NCBI GenBank assembly: GCA_945910005.1
Contig: OX246749.1
Span: forward strand, 29,406,978-29,470,977
Direction: 5' to 3'
Length of the DNA stretch: 64,000 bases
Origin: Isoperla grammatica
Lineage: Eukaryota > Arthropoda > Insecta > Plecoptera > Perlodidae
In this document: positions 1 to 64,000 of the stretch, piece after piece
Position numbering within the stretch: position 1 is the stretch's first letter
Layout of the letters: each line of letters starts with the position of its first letter
Made by a program: the position numbers and the translations under genes
Notes under the pieces: model-generated
The model's input: the letters and a program-made list of their open reading frames with translations, nothing else
Told to the model about the DNA's origin: nothing
Database searches by the model: none

Positions 1-1402
1 GAGATGCCTCTACCCTTAGATTAGATAGTTAAGTGTCGCCACATGACCCTGGCAGGACAGAGACACAGCCACCGAGGTGGGCGAGATGCCTCTACACTTA
101 GATTAGATAGTTAAGTGTCGCCACATGACCCTGGCAGGACAGAGAGACACAGCCACCGAGGTGGGGAGATGCCTCTACCCTTAGATTAGATAGTTAAGTG
201 TCGCCACATGACCCTGGCAGGACAGAGAGACACAGCCACCGAGGTGGGCGAGATGCCTCTACACTTAGCTTAGATAGTTAAGTGTCGCTACATGACCCTG
301 GCAGGACAGAGCGACACAGCCACCGAGGTGGGCGAGATGCCTCTACACTTAGATTAGATAGTTAAGTGTCGCTACATGACCCTGGCAGGACAGAGCGACA
401 CAGCCACCGAGGTGGGCGAGATGCCTCTACACTTAGATTAGATAGTTAAGTGTCGCTACATGACCCTGGCAGGACAGAGCGACACAGCCACAGAGGTGGG
501 CGAGATGCCTCTACACTTAGATTAGATAGTTAAGTGTCGCCACACACCCTGGCAGGACAGAGCGACACAGCCACCGAGGGGGGCGAGATGCCTCTACACT
601 TATATTAGATAGTTAAGTGTCGCCACATGACCCTGGCAGGACAGAGAGACACAGCCACCGAGGGGGGCGAGATGCCTCTACACTTAGATTAGATAGTTAA
701 GTGTCTCCACACACCCTGGCAGGACAGAGAGACACAGCCACCGAGGTGGGCGAGATGCCTCTACACTTAGATTAGATAGTTAAGTGTCAAAATATGACCC
801 TGGCAGGACAGAGAGACACAGCCACCGAGGTGGGCGAGATGCCTCTACACTTAGATTAGATAGTTAAGTGTCGCCACATGACCCTGGCAGGACAGAGACA
901 CAGCCACCGAGGTGGGCGAGATGCCTCTACACTTAGATTAGATAGTTAAGTGTCGCCACATGACCCTGGCAGGACAGAGAGACACAGCCACCGAGGGGGG
1001 CGAGATGCCTCTACACTTAGATTAGATAGTTAAGTGTCGGCACATGACCCTGGCAGGACAGAGACACAGCCACCGAGGAGGGCGAGATGCCTCTACATTT
1101 AGATTAGATAGTTAAGGGTCGGCACATGACCCTGGCAGGACAGAGCGACACAGCCACCGAGGTGGGCGAGATGCCTCTACACTTAGATTAGATAGTTAAG
1201 TGTCGCCACATGACCCTGGCAGGACAGAGAGACACAGCCACCGAGGGGGGCGAGATGCCTCTACACTTAGATTAGATAGTTAAGTGTCGGCACACACCCT
1301 GGCAGGACAGAGAGACACAGCCACCGAGGGGGGCGAGATGCCTCTACACTTAGATTAGATAGTTAAGTGTCGGCACACACCCTGGCAGGACAGAGCGACA
1401 CT
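1..1402. repeat. 84-bp satellite array, first block
   Basis: About 17 head-to-tail units of an 84-bp repeat, recognisable by CCTGGCAGGACAGAG followed by ACACAGCCACCGAGG. Units of 82 or 83 bp arise from a CACATGACCC/CACACACCC variant and loss of one GA. The array begins before the window. No coding sense is evident; stops such as TTAGATTAG recur in the unit. Confidence 0.95.
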
Positions 1403-2161
1403 CTTTTTTTTTTTTTTTTTTTTTTTTTTTATTCACTAAATCGTTAATCTTTAACACGCCACCCGCGCTTTCGCGCATATGCGTGTCTTGGTCTCTTTAC
1501 ATATTACATTGTTACACTTACTTAACATGTTTACATTTACATTTTCCAATTTACATTTATACATTTCAAAGTTACATTTATACCTTAAACAATTATATTT
1601 ATAATTAACATTTAACTTTACATTTAATTTACATATAAACATTTAAGTTATCGATGTACTCGAGCTAGGATGCCCTAAGTTGGGCTATTTTCCTTTCTCC
1701 CAAATGCCAGGTTTCTTCTTATGTTTACGATCCTCATCCTCTTATATCCTCTTCTTAGTTTCTTTTTCATCTTTTTACATTTTCTACCTCTTATCCCTTT
1801 TCGTTCTCTTTAATGTTTCTTTTTCGCCTTTCTTTCTTTCTTTCTTTCATCAACCTCTCTCTTCTCTCACCTGTGTTGCTTTCTTGACTACCTCCTCTCC
1901 CTATCGAGCTGAGGATATTGTTTCTTTCCTTACTGCTCTAACTCTTTTTTGAAGCCTTGCTCCTCACAAATTTTTCTTAGAGCTTAGGTTCTTCTTGTTC
2001 TTCTTGACAACTAAAAAGCCGTGCTCCTTGTTGGTTTTCCTTAGTACTTGAGTTCTTCTTCCTCTTCTTGACGACTAGAAAGCCTCGCTCTTCATTGTCT
2101 TCCTTGGTACTTGAGTTCTTCTACTTCTTCTCGACGACGACAAGTGGAAAGCCTTAACCTC
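1403..2161 (-). repeat. Poly-T-headed insert in the 84-bp satellite, copy 1
   Basis: The satellite breaks off at 1402 into a run of 27 T (1404-1430), an AT-rich stretch, a pyrimidine-rich stretch, and about three degenerate ~65-bp repeats (1950-2155) containing TTGAGTTCTTCTTCCTCTTC. The satellite resumes mid-unit at 2162. Read on the minus strand it is purine-rich and ends in poly-A, which would suit a retroposed transcript. No clean TSD is visible: about 40 bp of the interrupted unit is missing instead. The frames of 90 and 63 codons inside are low-complexity and not convincing genes. Confidence 0.7.
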
Positions 2162-5100
2162 GATAGTTAAGTGTTGGCACACACCCTAGCAGGACAGAGA
2201 GACACAGCCACCGAGGGGGGCGAGATGCCTCTACACTTAGATTAGATAGTCAAGTGTCGCCACATGACCCTGGCAGGACAGAGAGACACAGCCACCGAGG
2301 TGGGCGAGATGCTTCTACACTTAGATTAGATAGTTAAGTGTCGGCACACACCCTGGCAGGACAGAGAGACACAGCCACCGAGGTGGGCGAGATGCCTCTA
2401 CACTTAGATTAGATAGTCAAGTGTCGCCACATGACCCTGGCAGGACAGAGAGACACAGCCACCGAGGTGAGCGAGATGCCTCTACACTTAGATTAGATAG
2501 TTAAGTGTTGGCACATGACCCTGGCAGGACAGAGAGACACAGCCACCGAGGTGGGCGAGATGCCTCTACACTTAGATTAGATAGTTAAGTGTCGGCACAT
2601 GACCCTGGCAGGACAGAAAGACACAGCCACCGAGGTAGGCGAGATGCCTCTACACTTAGATTAGATAGTTAAGTGTCGGCACACACCCTGGCAGGACAGA
2701 GAGACACAGCCACCGAGGTGGGCGAGATGCCTCTACACTTAGATTAGATAGTTAAGTGTCGGCACACACCCTGGCAGGACAGAGAGACACAGCCACCGAG
2801 GTGGGCGAGATGCCTCTACACTTAGATTAGATAGTTAAGTGTCGGAACACACCCTGGCAGGACAGAGAGACACAGCCACCGAGGTGGGCGAGATGCCTCT
2901 ACACTTAGATTAGATAGTTAAGTGTCGGCACACACCCTGGCAGGACAGAGAGACACAGCCAACGAGGTGGGCGAGAAGCCTCTACACTTAGATTAGATAG
3001 TTAAGTGTCGGCACATGACCCTGGCAGGACAGAGAGACACAGCCACCGAGGGTGGCGAGATGCCTCTACACTTAGATTAGATAGTTAAGTGTCGCCACAT
3101 GACCCTGGCAGGACAGAGAGACACAGCCACCGAGGGGGGCGAGATGCCTCTACACTTAGATAAGATAGTTAAGTGTCGCCACATGACCCTGGCAGGACAG
3201 AGAGACACAGCCACCGAGGGGGGCGAGAAGCCTCTACACTTAGATTATATAGTTAAGTGTCGCCACACACCCTGGCAGGACAGAGAGACACAGCCACCGA
3301 GGGTGGCGAGATGCCTCTACACTTAGATTAGATAGTTAAGTGTCGCCACATGACCCTGGCAGGACAGAGAGACACAGCCACCGAGGGGGGCGAGATGCCT
3401 CTACACTTAGATAAGATAGTTAAGTGTCGCCACATGACCCTGGCAGGACAGAGAGACACAGCCACCGAGGTGGGCGAGATGCCTCTAAACTTAGCTTAGA
3501 TAGTTAAGTGTCGGCACACACCCTGGCAGGACAGAGAGACACAGCCACCGAGGTAGGCGAGATGCCTCTACACTTAGATTAGATAGTTAAGTGTCGCCAC
3601 ATGACCCTGGCAGGACAGAGAGACACAGCCACCGAGGTGGGCGAGATGCTCTTCACTTAGATTAGATAGTTAAGTGTCGGCACATGACCCTGGCAGGACA
3701 GAGAGACACAGCCACCGAGGGGGGCGAGATGCCTCTACATTTAGATTAGATAGTTAAGTGTCGCCACATGACCCTGGCAGGACAGAGAGACACAGCCACC
3801 GAGGGGGGCGAGATGCCTCTAGACTTAGATTAGATAGTTAAGTGTCGCCACATGACCCTGGCAGGACAGAGAGACACAGCCACCGAGGTGGGCGAGATGC
3901 CTCTACACTTAGCTTAGATAGTTAAGTGTCGCTACATGACCCTGGCAGGACAGAGCGACACAGCCACCGAGGTGGGCGAGATGCCTCTACACTTAGATTA
4001 GATAGTTAAGTGTCGCTACATGACCCTGGCAGGACAGAGCGACACAGCCACCGAGGTGGGCGAGATGCCTCTACACTTAGATTAGATAGTTAAGTGTCGC
4101 CACATGACCCTGGCAGGACAGAGAGACACAGCCACCGAGGTGGGCGAGATGCCTCTACACTTAGCTTAGATAGTTAAGTGTCGCTACATGACCCTGGCAG
4201 GACAGAGCGACACAGCCACCGAGGTGGGCGAGATGCCTCTACACTTAGATTAGATAGTTAAGTGTCGCTACATGACCCTGGCAGGACAGAGCGACACAGC
4301 CACCGAGGTGGGCGAGATGCCTCTACACTTAGATTAGATAGTTAAGTGTCGCTACATGACCCTGGCAGGACAGAGCGACACAGCCACAGAGGTGGGCGAG
4401 ATGCCTCTACACTTAGATTAGATAGTTAAGTGTCGCCACACACCCTGGCAGGACAGAGCGACACAGCCACCGAGGGGGGCGAGATGCCTCTACACTTAGA
4501 TTAGATAGTTAAGTGTCGCCACATGACCCTGGCAGGACAGAGAGACACAGCCACCGAGGGGGGCGAGATGCCTCTACACTTAGATTAGATAGTTAAGTGT
4601 CTCCACACACCCTGGCAGGACAGAGAGACACAGCCACCGAGGTGGGCGAGATGCCTCTACACTTAGATTAGATAGTTAAGTGTCAAAATATGACCCTGGC
4701 AGGACAGAGAGACACAGCCACCGAGGTGGGCGAGATGCCTCTACACTTAGATTAGATAGTTAAGTGTCGCCACATGACCCTGGCAGGACAGAGACACAGC
4801 CACCGAGGTGGGCGAGATGCCTCTACACTTAGATTAGATAGTTAAGTGTCGCCACATGACCCTGGCAGGACAGAGACACAGCCACCGAGGTGGGCGAGAT
4901 GCCTCTACACTTAGATTAGATAGTTAAGTGTCGCCACATGACCCTGGCAGGACAGAGAGACACAGCCACCGAGGGGGGCGAGATGCCTCTACACTTAGAT
5001 TAGATAGTTAAGTGTCGGCACATGACCCTGGCAGGACAGAGACACAGCCACCGAGGAGGGCGAGATGCCTCTACATTTAGATTAGATAGTTAAGGGTCGG

Positions 5101-5378
5101 CACATGACCCTGGCAGGACAGAGCGACACAGCCACCGAGGTGGGCGAGATGCCTCTACACTTAGATTAGATAGTTAAGTGTCGCCACATGACCCTGGCAG
5201 GACAGAGAGACACAGCCACCGAGGGGGGCGAGATGCCTCTACACTTAGATTAGATAGTTAAGTGTCGGCACACACCCTGGCAGGACAGAGAGACACAGCC
5301 ACCGAGGGGGGCGAGATGCCTCTACACTTAGATTAGATAGTTAAGTGTCGGCACACACCCTGGCAGGACAGAGCGACA

Positions 5379-5380
<2 letters not shown>
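2162..5380. repeat. 84-bp satellite array, second block
   Basis: About 38 more units of the same 84-bp repeat. The part from roughly 4137 to the insert at 5381 repeats, variant for variant (CTTAGCTTAG unit, GTCAAAATATG unit, AAGGGTCGG unit), the order seen from roughly 241 to 1402. One extra unit near 4870 shifts the offset from 3896 to 3979 bp. Confidence 0.95.
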
Positions 5381-5409
<29 letters not shown>

Positions 5410-6140
5410 ATTCACTAAATCGTTAATCTTTAACACGCCACCCGCGCTTTCGCGCATATGCGTGTCTTGGTCTCTTTACATATTACATTGTTACACTTAC
5501 TTAACATGTTTACATTTACATTTTCCAATTTACATTTATACATTTCAAAGTTACATTTATACCTTAAACAATTATATTTATAATTAACATTTAACTTTAC
5601 ATTTAATTTACATATAAACATTTAAGTTATCGATGTACTCGAGCTAGGATGCCCTAAGTTGGGCTATTTTCCTTTCTCCCAAATGCCAGGTTTCTTCTTA
5701 TGTTTACGATCCTCATCCTCTTATATCCTCTTCTTAGTTTCTTTTTCATCTTTTTACATTTTCTACCTCTTATCCCTTTTCGTTCTCTTTAATGTTTCTT
5801 TTTCGCCTTTCTTTCTTTCTTTCTTTCATCAACCTCTCTCTTCTCTCACCTGTGTTGCTTTCTTGACTACCTCCTCTCCCTATCGAGCTGAGGATATTGT
5901 TTCTTTCCTTACTGCTCTAACTCTTTTTTGAAGCCTTGCTCCTCACAAATTTTTCTTAGAGCTTAGGTTCTTCTTGTTCTTCTTGACAACTAAAAAGCCG
6001 TGCTCCTTGTTGGTTTTCCTTAGTACTTGAGTTCTTCTTCCTCTTCTTGACGACTAGAAAGCCTCGCTCTTCATTGTCTTCCTTGGTACTTGAGTTCTTC
6101 TACTTCTTCTCGACGACGACAAGTGGAAAGCCTTAACCTC
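5381..6140 (-). repeat. Poly-T-headed insert in the 84-bp satellite, copy 2
   Basis: Near-identical second copy of the insert at 1403-2161, with 28 T at 5382-5409 and the same downstream sequence. Flanking satellite variants are shared on both sides, so the copy arose by segmental duplication of the array with its insert, not by a second insertion. Confidence 0.85.
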
Positions 6141-9100
6141 GATAGTTAAGTGTTGGCACACACCCTAGCAGGACAGAGAGACACAGCCACCGAGGGGGGC
6201 GAGATGCCTCTACACTTAGATTAGATAGTCAAGTGTCGCCACATGACCCTGGCAGGACAGAGAGACACAGCCACCGAGGTGGGCGAGATGCTTCTACACT
6301 TAGATTAGATAGTTAAGTGTTGGCACACACCCTGGCAGGACAGAGAGACACAGCCACCGAGGTGGGCGAGATGCCTCTACACTTAGGTTAGATAGTTAAG
6401 TGTTGGCACACACCCTGGCAGGACAGAGAGTCACAGCCACCGAGGGGGGCGAGATGCCTCTACACTTAGATTAGATAGTTATGTGTTGGCACACACCCTG
6501 GCAGGACAGAGAGACACAGCCACCGAGGTGGGTGAGATGCCTCTACACTTAGATTAGATAGTTAAGTGTCACCACACACCCTGGCAGGACAGAGCGACAC
6601 AGCCACCGAGGGGGGCGAGATGCCTCTACACTTAGATTAGATAGTTATGTGTTGGCACACACCCTGGCAGGACAGAGAGTCACAGCCACCGAGGTGGGTG
6701 AGATGCCTCTACACTTAGATTAGATAGTTAAGTGTCACCACACACCCTGGCAGGACAGAGCGACACAGCCACCGAGGGGGGCGAGATGCCTCTACACTTA
6801 GATTAGATAGTTATGTGTTGGCACACACCCTGGCAGGACAGAGAGACACAGCCACCGAGGTGGGTGAGATGCCTCTACACTTAGATTAGATAGTTAAGTG
6901 TCACCACACACCCTGGCAGGACAGAGAGTCACAGCCACCGAGGGGGGCGAGATGCCTCTACACTTAGATTAGATAGTTATGTGTTGGCACACACCCTGGC
7001 AGGACAGAGAGTCACAGCCACCGAGGGGGGCGAGATGCCTCTACACTTAGATTAGATAGTTATGTGTTGGCACACACCCTGGCAGGACAGAGAGACACAG
7101 CCACCGAGGTGGGTGAGATGCCTCTACACTTAGATTAGATAGTTAAGTGTCGCCACATGACCCTGGCAGGACAGAGCGACACAGCCACCGAGGGGGGCGA
7201 GATGCCTCTACACTTAGATTAGATAGTTAAGTGTCGCCACATGACCCTGGCAGGACAGAGAGACACAGCCACCGAGGTGGGCGAGATGCCTCTACACTTA
7301 GATTAGATAGTTATGTGTTGGCACACACCCTGGCAGGACAGAGAGACACAGCCACCGAGGTGGGCGAGATGCCTCTACACTTAGATTAGATAGTTAAGTG
7401 TCACCACACACCCTGGCAGGACAGAGCGACACAGCCACCGAGGGGGGCGAGATGCCTCTACACTTAGATTAGATAGTTAAGTGTCGCCACATGACCCTGG
7501 CAGGACAGAGAGACACAGCCACCGAGGTGGGCGAGATGCCTCTACACTTAGATTAGATAGTTAAGTGTCGCCACATGACCCTGGCAGGACAGAGAGACAC
7601 AGCCACCGAGGTGGGGAGATGGCTCTACACTTAGATTAGATAGTTAAGTGTCGCCACATGACCCTGGCAGGACAGAGAGACACAGCCACCGAGGTGGGGA
7701 GATGCCTCTACACTTAGATTAGATAGTTAAGTGTCGCCACATGACCCTGGCAGGACAGAGAGACACAGCCACCGAGGTGGGCGAGATGCCTCTACACTTA
7801 GATTAGATAGTTAAGTGTCGCCTGATGACCCTGGCAGGACAGAGAGACACAGCCACCGAGGGGGGCGAGATGCTTCTACACTTAGATTAGATAGTTAAGT
7901 GTCGCCACATGACCCTGGCAGGACAGAGCGACACAGCCACCGAGGTAGGCGACATGCCTCTACACTTAGATTAGGTAGTTAAGTGTCGGCACACACCCTG
8001 GCAGGACAGAGAGACACAGCCACCGAGGGGGGCGAGATGCCTCTACACTTAGATTAGATAGTTAAGTGTTGGCACATGACCCTGGCAGGACAGAGAGACA
8101 CAGCTACCGAGGTGGGCGAGATGCCTCTACACTTAGATTAGATAGTTGAGTGTCGCCACATGACCCTGGCAGGACAGAGAGACACAGCCACCGAGGTGGG
8201 CGAGATGCCTCTACACTTAGATTAGATAGTTAAGTGTCGCCACATGACCCTGGCAGGACAGAGCGACACAGCCACCGAGGTAGGCGAGATGCCTCTACAC
8301 TTAGATTAGATAGTTATGTGTCGCCACATGACCCTGGCAGGACCGAGAGACACAGCCAACGAGGTGGGCGAGATGCCTCTACACTTAGATTAGATAGTTA
8401 AGTGTCGCCACACACCCTGGCAGGACAGAGAGACACAGCCACCGAGGAGGGCGAGATGCCTCTACACTTAGATTAGGTAGTTGAGTGTCGCCACACACCT
8501 TGGCAGGACAGAGAGACACAGCCACCGAGGTGGGCGAGATGCTCTACACTTAGATTAGATAGTTAAGTGTCGGATCATGACCCTGGCAGGACATAGAGAC
8601 ACAGCCACCGAGGGGGGCGAGATGCCTCTACACTTAGATTAGATAGTTAAGTGTTGGCACACACCCTGGCAGGACAGAGAGACACAGCCACCGAGGTGGG
8701 CGAGATGCCTCTACACTTAGATTAGATAGTTAAGTGTCGCCACATGACCCTGGCAGGACAGAGAGACACAGCCACCGAGGGGGGCGAGATGCCTCTACAC
8801 TTAGATTAGATAGTTAAGTGTCGGCACACACCCTGGCAGGACAGAGAGACACAGCCACCGAGGTGGGCGAGATGCCTCTACACTTAGATTAGATAGTTAA
8901 GTGTCGGCACATGACCCTGGCAGGACAGAGAGACACAGCCACCGAGGTGGGCGAGATGCCCCTACACTTAGATTAGATAGTTGAGTGTTGGCACACACCC
9001 TGGCAGGACAGAGAGACACAGCCACCGAGGTGGGCGAGATGCCTCTACACTTAGATTAGATAGTTAAGTGTCGGCACACGACCCTGGCAGGACAGAGCGA

Positions 9101-9486
9101 CACAGCCACCGAGGTGGGCGAGATGCCTCTACACTTAGATTAGATAGTTAAGTGTCGGCACACGACCCTGGCAGGACAGAGCGACACAGCCACCGAGGGG
9201 GGCGAGATGCCTCTACACTTAGATTAGATAGTAAAGTGTCGGCACACACCCTGGCAGGACAGAGAGACACAGCCACCGAGGGGGGCGAGATGCCTCTACA
9301 CTTAGATTAGATAGTTAAGTGTCGCCACATGACCCTGGCAGGACAGAGAGACACAGCCACCGAGGTAGGCGAGATGCCTCTACACTTAGATTAGATAGTT
9401 AAGTGTCGGCACATGACCCTGGCAGGACAGAGCGACACAGCCACCGAGGTGGGCGAGATGCCTCTACACTTAGATTAGATAGTTAA
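6141..9486. repeat. 84-bp satellite array, third block
   Basis: About 40 units. Between about 6340 and 7320 a sub-pattern alternates GTTATGTGTTGGCACAC, GTTAAGTGTCACCACAC and GAGAGTCACAG variants, showing local higher-order amplification. The array ends at GATAGTTAA, 9486. Confidence 0.95.
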
Positions 9487-9665
9487 ATATGCATTTAAAG
9501 ACAGCCTATTTACTTACCTAAATACGTGTGTAGTGGTGACTAGTGTGTATTTCAAGCTGTATTTAAATACATAGCCTAAGTAACTATCTAGTGACTTAAT
9601 GAAACTTTCATTTAAATATATATTTATAGTGTATACTTGGAGAGGCCAAATGGCTGAGTTAATGA
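9487..9665. other. AT-rich unique DNA
   Basis: Short degenerate repeats of an ATTTAAATA type; no gene or element can be supported. Confidence 0.5.
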
Positions 9666-9829
9666 GAACTCAGAACAAGATAAAACATGTTCTAGTTGGC
9701 CAAAATGTCTCAGTTTATTTGTCTTGTCATCTATATGTTTCTCAAAGCAACCTATCTACTTTCTCAGGTAAGCTGTCGTCCTTCTGTACCTTTTCCCTCA
9801 CTAGAACATGTTTATCTTGTTCTGAGTTC
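9666..9829. mobile_element. Hairpin (MITE-like) element
   Basis: Arms at 9666-9696 and 9800-9829 are inverted copies (GAACTCAGAACAAGATAAA against its complement) differing by one base-pair indel, around a ~100-bp loop. No TSD was identified. The loop contains GGTAAGCTGTCGTCC, resembling the terminal motif of the hairpin elements at 10170 and 43791. Confidence 0.6.
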
Positions 9830-10169
9830 CAATTAGATTAGAAATTTAATATACTGTCGATATTTCAACTTCAAACTTTAAATTCTGTTCATTGATCAAA
9901 AATCCCACCACAACCGTGTCGGAAGCCACGTCATTTCAATAGGCCTAGAGCCGCATAAATCTGCGAGATCGCCACTCGAAAGCCGAGCGTACGGAGCGTT
10001 CTCAGTCTGCTCTGCTCGGTAATAATAGAATGAATGACACAGATGACGCTCAAGAGTCAATAAAAGAACGCCTCAACCATCATCTTGATTGCTCTGGTGT
10101 ATAATAAAAGAACCCAACCAATCAAAAACATCCAATGATTTTTGTCCCTCAAATAAAACTACAGCTTAG
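9830..10169. other. Unique DNA, no gene seen
   Basis: No convincing open frame or terminal repeats. Confidence 0.4.
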
Positions 10170-10425
10170 TGTAAGAAGACGAATTTGAGGGTAGGTAGTT
10201 CATACTGAGAACATAGTACAAAACAAAAGTGATGAGGCGTTTCGACTCGAGGTTTTCATCACTCGAGGTGAAGATGACTACTACGTGGATACTACTATGT
10301 AGTAGGTAATCAAGAACTCGTATCCAAACGTCTCACGATCTTTCTATTATGTCTTTACGCGTCATTTCAACTCTCAAGTGTGTCATCTTACACGAACTTA
10401 AGCTGTTGGATCCTCTCCCTACATT
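10170..10425. mobile_element. Degraded hairpin element related to 43791-44249
   Basis: Ends read ACAGCTTAGTGTAAGAAGAC and, near 10400, AAGCTGTTGGATCC. The interior carries GCGTTTCGACTCGAGG and CATCACTCGAGG. The same blocks occur in the same order in the long hairpin at 43791-44249, so this is an older, diverged member of that family. The TSD is not resolvable. Confidence 0.5.
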
Positions 10426-10898
10426 TTACTATGGTGAAACTTCTTTATAACAAAATGATCTATATAACGACCTGTTATTGAGGTCCCAAAAGGTTCTTAT
10501 GCATGTAAAGGTACCATCTTTATAGAGGAATGTTTTTTATAACAAAATACAGTCCAGCCCACTTAGAACGAACTTGAAAAGAGCTGATTTTTACTTTCTT
10601 AAAAAAGAACTTTATTAAAACAGAACAAATTTGCGTGGATTTTTGTTTCAGATGAATCCAATTTACTTTGTTAAATCCAGAATTTCGTTAAAAGAGAGTT
10701 CTTTAAAAGTGGGCCTGACTGTAATAATCTGGCCCCCAAGAGTTTGTTATATAGAAGTTGTACTGTACAAATTACTATGTAACAAATTTATTGGATAGCG
10801 TTCTCAACTGAAGTCGAGTACGTAAATTGGGTACGATTGCTCGCGGCGTGCTCTTGCTCTCCCAGTCACACGGTCTCTCGTACGTCATTGTCCCCAAC
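10426..10898. other. Intergenic DNA, no gene seen
   Basis: AT-rich with several short inverted motifs (ATAACAAAATG, TTTATAACAAAATAC) that may be remnants of a Tc1/pogo-type element. Nothing definite. Confidence 0.35.
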
Positions 10899-11142
10899 TC
10901 ACCGTCTCTTGTTTGGACGCAGGTACGCAACAGTCGGACGAGGCCGTGCGCGAGAGGTGAAGTAGCGGAGGATCGTCGGGCGTGCCTTATCCGTCCCTTC
11001 CGCTAGAGAGGAACGTGGAGTCACCGTCTCTTGTTTGGTGGCAGGTACGCAACAGTCGGACGAGGCCGTGCGCGAGAGGTGAAGTAGCGGAGGATCGTCG
11101 GGCGTGCCTTATCCGTCCCCTCCGCTAGAGAGGAACGTGGAG
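10899..11142. repeat. 122-bp repeat array, left part (2 units)
   Basis: Two full 122-bp units starting TCACCGTCTCTTGTTTGG and ending GAACGTGGAG. The array continues in the same orientation and phase at 24518, so it was split by the element at 11143-24517. Confidence 0.95.
11137..11142. other. 6-bp target-site duplication (left copy)
   Basis: GTGGAG immediately precedes the element end AGTAGGG. The same GTGGAG follows the other end at 24518-24523. In an uninterrupted unit GTGGAG occurs once, directly before TCACCG, so these six bases are duplicated exactly. Six-bp duplications are typical of Polinton/Maverick integrases. Confidence 0.85.
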
Positions 11143-11176
11143 AGTAGGGAGAAAATGCCGGTTCTGGCGCAGGACA

Positions 11177-11189
11177 TGACCTTTGACCT
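11177..11189 (-). promoter_or_regulatory. Nuclear-receptor-like DR1 motif in the terminal repeat (left)
   Basis: On the minus strand, two AGGTCA half-sites separated by one A, the classic DR1 arrangement, with a third half-site (GGGTCA) directly upstream. The mirror copy is at 24471-24483. A motif match only; function is not shown. Confidence 0.3.
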
Positions 11190-11738
11190 TGACCCCGCCG
11201 CCACTGCCTGCCGCTCGTCACCGCGAGGCGCTTGATTAGTCACTGTGTGACCTTGAACAGATTGCAACTCAGGATGACTCCGCCCACCGCTCACTGGTTG
11301 AAGACGCGTTCGAGTTTATCTAACAGCTGAGTAGAGTATTAAAAAAAAAAAAAAAATGACTCATCCGCAACAATCACATAACATTGTTGATGACGCAGGT
11401 TCGTAACCTACCTACTGCAATCATTGTATATAGTTCAAACTTACTATGCATAGATCTCCGCAGTAAACAAATGAATATTCTAAGTATTTAATGAAATATA
11501 AAAAGTTTTAAAATATAGAAAAAATCAATAATAATTAGGGGTTAGATTATCATCGAAGTTGAGATGAGGTTAAGGGTACGATTAAAAAGAAATAAGATTA
11601 TCAAAGAGTTCAATGTACTACTTTATTTATATCACCAACGTGCTACGCCATATCGAAAAGATTAGAAGTGCTATTTGCTACCATTTAAATGTTCGGATAT
11701 GATCAACTTCTTTTCATCGCGGAGAGCTTAGCGAAAGC

Positions 11739-11741
<3 letters not shown>

Positions 11742-11804
<63 letters not shown>
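11742..11804. repeat. (GA)n microsatellite, left arm
   Basis: About 31 GA dinucleotides, mirrored exactly by (CT)n at 23855-23917. The mirror copies have equal length, which is notable for a normally unstable sequence. Confidence 0.95.
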
Positions 11805-11808
<4 letters not shown>

Positions 11809-12234
11809 GTTCCACCCACAGCTCTGCCGAGGGATCGTGAACCCTACCTTCTTAATAGACTCAAAAGAGCTATATCAGACTACAAGACTATTGTTTGTGT
11901 GTTCGTGTGATTGTGTATATACCATATAACGCATTTTTTTAAATAAACCAATCACTTTTCGTTTCCTTGCTATTTTTAATATCCTGTTTAAACTAACAGT
12001 ATGTCAGTGACAATATATTACCAATGTTATTTCATGTAAACCACTCGAACCGAGGATATTACGCATCCCGTTGTTCTTTGATTTACACATTAAAATGTAC
12101 ATTTTTTTGCATGTATACAAATCAACAAAAATAGACTCACCTAGTATTTGTTTTTAAATATATTTCAAATTTTTTAAAATTTTATAACAATGAAAGTTCT
12201 TAGTTGTTAATACCATGATGCAACTAATTGTCTT

Positions 12235-12288
12235 CAAAGTATAAATAGTGACACCATCATAGTTGCTATGATGCTTATCATCATGTGG
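12235..12288 (-). pseudogene. Relic of a second polymerase C-terminus (left arm)
   Basis: Mirror copy of the relic at 23371-23424; see that entry. It lies about 660 bp beyond the stop codon of the intact gene, on the same strand. Confidence 0.55.
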
Positions 12289-12782
12289 TATGCTTGCGTC
12301 TAGAGACACGTTTTTTTTTGTGACGTTGATTTTAGATACTGTACTGGTGAACTGAAATCAGTGAAAGTTTTGAAAACACTACAAAATGCTAATTTCTTTT
12401 TAAAATATATAATCTCACACACCTGTTTCCAAAATCGAGCCAGGAAGTGGTTGGCCCTCCAATCTCTGAGGCATAGAATCAATTAATAATAAAATAGAAA
12501 AATTCATGCCAAATGTAAAATCAATCAATGCTAAAACACATATCTCTACTTATGTCATATCAAAATTGTTAATTTATTTTATTTTACTTCATACTTGCAT
12601 CAACTTAAATAGAATCGGTTTTTAACTAGCTTGTTATTTTGTCTATTTGAGGGTTACAGTGGCACATAGATTTATCGTGAATGTTATCTATAGTACATTA
12701 AGTTATTCAAGTTCTATATAGGATATGTTGAGATGGAAAGGATTTAAATAAGAGAGAAGTACACAAACGTAGATGATATTCT

Positions 12783-12788
12783 TTTATT
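12783..12788 (-). terminator. Polyadenylation signal of left polymerase gene
   Basis: AATAAA on the minus strand about 160 bp past the stop codon of the left polymerase gene; mirrored at 22871-22876. Confidence 0.5.
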
Positions 12789-12945
12789 ATAATGTAATGC
12801 AGATTTAATGTTACACATAAAAAGCCAAACAAATAGTATATGTAAACCAGATGGTGAATCACACTAGAGCCAGATATTCCAGTCTCTAATTCGAACTTTA
12901 GTGCGAATCACCTCCAGATATATTTACATTACATATACTTTACAA

Positions 12946-15900
12946 TCACATTTTTTTAATTTTATAATGTCCATAAGCAAATGTAGTAACACCATCAGAG
13001 TTGATGTAACGTTTATCATCGTATGGAGAGAGGGTCTGCTTCCTTTGTTTGATTGTATATAGTTCATGATTTATACTTCTAATAGATACCATACCAGCAC
13101 TGTACATTTTTCGGAATAATAAACACTTTCTATAGTCATCGTGTCGAATATGATGTTTTAAAGTTGCTCTTACAATACCCTTACCCACTTTTTTATTATT
13201 ATCAGAGCCATTGGCTAAAATAGAATACATCTTAGCTCTCAAACCAACAAACTCTCGAACAGGCTCACCTTCCATTTCATCCTTGAATTTTCCCAGAACT
13301 TTCATGTTTTTATTACTAAAAAGTGTATGATCTTTAGGGAAATTAGACGTATCAAACAAATGTTCATCTGACTTCATGTCCTCGTAAAGATCTTTTGTTT
13401 CAATTTCGTAACACAGAGAGTCAGTATCAGTGAAAAGAAGCTGTGCTCGATTGCCATACTTATTTTTTGTGTAATTGTAGTGAAAGTCATACATTACAGC
13501 TTTACTTAAATCTAAAATACTAAAGCCTGCATATATTGGACGGTTTAAAATAAGAGTTTTCTTCTTACTATGCACAGCTACTAAGTTATTTTGAAACATT
13601 TTAAATCCTTCAAAGGCGGGAGAAGCCACAAGTTTTAACATTCTTCTTTTATTGTTCACCAGTGTAACATTGATTCGTTTACGCATATTTTCTATTAATT
13701 TGCCAAACAGACTGTTGACCATCAATTTGTATAGATTACGCTCGAAGGTGTTGTGAGCATTCTGACGTTTATTTGTGTTGAAATCTACATATGGCTTCAA
13801 CCAAGGGCTTTGGCTAAATTCAAGCACTTTATGAATTTTTAAGAGCTTCATACCTAATGACAGGTACTGCTTCAAATTTCTGTAGTGTATAATGTAGTTC
13901 TTTTTATTGTTTAAGTTTGGAGTCAACTTAGTGACTTTAGTATTCAACCTAATATCTAAATCATCTACAAGATTTTCACTGTATGGCGATATCATATTCT
14001 TCGAAATAGTAATTTTTTCTGGAGCTAGAGGATAATCGTTATGTATGTCATGTAACTCTACAGGATATTCCAAATCTACTTCTAATATGTAGCCGGTGTT
14101 TGAGTCGTTAGGTACATTCTCAAATGTAATATTTTCAATCTCACCTTTAGCCAACCATTTGAATCCACTTATGGGGAGATAATCAGACATGGCCACACCG
14201 TATAGATTGTTACAATCCCAATAAGTAATAAATTTGGATGGTTTATCAGAATCAAACCCCTCAACATATTTATTATTAGCTTCCGAGAATCGTTTAGATA
14301 TTGTAGATACACCCCCTCTTATTCCATTTTCAATAAACAAGTACATATTCGGGTCTGTAAACAATTCTAATTGAACACCAGTCATCTTCAAACAAGCATG
14401 GAATGTGAGACCAGAGCTGGTGTAATTGTGCGCTGGATCTAATCCGTAATTATCTAAACATAGTAATCTAAAATTTTCAAAAACATCAGCTAAAAGACAT
14501 ACATCAGTTTTTACGTATAAATCCTGATATTCACCAAGGTTTTTTATGTCGAAAGCTTTCCAAACATCGACTGCGTGTTTATAGTCAATATCACTTAAAT
14601 CTTCACCTGTAAGAACATTGTGAAAGAACTTTTGTGCTGGTAGATTAGTTTCAAGAAATTTTTCTTCAGAATCAAGATAATCATATGGGAACACTCCCTT
14701 ACGTAAAAGAAGATGAATTTTATCTTGATGAAAACATTTTTTAAGTGTTACAAACCGGTCAATTCCGTAACCAACAAGATTATTTACCAATGAATCTAGT
14801 GAATCGTTTAAAAACTGGTACGAGTCAATGAAACGAAGATTTGATACAGAAAAAGAGATGTACTTTTCAACGGTGTTGGGGATGACTGAAATTCTTCTGT
14901 TTTTAATTTTACCAAGTTTTTGCATTATTAGATGCGAGTCATATCCTCGTAGGTTATGAAAAACAACTGGTATATATTTCGCTTGTGTGTAAGCTAGATT
15001 ACATTTATTGTGGACGGCACCTCGATAAATACCATCTAAATGGTTGTGATCTCTTACTCGATCCAAGCCTAAAGCTTTGTTGCAAATATGACAAATAACA
15101 GCTTCTTTAAATGATTTTTTGTCATGATCTGTCATAACTATAGGGACTACCTTGGACATAATTTTACATAAGTTATCCTCTTCACTTAACATTGCATCTA
15201 AAAACTTGTCGACTGCTTGTGAACCCCGATAAACTACAGGTTGTTTTAAGGAGTTACCTTTAGAATCAACAATAACATAGGAAAATCCCGATGGTTCATG
15301 ATTTGTGACTTGAGTTGTGTGTGATATATCACTTGTTTGGTCGCAACCTAAGATCTTTCTAGAAATACACTCAAAATCAGCATATATAATGAATGGTACT
15401 TTCAATGAGAATTGAACATCTTTGAATTTTAAAATGTTGTCTTCTTCGGTGGGTAATTGAATTTTTTGTGGATCGTGTTGACTACATAATGTATGATGTT
15501 CCTCTCTTAGCTTTTGAGTAGTAAATCTATGTAGGCACAGATAACAGTAAAATGGTCTGTGTTCATGCTTTGTTAAAGAGTGTAAGAGTCGGTTGAAATC
15601 CTTAATGAGAAAGTAGTGTGAGTTGTTTTCATTCGATATGTACAATAAATTTACATGCTCTTCACAATGAACTTTTGTTATACGAACAGGAAATATGTCT
15701 TTATCATACCCAAAAACGTTTATAGAAATATTATTGTTTTTCTCAAAAATATCAAGTTTTGATATCTTTACTGGATAATCAATACCACTCATGTTAAGTT
15801 CAGATTCCAGATGTTCATATTTACTCACACGTTGCGAATCTTTAGTTTGTGGATAGAGATACGCGAGAACTGACCATAGAAAGCATTTATTGTCGCGATA

Positions 15901-16716
15901 ATTTTGTATGTTGATTATCGATTTAGATAATTTCAATTTTGATGGTAGAGGTATGTAGCTACTCCCTGCTAGAGGCGCGTATTGTACAACTTTTAATTCT
16001 AAATAGTAAACATGTTCTAGACCCCAATTACTACCATCCTTTTGAAAAGTACTTGATAAAGCATTAATTTTTTGAAATGCATCACTAAATTGATCATCAA
16101 AATCGTTTTCCTCAAGGAGTGTATAACACACGCTTCTAAAACAGGGAGACGTAAATTGAGGTTCACCTTCCATCTCCCGTGAAAACCGTACAAACATTGA
16201 TATGTACCATTTAACACCTTTAAACGTACTAAGATTTTTCAAAACCAACTCTTTGACCTTATCATTGTGGTTGTTTAAAAAAAGAAGCAGATCTCTCTCA
16301 TACATAGTGTTTTTAAACTTGTATGATTTGGCGACTCCATCGAAAGATTCATCACAGGAAACGTTATCAGCACATGGTCCGTTGTTAAAGCTGTCATCAT
16401 CAACTTCCATAGGTGTCACTTCCGGATTGGCGGTTTTGATTGCAGATTCGAGCTTATGTTGATGGACGTGTTTCAAATAATCATCTTTAATTGCGAACTC
16501 CTTTGTGCATAAAGCACATTGAAACAACATGGAGTGATCTCTCTTGACGTGATTTTTCAGGTTATCTTCACGTGTAAAAGAAGCAGGACACAATTTACAC
16601 TTGAAGGTTGTGGTGAGATTGTGGGCGACTCTCTTGTGACGTAGCAGTGCTCTTTTCCATTTGAAAGCTTCGTCACACACCTCACATACGTATGCACGAT
16701 TCCTGGTAGATTCCAT
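12946..16716 (-). CDS. Protein-primed family B DNA polymerase (left copy)
   Basis: 1,256 codons, one exon, apparently identical in protein sequence to the right copy at 18943-22713, where the domains are described in full. It carries N-terminal C2H2 fingers, a DFE exonuclease motif, an embedded zinc-binding module, and polymerase motifs DCNNLYG, KLMVNSLFGK and TDTDSL. It is transcribed outward from the palindrome centre, so its upstream region (16717-17811) is shared in mirror image with the other copy. All motifs needed for exonuclease and polymerase activity are intact and no stop interrupts the frame. By family knowledge it would copy a linear genome using a terminal protein as primer. No separate terminal-protein gene is visible, and in Polintons that function may lie in the polymerase's own N-terminal region. 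Confidence 0.93.
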   Translation of the reverse strand: MESTRNRAYVCEVCDEAFKWKRALLRHKRVAHNLTTTFKCKLCPASFTREDNLKNHVKRDHSMLFQCALCTKEFAIKDDYLKHVHQHKLESAIKTANPEVTPMEVDDDSFNNGPCADNVSCDESFDGVAKSYKFKNTMYERDLLLFLNNHNDKVKELVLKNLSTFKGVKWYISMFVRFSREMEGEPQFTSPCFRSVCYTLLEENDFDDQFSDAFQKINALSSTFQKDGSNWGLEHVYYLELKVVQYAPLAGSSYIPLPSKLKLSKSIINIQNYRDNKCFLWSVLAYLYPQTKDSQRVSKYEHLESELNMSGIDYPVKISKLDIFEKNNNISINVFGYDKDIFPVRITKVHCEEHVNLLYISNENNSHYFLIKDFNRLLHSLTKHEHRPFYCYLCLHRFTTQKLREEHHTLCSQHDPQKIQLPTEEDNILKFKDVQFSLKVPFIIYADFECISRKILGCDQTSDISHTTQVTNHEPSGFSYVIVDSKGNSLKQPVVYRGSQAVDKFLDAMLSEEDNLCKIMSKVVPIVMTDHDKKSFKEAVICHICNKALGLDRVRDHNHLDGIYRGAVHNKCNLAYTQAKYIPVVFHNLRGYDSHLIMQKLGKIKNRRISVIPNTVEKYISFSVSNLRFIDSYQFLNDSLDSLVNNLVGYGIDRFVTLKKCFHQDKIHLLLRKGVFPYDYLDSEEKFLETNLPAQKFFHNVLTGEDLSDIDYKHAVDVWKAFDIKNLGEYQDLYVKTDVCLLADVFENFRLLCLDNYGLDPAHNYTSSGLTFHACLKMTGVQLELFTDPNMYLFIENGIRGGVSTISKRFSEANNKYVEGFDSDKPSKFITYWDCNNLYGVAMSDYLPISGFKWLAKGEIENITFENVPNDSNTGYILEVDLEYPVELHDIHNDYPLAPEKITISKNMISPYSENLVDDLDIRLNTKVTKLTPNLNNKKNYIIHYRNLKQYLSLGMKLLKIHKVLEFSQSPWLKPYVDFNTNKRQNAHNTFERNLYKLMVNSLFGKLIENMRKRINVTLVNNKRRMLKLVASPAFEGFKMFQNNLVAVHSKKKTLILNRPIYAGFSILDLSKAVMYDFHYNYTKNKYGNRAQLLFTDTDSLCYEIETKDLYEDMKSDEHLFDTSNFPKDHTLFSNKNMKVLGKFKDEMEGEPVREFVGLRAKMYSILANGSDNNKKVGKGIVRATLKHHIRHDDYRKCLLFRKMYSAGMVSIRSINHELYTIKQRKQTLSPYDDKRYINSDGVTTFAYGHYKIKKM

Positions 16717-16733
16717 CTCGTTGTACTTTCAAA

Positions 16734-16823
16734 CTATATTAACAAGAGAGATGGATTAAGTTTTTGTTTAAGGTTTACAATTATCGCTAAACAATATGAC
16801 ATATAAAAATTAACTATATTTAC
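16734..16823 (-). other. Possible 5' UTR intron, left polymerase gene
   Basis: Mirror of the candidate intron at 18836-18925, with donor CAAG|GTAAAT and acceptor TTAATATAG|TTTG. Inference from splice-site consensus only. Confidence 0.35.
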
Positions 16824-17811
16824 CTTGATTGGTAATAGAATGGTGTTTTCAGCTTGATAATGTATCGGCCGTAATGGGTGCAGAAGTGATCAGTTTTAGA
16901 TATTCACTCTGTATTCATAAAAAAGAGGAACGAGTATGGATAAACGTAAACATATGTCCCGTCTTGATTGTTTATCTTGAAATGTTTACAGTATGATAGT
17001 ACAAAAATAGTCAACTAAAGAGGTCTCTTGTAGTTAACCCTTCAATAGATTGTTAATGACTGAGCCGATCCTCAGTTTGATGGCCTATTTAAATTAAATG
17101 AGCAACAGAGCGCGGACCGCGTAGAAAACGATTAAAAAGAAACGACGCGCTCCAAGCGGACAAAGCAGGAAGCTCACCGCTAAGATGAGGTTCTTACGAT
17201 TGTTGAGTTAAACATAGGAACTTTACAATCTTCCAAATTAAATAAAGAATTAACTGTTAAATAAAATAGCATTACGATCAATATCCTATATTAAATTGTA
17301 AAGAAATCTAGACGATAGTGATAGTGTGAGCTGGAGTGGTTATCTAATAACTAAACACTTGCTCCACGCAAGGCTATCAACTTCCTGCGTGTGTATACAT
17401 ACCAGTAGTAGAGTAGGTTAGTATTACTTATTATTCACTTCATGGGTATTAGGATGCATACTCGCGAAGATAATATTATGGCTGTGAGCTGACAGAACTC
17501 GATGCGTAGTCAACACTTGAGTGAAGCGTATTATTTCATTTTTGTCAATTTTTTGTTTTTTTTTTTACAATAATTAAACCATTTGTAAATACTATTTGTA
17601 AACATTGTTAATTTAAATGCATGGTTATGATTAACTGCTTTCCATAACGTAGAACGCGTCTGTAAGTAAGGTCCCCTCACACAAGTGTGCGTGTGTGAGA
17701 GAGAGAGAGAGACAGACAGACAGAGAGAGCGACTAACATCTGATGCGACAAGATTGAACTTGCATTACTTCCTCCAAACGCACGTGTGCTCAAGGTCAAC
17801 AACACCACATG

Positions 17812-17847
17812 TTATGTCTGGTGTTATCTAGTCTATGAATTTCGCTG
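17812..17847. other. 36-bp asymmetric centre of the palindrome
   Basis: The only part of the element present once. It is bordered on both sides by the self-complementary tetramer CATG (17808-17811 and 17848-17851), after which perfect inverted symmetry begins. TCAAGGTCA half-sites flank it at 17790-17798 and, inverted, 17861-17869. Confidence 0.95.
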
Positions 17848-18835
17848 CATGTGGTGTTGTTGACCTTGAGCACACGTGCGTTTGGAGGAAGTAATGCAAG
17901 TTCAATCTTGTCGCATCAGATGTTAGTCGCTCTCTCTGTCTGTCTGTCTCTCTCTCTCTCTCACACACGCACACTTGTGTGAGGGGACCTTACTTACAGA
18001 CGCGTTCTACGTTATGGAAAGCAGTTAATCATAACCATGCATTTAAATTAACAATGTTTACAAATAGTATTTACAAATGGTTTAATTATTGTAAAAAAAA
18101 AAACAAAAAATTGACAAAAATGAAATAATACGCTTCACTCAAGTGTTGACTACGCATCGAGTTCTGTCAGCTCACAGCCATAATATTATCTTCGCGAGTA
18201 TGCATCCTAATACCCATGAAGTGAATAATAAGTAATACTAACCTACTCTACTACTGGTATGTATACACACGCAGGAAGTTGATAGCCTTGCGTGGAGCAA
18301 GTGTTTAGTTATTAGATAACCACTCCAGCTCACACTATCACTATCGTCTAGATTTCTTTACAATTTAATATAGGATATTGATCGTAATGCTATTTTATTT
18401 AACAGTTAATTCTTTATTTAATTTGGAAGATTGTAAAGTTCCTATGTTTAACTCAACAATCGTAAGAACCTCATCTTAGCGGTGAGCTTCCTGCTTTGTC
18501 CGCTTGGAGCGCGTCGTTTCTTTTTAATCGTTTTCTACGCGGTCCGCGCTCTGTTGCTCATTTAATTTAAATAGGCCATCAAACTGAGGATCGGCTCAGT
18601 CATTAACAATCTATTGAAGGGTTAACTACAAGAGACCTCTTTAGTTGACTATTTTTGTACTATCATACTGTAAACATTTCAAGATAAACAATCAAGACGG
18701 GACATATGTTTACGTTTATCCATACTCGTTCCTCTTTTTTATGAATACAGAGTGAATATCTAAAACTGATCACTTCTGCACCCATTACGGCCGATACATT
18801 ATCAAGCTGAAAACACCATTCTATTACCAATCAAG

Positions 18836-18925
18836 GTAAATATAGTTAATTTTTATATGTCATATTGTTTAGCGATAATTGTAAACCTTAAACAAAAACT
18901 TAATCCATCTCTCTTGTTAATATAG
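18836..18925 (+). other. Possible 5' UTR intron, right polymerase gene
   Basis: CAAG|GTAAAT at 18836 and a pyrimidine-containing acceptor ending TTAATATAG at 18925 would remove 90 bp and join 17 bp of leader to the ATG at 18943. Plausible by consensus; RNA evidence is needed. Confidence 0.35.
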
Positions 18926-18942
18926 TTTGAAAGTACAACGAG

Positions 18943-21900
18943 ATGGAATCTACCAGGAATCGTGCATACGTATGTGAGGTGTGTGACGAAGCTTTCAAAT
19001 GGAAAAGAGCACTGCTACGTCACAAGAGAGTCGCCCACAATCTCACCACAACCTTCAAGTGTAAATTGTGTCCTGCTTCTTTTACACGTGAAGATAACCT
19101 GAAAAATCACGTCAAGAGAGATCACTCCATGTTGTTTCAATGTGCTTTATGCACAAAGGAGTTCGCAATTAAAGATGATTATTTGAAACACGTCCATCAA
19201 CATAAGCTCGAATCTGCAATCAAAACCGCCAATCCGGAAGTGACACCTATGGAAGTTGATGATGACAGCTTTAACAACGGACCATGTGCTGATAACGTTT
19301 CCTGTGATGAATCTTTCGATGGAGTCGCCAAATCATACAAGTTTAAAAACACTATGTATGAGAGAGATCTGCTTCTTTTTTTAAACAACCACAATGATAA
19401 GGTCAAAGAGTTGGTTTTGAAAAATCTTAGTACGTTTAAAGGTGTTAAATGGTACATATCAATGTTTGTACGGTTTTCACGGGAGATGGAAGGTGAACCT
19501 CAATTTACGTCTCCCTGTTTTAGAAGCGTGTGTTATACACTCCTTGAGGAAAACGATTTTGATGATCAATTTAGTGATGCATTTCAAAAAATTAATGCTT
19601 TATCAAGTACTTTTCAAAAGGATGGTAGTAATTGGGGTCTAGAACATGTTTACTATTTAGAATTAAAAGTTGTACAATACGCGCCTCTAGCAGGGAGTAG
19701 CTACATACCTCTACCATCAAAATTGAAATTATCTAAATCGATAATCAACATACAAAATTATCGCGACAATAAATGCTTTCTATGGTCAGTTCTCGCGTAT
19801 CTCTATCCACAAACTAAAGATTCGCAACGTGTGAGTAAATATGAACATCTGGAATCTGAACTTAACATGAGTGGTATTGATTATCCAGTAAAGATATCAA
19901 AACTTGATATTTTTGAGAAAAACAATAATATTTCTATAAACGTTTTTGGGTATGATAAAGACATATTTCCTGTTCGTATAACAAAAGTTCATTGTGAAGA
20001 GCATGTAAATTTATTGTACATATCGAATGAAAACAACTCACACTACTTTCTCATTAAGGATTTCAACCGACTCTTACACTCTTTAACAAAGCATGAACAC
20101 AGACCATTTTACTGTTATCTGTGCCTACATAGATTTACTACTCAAAAGCTAAGAGAGGAACATCATACATTATGTAGTCAACACGATCCACAAAAAATTC
20201 AATTACCCACCGAAGAAGACAACATTTTAAAATTCAAAGATGTTCAATTCTCATTGAAAGTACCATTCATTATATATGCTGATTTTGAGTGTATTTCTAG
20301 AAAGATCTTAGGTTGCGACCAAACAAGTGATATATCACACACAACTCAAGTCACAAATCATGAACCATCGGGATTTTCCTATGTTATTGTTGATTCTAAA
20401 GGTAACTCCTTAAAACAACCTGTAGTTTATCGGGGTTCACAAGCAGTCGACAAGTTTTTAGATGCAATGTTAAGTGAAGAGGATAACTTATGTAAAATTA
20501 TGTCCAAGGTAGTCCCTATAGTTATGACAGATCATGACAAAAAATCATTTAAAGAAGCTGTTATTTGTCATATTTGCAACAAAGCTTTAGGCTTGGATCG
20601 AGTAAGAGATCACAACCATTTAGATGGTATTTATCGAGGTGCCGTCCACAATAAATGTAATCTAGCTTACACACAAGCGAAATATATACCAGTTGTTTTT
20701 CATAACCTACGAGGATATGACTCGCATCTAATAATGCAAAAACTTGGTAAAATTAAAAACAGAAGAATTTCAGTCATCCCCAACACCGTTGAAAAGTACA
20801 TCTCTTTTTCTGTATCAAATCTTCGTTTCATTGACTCGTACCAGTTTTTAAACGATTCACTAGATTCATTGGTAAATAATCTTGTTGGTTACGGAATTGA
20901 CCGGTTTGTAACACTTAAAAAATGTTTTCATCAAGATAAAATTCATCTTCTTTTACGTAAGGGAGTGTTCCCATATGATTATCTTGATTCTGAAGAAAAA
21001 TTTCTTGAAACTAATCTACCAGCACAAAAGTTCTTTCACAATGTTCTTACAGGTGAAGATTTAAGTGATATTGACTATAAACACGCAGTCGATGTTTGGA
21101 AAGCTTTCGACATAAAAAACCTTGGTGAATATCAGGATTTATACGTAAAAACTGATGTATGTCTTTTAGCTGATGTTTTTGAAAATTTTAGATTACTATG
21201 TTTAGATAATTACGGATTAGATCCAGCGCACAATTACACCAGCTCTGGTCTCACATTCCATGCTTGTTTGAAGATGACTGGTGTTCAATTAGAATTGTTT
21301 ACAGACCCGAATATGTACTTGTTTATTGAAAATGGAATAAGAGGGGGTGTATCTACAATATCTAAACGATTCTCGGAAGCTAATAATAAATATGTTGAGG
21401 GGTTTGATTCTGATAAACCATCCAAATTTATTACTTATTGGGATTGTAACAATCTATACGGTGTGGCCATGTCTGATTATCTCCCCATAAGTGGATTCAA
21501 ATGGTTGGCTAAAGGTGAGATTGAAAATATTACATTTGAGAATGTACCTAACGACTCAAACACCGGCTACATATTAGAAGTAGATTTGGAATATCCTGTA
21601 GAGTTACATGACATACATAACGATTATCCTCTAGCTCCAGAAAAAATTACTATTTCGAAGAATATGATATCGCCATACAGTGAAAATCTTGTAGATGATT
21701 TAGATATTAGGTTGAATACTAAAGTCACTAAGTTGACTCCAAACTTAAACAATAAAAAGAACTACATTATACACTACAGAAATTTGAAGCAGTACCTGTC
21801 ATTAGGTATGAAGCTCTTAAAAATTCATAAAGTGCTTGAATTTAGCCAAAGCCCTTGGTTGAAGCCATATGTAGATTTCAACACAAATAAACGTCAGAAT

Positions 21901-22713
21901 GCTCACAACACCTTCGAGCGTAATCTATACAAATTGATGGTCAACAGTCTGTTTGGCAAATTAATAGAAAATATGCGTAAACGAATCAATGTTACACTGG
22001 TGAACAATAAAAGAAGAATGTTAAAACTTGTGGCTTCTCCCGCCTTTGAAGGATTTAAAATGTTTCAAAATAACTTAGTAGCTGTGCATAGTAAGAAGAA
22101 AACTCTTATTTTAAACCGTCCAATATATGCAGGCTTTAGTATTTTAGATTTAAGTAAAGCTGTAATGTATGACTTTCACTACAATTACACAAAAAATAAG
22201 TATGGCAATCGAGCACAGCTTCTTTTCACTGATACTGACTCTCTGTGTTACGAAATTGAAACAAAAGATCTTTACGAGGACATGAAGTCAGATGAACATT
22301 TGTTTGATACGTCTAATTTCCCTAAAGATCATACACTTTTTAGTAATAAAAACATGAAAGTTCTGGGAAAATTCAAGGATGAAATGGAAGGTGAGCCTGT
22401 TCGAGAGTTTGTTGGTTTGAGAGCTAAGATGTATTCTATTTTAGCCAATGGCTCTGATAATAATAAAAAAGTGGGTAAGGGTATTGTAAGAGCAACTTTA
22501 AAACATCATATTCGACACGATGACTATAGAAAGTGTTTATTATTCCGAAAAATGTACAGTGCTGGTATGGTATCTATTAGAAGTATAAATCATGAACTAT
22601 ATACAATCAAACAAAGGAAGCAGACCCTCTCTCCATACGATGATAAACGTTACATCAACTCTGATGGTGTTACTACATTTGCTTATGGACATTATAAAAT
22701 TAAAAAAATGTGA
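18943..22713 (+). CDS. Protein-primed family B DNA polymerase (right copy)
   Basis: 1,256 codons; the ATG has G at +4 and precedes the first zinc finger directly. Three C2H2 fingers lie at about 11-32 (C11, C14, H27, H32), 40-61 and 67-87. A conserved FLWSVLAYLYP segment is at 279-289 and a further CxxC...HH...C finger at 391-411. ExoI is YADFE (D447, E449). A CxxC-RDHNH-RGAVHNKC module (542-572) resembles the zinc fold of endonuclease VII/HNH proteins. ExoII is FHNLRGYDSH (586-595) and ExoIII YVKTD (734-738). An RGGVSTISKRF stretch is at 800-810. Polymerase motif A is DCNNLYG (D834), motif B KLMVNSLFGK (997-1006), and motif C TDTDS (D1097, D1099). A FVGLRAKMYS stretch (1156-1165) precedes a DDKRY...DGV...AYGHY tail. 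This is the pPolB type found in Polintons, adintovirus-like elements and adenoviruses. The frame is fully intact and nothing catalytic is missing, so the enzyme could be functional. Confidence 0.95.
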   Translation: MESTRNRAYVCEVCDEAFKWKRALLRHKRVAHNLTTTFKCKLCPASFTREDNLKNHVKRDHSMLFQCALCTKEFAIKDDYLKHVHQHKLESAIKTANPEVTPMEVDDDSFNNGPCADNVSCDESFDGVAKSYKFKNTMYERDLLLFLNNHNDKVKELVLKNLSTFKGVKWYISMFVRFSREMEGEPQFTSPCFRSVCYTLLEENDFDDQFSDAFQKINALSSTFQKDGSNWGLEHVYYLELKVVQYAPLAGSSYIPLPSKLKLSKSIINIQNYRDNKCFLWSVLAYLYPQTKDSQRVSKYEHLESELNMSGIDYPVKISKLDIFEKNNNISINVFGYDKDIFPVRITKVHCEEHVNLLYISNENNSHYFLIKDFNRLLHSLTKHEHRPFYCYLCLHRFTTQKLREEHHTLCSQHDPQKIQLPTEEDNILKFKDVQFSLKVPFIIYADFECISRKILGCDQTSDISHTTQVTNHEPSGFSYVIVDSKGNSLKQPVVYRGSQAVDKFLDAMLSEEDNLCKIMSKVVPIVMTDHDKKSFKEAVICHICNKALGLDRVRDHNHLDGIYRGAVHNKCNLAYTQAKYIPVVFHNLRGYDSHLIMQKLGKIKNRRISVIPNTVEKYISFSVSNLRFIDSYQFLNDSLDSLVNNLVGYGIDRFVTLKKCFHQDKIHLLLRKGVFPYDYLDSEEKFLETNLPAQKFFHNVLTGEDLSDIDYKHAVDVWKAFDIKNLGEYQDLYVKTDVCLLADVFENFRLLCLDNYGLDPAHNYTSSGLTFHACLKMTGVQLELFTDPNMYLFIENGIRGGVSTISKRFSEANNKYVEGFDSDKPSKFITYWDCNNLYGVAMSDYLPISGFKWLAKGEIENITFENVPNDSNTGYILEVDLEYPVELHDIHNDYPLAPEKITISKNMISPYSENLVDDLDIRLNTKVTKLTPNLNNKKNYIIHYRNLKQYLSLGMKLLKIHKVLEFSQSPWLKPYVDFNTNKRQNAHNTFERNLYKLMVNSLFGKLIENMRKRINVTLVNNKRRMLKLVASPAFEGFKMFQNNLVAVHSKKKTLILNRPIYAGFSILDLSKAVMYDFHYNYTKNKYGNRAQLLFTDTDSLCYEIETKDLYEDMKSDEHLFDTSNFPKDHTLFSNKNMKVLGKFKDEMEGEPVREFVGLRAKMYSILANGSDNNKKVGKGIVRATLKHHIRHDDYRKCLLFRKMYSAGMVSIRSINHELYTIKQRKQTLSPYDDKRYINSDGVTTFAYGHYKIKKM

Positions 22714-22870
22714 TTGTAAAGTATATGTAATGTAAATATATCTGGAGGTGATTCGCACTAAAGTTCGAATTAGAGACTGGAATATCTGGCTCTAGTGTGA
22801 TTCACCATCTGGTTTACATATACTATTTGTTTGGCTTTTTATGTGTAACATTAAATCTGCATTACATTAT

Positions 22871-22876
22871 AATAAA
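22871..22876 (+). terminator. Polyadenylation signal of right polymerase gene
   Basis: AATAAA about 158 bp after the stop codon in an AT-rich 3' region; mirrored at 12783-12788. Confidence 0.5.
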
Positions 22877-23370
22877 AGAATATCATCTACGTTTGTGTAC
22901 TTCTCTCTTATTTAAATCCTTTCCATCTCAACATATCCTATATAGAACTTGAATAACTTAATGTACTATAGATAACATTCACGATAAATCTATGTGCCAC
23001 TGTAACCCTCAAATAGACAAAATAACAAGCTAGTTAAAAACCGATTCTATTTAAGTTGATGCAAGTATGAAGTAAAATAAAATAAATTAACAATTTTGAT
23101 ATGACATAAGTAGAGATATGTGTTTTAGCATTGATTGATTTTACATTTGGCATGAATTTTTCTATTTTATTATTAATTGATTCTATGCCTCAGAGATTGG
23201 AGGGCCAACCACTTCCTGGCTCGATTTTGGAAACAGGTGTGTGAGATTATATATTTTAAAAAGAAATTAGCATTTTGTAGTGTTTTCAAAACTTTCACTG
23301 ATTTCAGTTCACCAGTACAGTATCTAAAATCAACGTCACAAAAAAAAACGTGTCTCTAGACGCAAGCATA

Positions 23371-23424
23371 CCACATGATGATAAGCATCATAGCAACTAT
23401 GATGGTGTCACTATTTATACTTTG
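23371..23424 (+). pseudogene. Relic of a second polymerase C-terminus (right arm)
   Basis: The plus-strand translation from 23371 reads PHDDKHHSNYDGVTIY, clearly related to the last residues of the intact polymerase just upstream (PYDDKRYINSDGVTTF, 1231-1246). Codon alignment is gap-free for 16 codons and about three quarters of bases agree. Upstream the resemblance fades near an A-run, where the frame changes. It is a diverged paralogue fragment, not a copy of the adjacent gene, so an ancestor of this arm carried two related polymerase 3' ends or suffered a tandem duplication. Confidence 0.6.
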
Positions 23425-23850
23425 AAGACAATTAGTTGCATCATGGTATTAACAACTAAGAACTTTCATTGTTATAAAATTTTAAAAAATTTGAAATATA
23501 TTTAAAAACAAATACTAGGTGAGTCTATTTTTGTTGATTTGTATACATGCAAAAAAATGTACATTTTAATGTGTAAATCAAAGAACAACGGGATGCGTAA
23601 TATCCTCGGTTCGAGTGGTTTACATGAAATAACATTGGTAATATATTGTCACTGACATACTGTTAGTTTAAACAGGATATTAAAAATAGCAAGGAAACGA
23701 AAAGTGATTGGTTTATTTAAAAAAATGCGTTATATGGTATATACACAATCACACGAACACACAAACAATAGTCTTGTAGTCTGATATAGCTCTTTTGAGT
23801 CTATTAAGAAGGTAGGGTTCACGATCCCTCGGCAGAGCTGTGGGTGGAAC

Positions 23851-23854
<4 letters not shown>

Positions 23855-23917
<63 letters not shown>
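23855..23917. repeat. (CT)n microsatellite, right arm
   Basis: Mirror of the (GA)n at 11742-11804 with the same length. Confidence 0.95.
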
Positions 23918-23920
<3 letters not shown>

Positions 23921-24470
23921 GCTTTCGCTAAGCTCTCCGCGATGAAAAGAAGTTGATCATATCCGAACATTTAAATGGTAGCAAATAGCACTTCTAATCT
24001 TTTCGATATGGCGTAGCACGTTGGTGATATAAATAAAGTAGTACATTGAACTCTTTGATAATCTTATTTCTTTTTAATCGTACCCTTAACCTCATCTCAA
24101 CTTCGATGATAATCTAACCCCTAATTATTATTGATTTTTTCTATATTTTAAAAACTTTTTATATTTCATTAAATACTTAGAATATTCATTTGTTTACTGC
24201 GGAGATCTATGCATAGTAAGTTTGAACTATATACAATGATTGCAGTAGGTAGGTTACGAACCTGCGTCATCAACAATGTTATGTGATTGTTGCGGATGAG
24301 TCATTTTTTTTTTTTTTTTAATACTCTACTCAGCTGTTAGATAAACTCGAACGCGTCTTCAACCAGTGAGCGGTGGGCGGAGTCATCCTGAGTTGCAATC
24401 TGTTCAAGGTCACACAGTGACTAATCAAGCGCCTCGCGGTGACGAGCGGCAGGCAGTGGCGGCGGGGTCA

Positions 24471-24483
24471 AGGTCAAAGGTCA
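24471..24483 (+). promoter_or_regulatory. Nuclear-receptor-like DR1 motif in the terminal repeat (right)
   Basis: AGGTCA-A-AGGTCA with GGGTCA directly upstream. A single extended half-site, TCAAGGTCA, lies at 24404-24412. Mirror of 11177-11189. A motif match only. Confidence 0.3.
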
Positions 24484-24517
24484 TGTCCTGCGCCAGAACC
24501 GGCATTTTCTCCCTACT

Positions 24518-24523
24518 GTGGAG
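24518..24523. other. 6-bp target-site duplication (right copy)
   Basis: GTGGAG directly after the element end CCCTACT and directly before a repeat unit starting TCACCG; pairs with 11137-11142. Confidence 0.85.
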
Positions 24524-26474
24524 TCACCGTCTCTTGTTTGGTGGCAGGTACGCAACAGTCGGACGAGGCCGTGCGTGAGAGGTGAAGTAGCGGAGGATCG
24601 TCGGGCGTGCCTTATCCGTCCCCTCCGCTAGAGAGGAACGTGGAGTCACCGTCTCTTGTTTGGTGGCAGGTACGCAACAGTCGGACGAGGCCGTGCGCGA
24701 GAGGTGAAGTAGCGGAGGATCGTCGGGCGTGCCTTATCCCTCCCCCCCGCTAGAGAGGAACGTGGAGTCACCGTCTCTTGTTTGGTGGCAGGTACGCAAC
24801 AGTGGGACGAGGCCGTGCGTGAGAGGTGAAGTAGCGAAGGATCGTCGGGCGTGCCTTATCCCTCCCCTCCGCTAGAGAGGAACGTGGAGTCACCGTCTCT
24901 TGTTTGGTGGCAGGTACGCAACAGTGGGACGAGGCCGTGCGTGAGAGGTGAAGTAGCGAAGGATCGTCGGGCGTGCCTTATCCCTCCCCTCCGCTAGAGA
25001 GGAACGTGGAGTCACCGTCTCTTGTTTGGTGGCAGGTACGCAACAGTCGGACGAGGCCGTGCGTGAGAGGTGAAGTAGCGGAGGATCGTCGGGCGTGCCT
25101 TATCCCTCCCCCCCGCTAGAGAGGAACGTGGAGTCACCGTCTCTTGTTTGGTGGCAGGTACGCAACAGTGGGACGAGGCCGTGCGCGAGAGGTGAAGTAG
25201 CGGAGGATCGTCGGGCGTGCCTTATCCCTCCCCTCCGCTATAGAGGAACGTGAAGTCACCGTCTCTTGTTTGGTGGCAGGTACGCAACAGTGGGACGAGG
25301 CCGTGCGTGAGAGGTGAAGTAGCGGAGGATCGTCGGGCGTGCCTTATCCCTCCCCTCCGCTAGAGAGGAACGTGGAGTCACCGTCTCTTGTTTGGTGGCA
25401 GGTACGCAACAGTCGGACGAGGCCGTGCGTGAGAGGTGAAGTAGCGGAGGATCGTCGGGCGTGCCTTATCCCTCCCCTCCGCTAGAGAGGAACGTGGAGT
25501 CACCGTCTCTTGTTTGGTGGCAGGTACGCAACAGTGGGACGAGGCCGTGCGTGAGAGGTGAAGTAGCGGAGGATCGTCGGGCGTGCCTTATCCCTCCCCT
25601 CCGCTAGAGAGGAACGTGGAGTCACCGTCTCTTGTTTGGTGGCAGGTACGCAACAGTCGGACGAGGCCGTGCGTGAGAGGTGAAGTAGCGGAGGATCGTC
25701 GGGCGTGCCTTATCCGTCCCCTCCGCTAGAGAGGAACGTGGAGTCACCGTCTCTTGTTTGGTCGCAGGTACGCAACAGTCGGACGAGGCCGTGCGTGAGA
25801 GGTGAAGTAGCGGAGGATCGTCGGGCGTGCCTTATCCCTCCCCTCCGCTAGAGAGGAACGTGGAGTCACCGTCTCTTGTTTGGTGGCAGGTACGCAACAG
25901 TCGGACGAGGCCGTGCGTGAGAGGTGAAGTAGCGGAGGATCGTCGGGCATGCCTTATCCGTCCCCTCCGCTAGAGAGGAACGTGGAGTCACCGTCTCTTG
26001 TTTGGTGGCAGGTACGCAACAGTCGGACGAGGCCGTGCGTGAGAGGTGAAGTAGCGGAGGATCGTCGGGCGTGCCTTATCCCTCCCCTCCGCTAGAGAGG
26101 AACGTGGAGTCACCGTCTCTTGTTTGGTGGCAGGTACGCAACAGTCGGACGAGGCCGTGCGTGAGAGGTGAAGTAGCGGAGGATCGTCGGGCGTGCCTTA
26201 TCCGTCCCCTCCGCTAGAGAGGAACGTGGAGTCACCATCTCTTGTTTGGTCGCAGGTACGCAACAGTCGGACGAGGCCGTGCGTGAGAGGTGAAGTAGCG
26301 GAGGATCGTCGGGCGTGCCTTATCTGTCCCTCCGCTAGAGAGGAACGTGGAGTCACCGTCTCTTGTTTGGTGGCAGGTACGCAACAGTCGGACGAGGCCG
26401 TGCGTGAGAGGTGAAGTAGCGGAGGATCGTCGGGCGTGCCTTATCCGTCCCCTTCACTACCGGGGAACGTGGAG
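24524..26474. repeat. 122-bp repeat array, right part (16 units)
   Basis: Sixteen units of the repeat seen at 10899-11142, same orientation and phase. Units differ by recurring single-base variants (CAGTCGG/CAGTGGG, TGCGCGAG/TGCGTGAG, ATCCGTCC/ATCCCTCC). The last unit is diverged (CTTCACTACCGGGG). Stop-free readings of 60-80 codons inside are by-products of the repeat. Confidence 0.95.
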
Positions 26475-26636
26475 TCATCGTCGCTCGCTGCGTACACCGT
26501 CTGACATATATACATATACAATATCAAGACATAGACATGTTACCGAGATACGTAGCTCGCTTCCGTCTAGATTTACAATAATGTGAATATGTTAGAGTGC
26601 GTAACGGCTTTGTAAATTTAGCGATGGGGGCGGATA
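26475..26636. other. Unique DNA, no gene seen
   Basis: No feature supported. Confidence 0.4.
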
Positions 26637-26884
26637 GGAAGGAAACCAACAGCTTACCTTGTTATAGTCTTGGTCTCCTCTTTACTTTTGTCGGGTGAAC
26701 AAGGCCACGTCTGGCCGAAACAGTTTCGACGTATTGTCTAGTCTTTCTATGTTATTTACTTATTTATTTATTTATTTATTAAGTGTTTCACAGTAATTAA
26801 ATACAGTTACAATTCAAAAAGGTTTTATGTGTCTACCAACTCCGAAGGTCGTCGGCAACAGGGTAAGCTTTGGTTTCCTTGCTG
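26637..26884. mobile_element. Short inverted-repeat element (MITE-like)
   Basis: Ends AGGAAACCAACAGCTTACC (from about 26639) and GGTAAGCTTTGGTTTCCTT (to about 26882) are imperfect inverted repeats. The interior contains GAAACAGTTTCGACG and a (TTTA)n run at 26757-26780. The end motif resembles that of the hairpin at 43791-44249. Confidence 0.5.
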
Positions 26885-27283
26885 TCCACCCCCACTGCTT
26901 AATAGGTTTACAATAAGTGGTTCTCTTTTGAGACGTCGACAATGTATTATTGTCGGAACGTCGGGCGTGTTGCATGTTTGGAAAGTATTATTTTCGGCGT
27001 TTGATGGACTATTTTACTATACCTCTCTGAATGGTCATGAAAATACGAGTGTACCTTCGTGTTTGAGCCATAGTAATAAGACGTCGGGCGATGTATAACG
27101 CTCGGGAACACAACAAGCTTAAAATGTAAACAAACGAGTATAATCCATCTCGCAACTAAAATAGCCCATCGAACGTGCATTCAAGTTACACATATCTCGG
27201 TAACAAAGTGTGTCTATGGTAGAGGTATCTTTTTCATCAACATCTCTTCGGGTTAGACTTGAGCTCCCTTGACTTATCACACA
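26885..27283. other. Unique DNA, no gene seen
   Basis: Two degenerate repeats share a CGTCGGGCG motif (26959 and 27083). No gene can be supported. Confidence 0.4.
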
Positions 27284-30200
27284 TGACCTCGCGATTCCTG
27301 TGGCTGGGTAGTCGTAGCCAGCACAGAGAGTGTTGCGAGCGGTCTGGTCCGGCCAACACTCGCTGAATCCTGTGGCTGGGTAGTCGTAGCCAGCACAGAG
27401 AGCGTTGCGAGCGGTCTGGTCCGGCCAACACTCGCTGAATCCTGTGGCTGGGTAGTCGTAGCCAGCACAGAGAGCGTTGCGAGCGGTCTGGTCTGGCCAA
27501 CACTCGCTGAATCCTGTGGCTGGGTAGTCGTAGCCAGCACAGAGAGCGTTGCGAGCGGTCTGGTCCGGCCAACACTCGCTGAATCCTGTGGCTGGGTAGT
27601 CGTAGCCAGCACAGAGAGCGTTGCGAGCGGTCTGGTCCGGCCAACACTCGCTGAATCCTGTGGCTGGGTAGTCGTAGCCAACACAGAGAGCGTTGCGAGC
27701 GGTCTGGTCCGGCCAGCACTCGCTGAATCCTGTGGCTGGGTAGTCGTAGCCAGCACAGAGAGCGTTGCGAGCGGTCTGGTCCGGCCAACACTCGCGGAAT
27801 CCTGTGGCTGGGTAGTCGTAGCCAGCACAGAGAGCGTTGCGAGCGGTCTGGTCCGGCCAACACTCGCTGAATCCTGTGGCTGGGTAGTCGTAGCCAGCAC
27901 AGAGAGCGTTGCGAGCGGTCTGGTCCGGCCAACACTCGCTGAATCCTGTGGCTGGGTAGTCGTAGGCAGCAACGAGAGCGCTGCGAGCGGTCTGGTCCGG
28001 CCAACACTCGCTGATTTCCTGTGGCTGGGTAGTCGTAGCCAGCACAGAGACGTTGCGAGCGGTCTGGTCCGGCCAACACTCGCTGATTCCTGTGGCTGGG
28101 TAGTCGTAGCCAGCACAGAGAGCGTTGCGAGCGGTCTGGTCCGGCCAACACTCGCTGAATCCTGTGGCTGGGTAGTTGTAGCCAGCACAGAGCGGTCTGG
28201 TCCGGCCAACACTCGCTGATTCCTGTGGCTGGGTAGTCGTAGCCAGCACAGAGAGCGTTGCGAACGGTCTGGTCCGGCCAACACTCGCTGAATCCTGTGG
28301 CTGGGTAGTCGTAGCCAGCACAGAGAGCGTTGCGAGCGGTATGGTCCGGCCAACACTCGCTGAATCCTGTGGCTGGGTAGTTGTAGCCAGCACAGAGAGC
28401 GTTGCGAGCGGTCTGGTCCGGCCAACACTCGCTGAATCCTGTGGCTGGGTAGTTGTAGCCAGCACAGAGAGCGTTGCGAGCGGTCTGGTCCGGCCAACAC
28501 TCGCTGATTCCTGTGGCTAGGTAGTCGTAGCCAGCACAGAGAGCGTTGCGCGCGGTCTGGTCCGGCCAACACTCGCTGATTTCCTGTGGCTGGGTAGTCG
28601 TCGGCAGCAACGAGAGCGTTGCGAGCGGTCTGGTCCGGCCAACACTCGCTGATTTCCTGTGGCTGGGTAGTCGTAGCCAGCACAGAGACGTTGCGAGCGG
28701 TCTGGTCCGGCCAACACTCGCTGATTCCTGTGGCTGGGTAGTCGTAGCCAGCACAGAGACGTTGCGAGCGGTCTGGTCCGGCCAACACTCGCTGATTTCC
28801 TGTGGCTGGGTAGTCGTAGCCAGCACAGAGACGTTGCGAGCGGTCTGGTCCGGCCAACACCGGACACTCGCTGATTCCTGTGGCTGGGTAGTCGTAGCCA
28901 GCACAGAGAGCGTTGCGAGCGGTCTGGTCCGGCCAACACTCGCCGAATATTGGCTACTCGACCACACGTGACCTCGCGATTCCTGTGGCTGGGTAGTTAG
29001 CCAGCACAGAGCGGTCTGGTCCGGCCAACACTCGCTGAATCCTGTGGCTGGGTAGTTGTAGCCAGCACAGAGAGCGTTGCGAGTGGTCTGGTCCGGCCAA
29101 CACTCGCTGAATCCTGTGGCTGGGTAGTCGTAGCCAGCACAGAGAGCGTTGCGAGCGGTCTGGTCCGGCCAACACTCGCTGAATCCTGTGGCTGGGTAGT
29201 CGTAGCCAGCACAGAGAGCGTTGCGAGCGGTCTGGTCCAGCCAACACTCGCTCAATCCTGTGGCTGGGTAGTCGTAGCCAGCACAGAAAGCGTTGCGAGC
29301 GGTCTGGTCCGGCCAACACTCGCTGAATCCTGTGGGTGGGTAGTCGTAGCCAGCACATAGAGCGTTGTGAGCGGTCTGGTCCGGCCAACACTCGCTGAAT
29401 CCTGTGGCTGGGTAGTCGTAGCCAGCACTTAGAGCGTTGCGAACGGTCTGGTCCGGCCAACACTCGCTGAATCCTGTGGCTGGGTAGTCGTAGCCAGCAC
29501 AGAGAGCGTTGCGAGCGGTCTGGTCCGGCCAACACTCGCCGAATATTGGCTACTCGACCACACGTGACCTCGCAATTTCTGTGGCTGGGTAGTCGTAGCC
29601 AGCACAGAGAGCGTTGCGAGCGGTCTGGTCCGGCCAACACTCGCTGAATCCTGTGGCTGGGTAGTCGTAGCCAGCACAGAGAGCGTTGCGAGCGGTCTGG
29701 TCCGGCCAACACTCGCTGAATCCTGTGGCTGGGTAGTCGTAGCCAGCACATAGAGCGTTGCGAGCGGTCAGGTCCGGCCAACACTCGCTGAATCCTGTGG
29801 CTGGGTAGTCGTAGGCAGCACAGAGAGCTTTGCGAGCGGTCTGGTCCGGCCAACACTCGCTGAATCCTGTGGCTGGGTAGTCGTAGCCAGCACAGAGAGC
29901 GTTGCGAGCGGTCTGGTCCGGCCAACACTCGCTGATTCCTGTGGCTGGGTAGTCGTAGCCAGCACAGAGCGGTCTGATCCGGCCAACACTCGCTGATTCC
30001 TGTGGCTGGGTAGTCGTAGCCAGCACAGAGAGCGTTGCGAGCGGTCTGGTCCGGCCAACACTCGCCGAATATTGGCTACTCGACCACACGTGACCTCGCA
30101 ATTTCTGTGGCTGGGTAGTCGTAGCCAGCACATAGAGCGTTGCGAGCGGTCAGGTCCGGCCAACACTCGCTGAATCCTGTGGCTGGGTAGTCGTAGCCAG

Positions 30201-31162
30201 CACATAGAGCGTTGCGAGCGGTCAGGTCCGGCCAACACTTGCTGAATGCTGTGGCTGGGTAGTCGTAGCCAGCACAGAGAGCGTTGCGAGCGGTCTGGTC
30301 CGGCCAACACTCGCTGAATCCTGTGGCCGGGTAGTCGTAGCCTGCACAGAGAGCGTTGCGAGCGGTCTGGTCCGGCCAACACTCGCTGAATCCTGTGGCT
30401 GGGTAGTCGTAGCCAGCACAGAGAGCGTTGCGAGCGGTCTGGTCCGGCCAACACTCGCTGAATCCTGTGGCTGGGTAGTCGTAGCCAGCACAGAGAGCGT
30501 TGCGAGCGGTCTGGTCCGGCCAACACTCGCTGAATCCTGTGGCTGGGTAGTCGTAGCCAGCACAGAGAGCGTTGCGAGCGGTCTGGTCCGGCCAACACTC
30601 GCTGAATCCTGTGGCTGGGTAGTCGTAGCCAGCACAGAGAGCGTTGCGAGCGGTCTGGTCCGGCCAACACTCGCTGAATCCTGTGGCTGGGTAGTCGTAG
30701 CCAGCACAGAGAGCGTTGCGAGCGGTCTGGTCCGGCCAACACTCGCTGAATCCTGTGGCTGGGTAGTCGTAGCCAGCACAGAGAGCGTTGCGAGCGGTCT
30801 GGGCCTTGATTCTCTATTGTCAACGATAAGGTGATCACCGGTTTTGGTCGTTATGAGAAGGCTGTGACCCAATCACAGCCATCCATTCGCCTTCCGTAAC
30901 GACAGAAACCGGTGAGAAATGTACCACAGATTTAGAGAATCGGGCTCCTGGTCCGGCCAACACTCGCTGAATATTGGCTACTCGACCACATGTGACCTCG
31001 CGATTCCTGTGGCTGGGTAGTCGTAGCCAGCACAGAGAGCGTTGCGAGCGGTCTGGTCCGGCCAACACTCGCTGATTCCTGTGGCTGGGTAGTCGTAGCC
31101 AGCACAGAGAGCGTTGCGAGCGGTCTGGTCCGGCCAACACTCGCCGAATATTGGCTACTCGA
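27284..31162. repeat. 72-bp satellite array
   Basis: About 50 units of a 72-bp repeat containing CCTGTGGCTGGGTAGTCG and TCTGGTCCGGCCAACACTCG. Because 72 is divisible by three and the unit lacks stops in several frames, all minus-strand frames and one plus-strand frame stay open for hundreds of codons, giving 24-residue repeats such as ARNALCAGYDYPATGF. Units with frame-changing indels (28010, 28180, 28700, 28860) and mutually overlapping frames argue against real coding. Composite joints containing GAATATTGGCTACTCG followed by TGACCTCG or a one-base variant recur at about 28945, 29540, 30066 and 30970; a TTGGCTACTCGAC end marks the right border. Confidence 0.95.
30803..30947. mobile_element. 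Short hairpin element inside the 72-bp array
   Basis: Imperfect inverted arms (GATTCTCTA, ACCGGTTT, AAGGCTGTGA on the left; TCACAGCC, AAACCGGT, TAGAGAATC on the right) fold around 30870. The interrupted unit shows CTGG on both sides (30799-30802 and 30948-30951), a possible 4-bp duplication. Confidence 0.6.
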
Positions 31163-32664
31163 CAACTCTGAGTCCAAGTTCAACTAACCAGAAGAGATGT
31201 TGATGGAGGTTTCTTCAATAGGCTACCGTTGATGAGAGACACGTAAAAATACTGTTTTGAGTTGTAGACGCTAATTTGATCGACTATATATATATATTTT
31301 AAAATGCTACAGACTGGTTTTCTCAGCCCCATTGAGAATTAGTTTTACATGGTATTCTTATCTAAGGTATCAAAAATTGGTAGATTGGTTATGAATTCGT
31401 CATCTACAAGACATTCTTTCTATATGTGCAAGAACCCACTGTAGACTGGGTTTTAATGCAAAGAGAAAAATAAGAAATAAAATGCCTTCATTATTTTAAA
31501 TAAGACCGTTATTGGAACTCAAACCGCTATTTTTCCGTGGCTCGATTTGTTAATGTCGGCGACAGTGCCATTTTGTAACGTGACTGCTCGAACATGGAAT
31601 TATTTATTTATTTAATATAGTGGAACGTCCCAGTGATATATTTTATAAAAGTCAAATATGCCAAATCAATAAAGTAGTCTCATAATAAGCTAATCTACCA
31701 AGGTAATTTTCTTAATCCTGAAGAGATATTTTCAAAATCCTGGGCGCATTCTGCCCACACGGAGATTTCGAACCAGACTATCTCCTAACAGTTGCGGGCT
31801 GATAATATCCGTGTAAACAAAACACAGGTTCAGTCTCTCCTAGACCTGTTTGTAACCGCCTACTAGGTTGCAATTGAACAGAGTGTAAATGTGCATGGCC
31901 TATTGCATGGGGTGCATGGGGGGTATTTACGTATTTGCTCATTTGCAACTACTAAATCTTGGACAGTTGGTACCTATTCTGTTTCGTGTAATCAGTTGCA
32001 ATTAAATCATCTAGTTCATAGAAAATCCTAAATGGAAATTTCACTTTAATATCAACAGCGTTTTTACCTTTCCTAACAATAGCTTATGTATTTCGCATGC
32101 CTGGGAGAACTAAACTTGTCCCAAGACTAGCTTACAGATGTCGTCACAGGTGAGGAGCTCGTAACCGACCAGCGAACCGCCCTAGACAAACCCCCGCAAA
32201 TATCGATCGCTGATTGGCTGCTGGTGAGGGCGGGTTCCTCGCCTGCGACAAAAGCATCAGAAAGGTTGCTGTATTTTGGCCATTTTATCTGAAATCCGAA
32301 TTGTTTTATTTTTGGTTAAATTTGTCAATATCCATTTGATCACATAAAATGTAATAATTTTATTCATTTAGTAAAACCTCTTCTTTACTGTGGTCTGAAC
32401 CGGAATAACGTCTAGTACCGTACAAGTTCTCACAAGAAGAGTAATCGTCAGCAAGAATATCGACACGTCCTACCTAGTCATAACCTCATTGGCGGTTGAT
32501 CGATTGTTCTTGTCTTGGCTTTCTGTCTGTTTCAATCAAAGTGTATAAAACCAAAATGATAGAAGAGTTTTGCTAGACCTACTGACAATTTTCCATTAAC
32601 ATTATGCACTTTGCTAGTAGTTGCTTGCGAAAACTTCTTTAAAAGAATCAGAAGCAAACATCAC
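31163..32664. other. Unique AT-rich DNA, no gene seen
   Basis: A CCAAT-type motif (GATTGGCTG, 32211) beside a GGGCGGG box (32229) could belong to a promoter, but no exon follows that I can support. Confidence 0.35.
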
Positions 32665-32992
32665 GATTGATTGATATTTGGGCTTAACGTCTTATATTTT
32701 TGCAACTTGGCTAATCGAGACGATGAGCGAGTGAATTATAAAGAGGTAATCAGAGAGTGTTTGGAGGAAAGGGGCAAGCTAGAGGGCGAGGAGGAAAAGT
32801 AAAAGGGGTGGAAAAGGGAAAGGGAAGGAATAAGGGGGATGTGGACTGCATTTTGTCTGACTTCTCCCCCTCGACCTGTCCGGCTAGGGTGGCCCTACCA
32901 GAAGCATACGCTTCCGCCGGCATACCTCTGGGATCACCAAAGCACGCAAACCTGCCCACCACGATAAGGTAGCAAGCAGTCCCTGGGCAGGC
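32665..32992 (+). repeat. Dispersed repeat (SINE- or MITE-like), copy 1
   Basis: Begins GATTGATTGATATTTGGGCT and ends GTAGCAAGCAGTCCCTGGGC. A second copy at 58081-58370 shares the head, the CTGTCC(G/A)GCTAGGGTGGCC block and the CTGGGCAGG tail, with a purine-rich middle of variable length. The head resembles repeats I associate with molluscan genomes. Apparent frames of 71-90 codons are not genes. Confidence 0.65.
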
Positions 32993-33206
32993 AAACGTCA
33001 CGTAAAAATTATTTCCATCCATCTGTGTAGATTGAAGTCGTTTGATTTTATTTCAAGTCGACGAGTTTTATAGCTTTAATGGAAATGTAAGGGGATTTTA
33101 AGGTAAACTTCCTTTGACCTAGATTCGAGGTGTTATTATTTATTATGCAGTCTATGTGGGAGGGAGGAACAGAACAGAGAGCATCTGATGAGATGTCCAA
33201 GTCTTT
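32993..33206. other. Unique DNA, no gene seen
   Basis: No supported feature. Confidence 0.4.
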
Positions 33207-36035
33207 CCCTGCTGAAAAATCTGCTTAGATCTTTCTAAATCTACCAAGGGGTTTAACCAGATCCAAGCAGACGCCTTCAAGCCCTTCTTAGAGCTGACTT
33301 AACTAATCAGAATAAAGAAGTCACCAAAATTTCAAAAAAGAAGAATATATCAGCATCAATAAGAAACAAGCAGTACACTTGAAATGTCAGTTCTAAGAAG
33401 TATTGAGAAGAAGTAGATGCAAGAAGAAATAAGAAGAATCAGTAAGATACTACTATTTAAGTGGACGCTAGTAGTAATAGTAAGTAGTGGATGTAAGAAG
33501 ACATGAGCAGAATCAACAAGTACCACTCTGTTATCAGATCCTAGTAGATACAATCAGAAGTGGATGTAAGAAGACATTAGCAGAATCAACCAGTACCACT
33601 GTGTAATCAGAACATAGTAGATACAATCAGAAGTGGATGTAAGAAGACATGAGCAGAATCAACAAGTACCACTCTGTAATCAGATCCTAGTAGATACAAT
33701 CAGAAGTGGATGTAAGAAGACATGAGCAGAATCAACCAGTACCACTGTGTAATCAGAACATAGTAGATAAAGTCAGAAGTGGATGTAAGAAGACATGAGC
33801 AGAATCAACAAGTACCACTGTGTAATCAGAACATAGTAGATAAAGTCAGAAGTGGATGTAAGAAGACATGAGCAGAATCAACAAGTACCACTGTGTAATC
33901 AGATCCTAGTAGATATAATAAGAAGTGGATGTAAGAAGACTTGAGCAGAATCAACAAATACCACTCTGTAATCAGATCTTAGTAGATATAATAAGAAGTG
34001 GATGTAAGAAGACATGAGCAGAATCAACAAGTACCACTCTGTAATCAGATCTTGGTAGATACAATAAGAAGTGGATTTAAGAAGATTTGAGCAGAATCAA
34101 CAAGTATTACTCTGTAATCAGATCTTAGTAGATACAATAAGAAGTGGATGTAAGAAGATATGAGCAGAATCAACAAATACCACTCTGTAATCAGATCTTA
34201 GAAGATACAAAAAGAAGTGGATGTAAGAAGATATGAGCAGAATCAACAAGCACCAGTCTGTAATCATATCTTAGTAGATACAATAAGAAGTGGATGTAAG
34301 AAGATATGAGCAGAATCAACAAGCACCACTCTGTAATCAGATCTTAGTAGATACAATAAGAAGTAGATGTAAGAAGACTTGAGCAGAATCAACAAGTACC
34401 ACTGTGTTATCAGATCCTAGTAGATACAATAAGAAGTGGATGTAAGAAGACTTGAGCAGAATCAACAAGTACCACTCTGTAATCAGTTTCTAGTAGATAC
34501 AGTAAGAAGTGGATGTAAGAAGAAATGAGCAGAATCAAGAAGTACCAGTGTGTTATCAGATCCTAGTAGATATAATAAGAAGTGGATGTAAGAAGACATG
34601 AGCAGAATCAACAAGTACCACTCTGTAATCAGATCCTAGTAGATATAATAAGAAGTGGATGTAAGAAGACATGAGCAGAATCAACAAGTACCACTCTGTA
34701 ATCAGATCCTAGTAGATATAATAAGAAGTGGATGTAAGAAGACATGAGCAGAATCAACAAGTACCACTCTGTAATCAGATCCTAGTAGATACAATTAGAA
34801 GTGGATGTAAGAAGACATGAGCAGAATCAACAAGTACCACTCTGTAATCAGATCCTAGTAGATATAATAAGAGGTGGATGTAAGAAGACATGAGCACAAT
34901 CAACAAGTACTTCTCTGTAATCAGATCCTTGTAGATACAATAAGAAGTGGATGTAAGAAGACATGAGCAGAATCAACAAGTACCACTCTGTAATCAGATC
35001 CTAGTTGATATAATAAGAAGTGGATGTAAGAAGACATGAGCAGAATCAACAAGTACCACTCTGTAATCAGATCCTAGTAGATATGATAAGAAGTGGATGT
35101 AAGAAGACATGAGCAGAATCAACAAGTACCACTCTGTTATCAGATCCTAGTTGATAAAATAAGAAGTGGATGTAAGAAGACATGAGCAGAATCAATTAAC
35201 CAGTACCACTGTGTAATCAGATCCTTGTAGATATGATAAGAAGTGGATGTAAGAAGACATGAGCAGAATCAACAAGTACCATCCTGTAATCAGATCCTAG
35301 TAGATATTATAAGAAGTGGATGTAAGAAGACATGAGCAGAATCAACAAGTACCACTCTGCTATCAGATCCTAGTTGATATAATAAGAAGTGGATGTAAGA
35401 AGACATGAGCAGAATCAACAAGTACCACTCTGTAATCAGATCCTAATAGATATGATAAGAAGTGGATGTAAGAAGACATGAGCAGAATCAACAAGTACCA
35501 CTCTGTAATCAGATCCTAGTAGATATGATAAGAAGTGGATGTAAGAAGACATGAGCAGAATCAACAAGTACTACTGTGTTATCAAATCCTTGTAGATAGT
35601 ATAAGAAGTGGATGTAAGAAGACATGAGCAGAATCAACAAGTACCACTCTGTTATCAGATCTTAGTAGATATAATAAGAAGTGGATGTAAGAAGACATGA
35701 GCAGAATCAACAAGTACCACTCTGTTATCAGATCTTAGTAGATATAATAAGAAGTGGATGTAAGAAGAAATGAGCAGAATCAAGAAGTACCACTCTGTTA
35801 TCAGATCTTAGTAGATATAATAAGATGTGGATGTAAGAAGACTTGAGCAGAATCAACTAGTACCACTCTGTAATCAGATCTTAGTAGATATAATAAGAAG
35901 TGGATGTAAGGAGACATGAGCAGAATCAACAAGTACCACTCTGTTATCAGATCTTAGTAGATATAATAAGAAGTGGATGTAAGCATAAAGTGCAGAATCA
36001 ACAAGTACCAGTCTGTAATAATCAGTGCCTAGTAG
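33207..36035. repeat. 73-bp tandem array with leader
   Basis: A leader beginning CCCTGCTGAAAAATCTGCTTAG passes through degenerate AAGAAGTAGATG-like repeats into about 35 units of a 73-bp repeat (AGTGGATGTAAGAAGACATG, AATCAACAAGTACCACTCTG). The same leader, inverted, borders the 36-bp array at 41505-42670, so both may be parts of one family of element with internal tandem repeats. Confidence 0.9.
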
Positions 36036-36879
36036 AAGAGCCCCTTCAATTTCGTGTGACCCCCAACTTAAACAGTAAGAATAATGGTTCAGGCACGCAA
36101 TCACATCGTACATCCCGACACTCTTGAAAAATATAAAACTACATACAATTTTTTTTATCTCATATCTCCCGCCCGTTATATTTTTTCTTATTTGCAAACT
36201 GCGAATGAGAAGTGGGCAGGGTAAAAGGGGGGCGGCGTGGCGCTAGGTAGCGAGACCGTAGCCGGGGGGTGGGGGACGGGCAGTACAATCGCATCACGAC
36301 TTGTCGAGTTGTGAGTGTGCATTCGAATTAGTTCAAAACTATCCCTAGTTCAAATGACTGACAACAAAAAGGCTTTCTGACTCCAAAGAAAATTGATCTT
36401 ATGTATTTTTCCGTACATTTTGTGAAGATAAGTTTGCACAATTTTCCGCCTTCGGCAAATGACTCTATACCGCCACCCCTTCTCTTTCAAATATCAATAC
36501 ACTTTTATAAGTCTATGGTTAAACTATGAATTCACCCAACAAAGACCCTCAGGATGAAATTCTAGGTGTCCTAATGGAGCAAGCAGGTAACTGTGTATCC
36601 GCTGAGTGAGAGTTTATTGTTTAATTGTATCTCAAGAATGTAGGCTATAACGATTAACGATGAAGTTACGTTTATATCTGACATCAAAGTCAGTATCGCG
36701 GGCGACAGCACACGAAGAGCCGTAAAGTACGCCGAAAATGTACATGTACAAAATGTTGGTACGGGTAAGGTTGATACAATTGTTGGTAGTCTAGGTAATT
36801 ATTTACAACTTACGAACTTAACTACAACTATTTACAATTATTATTTACATTTGATAACAAGTATAGAATAGTTTAAACT
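36036..36879. other. Unique DNA with a GC-rich patch
   Basis: A GC-rich stretch at about 36205-36290 contains G-runs. The rest is AT-rich; no open frame or terminal repeat was identified. Confidence 0.4.
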
Positions 36880-37440
36880 AGAAGAAGAACGAATGAGACT
36901 AAACAAGTTCCAACAAGAGCTTGTTATAATAAGAACAGCACAGTTTGAACTAGTCGAAGAATACATAAGATGGAACTAGATGCAGTAAGATCATTTTGTA
37001 TCAAGAATAGAATAGTTAGTTAAAACTAGAAGAACGAATGAGACTAAACAAGTTCCAACAAGAGCTTGTTATAATAAGAACAGCACAGTTTGAACTAGTC
37101 GAAGAATACATAAGATGGAACTAGATGCAGTAAGATCATTTTGTATCAAGAATAGAATAGGTAGTTAAAACTAGAAGAACGAATGAGACTAAACAAGTTC
37201 CAACAAGAGCTTGTTATAATAAGAACAGCACAGTTTGAACTAGAAGAAGAATCCATAAGATGGAACTAGATGCAGTAAGATCATTTTGTATCAAGAATAG
37301 AATAGGTAGTTAAAACTAGAAGAAGAAGAAGAACGAATGAGACTAAACAAGATCTAACAAGAAATTATTATATAATAAGAACGGCATACTTTGAACTAGA
37401 AGAAGAATCCGTGAGATGGAACTAGATGCAGTGAGTTCAT
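36880..37440. repeat. ~145-bp tandem repeat, four units
   Basis: Four units marked by GAATGAGACTAAACAAGTTCC and TGGAACTAGATGCAGTAAG. The last is more diverged. Confidence 0.9.
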
Positions 37441-38000
37441 TTTATATTTTTTTATCCATGTTACGTTTAAACGAACTACACGTATTTGTATTGGGGTAGT
37501 AATGTTTTGTGTATTTGTTTGTCACGGCGATTCTGTGCATCGACCCATACTGTATGGATGGGTAAGGGCGATTCAGTGTCCGTGCCAAGGCGATCCTGTG
37601 CTACGGCTCATACTGTATGGGCACAGATAACGGATTGTTGGTAAAGGTCTTGACACATAATTTTTGTGTCACTGCGATTCTGGGCTACGGCCCATAGGTA
37701 CTGTATGGGTCGAGGCCATTCTGGAAGAGACCAACAAAATTACTTTTCTGTCACAAGACCCATTCGGAAACACTTTGACAATTACCGTGGTACATTTCGG
37801 TGCTACGGCGATTCTGTACTACAGCGATTCTGTGTCAAGACCTACACTTCTTGCCCACACCACCCACACTGTTCAAGGACTTTAACAAAACTACTGGTCT
37901 GTGTCAAGACCCATTAGGAAACACTTTCGTTGAAGAATTCTGTGTCACGACGCTTCTGTGCCAAGGCGATTCTGTGCCAATGTCCCGCCCCTATTTGTCG
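37441..38000. repeat. Degenerate GGCGATTCTGTG repeats
   Basis: Irregularly spaced, diverged copies of GGCGATTCTGTG(C/T)(C/T)A and CATACTGTATGGG. No coding region supported. Confidence 0.55.
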
Positions 38001-38900
38001 AATGTTAATTATAATAGTATTACCTTCCGTTCACCGATATATCTAATAATATTTAATATGTGTTTGTATTTTAATAACTATAAGCATAACACACACTAAA
38101 ATACTTAAGTTTTACGAATACTAAATTTGTTGGTGAAACTTTAGTTGAGACAATATATTATCTAAATCTATTCGAAAAGTGTATCTCCTCTAGAAGCTGG
38201 GTTGTTCCAATAAACCTTTGCACGACTGGAAAGCGGAATCATTAGGCTTACCATTTACGTACGGTTCAGCTAGCACAGTTGCAATATGTTTAAACAATGA
38301 CAAATTTGTAATTACTACACTTAATGTCTAAAACCCCAAAATTATTATAGTTTACCTGCCCCAATGACGGGACAGCTTGACCACAGATAACGGATTGGCT
38401 TGACGATGTTTGTTCAACCTTGCATTGCACTGAGCGCCTGTATGTATGTGACACCCAATGCGTAGCTGTAGCGCGGGTTGCCTAATCTTAGGGCGATAGT
38501 CAAGATCGTGCCGATTGTTTCTTGAAGAAATCGGCCTTTTCGCCTCCGGGGGAGTAAATATCAATAAACAATACATAAATCGGGTTGTGTGCATCATTGT
38601 AAACTACAGTAAACAGTTTTTGTCGATCACTTATGAAACAAAATGGTATATAATATGTGTGCGTGAAAGAAAATATAGTGATGAGCATAATATTATTGAG
38701 TGGTGCATTAGAAGCCCAATATTCCGTGAGTATGCTAAAGAATTCGATGAAAAATACATGTTCTAAAAATAGTATTTGAAATATTTGACTTTGAGGAATA
38801 CTAAGTCCCCCAAATTAGGTAAATTGCTCTATTCTAATGTAATCTCATTTAATGGGAAAGACAAAATTACCTGTTCCATCAGTAGGCCTCCATACATCAC
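38001..38900. other. Unique DNA, no gene seen
   Basis: The longest plus-strand frame (38515-38766) has 83 codons, no recognisable domain and no splice context. I treat it as non-coding. Confidence 0.4.
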
Positions 38901-39075
38901 AATGAAATAAAATTAAAGCCGAAACGGGATGTTTCGCCGCGTGGTGGGTAATGACACGGATAAGGGATTGTAATAAGGTGATCCTTATCTTGACGTTTCG
39001 TCCCTTCTGTGAGGGACATCTTATCAACACACGACACGACGCGGCGCAAACTTCCCGTTTTATTTTTATTTCATT
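38901..39075. mobile_element. Hairpin element with ACGTTTCG core
   Basis: Imperfect inverted arms (AATGAAATAAAATTAAAGCC on the left; complement TTTATTTTTATTTCATT on the right, including CGGGA and GCCGCGT) enclose TTGACGTTTCGTCCC. No TSD assigned. Confidence 0.45.
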
Positions 39076-39282
39076 AATACCGAGCCGCGAAAGCTTAAAA
39101 TGTGAATTAATAATAATGATAATGATACTGATAAACGTTTTATACCCTCTTCAGGCGACTGCGTATTGCCGTATTGAAATAGTTGGGAAGGAATGTTCGA
39201 GGGCTATTAGTTTGGCTCAATCCCGGCATTCATCCTTCGTCCTTGTGAGTTGTGACTGAGGAAACTATCATAAAAACCTTCA

Positions 39283-39352
39283 GCCCAGTTGCCGGTAGCA
39301 AGTATCGAACCGGTAGCTCTCGAATTAGAAGCTCGTGAGCTCTATCAGTTGC
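39283..39352 (-). ncRNA. tRNA-like sequence, probably a SINE head
   Basis: On the minus strand TAGTGCAACTGATAGAGC (A-box-like) is followed about 30 bases later by ACCGGTTCGATACTTG (B-box-like), the spacing of a tRNA. The acceptor stem is poor, so a tRNA-derived SINE or pseudogene is likelier than a working tRNA. Confidence 0.4.
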
Positions 39353-40099
39353 ACTATTGTAATAATATAAACCACGATCTCTGCAAATCCTGGCTTGGGC
39401 ACGGATGTCATGTGTTGTTTTTTCATTCTCATAGTCAACCACTCATCGTCTCGATTAGCCTCGTTGCAAAAATATGGGACGTAAACCCCAAGTATCATCA
39501 TCGTAATAATAATTATCATAATATGTATGTGTGTTATTATGTATGAAGGAAAAAACACACACTACAACCATGCTGTCGCAAAAGATTACTACCGCCACCG
39601 GTATTTACATCGTATTCGTATGACCACCTGCAGATATGGCCATCATCACTCGCATGTGTGAACAAGCAGTGAAAGCAACCCTGTCCGGCCGTTAAAACTT
39701 ATTTGAAATGTTTACAATGCCACATGCCTATAGGGATGGGCTGGCCGACTTCCTTCCATTCAAGGCTAACCGCTCACAGACCCGCCGCATTCTTCTTCGG
39801 CACTCTGAACGAACAAGTCGCAGGCATTGGACACATAAAGCCGCAGGTGTAGAAGACAAGAGTTTCAACTTCCAACGCTGATATTCTTAACTTTTGTTTC
39901 AGTACCATACCATACGATTGTATTTTGTTGTGTTGCAGATGATCTTGCCTACATGAAGTTGGTCTAGAGCTGATTGTTTCAACGCTCAGTTGTCAAAAAT
40001 TAGCAATATACACTATTTCTGTTTCAGACCTCGCTCACCACCAATCTGTCATGTTGGAAATCATATTTTCTCGTGACGGCAACCATGTCGAATTACATT
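39353..40099. other. Unique DNA, no gene seen
   Basis: No supported gene or element. Confidence 0.4.
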
Positions 40100-41180
40100 A
40101 TTACTGCGATTCAGCTTCATATTACCATATTACGCACCTAATACAACTTCTCCGTTTCATATTGCTGACGTTATCACTGCGATTTAGCTTGATATAATAT
40201 ACAAAACTTCTCTGTTTCAGATTGCTGACGTTATCACTGCGATTTAACTTGATATAATATACAAAACTTCTCTATTTTAGATTGCTGACGTTATCACTGC
40301 GATTTAGCTTGATATAATATACAAAACTTCTCTGTTTCAGATTGCTGACGTTATCACTACGATTTAACTTGATATAATATACAAAACTTCTCTGTTTCAG
40401 ATTGCTGACGTTATCACTGCGATTTAACTTGATATAATATACAAAACTTCACTGTTTCAGATTGCTGGCGTTATCACTGCGATTAAACTTGATATAATAT
40501 ACAAAACTTCTCTGTTTCAGATTGCTGACGTTATCACTGCGATTTAACTTGATATAATATACAAAACTTCTCTGTTTCAGATTGCTGACGTTATCACTGC
40601 GATTTTACTTGATATTATGTAGAAAAACTTCTCTGTTTCAGATTGCTGACGTTATCACTGCATTTTACTTGATACAATATACAAAACTTCTCTGTTTCAG
40701 ATTGCTGACGTTATCACTGCATTTGACTTGATACAATAAACAAAACTTCTCTGTTTCTGATTGCTGACGTTATCACTGCGATTTATCTTGATATAATGTA
40801 GAAAACTTCTCTATTTCAGATTGCTGACGTTATCACTGCGATTTAACTTGATATAATATACAAAACTTCTCTGTTTCAGATTGCTGACGTTATCACTGCG
40901 ATTTAACTTGATATAATATAGAAAAACTTCTCTATTTCAGATTGCTGACGTTATCACTGCGATTTAACTTGATCTAATATACAAAACTTCTCTGTTTCAG
41001 ATTGCTGACATTATCATTGCGATTTAACTTGATATTATGTACCTAATTAATTTCCACTGTTTTTGATTGCAGGCGCTTACACTGCGATTTAGCTTGTTAT
41101 AACTTATAATGTACCTAATAGAGCTCCGCTGTTATAGATTGCTGACGTTAGCACTGCGTTTTAGTTTATTATTTATGCAC
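40100..41180. repeat. 60-bp tandem array
   Basis: About 17 units of a 60-bp repeat (AAAACTTCTCTGTTTCAG then ATTGCTGACGTTATCACTG). Both edges are diverged. Each unit contains TTCTCTGTTTCAG, a good match to an intron 3' end. No exon follows. Confidence 0.93.
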
Positions 41181-41504
41181 TAACACTCCACTGTTTTAGA
41201 TCTCTAAGTCTATAGTAGTGTCTTGTTGTTTCTAGTCCGGTATGTTCTTCTTGACAATAGTTCATTCGTGTCAAGCTGGGTCTAGTGGAGCCTTATTGTC
41301 TCTCTTTGTATGTGCTCTTATTTAAACTTGCCGATTCTTGTGGTCTTGTTGTGTCTGATTGTATAACGCTTGTTAGAACTTCTCTGTACTTGCTTTCTCT
41401 AGTCTTGACTGGTGTTTCATTCTTGTCTGTTCTTGTCTCTTTGAAACTTGTCTGATCAATTGGTACAATTTAATAAAAAAAGATGACAAGAATTTTCAAC
41501 AGGG
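41181..41504. other. Degenerate TCTTGT-rich DNA
   Basis: Loose repeats around CTTGTCT/TCTAGT; no gene. Confidence 0.4.
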
Positions 41505-42670
41505 TAGAACCACTTCCTCTGAGATCTGACCAAGTCTGCCTAGAACCGCTTCCTCTGAGGTCTGACCAGGTCTGCCTAAAACCACTTCCACTGAGGTCTG
41601 ACCAGGTCTGCCTAGAACCGCTTCCACTGAGGTCTGACCAGGTCTGCCTAAAACCGCTTCCACTGAGGTCTGACTAGGTCTGCCTAGAACCGCTTCCTCT
41701 GATCTCTGACCAAGTTTGCCTAGAACCGCTTCCTCTGAGGTCTGACCAGGTCTGCCTAAAACCGCTTCCACTGAGGTCTGACCAGGTCTGCCTAAAACCA
41801 CTTCCACTGAGGTCTGACTAGGTCTGCCTAAAACCGCTTCCTCTGAGCTCTGACCAAATCTGTCTAGACCCGCTTCCTGTGAGCTCTGACTAGGTCTGCC
41901 TAGAACCGCTTCCTCTGAGCTCTGACTAGGTCTGCCTAGAACCACTTCCACTGAGGTCTGACCAGGTCTGCCTAGAACCGCTTCCTCTGAGCTCTGACCA
42001 GGTCTGCCTAGAACCGCTTCCACTGAGCTCTGACTAGGTCTGCCTAGAACCGCTTCCTCTGAGGTCTGACCAGGTCTGCCTAGAACCGCTTCCACTGAGC
42101 TCTGACTAAGTCTGCCTAGAACCACTTTCACTGAGGTCTGACCAAGTCTGCCTAGAACCGCTTTCACTGAGCTCTGACTAGGTCTGCCTAGAACCGCTTC
42201 CTTTGAGGTCTGACCAGGTCTGCCTAAAACCGCTTCCACTGAGGTCTGACCAAGTCTGCCTAGAACCGCTTCCTCTGAGGTCTGACCAGGTCTGCCTAAA
42301 ACCACTTCCACTGAGGTCTGATTAGGTCTGCCTAGAACCGCTTCCACTCAGCTCTGACTAGGTCTGCCTAGAACCGCTTCCTCTGAGCTCTGACTAGGTC
42401 TGCCTAGAACCGCTTCCTCTGAGCTCTGACTAGGTCTGCCTAGAACCGCTTCCACTGAGCTCTGACTAGGTCTGCCTAGAACCGCTTCCACTGAGCTCTG
42501 CCTAGGTCTGCCTAGAACCGCTTCCTCTGAGCTCTGACTAGGTCTGCCTAGAACCGCTTCCACTGAGCTCTGACTAGGTCTGCCTAGAACCGCTTCCTCT
42601 GAGCTCTGACTAGGTCTGCCTAGAACCGCTTCCTCTGAGCTCTGACCAGGTCTGCCTAGAACCGCTTCTA
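41505..42670. repeat. 36-bp tandem array
   Basis: About 32 units of a 36-bp repeat (TCTGCCTAGAACCGCTTCC then TCTGAGCTCTGACTAGG). On the minus strand it gives a stop-free 12-residue repeat (EAVLGRPSQSSV), broken at 42348-42350 by a TGA from one substitution. No start, splice context or non-repetitive coding sequence adjoins it, so coding is not supported. Confidence 0.93.
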
Positions 42671-43027
42671 CAAGGGTCTGATTGAGACTAGTAAGAATTG
42701 CTTCCACTTATTACTGATCGGGACTGGTAAGCACCACTTCCCCTAAGATCTGATAATGACTGCTAAGAAACATATCTGTTAAGAACTGATTGCAACTGCT
42801 AAAAACCATTTCCACTTAGTTCTGATGAAGACTACTGAACCACAGAAGGAATAACTTATTCTGCTAAACCTGCTAAATACCACTTAAAACTTCTTCCACT
42901 TACAGGGGCCATAACGGGCTTAATTCTGCTTAGATCTTCTTATAGTGTACTTCCTGAATCTGACTATATCTACTTCCACTAGGACGTTGAAATTGCTAAG
43001 CAGAACTAGGCAGATTTTTCAGCAGGG
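42671..43027 (-). repeat. Leader of the 36-bp array
   Basis: Increasingly diverged relatives of the array unit run to 43027, where the minus strand begins CCCTGCTGAAAAATCTGCCTAG. This matches the leader at 33207 of the 73-bp array. Confidence 0.55.
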
Positions 43028-43164
43028 TTAAGACGAAGTAAATGCCCTTACACCTGGCATGAGCTATGAGGAAAAGGAAGCCTGACACGACTGGAAAACC
43101 AGAAAATGCATGATGGCCCAATAAGCCAAAAATGCAGGCATAGGAAAAAAAAGAAGATCTCTCT

Positions 43165-43490
43165 GCCTAAAACCTCTGGCTGAAGTAGCACGTTTCTGAA
43201 CTGCGCTCCGCTAGCTTCATTGCGAGGTGCAAGCGCTCTCTCTGCCTGGAACCTCTGGCTGAAGTAGCACGTTTCTGAACTGCGCTCCGCTAGCTTCATT
43301 GCGAGGTGCAACCACTCTCTCTGCCTGAAACCTCTGGCTGAAGTAGCACGTTTCTGAACTGCGCTCCGCTAGCTTCATTGCGAGGTGCAACCGCTCTCTC
43401 TGCCTGGAACCTCTGGCTGAAGTAGCACGTTTCTGAACTGCGCTCCGCTAGCTTCATTGCGAGGTGCAACCGCTCTCTTTGCGTGGAACC
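43165..43490. repeat. 78-bp tandem repeat, four units
   Basis: Four near-identical units containing CCTCTGGCTGAAGTAGCACG and TAGCTTCATTGCGAGGTGC. 78 is divisible by three, so minus-strand frames remain open by chance. Confidence 0.93.
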
Positions 43491-43497
43491 TGGTACC

Positions 43498-43790
43498 CAC
43501 AAATGACACATTCAACATTTCTTTACAAGGTTGTACGAGGTACACCACAGGCATTACATAACTTACCAGATTATAGACATAACATGAATATTCTAGCAGG
43601 TAACTTCCTAACACATGAACACATTCAACATTTCTCTACAAGGTTGTACGAGGTACACCACAGGTCTTACATAACCTACCAGATTATAGACATAACATGA
43701 ATATTCTAGCAGATAACTTCCTAACACATGTTTGAACACATTCAACATTTCTTTACAAGGTTAAACGAGGTACACCACAGGTCTTACATA
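43498..43790. repeat. 113-bp tandem array, first part
   Basis: Units with GAACACATTCAACATTTC, TACGAGGTACACCACAGG and ATTCTAGCAGGTAACTTCC. Interrupted at 43791 by a hairpin element. Confidence 0.93.
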
Positions 43791-44249
43791 GTATATTAAG
43801 TGAGGAAAGGATCCAACAGCTTACCTTCGTGTAGTAAGATGACGGATTTGCGAGTTTGAAGTACAAATAAAGACAATACAAAATATAACGAGACGTTTCG
43901 ACCGAGGTCTTGCTCACTCGAGAGAAGAATGGCTACTGCAACTACTCTAGTCAACTAAACAACTATAATAAACTAGACTAAAATATATATATATATATAT
44001 GTACAATATTTACAAGGCACTACAGCGCCTTGTAATAAAATATATATTTATATATTTTAGTCTAGTTTATTATAGTTGTTTAGTTGACTAGAGTAGTTGC
44101 AGTAGCCATTCTTCTCTCGAGTGAGCAAGACCTCGGTCAAAACGTCTCGTTATATTTTGTATTATGTCTTTATTTGTACTTCAAACTCGCAAATCCGTCA
44201 TCTTACTACACGAAGGTAAGCTGTTGGATCCTTTCCTCACTTAATATAC
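43791..44249. mobile_element. Long hairpin (fold-back) element
   Basis: Begins GTATATTAAGTGAGGAAAGG and ends with its inverse. Arms of about 220 bp are almost perfect inverted repeats (including CGAGACGTTTCGACC and CTCGAGAGAAGAATGG) meeting at an AT-rich centre near 44020. It sits in the 113-bp array: ACAGGTCTTACATA occurs just before it and again about 30 bp after it, so the insertion may include the 30-bp tail. No coding capacity. A diverged relative is at 10170-10425. Confidence 0.8.
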
Positions 44250-44296
44250 CATTCCAGCCGATTGGCACCTACTTTCATAACAGGTCTTACATAACT

Positions 44297-44756
44297 TACC
44301 AGATCAGTGGCGTATTCACGGGGGGGGAGGGGGGGGACAAAACCCCCCCCTTTTGCAAAGGAAACATGGAAAATGACCGTTTACATTTCATTTCAATAGA
44401 CAGCATTTCAATAGACAGTATCAATAGACAGTATTTCAATAGTCAGTTAGATGTTTTACTTTATAATTATTGTTTATTGTTGTAATTAAAAGCAAAAGCA
44501 ATACGAAAAATATGCAAATTATTGATTGAGGTTCCTTTTATTAGCGGTGCTAAGGAAAAAATGTGTTGCCAGAAACTCAGTAATCTTGTTTCAATTGGCC
44601 GCTGTAAAACGCACAGATTTTCACTAAAATTTCCTTGACGAGATTTTTTTCGGGGGGCAAGCCCCCCGGAACTCCAGTTATGTTTCGGCATCCACTCTCT
44701 ATATGGGTTGAAAACCCCCCCCTTTCCCAATTCCTGGATACGCCACTGTACCAGAT
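44297..44756. mobile_element. Non-autonomous hAT element with 8-bp TSD
   Basis: Element 44305-44748 begins CAGTGGCGTATTC and ends GGATACGCCACTG. TACCAGAT flanks it at 44297-44304 and 44749-44756, an exact 8-bp duplication as made by hAT transposases. The interior has G-rich and C-rich subterminal blocks and no transposase. It interrupts a unit of the 113-bp array. Confidence 0.88.
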
Positions 44757-46345
44757 TATAAACATAACATGAATGTTCTAGCAGGTAACTTTCTAACACA
44801 TGAACACATTCAACATTTCTTTACAAGGTTGTACGAGGTACACCACAGGTATTACATAACCTCTTAGATTATAAACATAACATGAATATTCTAGCAGGTA
44901 ACTTCCTAACACATGAACACATTCAACATTTCTTTACAAGGTTGTACGAGGTACACCACAGGTATTACATAACCAACCAGATTATAAACATAACATGAAT
45001 ATTCTAGCAGGTAACTTCCTAACACATGAACACATTCAACATTTCTTTACAAGGTTATACGAGGTACACCACAGGTATTACATAACCTACCAGATTATAA
45101 ACATAACATGAATATTCTAGCAGGTAACTTCCTAACACATGAACACATTCAACATTTCTTTACAAGGTTGTACGAGGTACACCACAGGTATTACATAACC
45201 TACCAGATTATAAACATAACATGAATATTCTAGCAGGTAACTTCCTAACACATGAACACATTCAACATTTCTTTACAAGGTTATACGAGGTACACCACAG
45301 GTATTACATAACCTACCAGATTATAAACATGACATGAATATTCTAGCAGGTAACTTCCTAACACATGAACACATTCAACATTTCTTTAGGTTATACGAGG
45401 TACACCACAGGTATTACATAACCTACCAGATTATAAACATAGCATGAATATTCTAGCAGGTAACTTCCTATAACACATGAACACATTCAACATTTCTTTA
45501 CAAGGTTATACGAGGTACACCACAGGTATAACATAACCTACCAGATTATAAATACAACATAAATAATAAATATACTAATAAATTGCTAACGTCCTAACAA
45601 ATGACAAATTCAAAATATCTTTACAAGGTTGTACGAGGCACACAACAGGTATTACATAACTTACCAGATTATAAACATAACATGAATATTCTAGCAGGTA
45701 ACTTCCTAACACATGAACACATTCAACATTTCTTTACAAGGTTATACGAGGTACACCACAGGTATTACATAACCTACCAGATTATAAACATAACATGAAC
45801 ATTCTAGCAGGTAACTTCCTAACACATGAACACATTCAACATTTCTTTACAAGGTTGTACGAGGTACACCACAGGTATTACATAACCTACCAGATTATAA
45901 ACATAACATGAATATTCTAGCAGGTAACTTCCTAACACATGAACACATTCAACATTTCTTTACAAGGTTATACGAGGTACACCACAGGTATTACATAACC
46001 TACCAGATTATAAACATGACATGAATATTCTAGCAGGTAACTTCCTAACACATGAACACATTCAACATTTCTTTACAAGGTTATACGAGGTACACCACAG
46101 GTATAACATAACCTACCAGATTATAAATACAACATAATAAATATACTAATAAATTGCTAACGTCCTAACAAATGACAAATTCAAAATATCTTTACAAGGT
46201 TGTACGAGGCACACCACAGGTATTACATAACTTACCAGATTATAAACATAACATGAATATTCTAGCAGGTAACTTCCTAACACATGAACACATTCAACAT
46301 TTCTTTACAAGGTTGTACGAGGTACACCACAGGTCTTACACGACG
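44757..46345. repeat. 113-bp tandem array, second part
   Basis: About 14 units. A longer variant with AACATAAATAATAAATATAC and TTGCTAACGTCC occurs near 45550 and 46130, suggesting a higher-order block of about 580 bp. Confidence 0.93.
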
Positions 46346-47775
46346 TAATCGACAGCTAGGTCACACCACGGACACACGACGTACTCGACAACTAGGTCAC
46401 ACAACGTATTCGACAGCTATGTCACACCATGGTCACACGACGTACTCGTCAGCTAAGTCACACCACGGACACACGACGTACTCGACAACTAGGTCACACC
46501 ATGGTCACACGACGTATTGGACAGCTATGTCACACCATGGTCACACGACGTACTCGTCAGCTAGGTCACACCATGGTCACACGACGTACTCCACAGCTTA
46601 GTCTCACCATGGTCACACGACTTACTCCACAGCTATGTCACACCATGGTCACACGACTTACTCCACAGCTATGTCACACCATGGTCACACGACGTACTCG
46701 ACAGCTAGGTCACACCATGGTCACACGACTTACTCCACAGCTATGTCACACCATGGTCACACGACTTACTCCACAGCTATGTCACACCATGGTCACACGA
46801 CTAACTCCACAGCTATGTCACACCATGGTCACACGACGTACTCGACAGCTAGGTCACACCATGTTCACACGACGTTCTCCACAGCTATGTCACACCATGG
46901 TCACACGACTTACTTCACAGCTATGTCACACCATGGTCACACGACGTACTCGACAGCTAGGTCACACCATGTTCACACGACGTTCTCCACAGCTATGTTA
47001 CACCATGGTCACACGACTTACTCCACAGCTAGGTCACACCATGTTCACACGACGTACTAGACAGCTCGGTCACACCATGGTCACACGAGCTACTCCACAG
47101 CTAGGTCACACCATGTTCACACGACTTACTCCACAGCTATGTCACACCATGGTCACACGACTTACTCCACAGCTATGTCACACCATGGCCATACGACGTA
47201 CTCGTCAGCTAGGTCACACCATGGTCATACGACGTACTCCACAGCTAGGTCACACCATGGTCACACGACTTACTCCATAGCTAGGTCACACCATGGTCAC
47301 ACGACGTACTCGACAACTAGGTCACACCATGGTCACACGACGTACTCCACATGCTAGGTCACACCACGGTCACACGACGTACTCGACAGGTAGGTCACAC
47401 CATGGACACACGAAGTACTCGACAACTAGGTCACACGACGTACTCCACAGCTAGGTCACACCACGGTCACACGACGTACTCGACAGGTAGGTCACACCAT
47501 GGACACACGAAGTACTCGACAACTAGGTCACACCACGGTCACACGACGTACTCGACCTGCTAGGTCACACCACGGTCACACGACGTACTCCACAGCTAGG
47601 TCACACCACGGTCACACGACGTACTCGACAGGTAGGTCACACCATGGACACACGAAGTACTCGACCTGCTAGGTCACACCACGTACTCGACAGCTAGGTA
47701 ACACCATGGTCACACGACGTACTCGACAGGTAGGTCACACCACGGTCACACGACGTACTCGACCTGCTAGGTCAC
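46346..47775. repeat. 36-bp tandem array
   Basis: About 40 units of a 36-bp repeat (GGTCACACCATGGTCACACG then ACGTACTCGACAGCTA). Two plus-strand frames remain open (HHGHTTYSTARS; TMVTRRTRQLGH), a by-product of unit length. Near the 3' edge the units become irregular (GACAGGTAG, GACCTGCTAG). Confidence 0.93.
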
Positions 47776-49187
47776 GATTGCAGCCGAAGCAGCTCCGATG
47801 CTGTCGGTGGGGTCGGGTCGACATAAGGAAATAAAATATTACAGGGTTTGGAGGGTTATTATTGTAACGACGAGAAAACCCCTAATAAAACAATGTAAAT
47901 TTTAAGTTTATTTAAAAATCAATGTAGAAAACATATTATGAATAACTAGTAATTCCTTGAGCAAAATTGTAATTGCATAAGTTAAGTAATAGAACAATGT
48001 AGAACACAAAGGATAATATATATTATTTAACTACATATAACCAAACATAGCAAAAATATTGTAATCATATTATGTGTTATTATAATGACAACGACTGTAA
48101 TAACTGTACTGAGAGTAGCTATAAGAGCTAAATAAATATTCTACTACTACTACTACTACTACTAGACTGTCCCCTTAGGATTGTGCTAGCCGTCTCACAG
48201 GTGCCATGGATTGGCCAGCCTTGCCTAATCAACAGTGAACGCTACAACACGACCCTCCACTCGTTTCAAACTTCCGCCTGCTCCCGGCCAGTGAGAGACG
48301 CCGAGTTGCCCACACCATCCGCAGCGCCACTTTCGTTCGACCTCTCGCATGGTAATCCGTCTAACTGGCGGTGGACTGGTGAGCTCTGCCGAGCTCTGCA
48401 TCGCAGGCTTTGTTTGATATGGTCTGATTTCGTAATAAATTTATCTAATGTACTTTTAATTTAATCACTACTCCGTCTGTAAAGCTCGACTAGGCCTACC
48501 AGACTTGTATTTTAAAGTAGAATCTGCCGCGAAGTTATAAGTCTTTGGCCTGGTCCTAGGTTTTATGCCGAACTCAAAGTTCGGCTAAGGCCATGGACCA
48601 ACCTAACCTCTAAATCCTGGATAGGCTTCCAATGTAGCATGTGTATAGCCTAGCATGGCCTAGCCTAGGCTAGGCCCTTGAGTAGGCCTATCGTACCTTC
48701 AAGTTACGGTGTTGAGCCGGTAAAAATTAGAGTCTCCGAAGCAGCCTATCGCAATGTGAGTTGAAACACGAGTCCATATAGGCCTAACAGCAGTTGCAGT
48801 CAGGGCCTAAAGCGATCTAATGGTAGGCCTAGGCCTAGGTGTCCAGTCAGGTCGCTGAGTCTGTAAGCTGACCTGCGATAATGCTTATTCATGTCACCAT
48901 GTGTATCAGACAGGTGTATCAGTGTAGCTATATGTGTATCAGTGTAGGCTAGGCCTAGCTGCGCAGCAGTTGCAGTAGGCGTTAAGCGATGTAAAGGTAG
49001 GCCTAGGCGTCCAGTTGGGTCGCCGAGTTTGTAAGCCGACCTGCGATAATGCTTATTCATGTCACCATGTGTATCAGACAGCTGTATCAGTGTATATGTG
49101 CAGCTGTATATGTGTATCAGTGTAGCTGCGCAGCAGTTGCAGTAGACCTAAAGCGATCTAAAGGTAGGCCTGGGCCTACTACCTACA
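47776..49187. other. DNA upstream of the host gene; repeats only
   Basis: Contains (CTA)n at 48142-48163, many AGGCCTA/CCTAGGCC motifs, and two ~175-bp direct repeats (about 48786-48960 and 48963-49140; shared CGATAATGCTTATTCATGTC). The promoter of the gene starting near 49,900 may lie here or just downstream, but no element can be pinned down. Confidence 0.45.
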
Positions 49188-49884
49188 GTGTTGGAGAGTA
49201 GCGCGCTTCTGGTAGCATACTACTCTTCTTCAGTAGCGGGATGGTAGCGGGCTACTTTAAAAACGTGGTAGCTTAGCGAGTAGCATGCTACATTTTTAAG
49301 TAGCGTCAGCGGAAGTGGCCGCTTCTTTCCCTATCTCAATTGTTTTCAATACGGGACTAACCGTCACTTAATACTATACACAACACACCCACCCCAACTT
49401 GACATGGTCGTAAATATCTTCGTGGGTCAATGGTTGATGAGTATTGAGTACCCCGGATGGCCGGCTACGGTCGGGCGGATGGTCCCGAATTTGAAAGTTT
49501 TCTAGTTATTTTACAATGTCTGTTTACCTTCTAGATTAATTGGTAAATATTTACAGATATAATTATTATAACTCTCTGCTTTTGTATACTCTAGTTAATC
49601 TATCTGCACCATCATCAATTATAAATTAGTAAAATTACTATAATATGAGCATAAAATTTGTTGCATACAATTATTTTTAGAATAGTGTATGATACTCCCA
49701 GAAACTTGAAACCACGATTTTTATTTTGGTTGTAGTTTTGCGTGATATGATTGGTTTTCGAAAAGAAGCGCGCTACTTAAAAAAAAAAGTAGCCTGAACG
49801 ACAGCCAGCTACCTTTTAAGCGTAAGTAGCGCTGGCATTAGCATGCTACTTTAAAACAGTAGCGTTTACAACACTGACCACCTA
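49188..49884. mobile_element. Non-autonomous hAT element with 8-bp TSD
   Basis: Element 49196-49876 starts CAGTGTTGGAGAGTAGCGC and ends GTAGCGTTTACAACACTG. The flanks are ACTACCTA and ACCACCTA, matching at 7 of 8. Both ends carry repeated GTAGC subterminal motifs. No transposase is present. It lies directly upstream of the host first exon. Confidence 0.8.
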
Positions 49885-50058
49885 GGCCTACTACCTGACA
49901 GGGACACTTCTCTATCTACGCAGTGTGTCCTGTATTATGTGCCAGGCGAGCGTTCTAATAATCTCAATTCATTATATGTATAAAGGCCTACAGATCGATG
50001 ACATTGTTTTAGCTTACGGAACCTGGCTTTGATACACCCAGGCCTACGTCTCAGCAGA

Positions 50059-50176
50059 ATGAACGACAGTGTTGATATCAACGAGGAGTACAGGTGGTAC
50101 GGAGGTGATGGAGAAGCCCAGGATGTCTTATCAAACAAAGTAAAGACTGAGATCGCTTTCAATGGGGAGCTCGGAG
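50059..50176 (+). CDS. Host gene, first coding exon (partial gene)
   Basis: The ATG at 50059 opens a frame reading MNDSVDINEEYRWYGG and onward for 39 codons plus one base. It ends at 50176 before an excellent donor (GGAG|GTAAGA). The same phase is picked up by the acceptor at 59066, giving a continuous reading frame across both exons. The peptide is acidic and unlike the surrounding repeats. An in-frame upstream start codon exists, but the 50059 ATG has a better context. I do not recognise the protein. The ~8.9-kb intron that follows has taken up several transposons. Confidence 0.65.
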
Positions 50177-51214
50177 GTAAGACTATTTATATTGTAATCA
50201 GTATTGGTCTTCAGTCTATGTCTAGCCTTCTGTCACCTCATAATTCTAAAAAAGCCAATAACTAATAAAGCCATAACTACATATTTTATTTTGTTTTTAA
50301 ATACATGCTGGTGTAGATTGCTGGAGTGGGAGTGCAGTGTTGAGTTTGGTACATTATCGGGCCAAATATATGCGATGATTTGTTTGCTACCTTTTACAGG
50401 GGCGTCGGAAGTCTATTTTTCCAGGGGGGGCGAACTTTCCAACTGACTTTGCAACATTTTGTAAAAATAGTAACATGGTTCATGGCTCAAAGTTTAAAGC
50501 ACCAAAGGCTGGTAGGTGGTGCAAGGGTATCAAATTTTTTTTAAGAACGTAAGTAATTGATCACATTAATATCGTTATTGAAATATTACAGAAAAGCAGG
50601 TTGAATTGGAATATATACTATTCAAATATGGCGGGAATATATAGTTGGATATGTTTGACTATGCTGTGAGACCTCCATGGTGAGTTGGGGAATAGTGAAT
50701 ATGATGATGTTTGATGTTTATGTGTGAAGGCATTGAATAACGTTTTGACTTATTTAGCTTTGTTTAAATAGTTTTCATACATTCAGATACATTTCATATT
50801 TCGTAATGTCGATAAGAGTTCTCGCATATATTGTGTATTTGTTTGTATGGCTTTACTGATAATATGTATAAATATCATATCAATACATTATCGAAGTAGA
50901 TAATAAATTAATAATAAATAATAGTATGTTTATAGATCTACATAATAACAGTATGCCTAATGTAATAATCATTGGAATAATATCTAGAGGGCAAAGGTAT
51001 GTGAAATATTTAGTCGGCTACTAACATATTTTCACCATGCAACAAACAATGGGAAGACTGGATGACATGGATAAAAAAACAAGATAGTAGCTACTAAATA
51101 TTTCATACTCTAATCTACTCAAATGAAAAATAAAGTTAACTATTTGACAACGTTATTTTCAAAATACGTAAGACTTTACTGTTCTTTTGTATCAAATTAC
51201 AGTTCATACTATAT

Positions 51215-52119
51215 TTATTGATGAAAGGTGCCGAACACTTTACGACGCTCACTCGTTTTGTTTACGAACTCGGAGCATATTTTGTCAACATCGATCTCGC
51301 CAGCTAGCTTTTTGTAGTTGTGGAGCAGAATGATATGGTTTAACCGTTTAGGGCTCATTGTCGATCGATTCTCCCTTTTAACACGTTTTAGGGCACTGAA
51401 CGATCGTTCCGCTGTTGCTGCCGACGCTGGTACAGTTAATATAAGAATTAACAGCTTTATCACTTGGTCAATCATTGAGAGTACTGTATGGGTTTCATTT
51501 TTTAATATCTCTGCAATTGACTTGACTGTTTTGAATGGGATGTCGAGTAAACCAGGAATCGTTCGCAGTACTGCCAATTGAGTTTGAAGGCTATCAAGAT
51601 CAAAATCTGAAGCATGAACCCCTAATCCAGCTTTAATTTCCTCCAAAGAAACTCGTACGCAACTGCCAGGAATAAGTGAATGTATCACTATCTCTTCCAT
51701 CTGTACTAATTGTAGAAATCCTTCCTGATTAAATCTTTTGTCAATTTCTTGAATGATATGGTCAAGTGCCATAAAATACTGTCGTCGAACGTTTGCCTCA
51801 GCGCTAATATTGGCAGGCGGAGCTGGCTTGTCAGTATGTTCCAGTCGTCTAGGGGGTCGTATTACACGTGGAACTCTCAATTCCTCCAGATCCATTTCAC
51901 GAGCATTGGCCTTTACATTGCTAATTATGCGTGTGAAATTTTCATCAGTCCTCAGATGACTGAGATTTTCCTTCAGCAGACTGGAGGCTCGCTTTACACC
52001 AGCAGCTGAATAGTCTGCGCTCTGAAGCTCTCTAGACAGCATCTCGCACGGTCCAAAAATTTCTATTGCACACGTTATTGCAAATAAAGTATCAGTTTTG
52101 AGTAATTGGTCCAGATAAC
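51215..52119 (-). CDS. hAT transposase, exon 3 (C-terminal)
   Basis: Residues 545-844 of the predicted 844-residue transposase. The acceptor CTTACAG|GTTAT at 52119/52120 restores the frame left by exon 2, and coding ends with TAA at 51215-51217. It carries the hAT C-terminal dimerisation region (about 764-819) with the signature ASAATAERSFSALK; its glutamate (about 781) is the expected third member of the DDE triad. Translation upstream of the first in-frame ATG continues sensibly to the acceptor (LDQLLKTDTLFAI), supporting the splice. Confidence 0.88.
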
Positions 52120-52727
52120 CTGTAAGCAGTTTGGTTATCTTAAAACAGAGTGTATAACTGTGTGAACATTTTCAGTATATATTTTATTTACATTCCAACG
52201 TTACGAGTAATATGTCTGATACACATGCTATGCACATGCACAACCATGCTATATGATAATTGTGAAGTTATCGACAGTCGATTAATTTGATACCCAGTCA
52301 ATTAAAGGACAATGGTAATTGTTTATTACTTTATTTGGCAAGTCAGCCTACTATAACTATTTTGATTTTGATTTTGATTTGTTGTATAGGTTGTACTTTT
52401 TAATTTACGGCTGTTCCATTCGTTTAAGTTATTAATTGATAACTTAAACGAATGGAATAATAATTCTTCTTTGATGTAAATATGTGAACTATTGTAAAGT
52501 GTGATATTATTAATGTATTATTTTTCTTGTATTTAATGTTAACAAAATTATTAATTAATTATTTCATGTCTATCTTATATTTGTGCCAAGTACAAAATGA
52601 CAAAGCTAATAAACTGAACTGTAAACTGTAATCAACAGCTGGTTAAAAAACTATAAGCTCTCTGGGTGAATAAATGTGCAAACGCAGAAGTTAGCTAGAT
52701 GGTTGTGTATGATATCATATTACTTAC
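52120..52727 (-). other. Intron 2 of the hAT transposase gene
   Basis: Donor AAAG|GTAAGTA (at 52728/52727) and acceptor TTACAG|GT (at 52120/52119), phase 1, 608 bp. It contains a 19-bp inverted repeat (TTCCATTCGTTTAAGTTAT, 52414-52457) that could form a hairpin. Confidence 0.8.
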
Positions 52728-54248
52728 CTTTGATAGTTGCACGTCGGTCCTCGCGTAATCCTGTTACGTCAGATACAATTTCTTGTAGCGTAACAATTAC
52801 CCGCTCGTAGTTATCTTTAAATCTGTTTAGGGCTTTTACTCGAACGCTCCATCGAGTCGGACACAATGGTAAAAGTTGCTTAGTAGCACTCATTTCAGCA
52901 AAAGAGCCATTTTCGTGTTCATCTCCCTGATGACAAGGTTGGATGACGATGTTTGCGAATTTTCTTTTTCTTTTTGCGGAATCAAGAATTATGTTAGAAA
53001 CATCCTTTACAATCATTAGTGCATTGCACACTATGTCACAAACTCTGCCAACTTCCTGCAGGGCCAAATCAAGAGAGTGGTTGGCACAGTGCACAAAAAT
53101 CGATTTTGGATTTTCTTTTTCTATCAAAGTTTTAACACCTTTTATATGACCTGTCATGTTCGACGCCCCGTCAAAACAATGACCACGCAACAACGAGAAA
53201 TCAAGCTCAAATCTAATCAGAGCATCTTTTATTAACTCCATGAATGTTTTAGCTGATGAATCTGGTGCATCATACATTCCTAGGAATGCCTCACTAACAA
53301 CAAAACTTCCTGGAGATATATTTGCTGTTCGTATGCAAATGGTAAACTGTTCGTGTCCCGCTACGTCTGTAGTGCCATCAGCAATAATGCCTAGAAAATG
53401 TGCTTGCCGAATTCTTTCCAATAGTCGGCGAAGAACGTCGTGAGCTAAAAGTTCAATAATTTCGTTTTGGACTTCTCCAGACAACCAATTGTCTCGTTTC
53501 TGTAACCAAGTTTTCAGTACAGGCACGTCCAATGAACGCTCTTCGAGTAATAGCAGAAGATTACTGTTTTCTGGACACTTGCCTCGTATGGCCTGCCCTG
53601 ATCTACTTAAATATCGTATTGAGCTCACGATAGTACGTAAAGCGCATTTAGCGTTATCTTGGTCTTTCAAACACTGGGAGCTAAGTTGTGAACTGACAGT
53701 AGGTGAGTGCAAAAACTGTGAGTATTTTGTTCTCGCTTCAAGGTGCTTATCACTCATGCTATGTGACCGTAACTTTTCGTGTGCTTTTTTCCAGTTGCTA
53801 AATCCGACAAAAAATGCGCGCTCTTTACCAACTTCAATGAGTTTTAGTTCAAATGCTTTAACACACGTGAAACAGACAACAGCGCTTCTTTCGTTAACAT
53901 AATGCAACCAATCATAATCTTTAAACCATTGCTGTCTACACTTTCGTTCACCATGTCCATAAACTACGTCTTTGTGAAGCTTTATCTGCTCCGTGACTCT
54001 TACGGCAACTCCTTTGTTTCTTCCTTCTTCAATATCAGACACTAGGGGGGAAGAAGCATTCACATTTTCTACTGGAATTTTACAATCTGAGTCTAATTCT
54101 GGTCGTTCTTTAGGCATATCCCCATAAACTAAATGAGAAGTAGACTTGGAGCTACAGGTACGACCGTCATCCGGCAACCGCACAGCAAATACATCATTTT
54201 CAACCGTAGGTGTTGTTGGCACTTCTGGTTCGATTATGTTAGAATAAT
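52728..54248 (-). CDS. hAT transposase, exon 2 (zinc finger and catalytic core)
   Basis: Residues 38-544 of the prediction. A TTF-type zinc finger lies at about 135-206 (RKCRQQWF, VCFTCVKAF, KLRSHSMSDKH). The RNase H-like core follows: IIADGTTDVAGHEQ gives the first aspartate (about 327), CFDGASNMTG the second (about 396), then HCANHSLDLAL (423-433) and CPTRWSVR (499-506). This layout is shared with the domesticated ZMYM/THAP0-like hAT relatives and the many 'zinc finger MYM-type 1-like' transposases of invertebrates. The acceptor TTTTTACAG|AT is at 54249/54248. Confidence 0.92.
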
Positions 54249-54897
54249 CTGTAAAAACACGTCGTGATCAAATTACATTTATCATAGTTTTAGGCACAGA
54301 GAGGCATGCCAATTGCTACCATTATGACAATTTGAACGACGTTTCGCCTTGCCATTATATATTATTATTGTTATACTATAACTATTATTTTTATTACCAT
54401 TTCTCAAACATTGTCCATAAAGCTGGATATAGCCTGTATTATTATTATTATTACCATCATTTTTATTATTAGCGTTGGGAACTCGCGCCCTTGCATCGCT
54501 TCTACAATGTTTAGCAGTAAACGCTACCGGAAGACAGACATGCTATCTCGGTCAAAACGGACGAAATGTCAAGTATATTCATGAGTATAGAGACCTAACT
54601 TAATTTTAACTCTAATTATTATTTTAAATCATTCATCAATCTCGGGTCGGTACCAAATGGCGTTAACATATTATACGGAAGGGACGCAATGTCAACCATG
54701 TTATGTTAAGTATTTCAATGGTTACTATTTTAACTTCACTCGTTACTCTCTTAAATTATAGTAGGCTATTTAAGTGTTAATGTAATGAAGCTTAGCAAGA
54801 CAAGTATTTTCTTATGATGTGCGGCATCATGGGCGTCTGTCAAAAACGTGTTCATGCTACACGTATTTTGATGTGTAAACAGATTAATGATTATTAC
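54249..54897 (-). other. Intron 1 of the hAT transposase gene
   Basis: 649 bp, donor GCAG|GTAATAA (54898/54897), acceptor TTTTTACAG (54249), phase 1. Confidence 0.75.
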
Positions 54898-55006
54898 CTG
54901 CATTAGATGACGACGTCAAAATATCACTCTTTTCGCCTTCGGCCCTTTCCACGACCACATCATTACAAATCTTTTGTTTCTTAAAAAAGCGCCGTATATC
55001 GCTCAT
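54898..55006 (-). CDS. hAT transposase, exon 1 (start)
   Basis: The ATG at 55006-55004 gives MSDIRRFFKKQK, the short basic/aromatic N-terminus (xDIRxFFxKK) often seen in this transposase group. There are 36 codons plus one base before a clean donor; the remaining base pairs with exon 2 to continue the frame. Exons total 2,535 bp (845 codons with stop). Start choice is supported by family resemblance and frame continuity. Confidence 0.8.
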
Positions 55007-55586
55007 TACACAAAACACTACGAACAGTCACACACTCAAAAGTACATCTCACTTCCTCGGCTGTTAAATCACAACTGCCTTACAAACAATCACAAGTAAC
55101 AATTTCCTCCACCACCCCAACATCGCTCGAGTTTGCCCACCTGCTTTTACCCATTTCTTGGTAAACGATAATTAAACAAGAGAATGTGTAGGAGTAGTGT
55201 TCAACAAATCCCTTGAGTGAAACATACCGCCCGCCGACAGAAAGGCCACCGCCGTCACCACCGGCGCTGGTGTCAGCTTATGCACTCTCTGGCAGGCAGA
55301 AGGGGAGTGCAGCATGTAACGTGAGTCATGATTCAGGCCAACAACCATTTGAGATTCAATATCCAAATAAAAATTTCCTTCTTGAACGAAATTTCCGTAA
55401 GTTACCATGCTGACAGCCTCTGAGATCGCTTGAAGGAATAATTGGAATCTGTACTCTAAAATGCATTTAATTCATATTGGCCATTTTTTCAGGGGGGGCG
55501 AGATGATACTCTCGCCCCCCCTGTGCAAGCACAGGGGGGTCGACTGACCCCCCTGCCCCCCCGGTTCCGACGCCCCTGACCTTTTA

Positions 55587-56406
55587 GTATCTATCTCGGT
55601 CAACACGTGGTGTCGAATACTGTAACGTGGGATGTGTCAGAAATGTTTAGGGTGCGTAGCGATGGGGGGAGCCCGGATTAGAAGCCAAATGAAATAGGCG
55701 CCAAAGTTACGAAATCCGAACATTGTCGAAGCTTGCAACGTAGCCAAACCAAAAACATCGAAAGTGTCTTTGCGCAGCTGCCCGACGTCCTAAGGTTATT
55801 TCGCGTGAAGCGCGGTAAGTTTATATTTATAACTGGACTAATGTTTAGGCCTATGGTTTGGTTGTGTCGAACATTTCAGTAAAGTTTGTTTGGCAACAAT
55901 GTTGCTACTATTCCGTTTGGCTTCTGTTCTATCGTCCCGTGATGGGGCGCTGGAAAGGTGAGAATATTCCCCGGTATGCTCCCGCCCTCAATTCAAACAG
56001 GGATTTTTGTTTTATTGGTGGCTGCAATTTGTCATCATTTCTAGACTGCTTGCACAGTGATATGCAAAAATACGTTTATTTTTCAATAAAACGTCAGAGG
56101 CCTATGTAGGCCCACTGGTACCTATTGAGGTTCTTGAAATTTTCCATGATGCGGGAATTTATTAGGAATTTTTATTAAATGCCAGAAAATAATCACAAAT
56201 ACATTCCAAAGCAGGCCTAGGGGTCTGCAGGTATGTAGTACTTTTGACGTTCGTTTAGTAAAAATAACTTTGGGAATTGGGTCCGGTACGGCCCACGGGT
56301 AACGAAATAAATAAAAATATCTAAAATTAATGTTAAAATAAATTACCTATCTAGGTATGTCTACACATTGTATTTCAAAGAAAGTAATTCTTTAAAGATA
56401 GGCTTA
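55587..56406. other. Host intron DNA, no gene seen
   Basis: No conserved frame. The 83-codon frame at 55858-56109 has no domain or splice signals. Fragments of a GGGAATTTATTAGG-type repeat recur here and near 57240 and 59520. Confidence 0.4.
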
Positions 56407-57121
56407 GCTTAGGTCAGGGGTGCCCAACATACGGCCCGCCAAGCCATTTCATCTGGCCCACACCTCCCATTTACATTCTAGTCTCACAACTAAACCCAAG
56501 AAGAAAACTCAATTTTATTTGAAAGTACATTATTTGGAAATTTATTCAGTGGATTTGGGTATAACTATATTTTAGACTTTGCAGCGAAAAATTATCATAA
56601 TAATTGTTTTGTTTCTACTTCTAGTTTTGTTCTCGTTCAAGTCTAGTTTCTTGGAAGCCGAGAAGAGGGGGGGGGGGGGGGGTATTATTTTATTCTATGG
56701 CGACATCCGACTTACTAACTGGCGAGGACTCTACTGGCACTGATAACAAATGCTACTGGTTATGCAAGTGTCCCCACAACTATGTTTCACCCTTTTAGTT
56801 GTGATCTTGCACAGGCATCATGACTCGAAGCACAAAACAAGTGTAATAAAATGAAAGATTAATTTGAATTGAAAAAGAAAATCTTGTTTTGCAGCAAGTA
56901 TGTTTAAAAATAAGGTAAATGAGAATAAAGCGTCTGTTCGCGCTAGTTTTTGTGTTGCACAGTGCACACGTACTCGTAGCGGGGGGAACACCATTTGCTG
57001 ACGGGGAATTTGATATAGATACAGTATATAGGCCTAGTTAAGGTTGATGTGGCCTGCCAACATTGAATAATGATGCTATGTGGCCCACTTCTAAATTAAG
57101 TTGGGCATCCCTGACTTAGGT
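56407..57121. mobile_element. Non-autonomous hAT element with 8-bp TSD
   Basis: Element 56415-57113 starts CAGGGGTGCCCAAC and ends GTTGGGCATCCCTG. The flanks GCTTAGGT and ACTTAGGT agree at 7 of 8. Subterminal GGCCCGC/GGCCCAC blocks and a G-run (56668-56682) lie inside. No transposase. Confidence 0.82.
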
Positions 57122-57299
57122 AGGTATGATATTTAGGTTAAAGAAAAGTATGAAATCTACTGTAGTGATTATCATAGATTTCAGTGCTTTAAAAATCAGT
57201 GAAAACATTGATCATTTTCTATCATTTTATGAAAATTCCCCCAAAATTCCCAGATCAGGGAATATTCCCTAAAAACATTTCTCGAAAATAGATTCCCGG

Positions 57300-57551
57300 G
57301 CCTGGATTCACAAAGATGGCTTAGGCTACTCTAAGTTGTCCAAAGTTTGGTGAATCCTAGCTAGATAAATCTTCTCTGGGTATTACTACACATTCACAAA
57401 TAAAATATTATTAGTTAGATTGTGGATAATTTACTAGGCTATATTTTATCTTTATGACTTTGCAGAACGACATCTATGAAAGATTTGTGTCACTAACATT
57501 TGCCTAAACTAGGAAGTCTTAGCGCTTAAAAGCACCTTTGTGAATCTGGGC
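57300..57551. mobile_element. Short inverted-repeat element
   Basis: Ends GCCTGGATTCACAAAG and CTTTGTGAATCTGGGC are inverted with two mismatches; GGCTTAGG/CCTAAACT inner motifs support a fold-back. No convincing TSD. Confidence 0.5.
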
Positions 57552-58080
57552 TCCGGAATCTAACCATCACTAGTCCGGGTGCGGGACGAGATGTCTTCAA
57601 TTTTTTATCTTGATTTCGATTTTTCCACGGAAATACCCCCCCCCTTCCCTTAATGTTGGGTATGTTGCCCAAACTAAACATTATCTACAATAAGGTAAAC
57701 GAATAGAATTCGGGATCCTTTGTCTGGGGTATTTGACATTACTATTTGTATGCTTAGGCCTATTTCTCACTTTCAAATGTCCTAAACCTCCAGGTCCTAA
57801 TAACAATGCTTATATTCATGAAGGGACTATTGAATGTAGCCTATTATACATTTGAATTTAGAATAGTTCGTTAGATATAACTTCGTGCAGGAGAATATTG
57901 CGTTAAGCCGCCGTCAGTGTGTGATGTGTGATTAGTGATTTTATAAAAAGCAAATAGTGAGCAAATATTGGCAATGTTTTCCAGGAATAAGACATATGAG
58001 GGACCTCGTTAGAGCTGATTCATGGGCCGAAAGGATATAGAGAGAGCTTGTGTATTCTTGCAGTTTGCAATTTTTTTGTA
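57552..58080. other. Host intron DNA, no gene seen
   Basis: No feature supported. Confidence 0.4.
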
Positions 58081-58370
58081 TATTGATTGATATTTGGGCT
58101 TAGCGTCTCATATTTTTGCAATTTGGCTAATCAAGACGATGAGTGGGGAGGAATTTGAATATGAAATAGGAGGCTGTTTGGTAGGAGAGCGGGGAGGAAA
58201 ATGGAGTGGGGAGGATGTGGACTGCTATTTGTCTGACTTCTCCTCGACCTGTCCAGCTAGGGTGGCCCTACCAGAAGCATACGTTTCCGCCGGCATAGCT
58301 CTTCGGGATCAACAAAGCGTGCAAACCTGCCCACCATGATAGGGTGATAAGGTAGCAGTCTCTGGGCAGG
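58081..58370 (+). repeat. Dispersed repeat (SINE- or MITE-like), copy 2
   Basis: Same family and orientation as 32665-32992, with a shorter purine-rich middle. Shared blocks: TTGATATTTGGGCTTA, GATGTGGACTGC, AGGGTGGCCCTACCAGAAGC, CTGGGCAGG. Confidence 0.65.
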
Positions 58371-58417
58371 AATTTTATTGTATGTGAATCAGTAATGCAC
58401 CATGGATGTTGATGTCG

Positions 58418-59008
58418 TTATTATCTAGGGATGACATCGGGTAATAAAATTCGGAACCGGTTCCAGCTCTCATTACCCGGGTACCCGGATCCAGAAAACG
58501 TATTTTTCGATGTGTAGGCTTGATTTGAAGGTCGTCGCTAGGCCTTGTGAAGGGCGCGGGGCGCGAAGACGAGGGACGAATGACATGCATGCCGCCTGCT
58601 CGAATAGCCCCACGGAATACGCCTGCAGTAATCACGTCGAGTAAAAAAAAACATTTCGCAATACACAACTGAAGCACGTACATAAAACATGCTTTTTCAA
58701 GTTAAATAAATTGTAATAGAACAAGTGTTAGCCAGAATGTTCACCAGAATGTTAAACAATGAACAAACAGTAACGAATGCAAGTCGGTTCACGTCTGTTC
58801 TGTTCCCCGCCGGGTCACGTGTTGTGGAAGGGTAAGCTCGCGCCGTACCTGCTGGCTCCATCGAAATCAACCGCAGCAAATACTGGCGCGTAAATATAGC
58901 CCAGAAACGTACTAATAAATTACCCGGACCCGAAAAACGGCTCCGGGTAATACTTTGGAGCCGGGTACCCGGGTTACCCGGGTACCTGATGTCATCCCTA
59001 TTATTATC
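58418..59008. mobile_element. Ac-like non-autonomous hAT element with exact 8-bp TSD
   Basis: Element 58426-59000 (575 bp) begins TAGGGATGACATC and ends GATGTCATCCCTA, close to the TAGGGATG ends of Ac/Ds-type hATs. The exact duplication TTATTATC lies at 58418-58425 and 59001-59008. CCCGGGTACCCGG-rich subterminal repeats occur at both ends. No transposase. The insertion lies less than 60 bp upstream of the acceptor of the host exon at 59067. Confidence 0.9.
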
Positions 59009-59066
59009 ACTCATAATTTACTTCTTTCTGACTCTACCTAAAGTCTTGTTTGTAACATTGTTGCAG

Positions 59067-59240
59067 GTGTGGGCCTGATGGCACAGTCCAGCTACTCATC
59101 AGCCATCAACCTAGCTCATGCAACAATACAAGCCAAACAGGAGCAACGTGAAGATGTGACGGAATCTCGGGCGGAGTTCGGATTTGTGGATGCTGATGTT
59201 GATCCAGTTCAACCGAAGTTGGAGCAATGCCCTTCCTCTA
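59067..59240 (+). CDS. Host gene, second coding exon
   Basis: Acceptor TAACATTGTTGCAG|GTGTG (59066/59067) and donor CTCTA|GTACGT (59240/59241). Entered in the phase left by the exon at 50059-50176, it reads 58 codons without a stop, including GLMAQSSYSSAINLAHATIQ and QREDVTESRAEFGF. Both exons leave phase 1. The peptide is hydrophilic and could form a short helix with acidic patches, but I do not recognise a family. Later exons are not visible in the remaining 4.7 kb. Alternatively this exon belongs to a different transcript. Confidence 0.6.
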
Positions 59241-59853
59241 GTACGTAGTTATGTATGGGTGGGAATGTTACATTTAATTTTTTTTATGTTTAGCAAATCA
59301 ATTGCCCGATGAAGGCTATTGTTGCCAAGCCAACATAAGTAGTGCAAAACCTACAGTCATACTTATGTGGGTTGATGGGGGGTTTCCCTGTCTGGACTTG
59401 TATGCTTGGGAACGTCAATCTGAGCCAAAGAAGACTCAATCTGTGACAACTATTTATGATTAGTGATGTACGGGCAGAAATATTCCCGGGAACGGGAAAT
59501 TTTCCCCGGAATATTCCCCGACCCCATATAAATTCCCAAAAGTAGGGAATTTATGTTTTTTTTTTTTTTTATCAATTCCCGGATGAATGTGTTCATCCCA
59601 GGTCATTATACATAAGTAGTAGGCTTAGACCTACAATAAACGCACTGGATACTGTTGTAGGTGGAGGGGGCTGGGGGGGTCTCATGCTGGGCTTGCATTC
59701 TTGGGGGGGTTTGCAAGCTGCTGTTTCCCTGACAGTGTATACAGTACAACCTTATTATTACCTACATACAACTCATTCGTTTTGATATTTAGTTAAATTT
59801 TCTCTTGATGGCTGAATATGTCCGCTTAGGCCTATATAATAAGTAGTAGTCCA
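59241..59853. other. Host intron DNA, no gene seen
   Basis: Contains a fragment with TATTCCCGGGAACGGG (59481) related to sequences near 57250-57300, and a T-run at 59558-59569. No exon supported. Confidence 0.4.
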
Positions 59854-61165
59854 AGAGCCAGCAACATAAAAGCTCCCCTCATAAGGTACATATGTTTTGA
59901 CTATTGGAATAGGAGCGGAAAAACTACTCTACTAACAAAACGCGCGTCTTACTCCTCAACGTGGGGGCTTTTAGGCCCCACAGGGGGCCAAAAAAGCCGA
60001 AAAAAAGGCCCAAGGTTCCCCTCATAAGGTACATGGATGGAGTAAACGCCATTTTGTAGAGATAAGTGTCCCCAAATAGGAATTCGAAGAGTAAGACGGG
60101 ATATTAGGGGGCGTTTACCGATCAGACGCCATTTTACCTAAAAAGGGCCATTTTTTATTTTCGCACATGCATGCGCTTAAACACTCAAATCATATCCGGA
60201 AATGTCTCGAGACGTAGAAAAACATACATTTTAAAGAAATTTTGGGTTATTGTCCTCGCTAGACGCCCTCAAAAGCGGCCCAAAAAGGCCAAGGTTCCCC
60301 TCATAAGGTACATGGATGGAGTAAACGCCATTTTGTAGAGATAAGTGTCCCAAATAGGAATTCGAAGAGTAAGACGGGATATTAGGGGGCGTTTACCGAT
60401 CAGACGCCATTTTGTCCAAAAAGGGCCACTTTTTATTTTCACACGTGCACGCGCTTTAACACCCAAAACATCCTTAAATGCCCCTAGAGGTGAATACATT
60501 TCATAGATATTGTGTGATGTCCTCGCCAGCCCCCCCCCCCCCCCACAGCCTCGATCCGGATGCGATAGTTTTGAAGCTCCGCTTACAAAAAGTGGACCTT
60601 TTTTAATAAAATGCCGTCTGATCGGTAAACGCCCCCTAATATCCCGTCTTACTCTTCGAATTCCTATTTGGGACACTTATCTCTACAAAATGGCGTTTAC
60701 TCCATCCATGTACCTTATGAGGGGAACCTTGGCCTTTTTGGGCCGCTTTTGAGGGCGTCTGGCGAGGACAATAACCCAAAATTTCTTTAAAATGTATGTT
60801 TTTCTACGTCTCGAGACATTTCCGGATATGATTTGAGTGTTTAAGCGCATGCATGTGCGAAAATAAAAAATGGCCCTTTTTAGGTAAAATGGCGTCTGAT
60901 CGGTAAACGCCCCCTAATATCCCGTCTTACTCTTCGAATTCCTATTTGGGACACTTATCTCTACAAAATGGCGTTTACTCCATCCATGTACCTTATGAGG
61001 GGAACCTTGGGCCTTTTTTCGGCTTTTTTGGCCCCCTGTGGGGCCTAAAAGCCCCCACGTTGAGGAGTAAGACGCGCGTTTTGTTAGTAGAGTAGTTTTT
61101 CCGCTCCTATTTCAATAGTCAAAACATATGTACCTTATGAGGGGAGCTTTTATGTTGCTGGCTCT
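59854..61165. mobile_element. Large fold-back element with duplicated arms
   Basis: Begins AGAGCCAGCAACATAAAAGC and ends with its inverse. Arms of about 640 bp are near-perfect inverted repeats meeting at a centre around 60500-60600 that includes a C-run (60530-60544). Within each arm a ~300-bp block (GGTTCCCCTCATAAGGTACA to TTACCGATCAGACGCC) is present twice in tandem. Apparent frames, including matching 80- and 135-codon readings on opposite strands, result from the symmetry. TSD not identified. Confidence 0.8.
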
Positions 61166-61967
61166 CCGTCTATAGGTCCCTAAATGTAAGCGGCCCTTAC
61201 ATTAGCAAAACCGCAGATAATATATTATACACTTATGACATTTTCCAATGAGCTGCACTCAGTGCGCCTATTATATTGTTGTGCACATAGGTATGCGCAC
61301 GGCTCAGGCCGGACCTAATGTGTCAACTTCGACCGCCATCGGAACGAAACATATGAAACGAAACGTGGCTCCATACGGGCCACAAGATCCCATGGCACTG
61401 GAATGCGTCATCGCGTACTAAAATCGCGTTTTATGTCATAAAAGTTAGGCTAATGCATCAACCAAAAAAAATTTCGCCATAGGCGAAATTGCTTCCGGCG
61501 GCTGGGGCTTCGGCCCAGAACCCAGTTGTACCGCGCCACCTCGTGCGGGGTCTAATGTTAGACACTGCGCATGCCTATGGTTGTGAGTTGTTGTTTTAAT
61601 CGTTGAAGGTGCACTCAGTGTGGTCCAGTGTGGCCATTGGAAAACGCCATTAAATTAAAATTTATCAGTCATAAAACAAACTCATATTTTTGGATTGAAA
61701 ATTTACTGTCATAGTTCGGGAGCCACCCTTGAAAAATGGTGATATTTCGGGGTGCTAGCTGCACCCCTGTTGAGGCAGAAATTGCAATACATCTTTAGAT
61801 AGATAAAGGTAATGTGCATATCAAGGCACCGTGCCTTTTTTGCCTCAGTGGTGCAAACGGAAAATAATCGTATCTAAGTGATGGCACTTGCGCGAATTAA
61901 TGGGCATGCACGGACACGAATGTCGGATACCATTACCCTTTTATCACAATCAATATTGTATGTGTTA
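61166..61967. other. Host DNA, no gene seen
   Basis: Includes ATTTCGCCATAGGCGAAAT (61469-61487), a perfect short palindrome, followed by GCTTCCGGCGGCTGGGGC. No exon supported. Confidence 0.4.
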
Positions 61968-63300
61968 TACAGTAAACCACCAGTTATACGATCGTCGAGG
62001 GTCTGGCTAATGCCATCGTATAACTCAAAATATCGTACAACTGATTATTGATATTTACAGCCAAAGAACATGTGGCAGCTATAAAACAAATTATGAGTAG
62101 GCCTAGTGGTATGTTGTGGTCGGGGGGGGGGGGGGGGGGGGGGTTAGGGGTTAGGCCATAAACTAGTCACATCAGTAAATGATTGAATTTATTGATTATA
62201 AGAAACCTTTATCTTTTATTGTTTTTAGCAATTAACATAATAATATTGACACATTAAACTAATCGTGGTAAATCTATTAATTTAATAAAAAATGGTTGAC
62301 TGCTATAACGAATTCATGCACACTTATAAATGGCCTACAAGAAGAACTCATAATATCGTGGATCACGGATCACGTATCGTACAGAAGCCCGGGCAGCGGG
62401 AAACACGGCTCGCGGCTACTGATGCTGCATCGGCCGCCAACACGTAGCGCGCGAACCCGGTGAGTGAAAGCGACCCGTGAGTCACGCATACGCTGCGTTG
62501 CCGTGTCACTCACCGCTCGTACCAGGGAACAGATAACTTTAGCAGATAAGTTAGGAATTCTTTCAGAATAAAACAAGATTATTTTGTTTTGCGTGTTTTT
62601 GTCCTAATTTAAATTGAAAGTTAATTTAGAGCAACTCTTTAGACAAACAAGGATTCGCGTGGCACTGGAATGTTCCGTGGCACTGGAATGTCAATACGAT
62701 GACACAAAGACAGCTGTTCTGCCTTGCTTCATCCACCCGCTACCTGCTTTATTGTGGGTTGAGTTGGGTTCGGTTCGGCTGGCGCATGAATGGGGGGGGG
62801 GGGGGGGGGCTATACAGAACATCCTCCCCCCCCCCTCAAATCACTCACCCGCCCAGTCTGTGAACACCAGCCGCGGACAGCGCTCGATACCTACCATAAA
62901 TCTACAACCAATAAAGCCGTCATTCGTTTTCATTCATACTTTACAAGCCTGCGGTAGTCTGTGGTCGGAAACGGTGCTAGGGTTGAGGGGGGTGGGGGGG
63001 CTCACAAGTTTCGTCGGCAACAATATAAGATCAAGCCAGCAGAATGGCCTGCCAGATGACTCATTAGCGCACGGCGGTCCAGACCGCTTTTGTCAAACGA
63101 GATATCGTATTACTGAGAGTTCCATACTTGCCTGGAGCTAAAAATACATCGTATAAACCCAAATATCGTATAATCCGATATCGTATAACTGATTGTTTTA
63201 TTCATAAATACACTAAGCAAGTTGGTGGGGACCAATCGTTTTCATCGTATATGTACAAATATCGTACAACTGAGCATCGTATAACTGGTGGTTTACTGTA
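61968..63300. mobile_element. TA-flanked pogo/Tigger-like element
   Basis: Element 61970-63298 has ends CAGTAAACCACCAGTTATAC and its inverse, with TA on each side (61968-61969, 63299-63300). CATCGTATAACT/ATATCGTACAACTGA motifs repeat in both subterminal regions. G-runs lie at 62124-62143 and 62792-62809. Stop-free stretches, the longest 175 codons (62614-63141), show no transposase motifs, so it appears non-autonomous. Confidence 0.75.
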
Positions 63301-64000
63301 CATCAAATGAAAGCTATTGAAACACACAATACAACTGTATAACATTCAAGTAGCTACATTACATACCATGTCATAAAATGTAATCAACATCCGGAAATTT
63401 AGCTTTTTCTACATTACATACCATGTCATAAAATGTAATCAACATCCGGAAATTTAGCTTTTTCAATAAGGTAATATCTTCTAAGTTTTGTTATGGTACT
63501 AAACAAATCGAATTCTTAATATACGAAGCATTGATCATAACGACCATTTAGTTATTAAAAAGTTATGTGTCTTGCATTTTGTTTGTATTTATGAAATTAC
63601 GGCAGTAATGAGTAGTTTTCCACGGCAATCTGTAGCTTATCCGCAAAGATGGATACGTTTTTTATCTCTTATAATTTGATCAATATGAGAATTTTCTTTA
63701 ATAAAAGTTCAGTACGTAATACATATCAGTAGATTACATGGTTTTCAACAGTAAAATGCTTGTCTTTTATTATAATTCGGGAATTATGAATTTTTTTATC
63801 GCGATAAAAAGAGTTTTTTTAACGATCACACATTTCTCAGTGAAATAGTAGAAACAACGATGACTTCATAGAAGTAAAAAGCAAACAAGAATGATTTCAC
63901 ATTCACATTTAATACACATCCACAATTTGTTTCATCAATGTGTGTATAACTTACGAGATAAAAATTGGTTTGTGAGATGATGTAGTACAAAATGACATAG
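63301..64000. other. AT-rich DNA with a 55-bp tandem duplication
   Basis: A 55-bp segment (TACATTACATACCATGTCAT to AAATTTAGCTTTTTC) occurs twice at about 63355-63465. The rest has no gene or element I can support. Confidence 0.5.

What the first reader, a model, noticed from the sequence alone, without database searches (positions are those of the whole stretch)
11143..24517. A palindromic Polinton carrying two mirror-image polymerase genes
The whole 13.4-kb element is one inverted repeat (arms ~6.67 kb, spacer 36 bp), with AG...CT ends and an exact 6-bp TSD. Ordinary Polintons are 15-20 kb with short-to-moderate terminal repeats and a single pPolB plus integrase, ATPase, protease and capsid genes. 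Here only the polymerase remains, twice. Protein-primed replicons such as adenoviruses are known to generate defective palindromic genomes by snap-back copying of one end. This looks like the transposon equivalent, caught after integration. The TSD abuts both ends, so the palindrome existed before integration. It would be a self-replicating 'polymerase-only' satellite needing only integrase in trans.
Basis: partly seen in the sequence, partly recalled or inferred. Interest (0 to 1): 0.9.

Follow-up and report, generated by a model that had tools for sequence, protein, structure and literature searches.

The report
Family of palindromic polymerase-only Polintons
A 13.4-kb mobile element that is a mirror image of itself, with only a self-priming DNA polymerase gene in each half, turns out to be one of many such copies in its genome, so what looked like a strange accident is probably a long-lived kind of jumping DNA.

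Summary
In detail: window 11143-24517 is a palindrome (arms 6669/6670 bp, one 1-bp indel apart; 36-bp centre) with AGTAGGG...CCCTACT tips, 6-bp TSD GTGGAG and an intact 1256-aa polymerase in each arm. The flanks rejoin into an unbroken 122-bp array. The 'one defective palindrome' reading is too small. The host genome holds more copies with the same centre and their own TSDs. In 7 of 8 whole copies the arms differ by at most 0.075%, while copies differ by up to 4.4%: arms evolve in concert. The polymerase is conserved between separated lineages (dN/dS 0.115-0.2). The outward-facing mirror layout recurs in three further families, 17.5-36% apart in DNA. The protein has terminal-protein-like, OTU-like and phi29-like folds. 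No second gene was found in the window's arms. Best reading: an old lineage of Polinton-derived, polymerase-only elements that replicate by protein priming through a hairpin stage and borrow an integrase. Hairpin stage and integrase donor are inferred. Two loci show assembly trouble; spanning reads are needed.

The parts
11137..11142 (.). left target-site duplication GTGGAG
11143..17811 (+). left arm of the palindrome, 6669 bp, beginning AGTAGGGAG
12946..16716 (-). polymerase gene, left copy, 1256 aa, pointing outward
17812..17847 (.). 36-bp asymmetric centre (loop); the same centre is found at other loci of the genome
17848..24517 (-). right arm, 6670 bp, reverse complement of the left arm but for one 1-bp indel
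18943..22713 (+). polymerase gene, right copy, 1256 aa, pointing outward
18964..19206 (+). C2H2 zinc fingers at the N terminus (approximate limits; mirrored in the left copy)
19294..19686 (+). terminal-protein-like domain (residues about 118-248); best structural matches are C-terminal domains of Y-family DNA polymerases
   Evidence: comparison in PMC11071308
19717..20079 (+). OTU-protease-like domain (residues about 259-379)
20200..22710 (+). exonuclease and polymerase domain, phi29-polymerase fold, with an HNH/endonuclease-VII-like insert at residues about 540-575
24518..24523 (.). right target-site duplication GTGGAG
10899..11142 (.). 122-bp tandem array left of the insertion (2 units)
24518..26482 (.). 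122-bp tandem array right of the insertion (16.1 units), same orientation

Best explanation
This is one copy of a multi-copy, long-lived lineage of palindromic, polymerase-only elements derived from Polintons. SHOWN: copies with the same centre lie at other loci with their own 6-bp TSDs, so the palindrome itself is the unit that inserts; arms within a copy are far more alike than arms of different copies; the polymerase stays conserved between lineages; related families share the outward-facing mirror layout. INFERRED: the protein (terminal-protein domain, OTU protease and phi29-type polymerase in one chain) starts at the tips by protein priming and displaces a strand, which folds into a hairpin with a loop of about 30-36 nt. 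Copying round the loop rebuilds the full palindrome, so one arm templates the other each cycle and the two stay alike. A retroviral-type integrase supplied by another element inserts the linear product. New fold-backs at short inverted repeats have moved the centre during the family's history.
Against: No integrase donor, no extrachromosomal form and no hairpin was seen. Chromosomal gene conversion could also keep arms alike. Of 13 copies, C17:30780000 and C1:96681308 lack a TSD, C17:39644387 abuts Ns, and at C5:35123913 the right flank is an inverted copy of the left. Two of 11 copies have unlike outer arms, C17:39644387 (74 of 3391) and C17:30780000 (63 of 3332). dN/dS reaches 0.25-0.40 in pairs with the damaged C17:30780000 copy and 0.27-0.58 in some close pairs with few changes. 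Of the 54 scored polymerase hits 20 had no scored mirror partner (2 of them have one in fetched DNA), and only 54 of 411 candidates were scored, so the share of palindromes is unknown. The order of centre types is inferred.
Confidence: 0.77

Rival explanations
1. A one-off defective palindrome, made by snap-back of a full Polinton and caught after integration.
For: Short-loop centre and no other Polinton gene found in the arms.
Against: Same centre at other loci with other TSDs; conserved polymerase; divergent families with the same layout.
Confidence: 0.05
2. Assembly or read fold-back artefact: single-arm elements turned into palindromes by missed adapters or misjoins.
For: C5:35137195 is followed by a 505-bp, 100% inverted copy of the left flank, and C9:12007915 repeats a right flank at 99.8%: both look like such errors. 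N gap beside C17:39657952.
Against: A fold-back read gives inverted flanks; 9 of 13 copies have unlike flanks with perfect TSDs. Arms differ by private changes, such as a polymerase frame broken in one arm only in C14:4567651 and C17:8424920. Three copies have one-sided deletions at the centre.
Confidence: 0.07
3. Palindrome made after integration: a break in an ordinary Polinton was repaired by copying inward from the other terminal repeat.
For: It would keep tips and TSD intact, so the TSD alone cannot exclude it (reasoning).
Against: It should give a different centre at each locus; the same 36-bp centre recurs.
Confidence: 0.03
4. The palindrome is mobile, but arm identity is kept by chromosomal gene conversion after insertion and not by a hairpin replication stage.
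For: Long inverted repeats can convert (general knowledge). Arms of C17:39644387 are mosaics of lineages.
Against: Lesions confined to one arm persist in several copies, so conversion does not erase everything; arms of the window copy are identical but for one indel.
Confidence: 0.3
5. A Polinton with very long terminal repeats that contain the polymerase, other genes lying or having lain in the middle.
For: Terminal repeats vary in Mavericks, 46-1447 bp (PMC8097293). Not every centre was fetched, and small frames outside the polymerase in the distant families (113-142 aa) were not screened.
Against: Centres read are 36, 0 and 28 bp (window, C15, C14:10.64 Mb). C8:39.97 Mb has extra DNA in one arm; its central 7.6 kb showed only polymerase pieces, low-complexity frames and one 107-aa frame, not screened against Pfam.
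Confidence: 0.08

Closest known systems
Polintons / Mavericks (Polintoviricetes)
   Same: pPolB with terminal-protein and OTU-like domains (PMC11071308), AG/AGT tips and 6-bp TSDs (PMC8097293), total length within the Maverick range.
   Different: No integrase, ATPase, protease or capsid gene found; two polymerases; inverted repeats of 6.67 kb instead of 46-1447 bp; polymerase points outward, whereas the modules of vertebrate Mavericks generally point to the centre (cane-toad modules point apart; PMC8097293 section 7).
Hairpin or palindromic derivatives of protein-primed linear plasmids (pGKL1 derivatives, recalled; a kalilo deletion derivative, title seen in the reference list of PMC11071308)
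   Same: Protein-primed polymerase system giving hairpin or mirror-image molecules.
   Different: Those are free-plasmid deletion derivatives (recalled); here an integrated, many-copy, selected lineage.
Adenovirus symmetric defective genomes (recalled)
   Same: Snap-back copying of one end of a protein-primed genome.
   Different: Dependent on the parent virus; not heritable transposons.
Foldback-type transposons such as Galileo and Tetris (search listing only)
   Same: Long terminal inverted repeats.
   Different: Galileo has internally repetitive repeats and a transposase (start of abstract), not a polymerase.

Membership tests
[quoted passage not shown]
Polinton/Maverick | terminal-protein domain followed by vOTU domain in the polymerase | tested here: met
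Polinton/Maverick | 6-bp target-site duplication | tested here: met
   window and 8 of 12 other copies
Polinton/Maverick | repeated AG or AGT tips | tested here: met
   AGTAGGG tips, AGTAGTAGGG in one copy; the match to the exact 6-bp (AGT)2 or (AG)3 motif of vertebrate Mavericks is imperfect
Polinton/Maverick | retroviral-type integrase encoded by the element | tested here: not met
   no second gene in the window's arms; tblastn of frames from L001-L012 against the arm hits only the polymerase, apart from one weak 40-aa match, E 0.066
Polinton/Maverick | packaging ATPase, protease and capsid genes | tested here: not met
Polinton/Maverick | short terminal inverted repeats and one polymerase gene | tested here: not met
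   repeats span all but 36 bp; two genes
Protein-primed linear plasmid | free linear DNA with terminal protein | not testable with these tools
   an assembly shows integrated copies only
Foldback transposon | internally repetitive inverted repeats | tested here: not met
   self-comparison of the window arm (low-complexity filter on) shows only matches of up to 37 bp

The most novel reading that the evidence does not exclude
Palindromic self-synthesising transposons: an ancient class of mobile DNA in which the whole element is a hairpin-forming palindrome, encodes only a self-priming polymerase, renews one arm from the other at each replication cycle and lives as a satellite of integrase-bearing Polintons.
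Probability: 0.5. Interest if true: 0.93.

Novelty: new variant of a known kind. Interest (0 to 1): 0.87.

Why it matters
Large perfect palindromes are thought to be unstable (general knowledge), yet here they appear to be the heritable form of a mobile element. It shows a route from virus-like Polintons to a one-gene element with a possible built-in way to keep that gene intact, one arm renewing the other. If arms start identical, arm divergence could date each insertion, as with LTRs. It makes the question whether snap-back replication can found a lasting lineage directly testable.

Tried and rejected
Relatives in IMG/VR: three of four scans found none, the fourth two distant contigs. One prokaryote-genome scan gave 10 contigs from MAGs, probably contamination. 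Of 10 frames scanned from L004, L006, L008 and L009, L006 gave an integrase core and a Pox_A32-like ATPase, L004 an adenovirus IVa2-like ATPase, L008 an adenain-like protease and a sub-threshold ATPase match; this ties the polymerase family to Polinton-like genomes. A mini-hairpin in the window's own spacer is not above chance (371 of 5000 random arm 36-mers, 505 of 5000 shuffles). PF00770 found nothing among 12 candidates in the host genome, but its controls were silent too, so this shows little. PF03175 did not detect the window protein. Far ends guessed for C1:81376392, C9:45196623, C15:5136921 and the copy centred at C1:96664559 were not found. A symmetry-axis script for C14:10.64 Mb failed and a later search for the loop hit an earlier copy of the stem; the 28-nt loop was read from the sequence printed. 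The 178-aa frame beside the tip at C1:96672023 found one homologue and no Pfam domain. PDB search by sequence showed zinc-finger proteins in the 60 rows listed of 152. Literature: the listings (up to 25 rows each, open-access papers only) show no palindromic Polinton; some searches were for precedents. PMC9863843: two reference-list passages seen only.

Full report
CHECK. Palindrome, tips, TSD, centre and two polymerase genes are as described. The arms differ by one homopolymer indel in 6.67 kb. The arm has 34% G+C against 43-49% in the rest of the window. Leaving the element out gives an unbroken 122-bp array, so it was inserted into that array.

THE FAMILY. The outer 858 bp of the arm have 46 matches in the 874-Mb host genome, 40 of 63 candidates scored. 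Many are + and - neighbours about 9-14 kb apart. Fetched in pieces, copies at C17:8424920 (C17a), C1:123265424 (C1), C14:4567651 (C14), C9:11986889 (C9), C5:35123913 (C5) and C17:39644387 (C17d) show both arms and the same centre. C17:30780000 (C17c) and C1:96681308 have lost the inner part of one arm, and C17:8873367 (C17e) has lost the centre. C15:25592581 (C15) folds further in. TSDs: window GTGGAG, C17a TACATC, C1 CACTCT, C14 GTGGCC, C9 ATTACT, C15 GACGTG, C17e TACGAC next to an extra AGT, and in a distant family CACGCG and GCCACT: 9 of 13 copies examined. Misses: C17c and C1:96681308 (none), C17d (N gap), C5 (inverted flank; TCTGTG recurs at a third tip, 25.6 kb from the first).

CONCERTED ARMS. 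Whole arms differ by 0 (window), 0.075 (C17a), 0.062 (C1), 0.03 (C14), 0.061 (C9), 0.074 (C15), 0.015 (C5) and 1.5% (C17d) within a copy, and by 0.06-4.39% between copies; the suspected duplicate beside C9 is 0.03% from C9. In the tree of outer pieces the two arms of a copy sit together except in C17c and C17d, and where copies are nearly identical (window/C17a, C9/C14). If arms had evolved apart since the common ancestor of window and C1, which share the centre, each copy should show about 2.4%; they show 0 and 0.06%.

SELECTION. Nine frames, one arm each, give 36 pairs. In pairs with dS above 0.03 and without C17c, dN/dS is 0.115-0.2. Pairs with C17c give 0.15-0.40, and close pairs 0.06-0.58 on few changes. 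Full-length frames stand in both arms of the window, C1, C9 and C15 copies and in one arm of C17a, C14 and C17d; both arms of C5 are open only to residue 1198 (which listed frames of 250 aa or more; all were polymerase).

DEEPER FAMILIES. A polymerase piece finds 54 scored hits of 411 candidates; 34 form 17 mirror pairs, always - then + (my count). Seven pairs were checked: the window's, C1:83.6 Mb (17.5% from the window), C14:10.64, C17:17.06, C1:53.9 and C8:39.97 Mb (35-36% from the window, 0.4-0.8% from each other) and C20:23.6 Mb (33-35% from all). Within pairs 0-3 of about 2000 nt differ. C14:10630928-10647335 has arms of 8.2 kb at 99.4% and a 28-nt loop (read). In C1:83.6 Mb one polymerase lacks its N-terminal part.

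CENTRES. Three centre types were seen in the window's family: about 29 nt (C16:28407336 and C66:7369; my reading), none (C15) and 36 nt (window type). The window-type fold lies at a 10-bp stem in the C15 arm with a loop of exactly 36 nt; that arm has 3 such stems with loops of 20-45 nt in 7 kb. C66 has the same stem with one mismatch. This fits repeated fold-back at short inverted repeats; the order of events is inferred.

INTEGRASE. A Polinton-type integrase (from L006) finds 84 scored hits of 1862 candidates, about 74 of them in open frames of 350-382 aa (my count). One lies 1.1 kb beyond the palindrome tip at C1:96672023; the frame that overlaps it has a chromodomain, and another frame is open right up to the tip, as if a palindrome had landed in an integrase-bearing element. 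Retroelement integrases would also answer this query, so no donor is identified.

KNOWN OR NOT. Intact vertebrate Mavericks are 12.7-24.6 kb with terminal repeats of 46-1447 bp (PMC8097293, section 7). Full-text searches listed no palindromic Polinton; for these papers I saw listings only, apart from PMC8097293 (passages and section 7). By gene content this is not a Polinton; by polymerase, tips and TSD it most likely descends from one.

Noticed in passing
G000:C5:35137195 and G000:C9:12000121-12008400: Inverted copy of the left flank (505 bp, 100%) after a palindrome, and a repeated right flank (99.8%) with a partial element: likely assembly fold-back or duplication errors at palindromes.
   Followed up: partly
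G000:C81:3544-4396 and C17:30790313: Both tips have the same first 24 bases of flank and the same short tandem repeat at the same distance: C81 is probably a duplicate contig.
   Followed up: no
G000:C17:8873367: Left tip has an extra AGT (AGTAGTAGGG) beside its TSD, as jumping-back initiation would give.
   Followed up: partly
G000:C1:96672024-96673817 (L018): A palindrome tip abuts an open frame, followed by a frame with a chromodomain overlapping an integrase hit; a similar integrase hit lies in roughly mirror position at 96701551.
   Followed up: partly
G000:C20:23419473 and C20:23430042: Two integrase frames in mirror order 11 kb apart: some integrase elements may be palindromic too. The DNA could not be fetched.
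   Followed up: no
G000:C16:36251400-36252600, C66:6600-8140: Tandem units of about 182-190 bp carrying the centre sequence inside the arms of one sub-lineage.
   Followed up: partly
window 1-9486: 84-bp tandem arrays interrupted by two similar segments of roughly 0.75 kb about 3979 bp apart: perhaps a higher-order repeat.
   Followed up: no
window 27119-30872: 72-bp array open in several frames on both strands, which yields long spurious ORFs.
   Followed up: no
window 51215-54267 (-): Two long frames that look like a broken hAT-type transposase (recalled resemblance, not tested).
   Followed up: no
L001-L010: Contigs with relatives of this polymerase inside bacterial MAGs, probably contamination.
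   Followed up: partly
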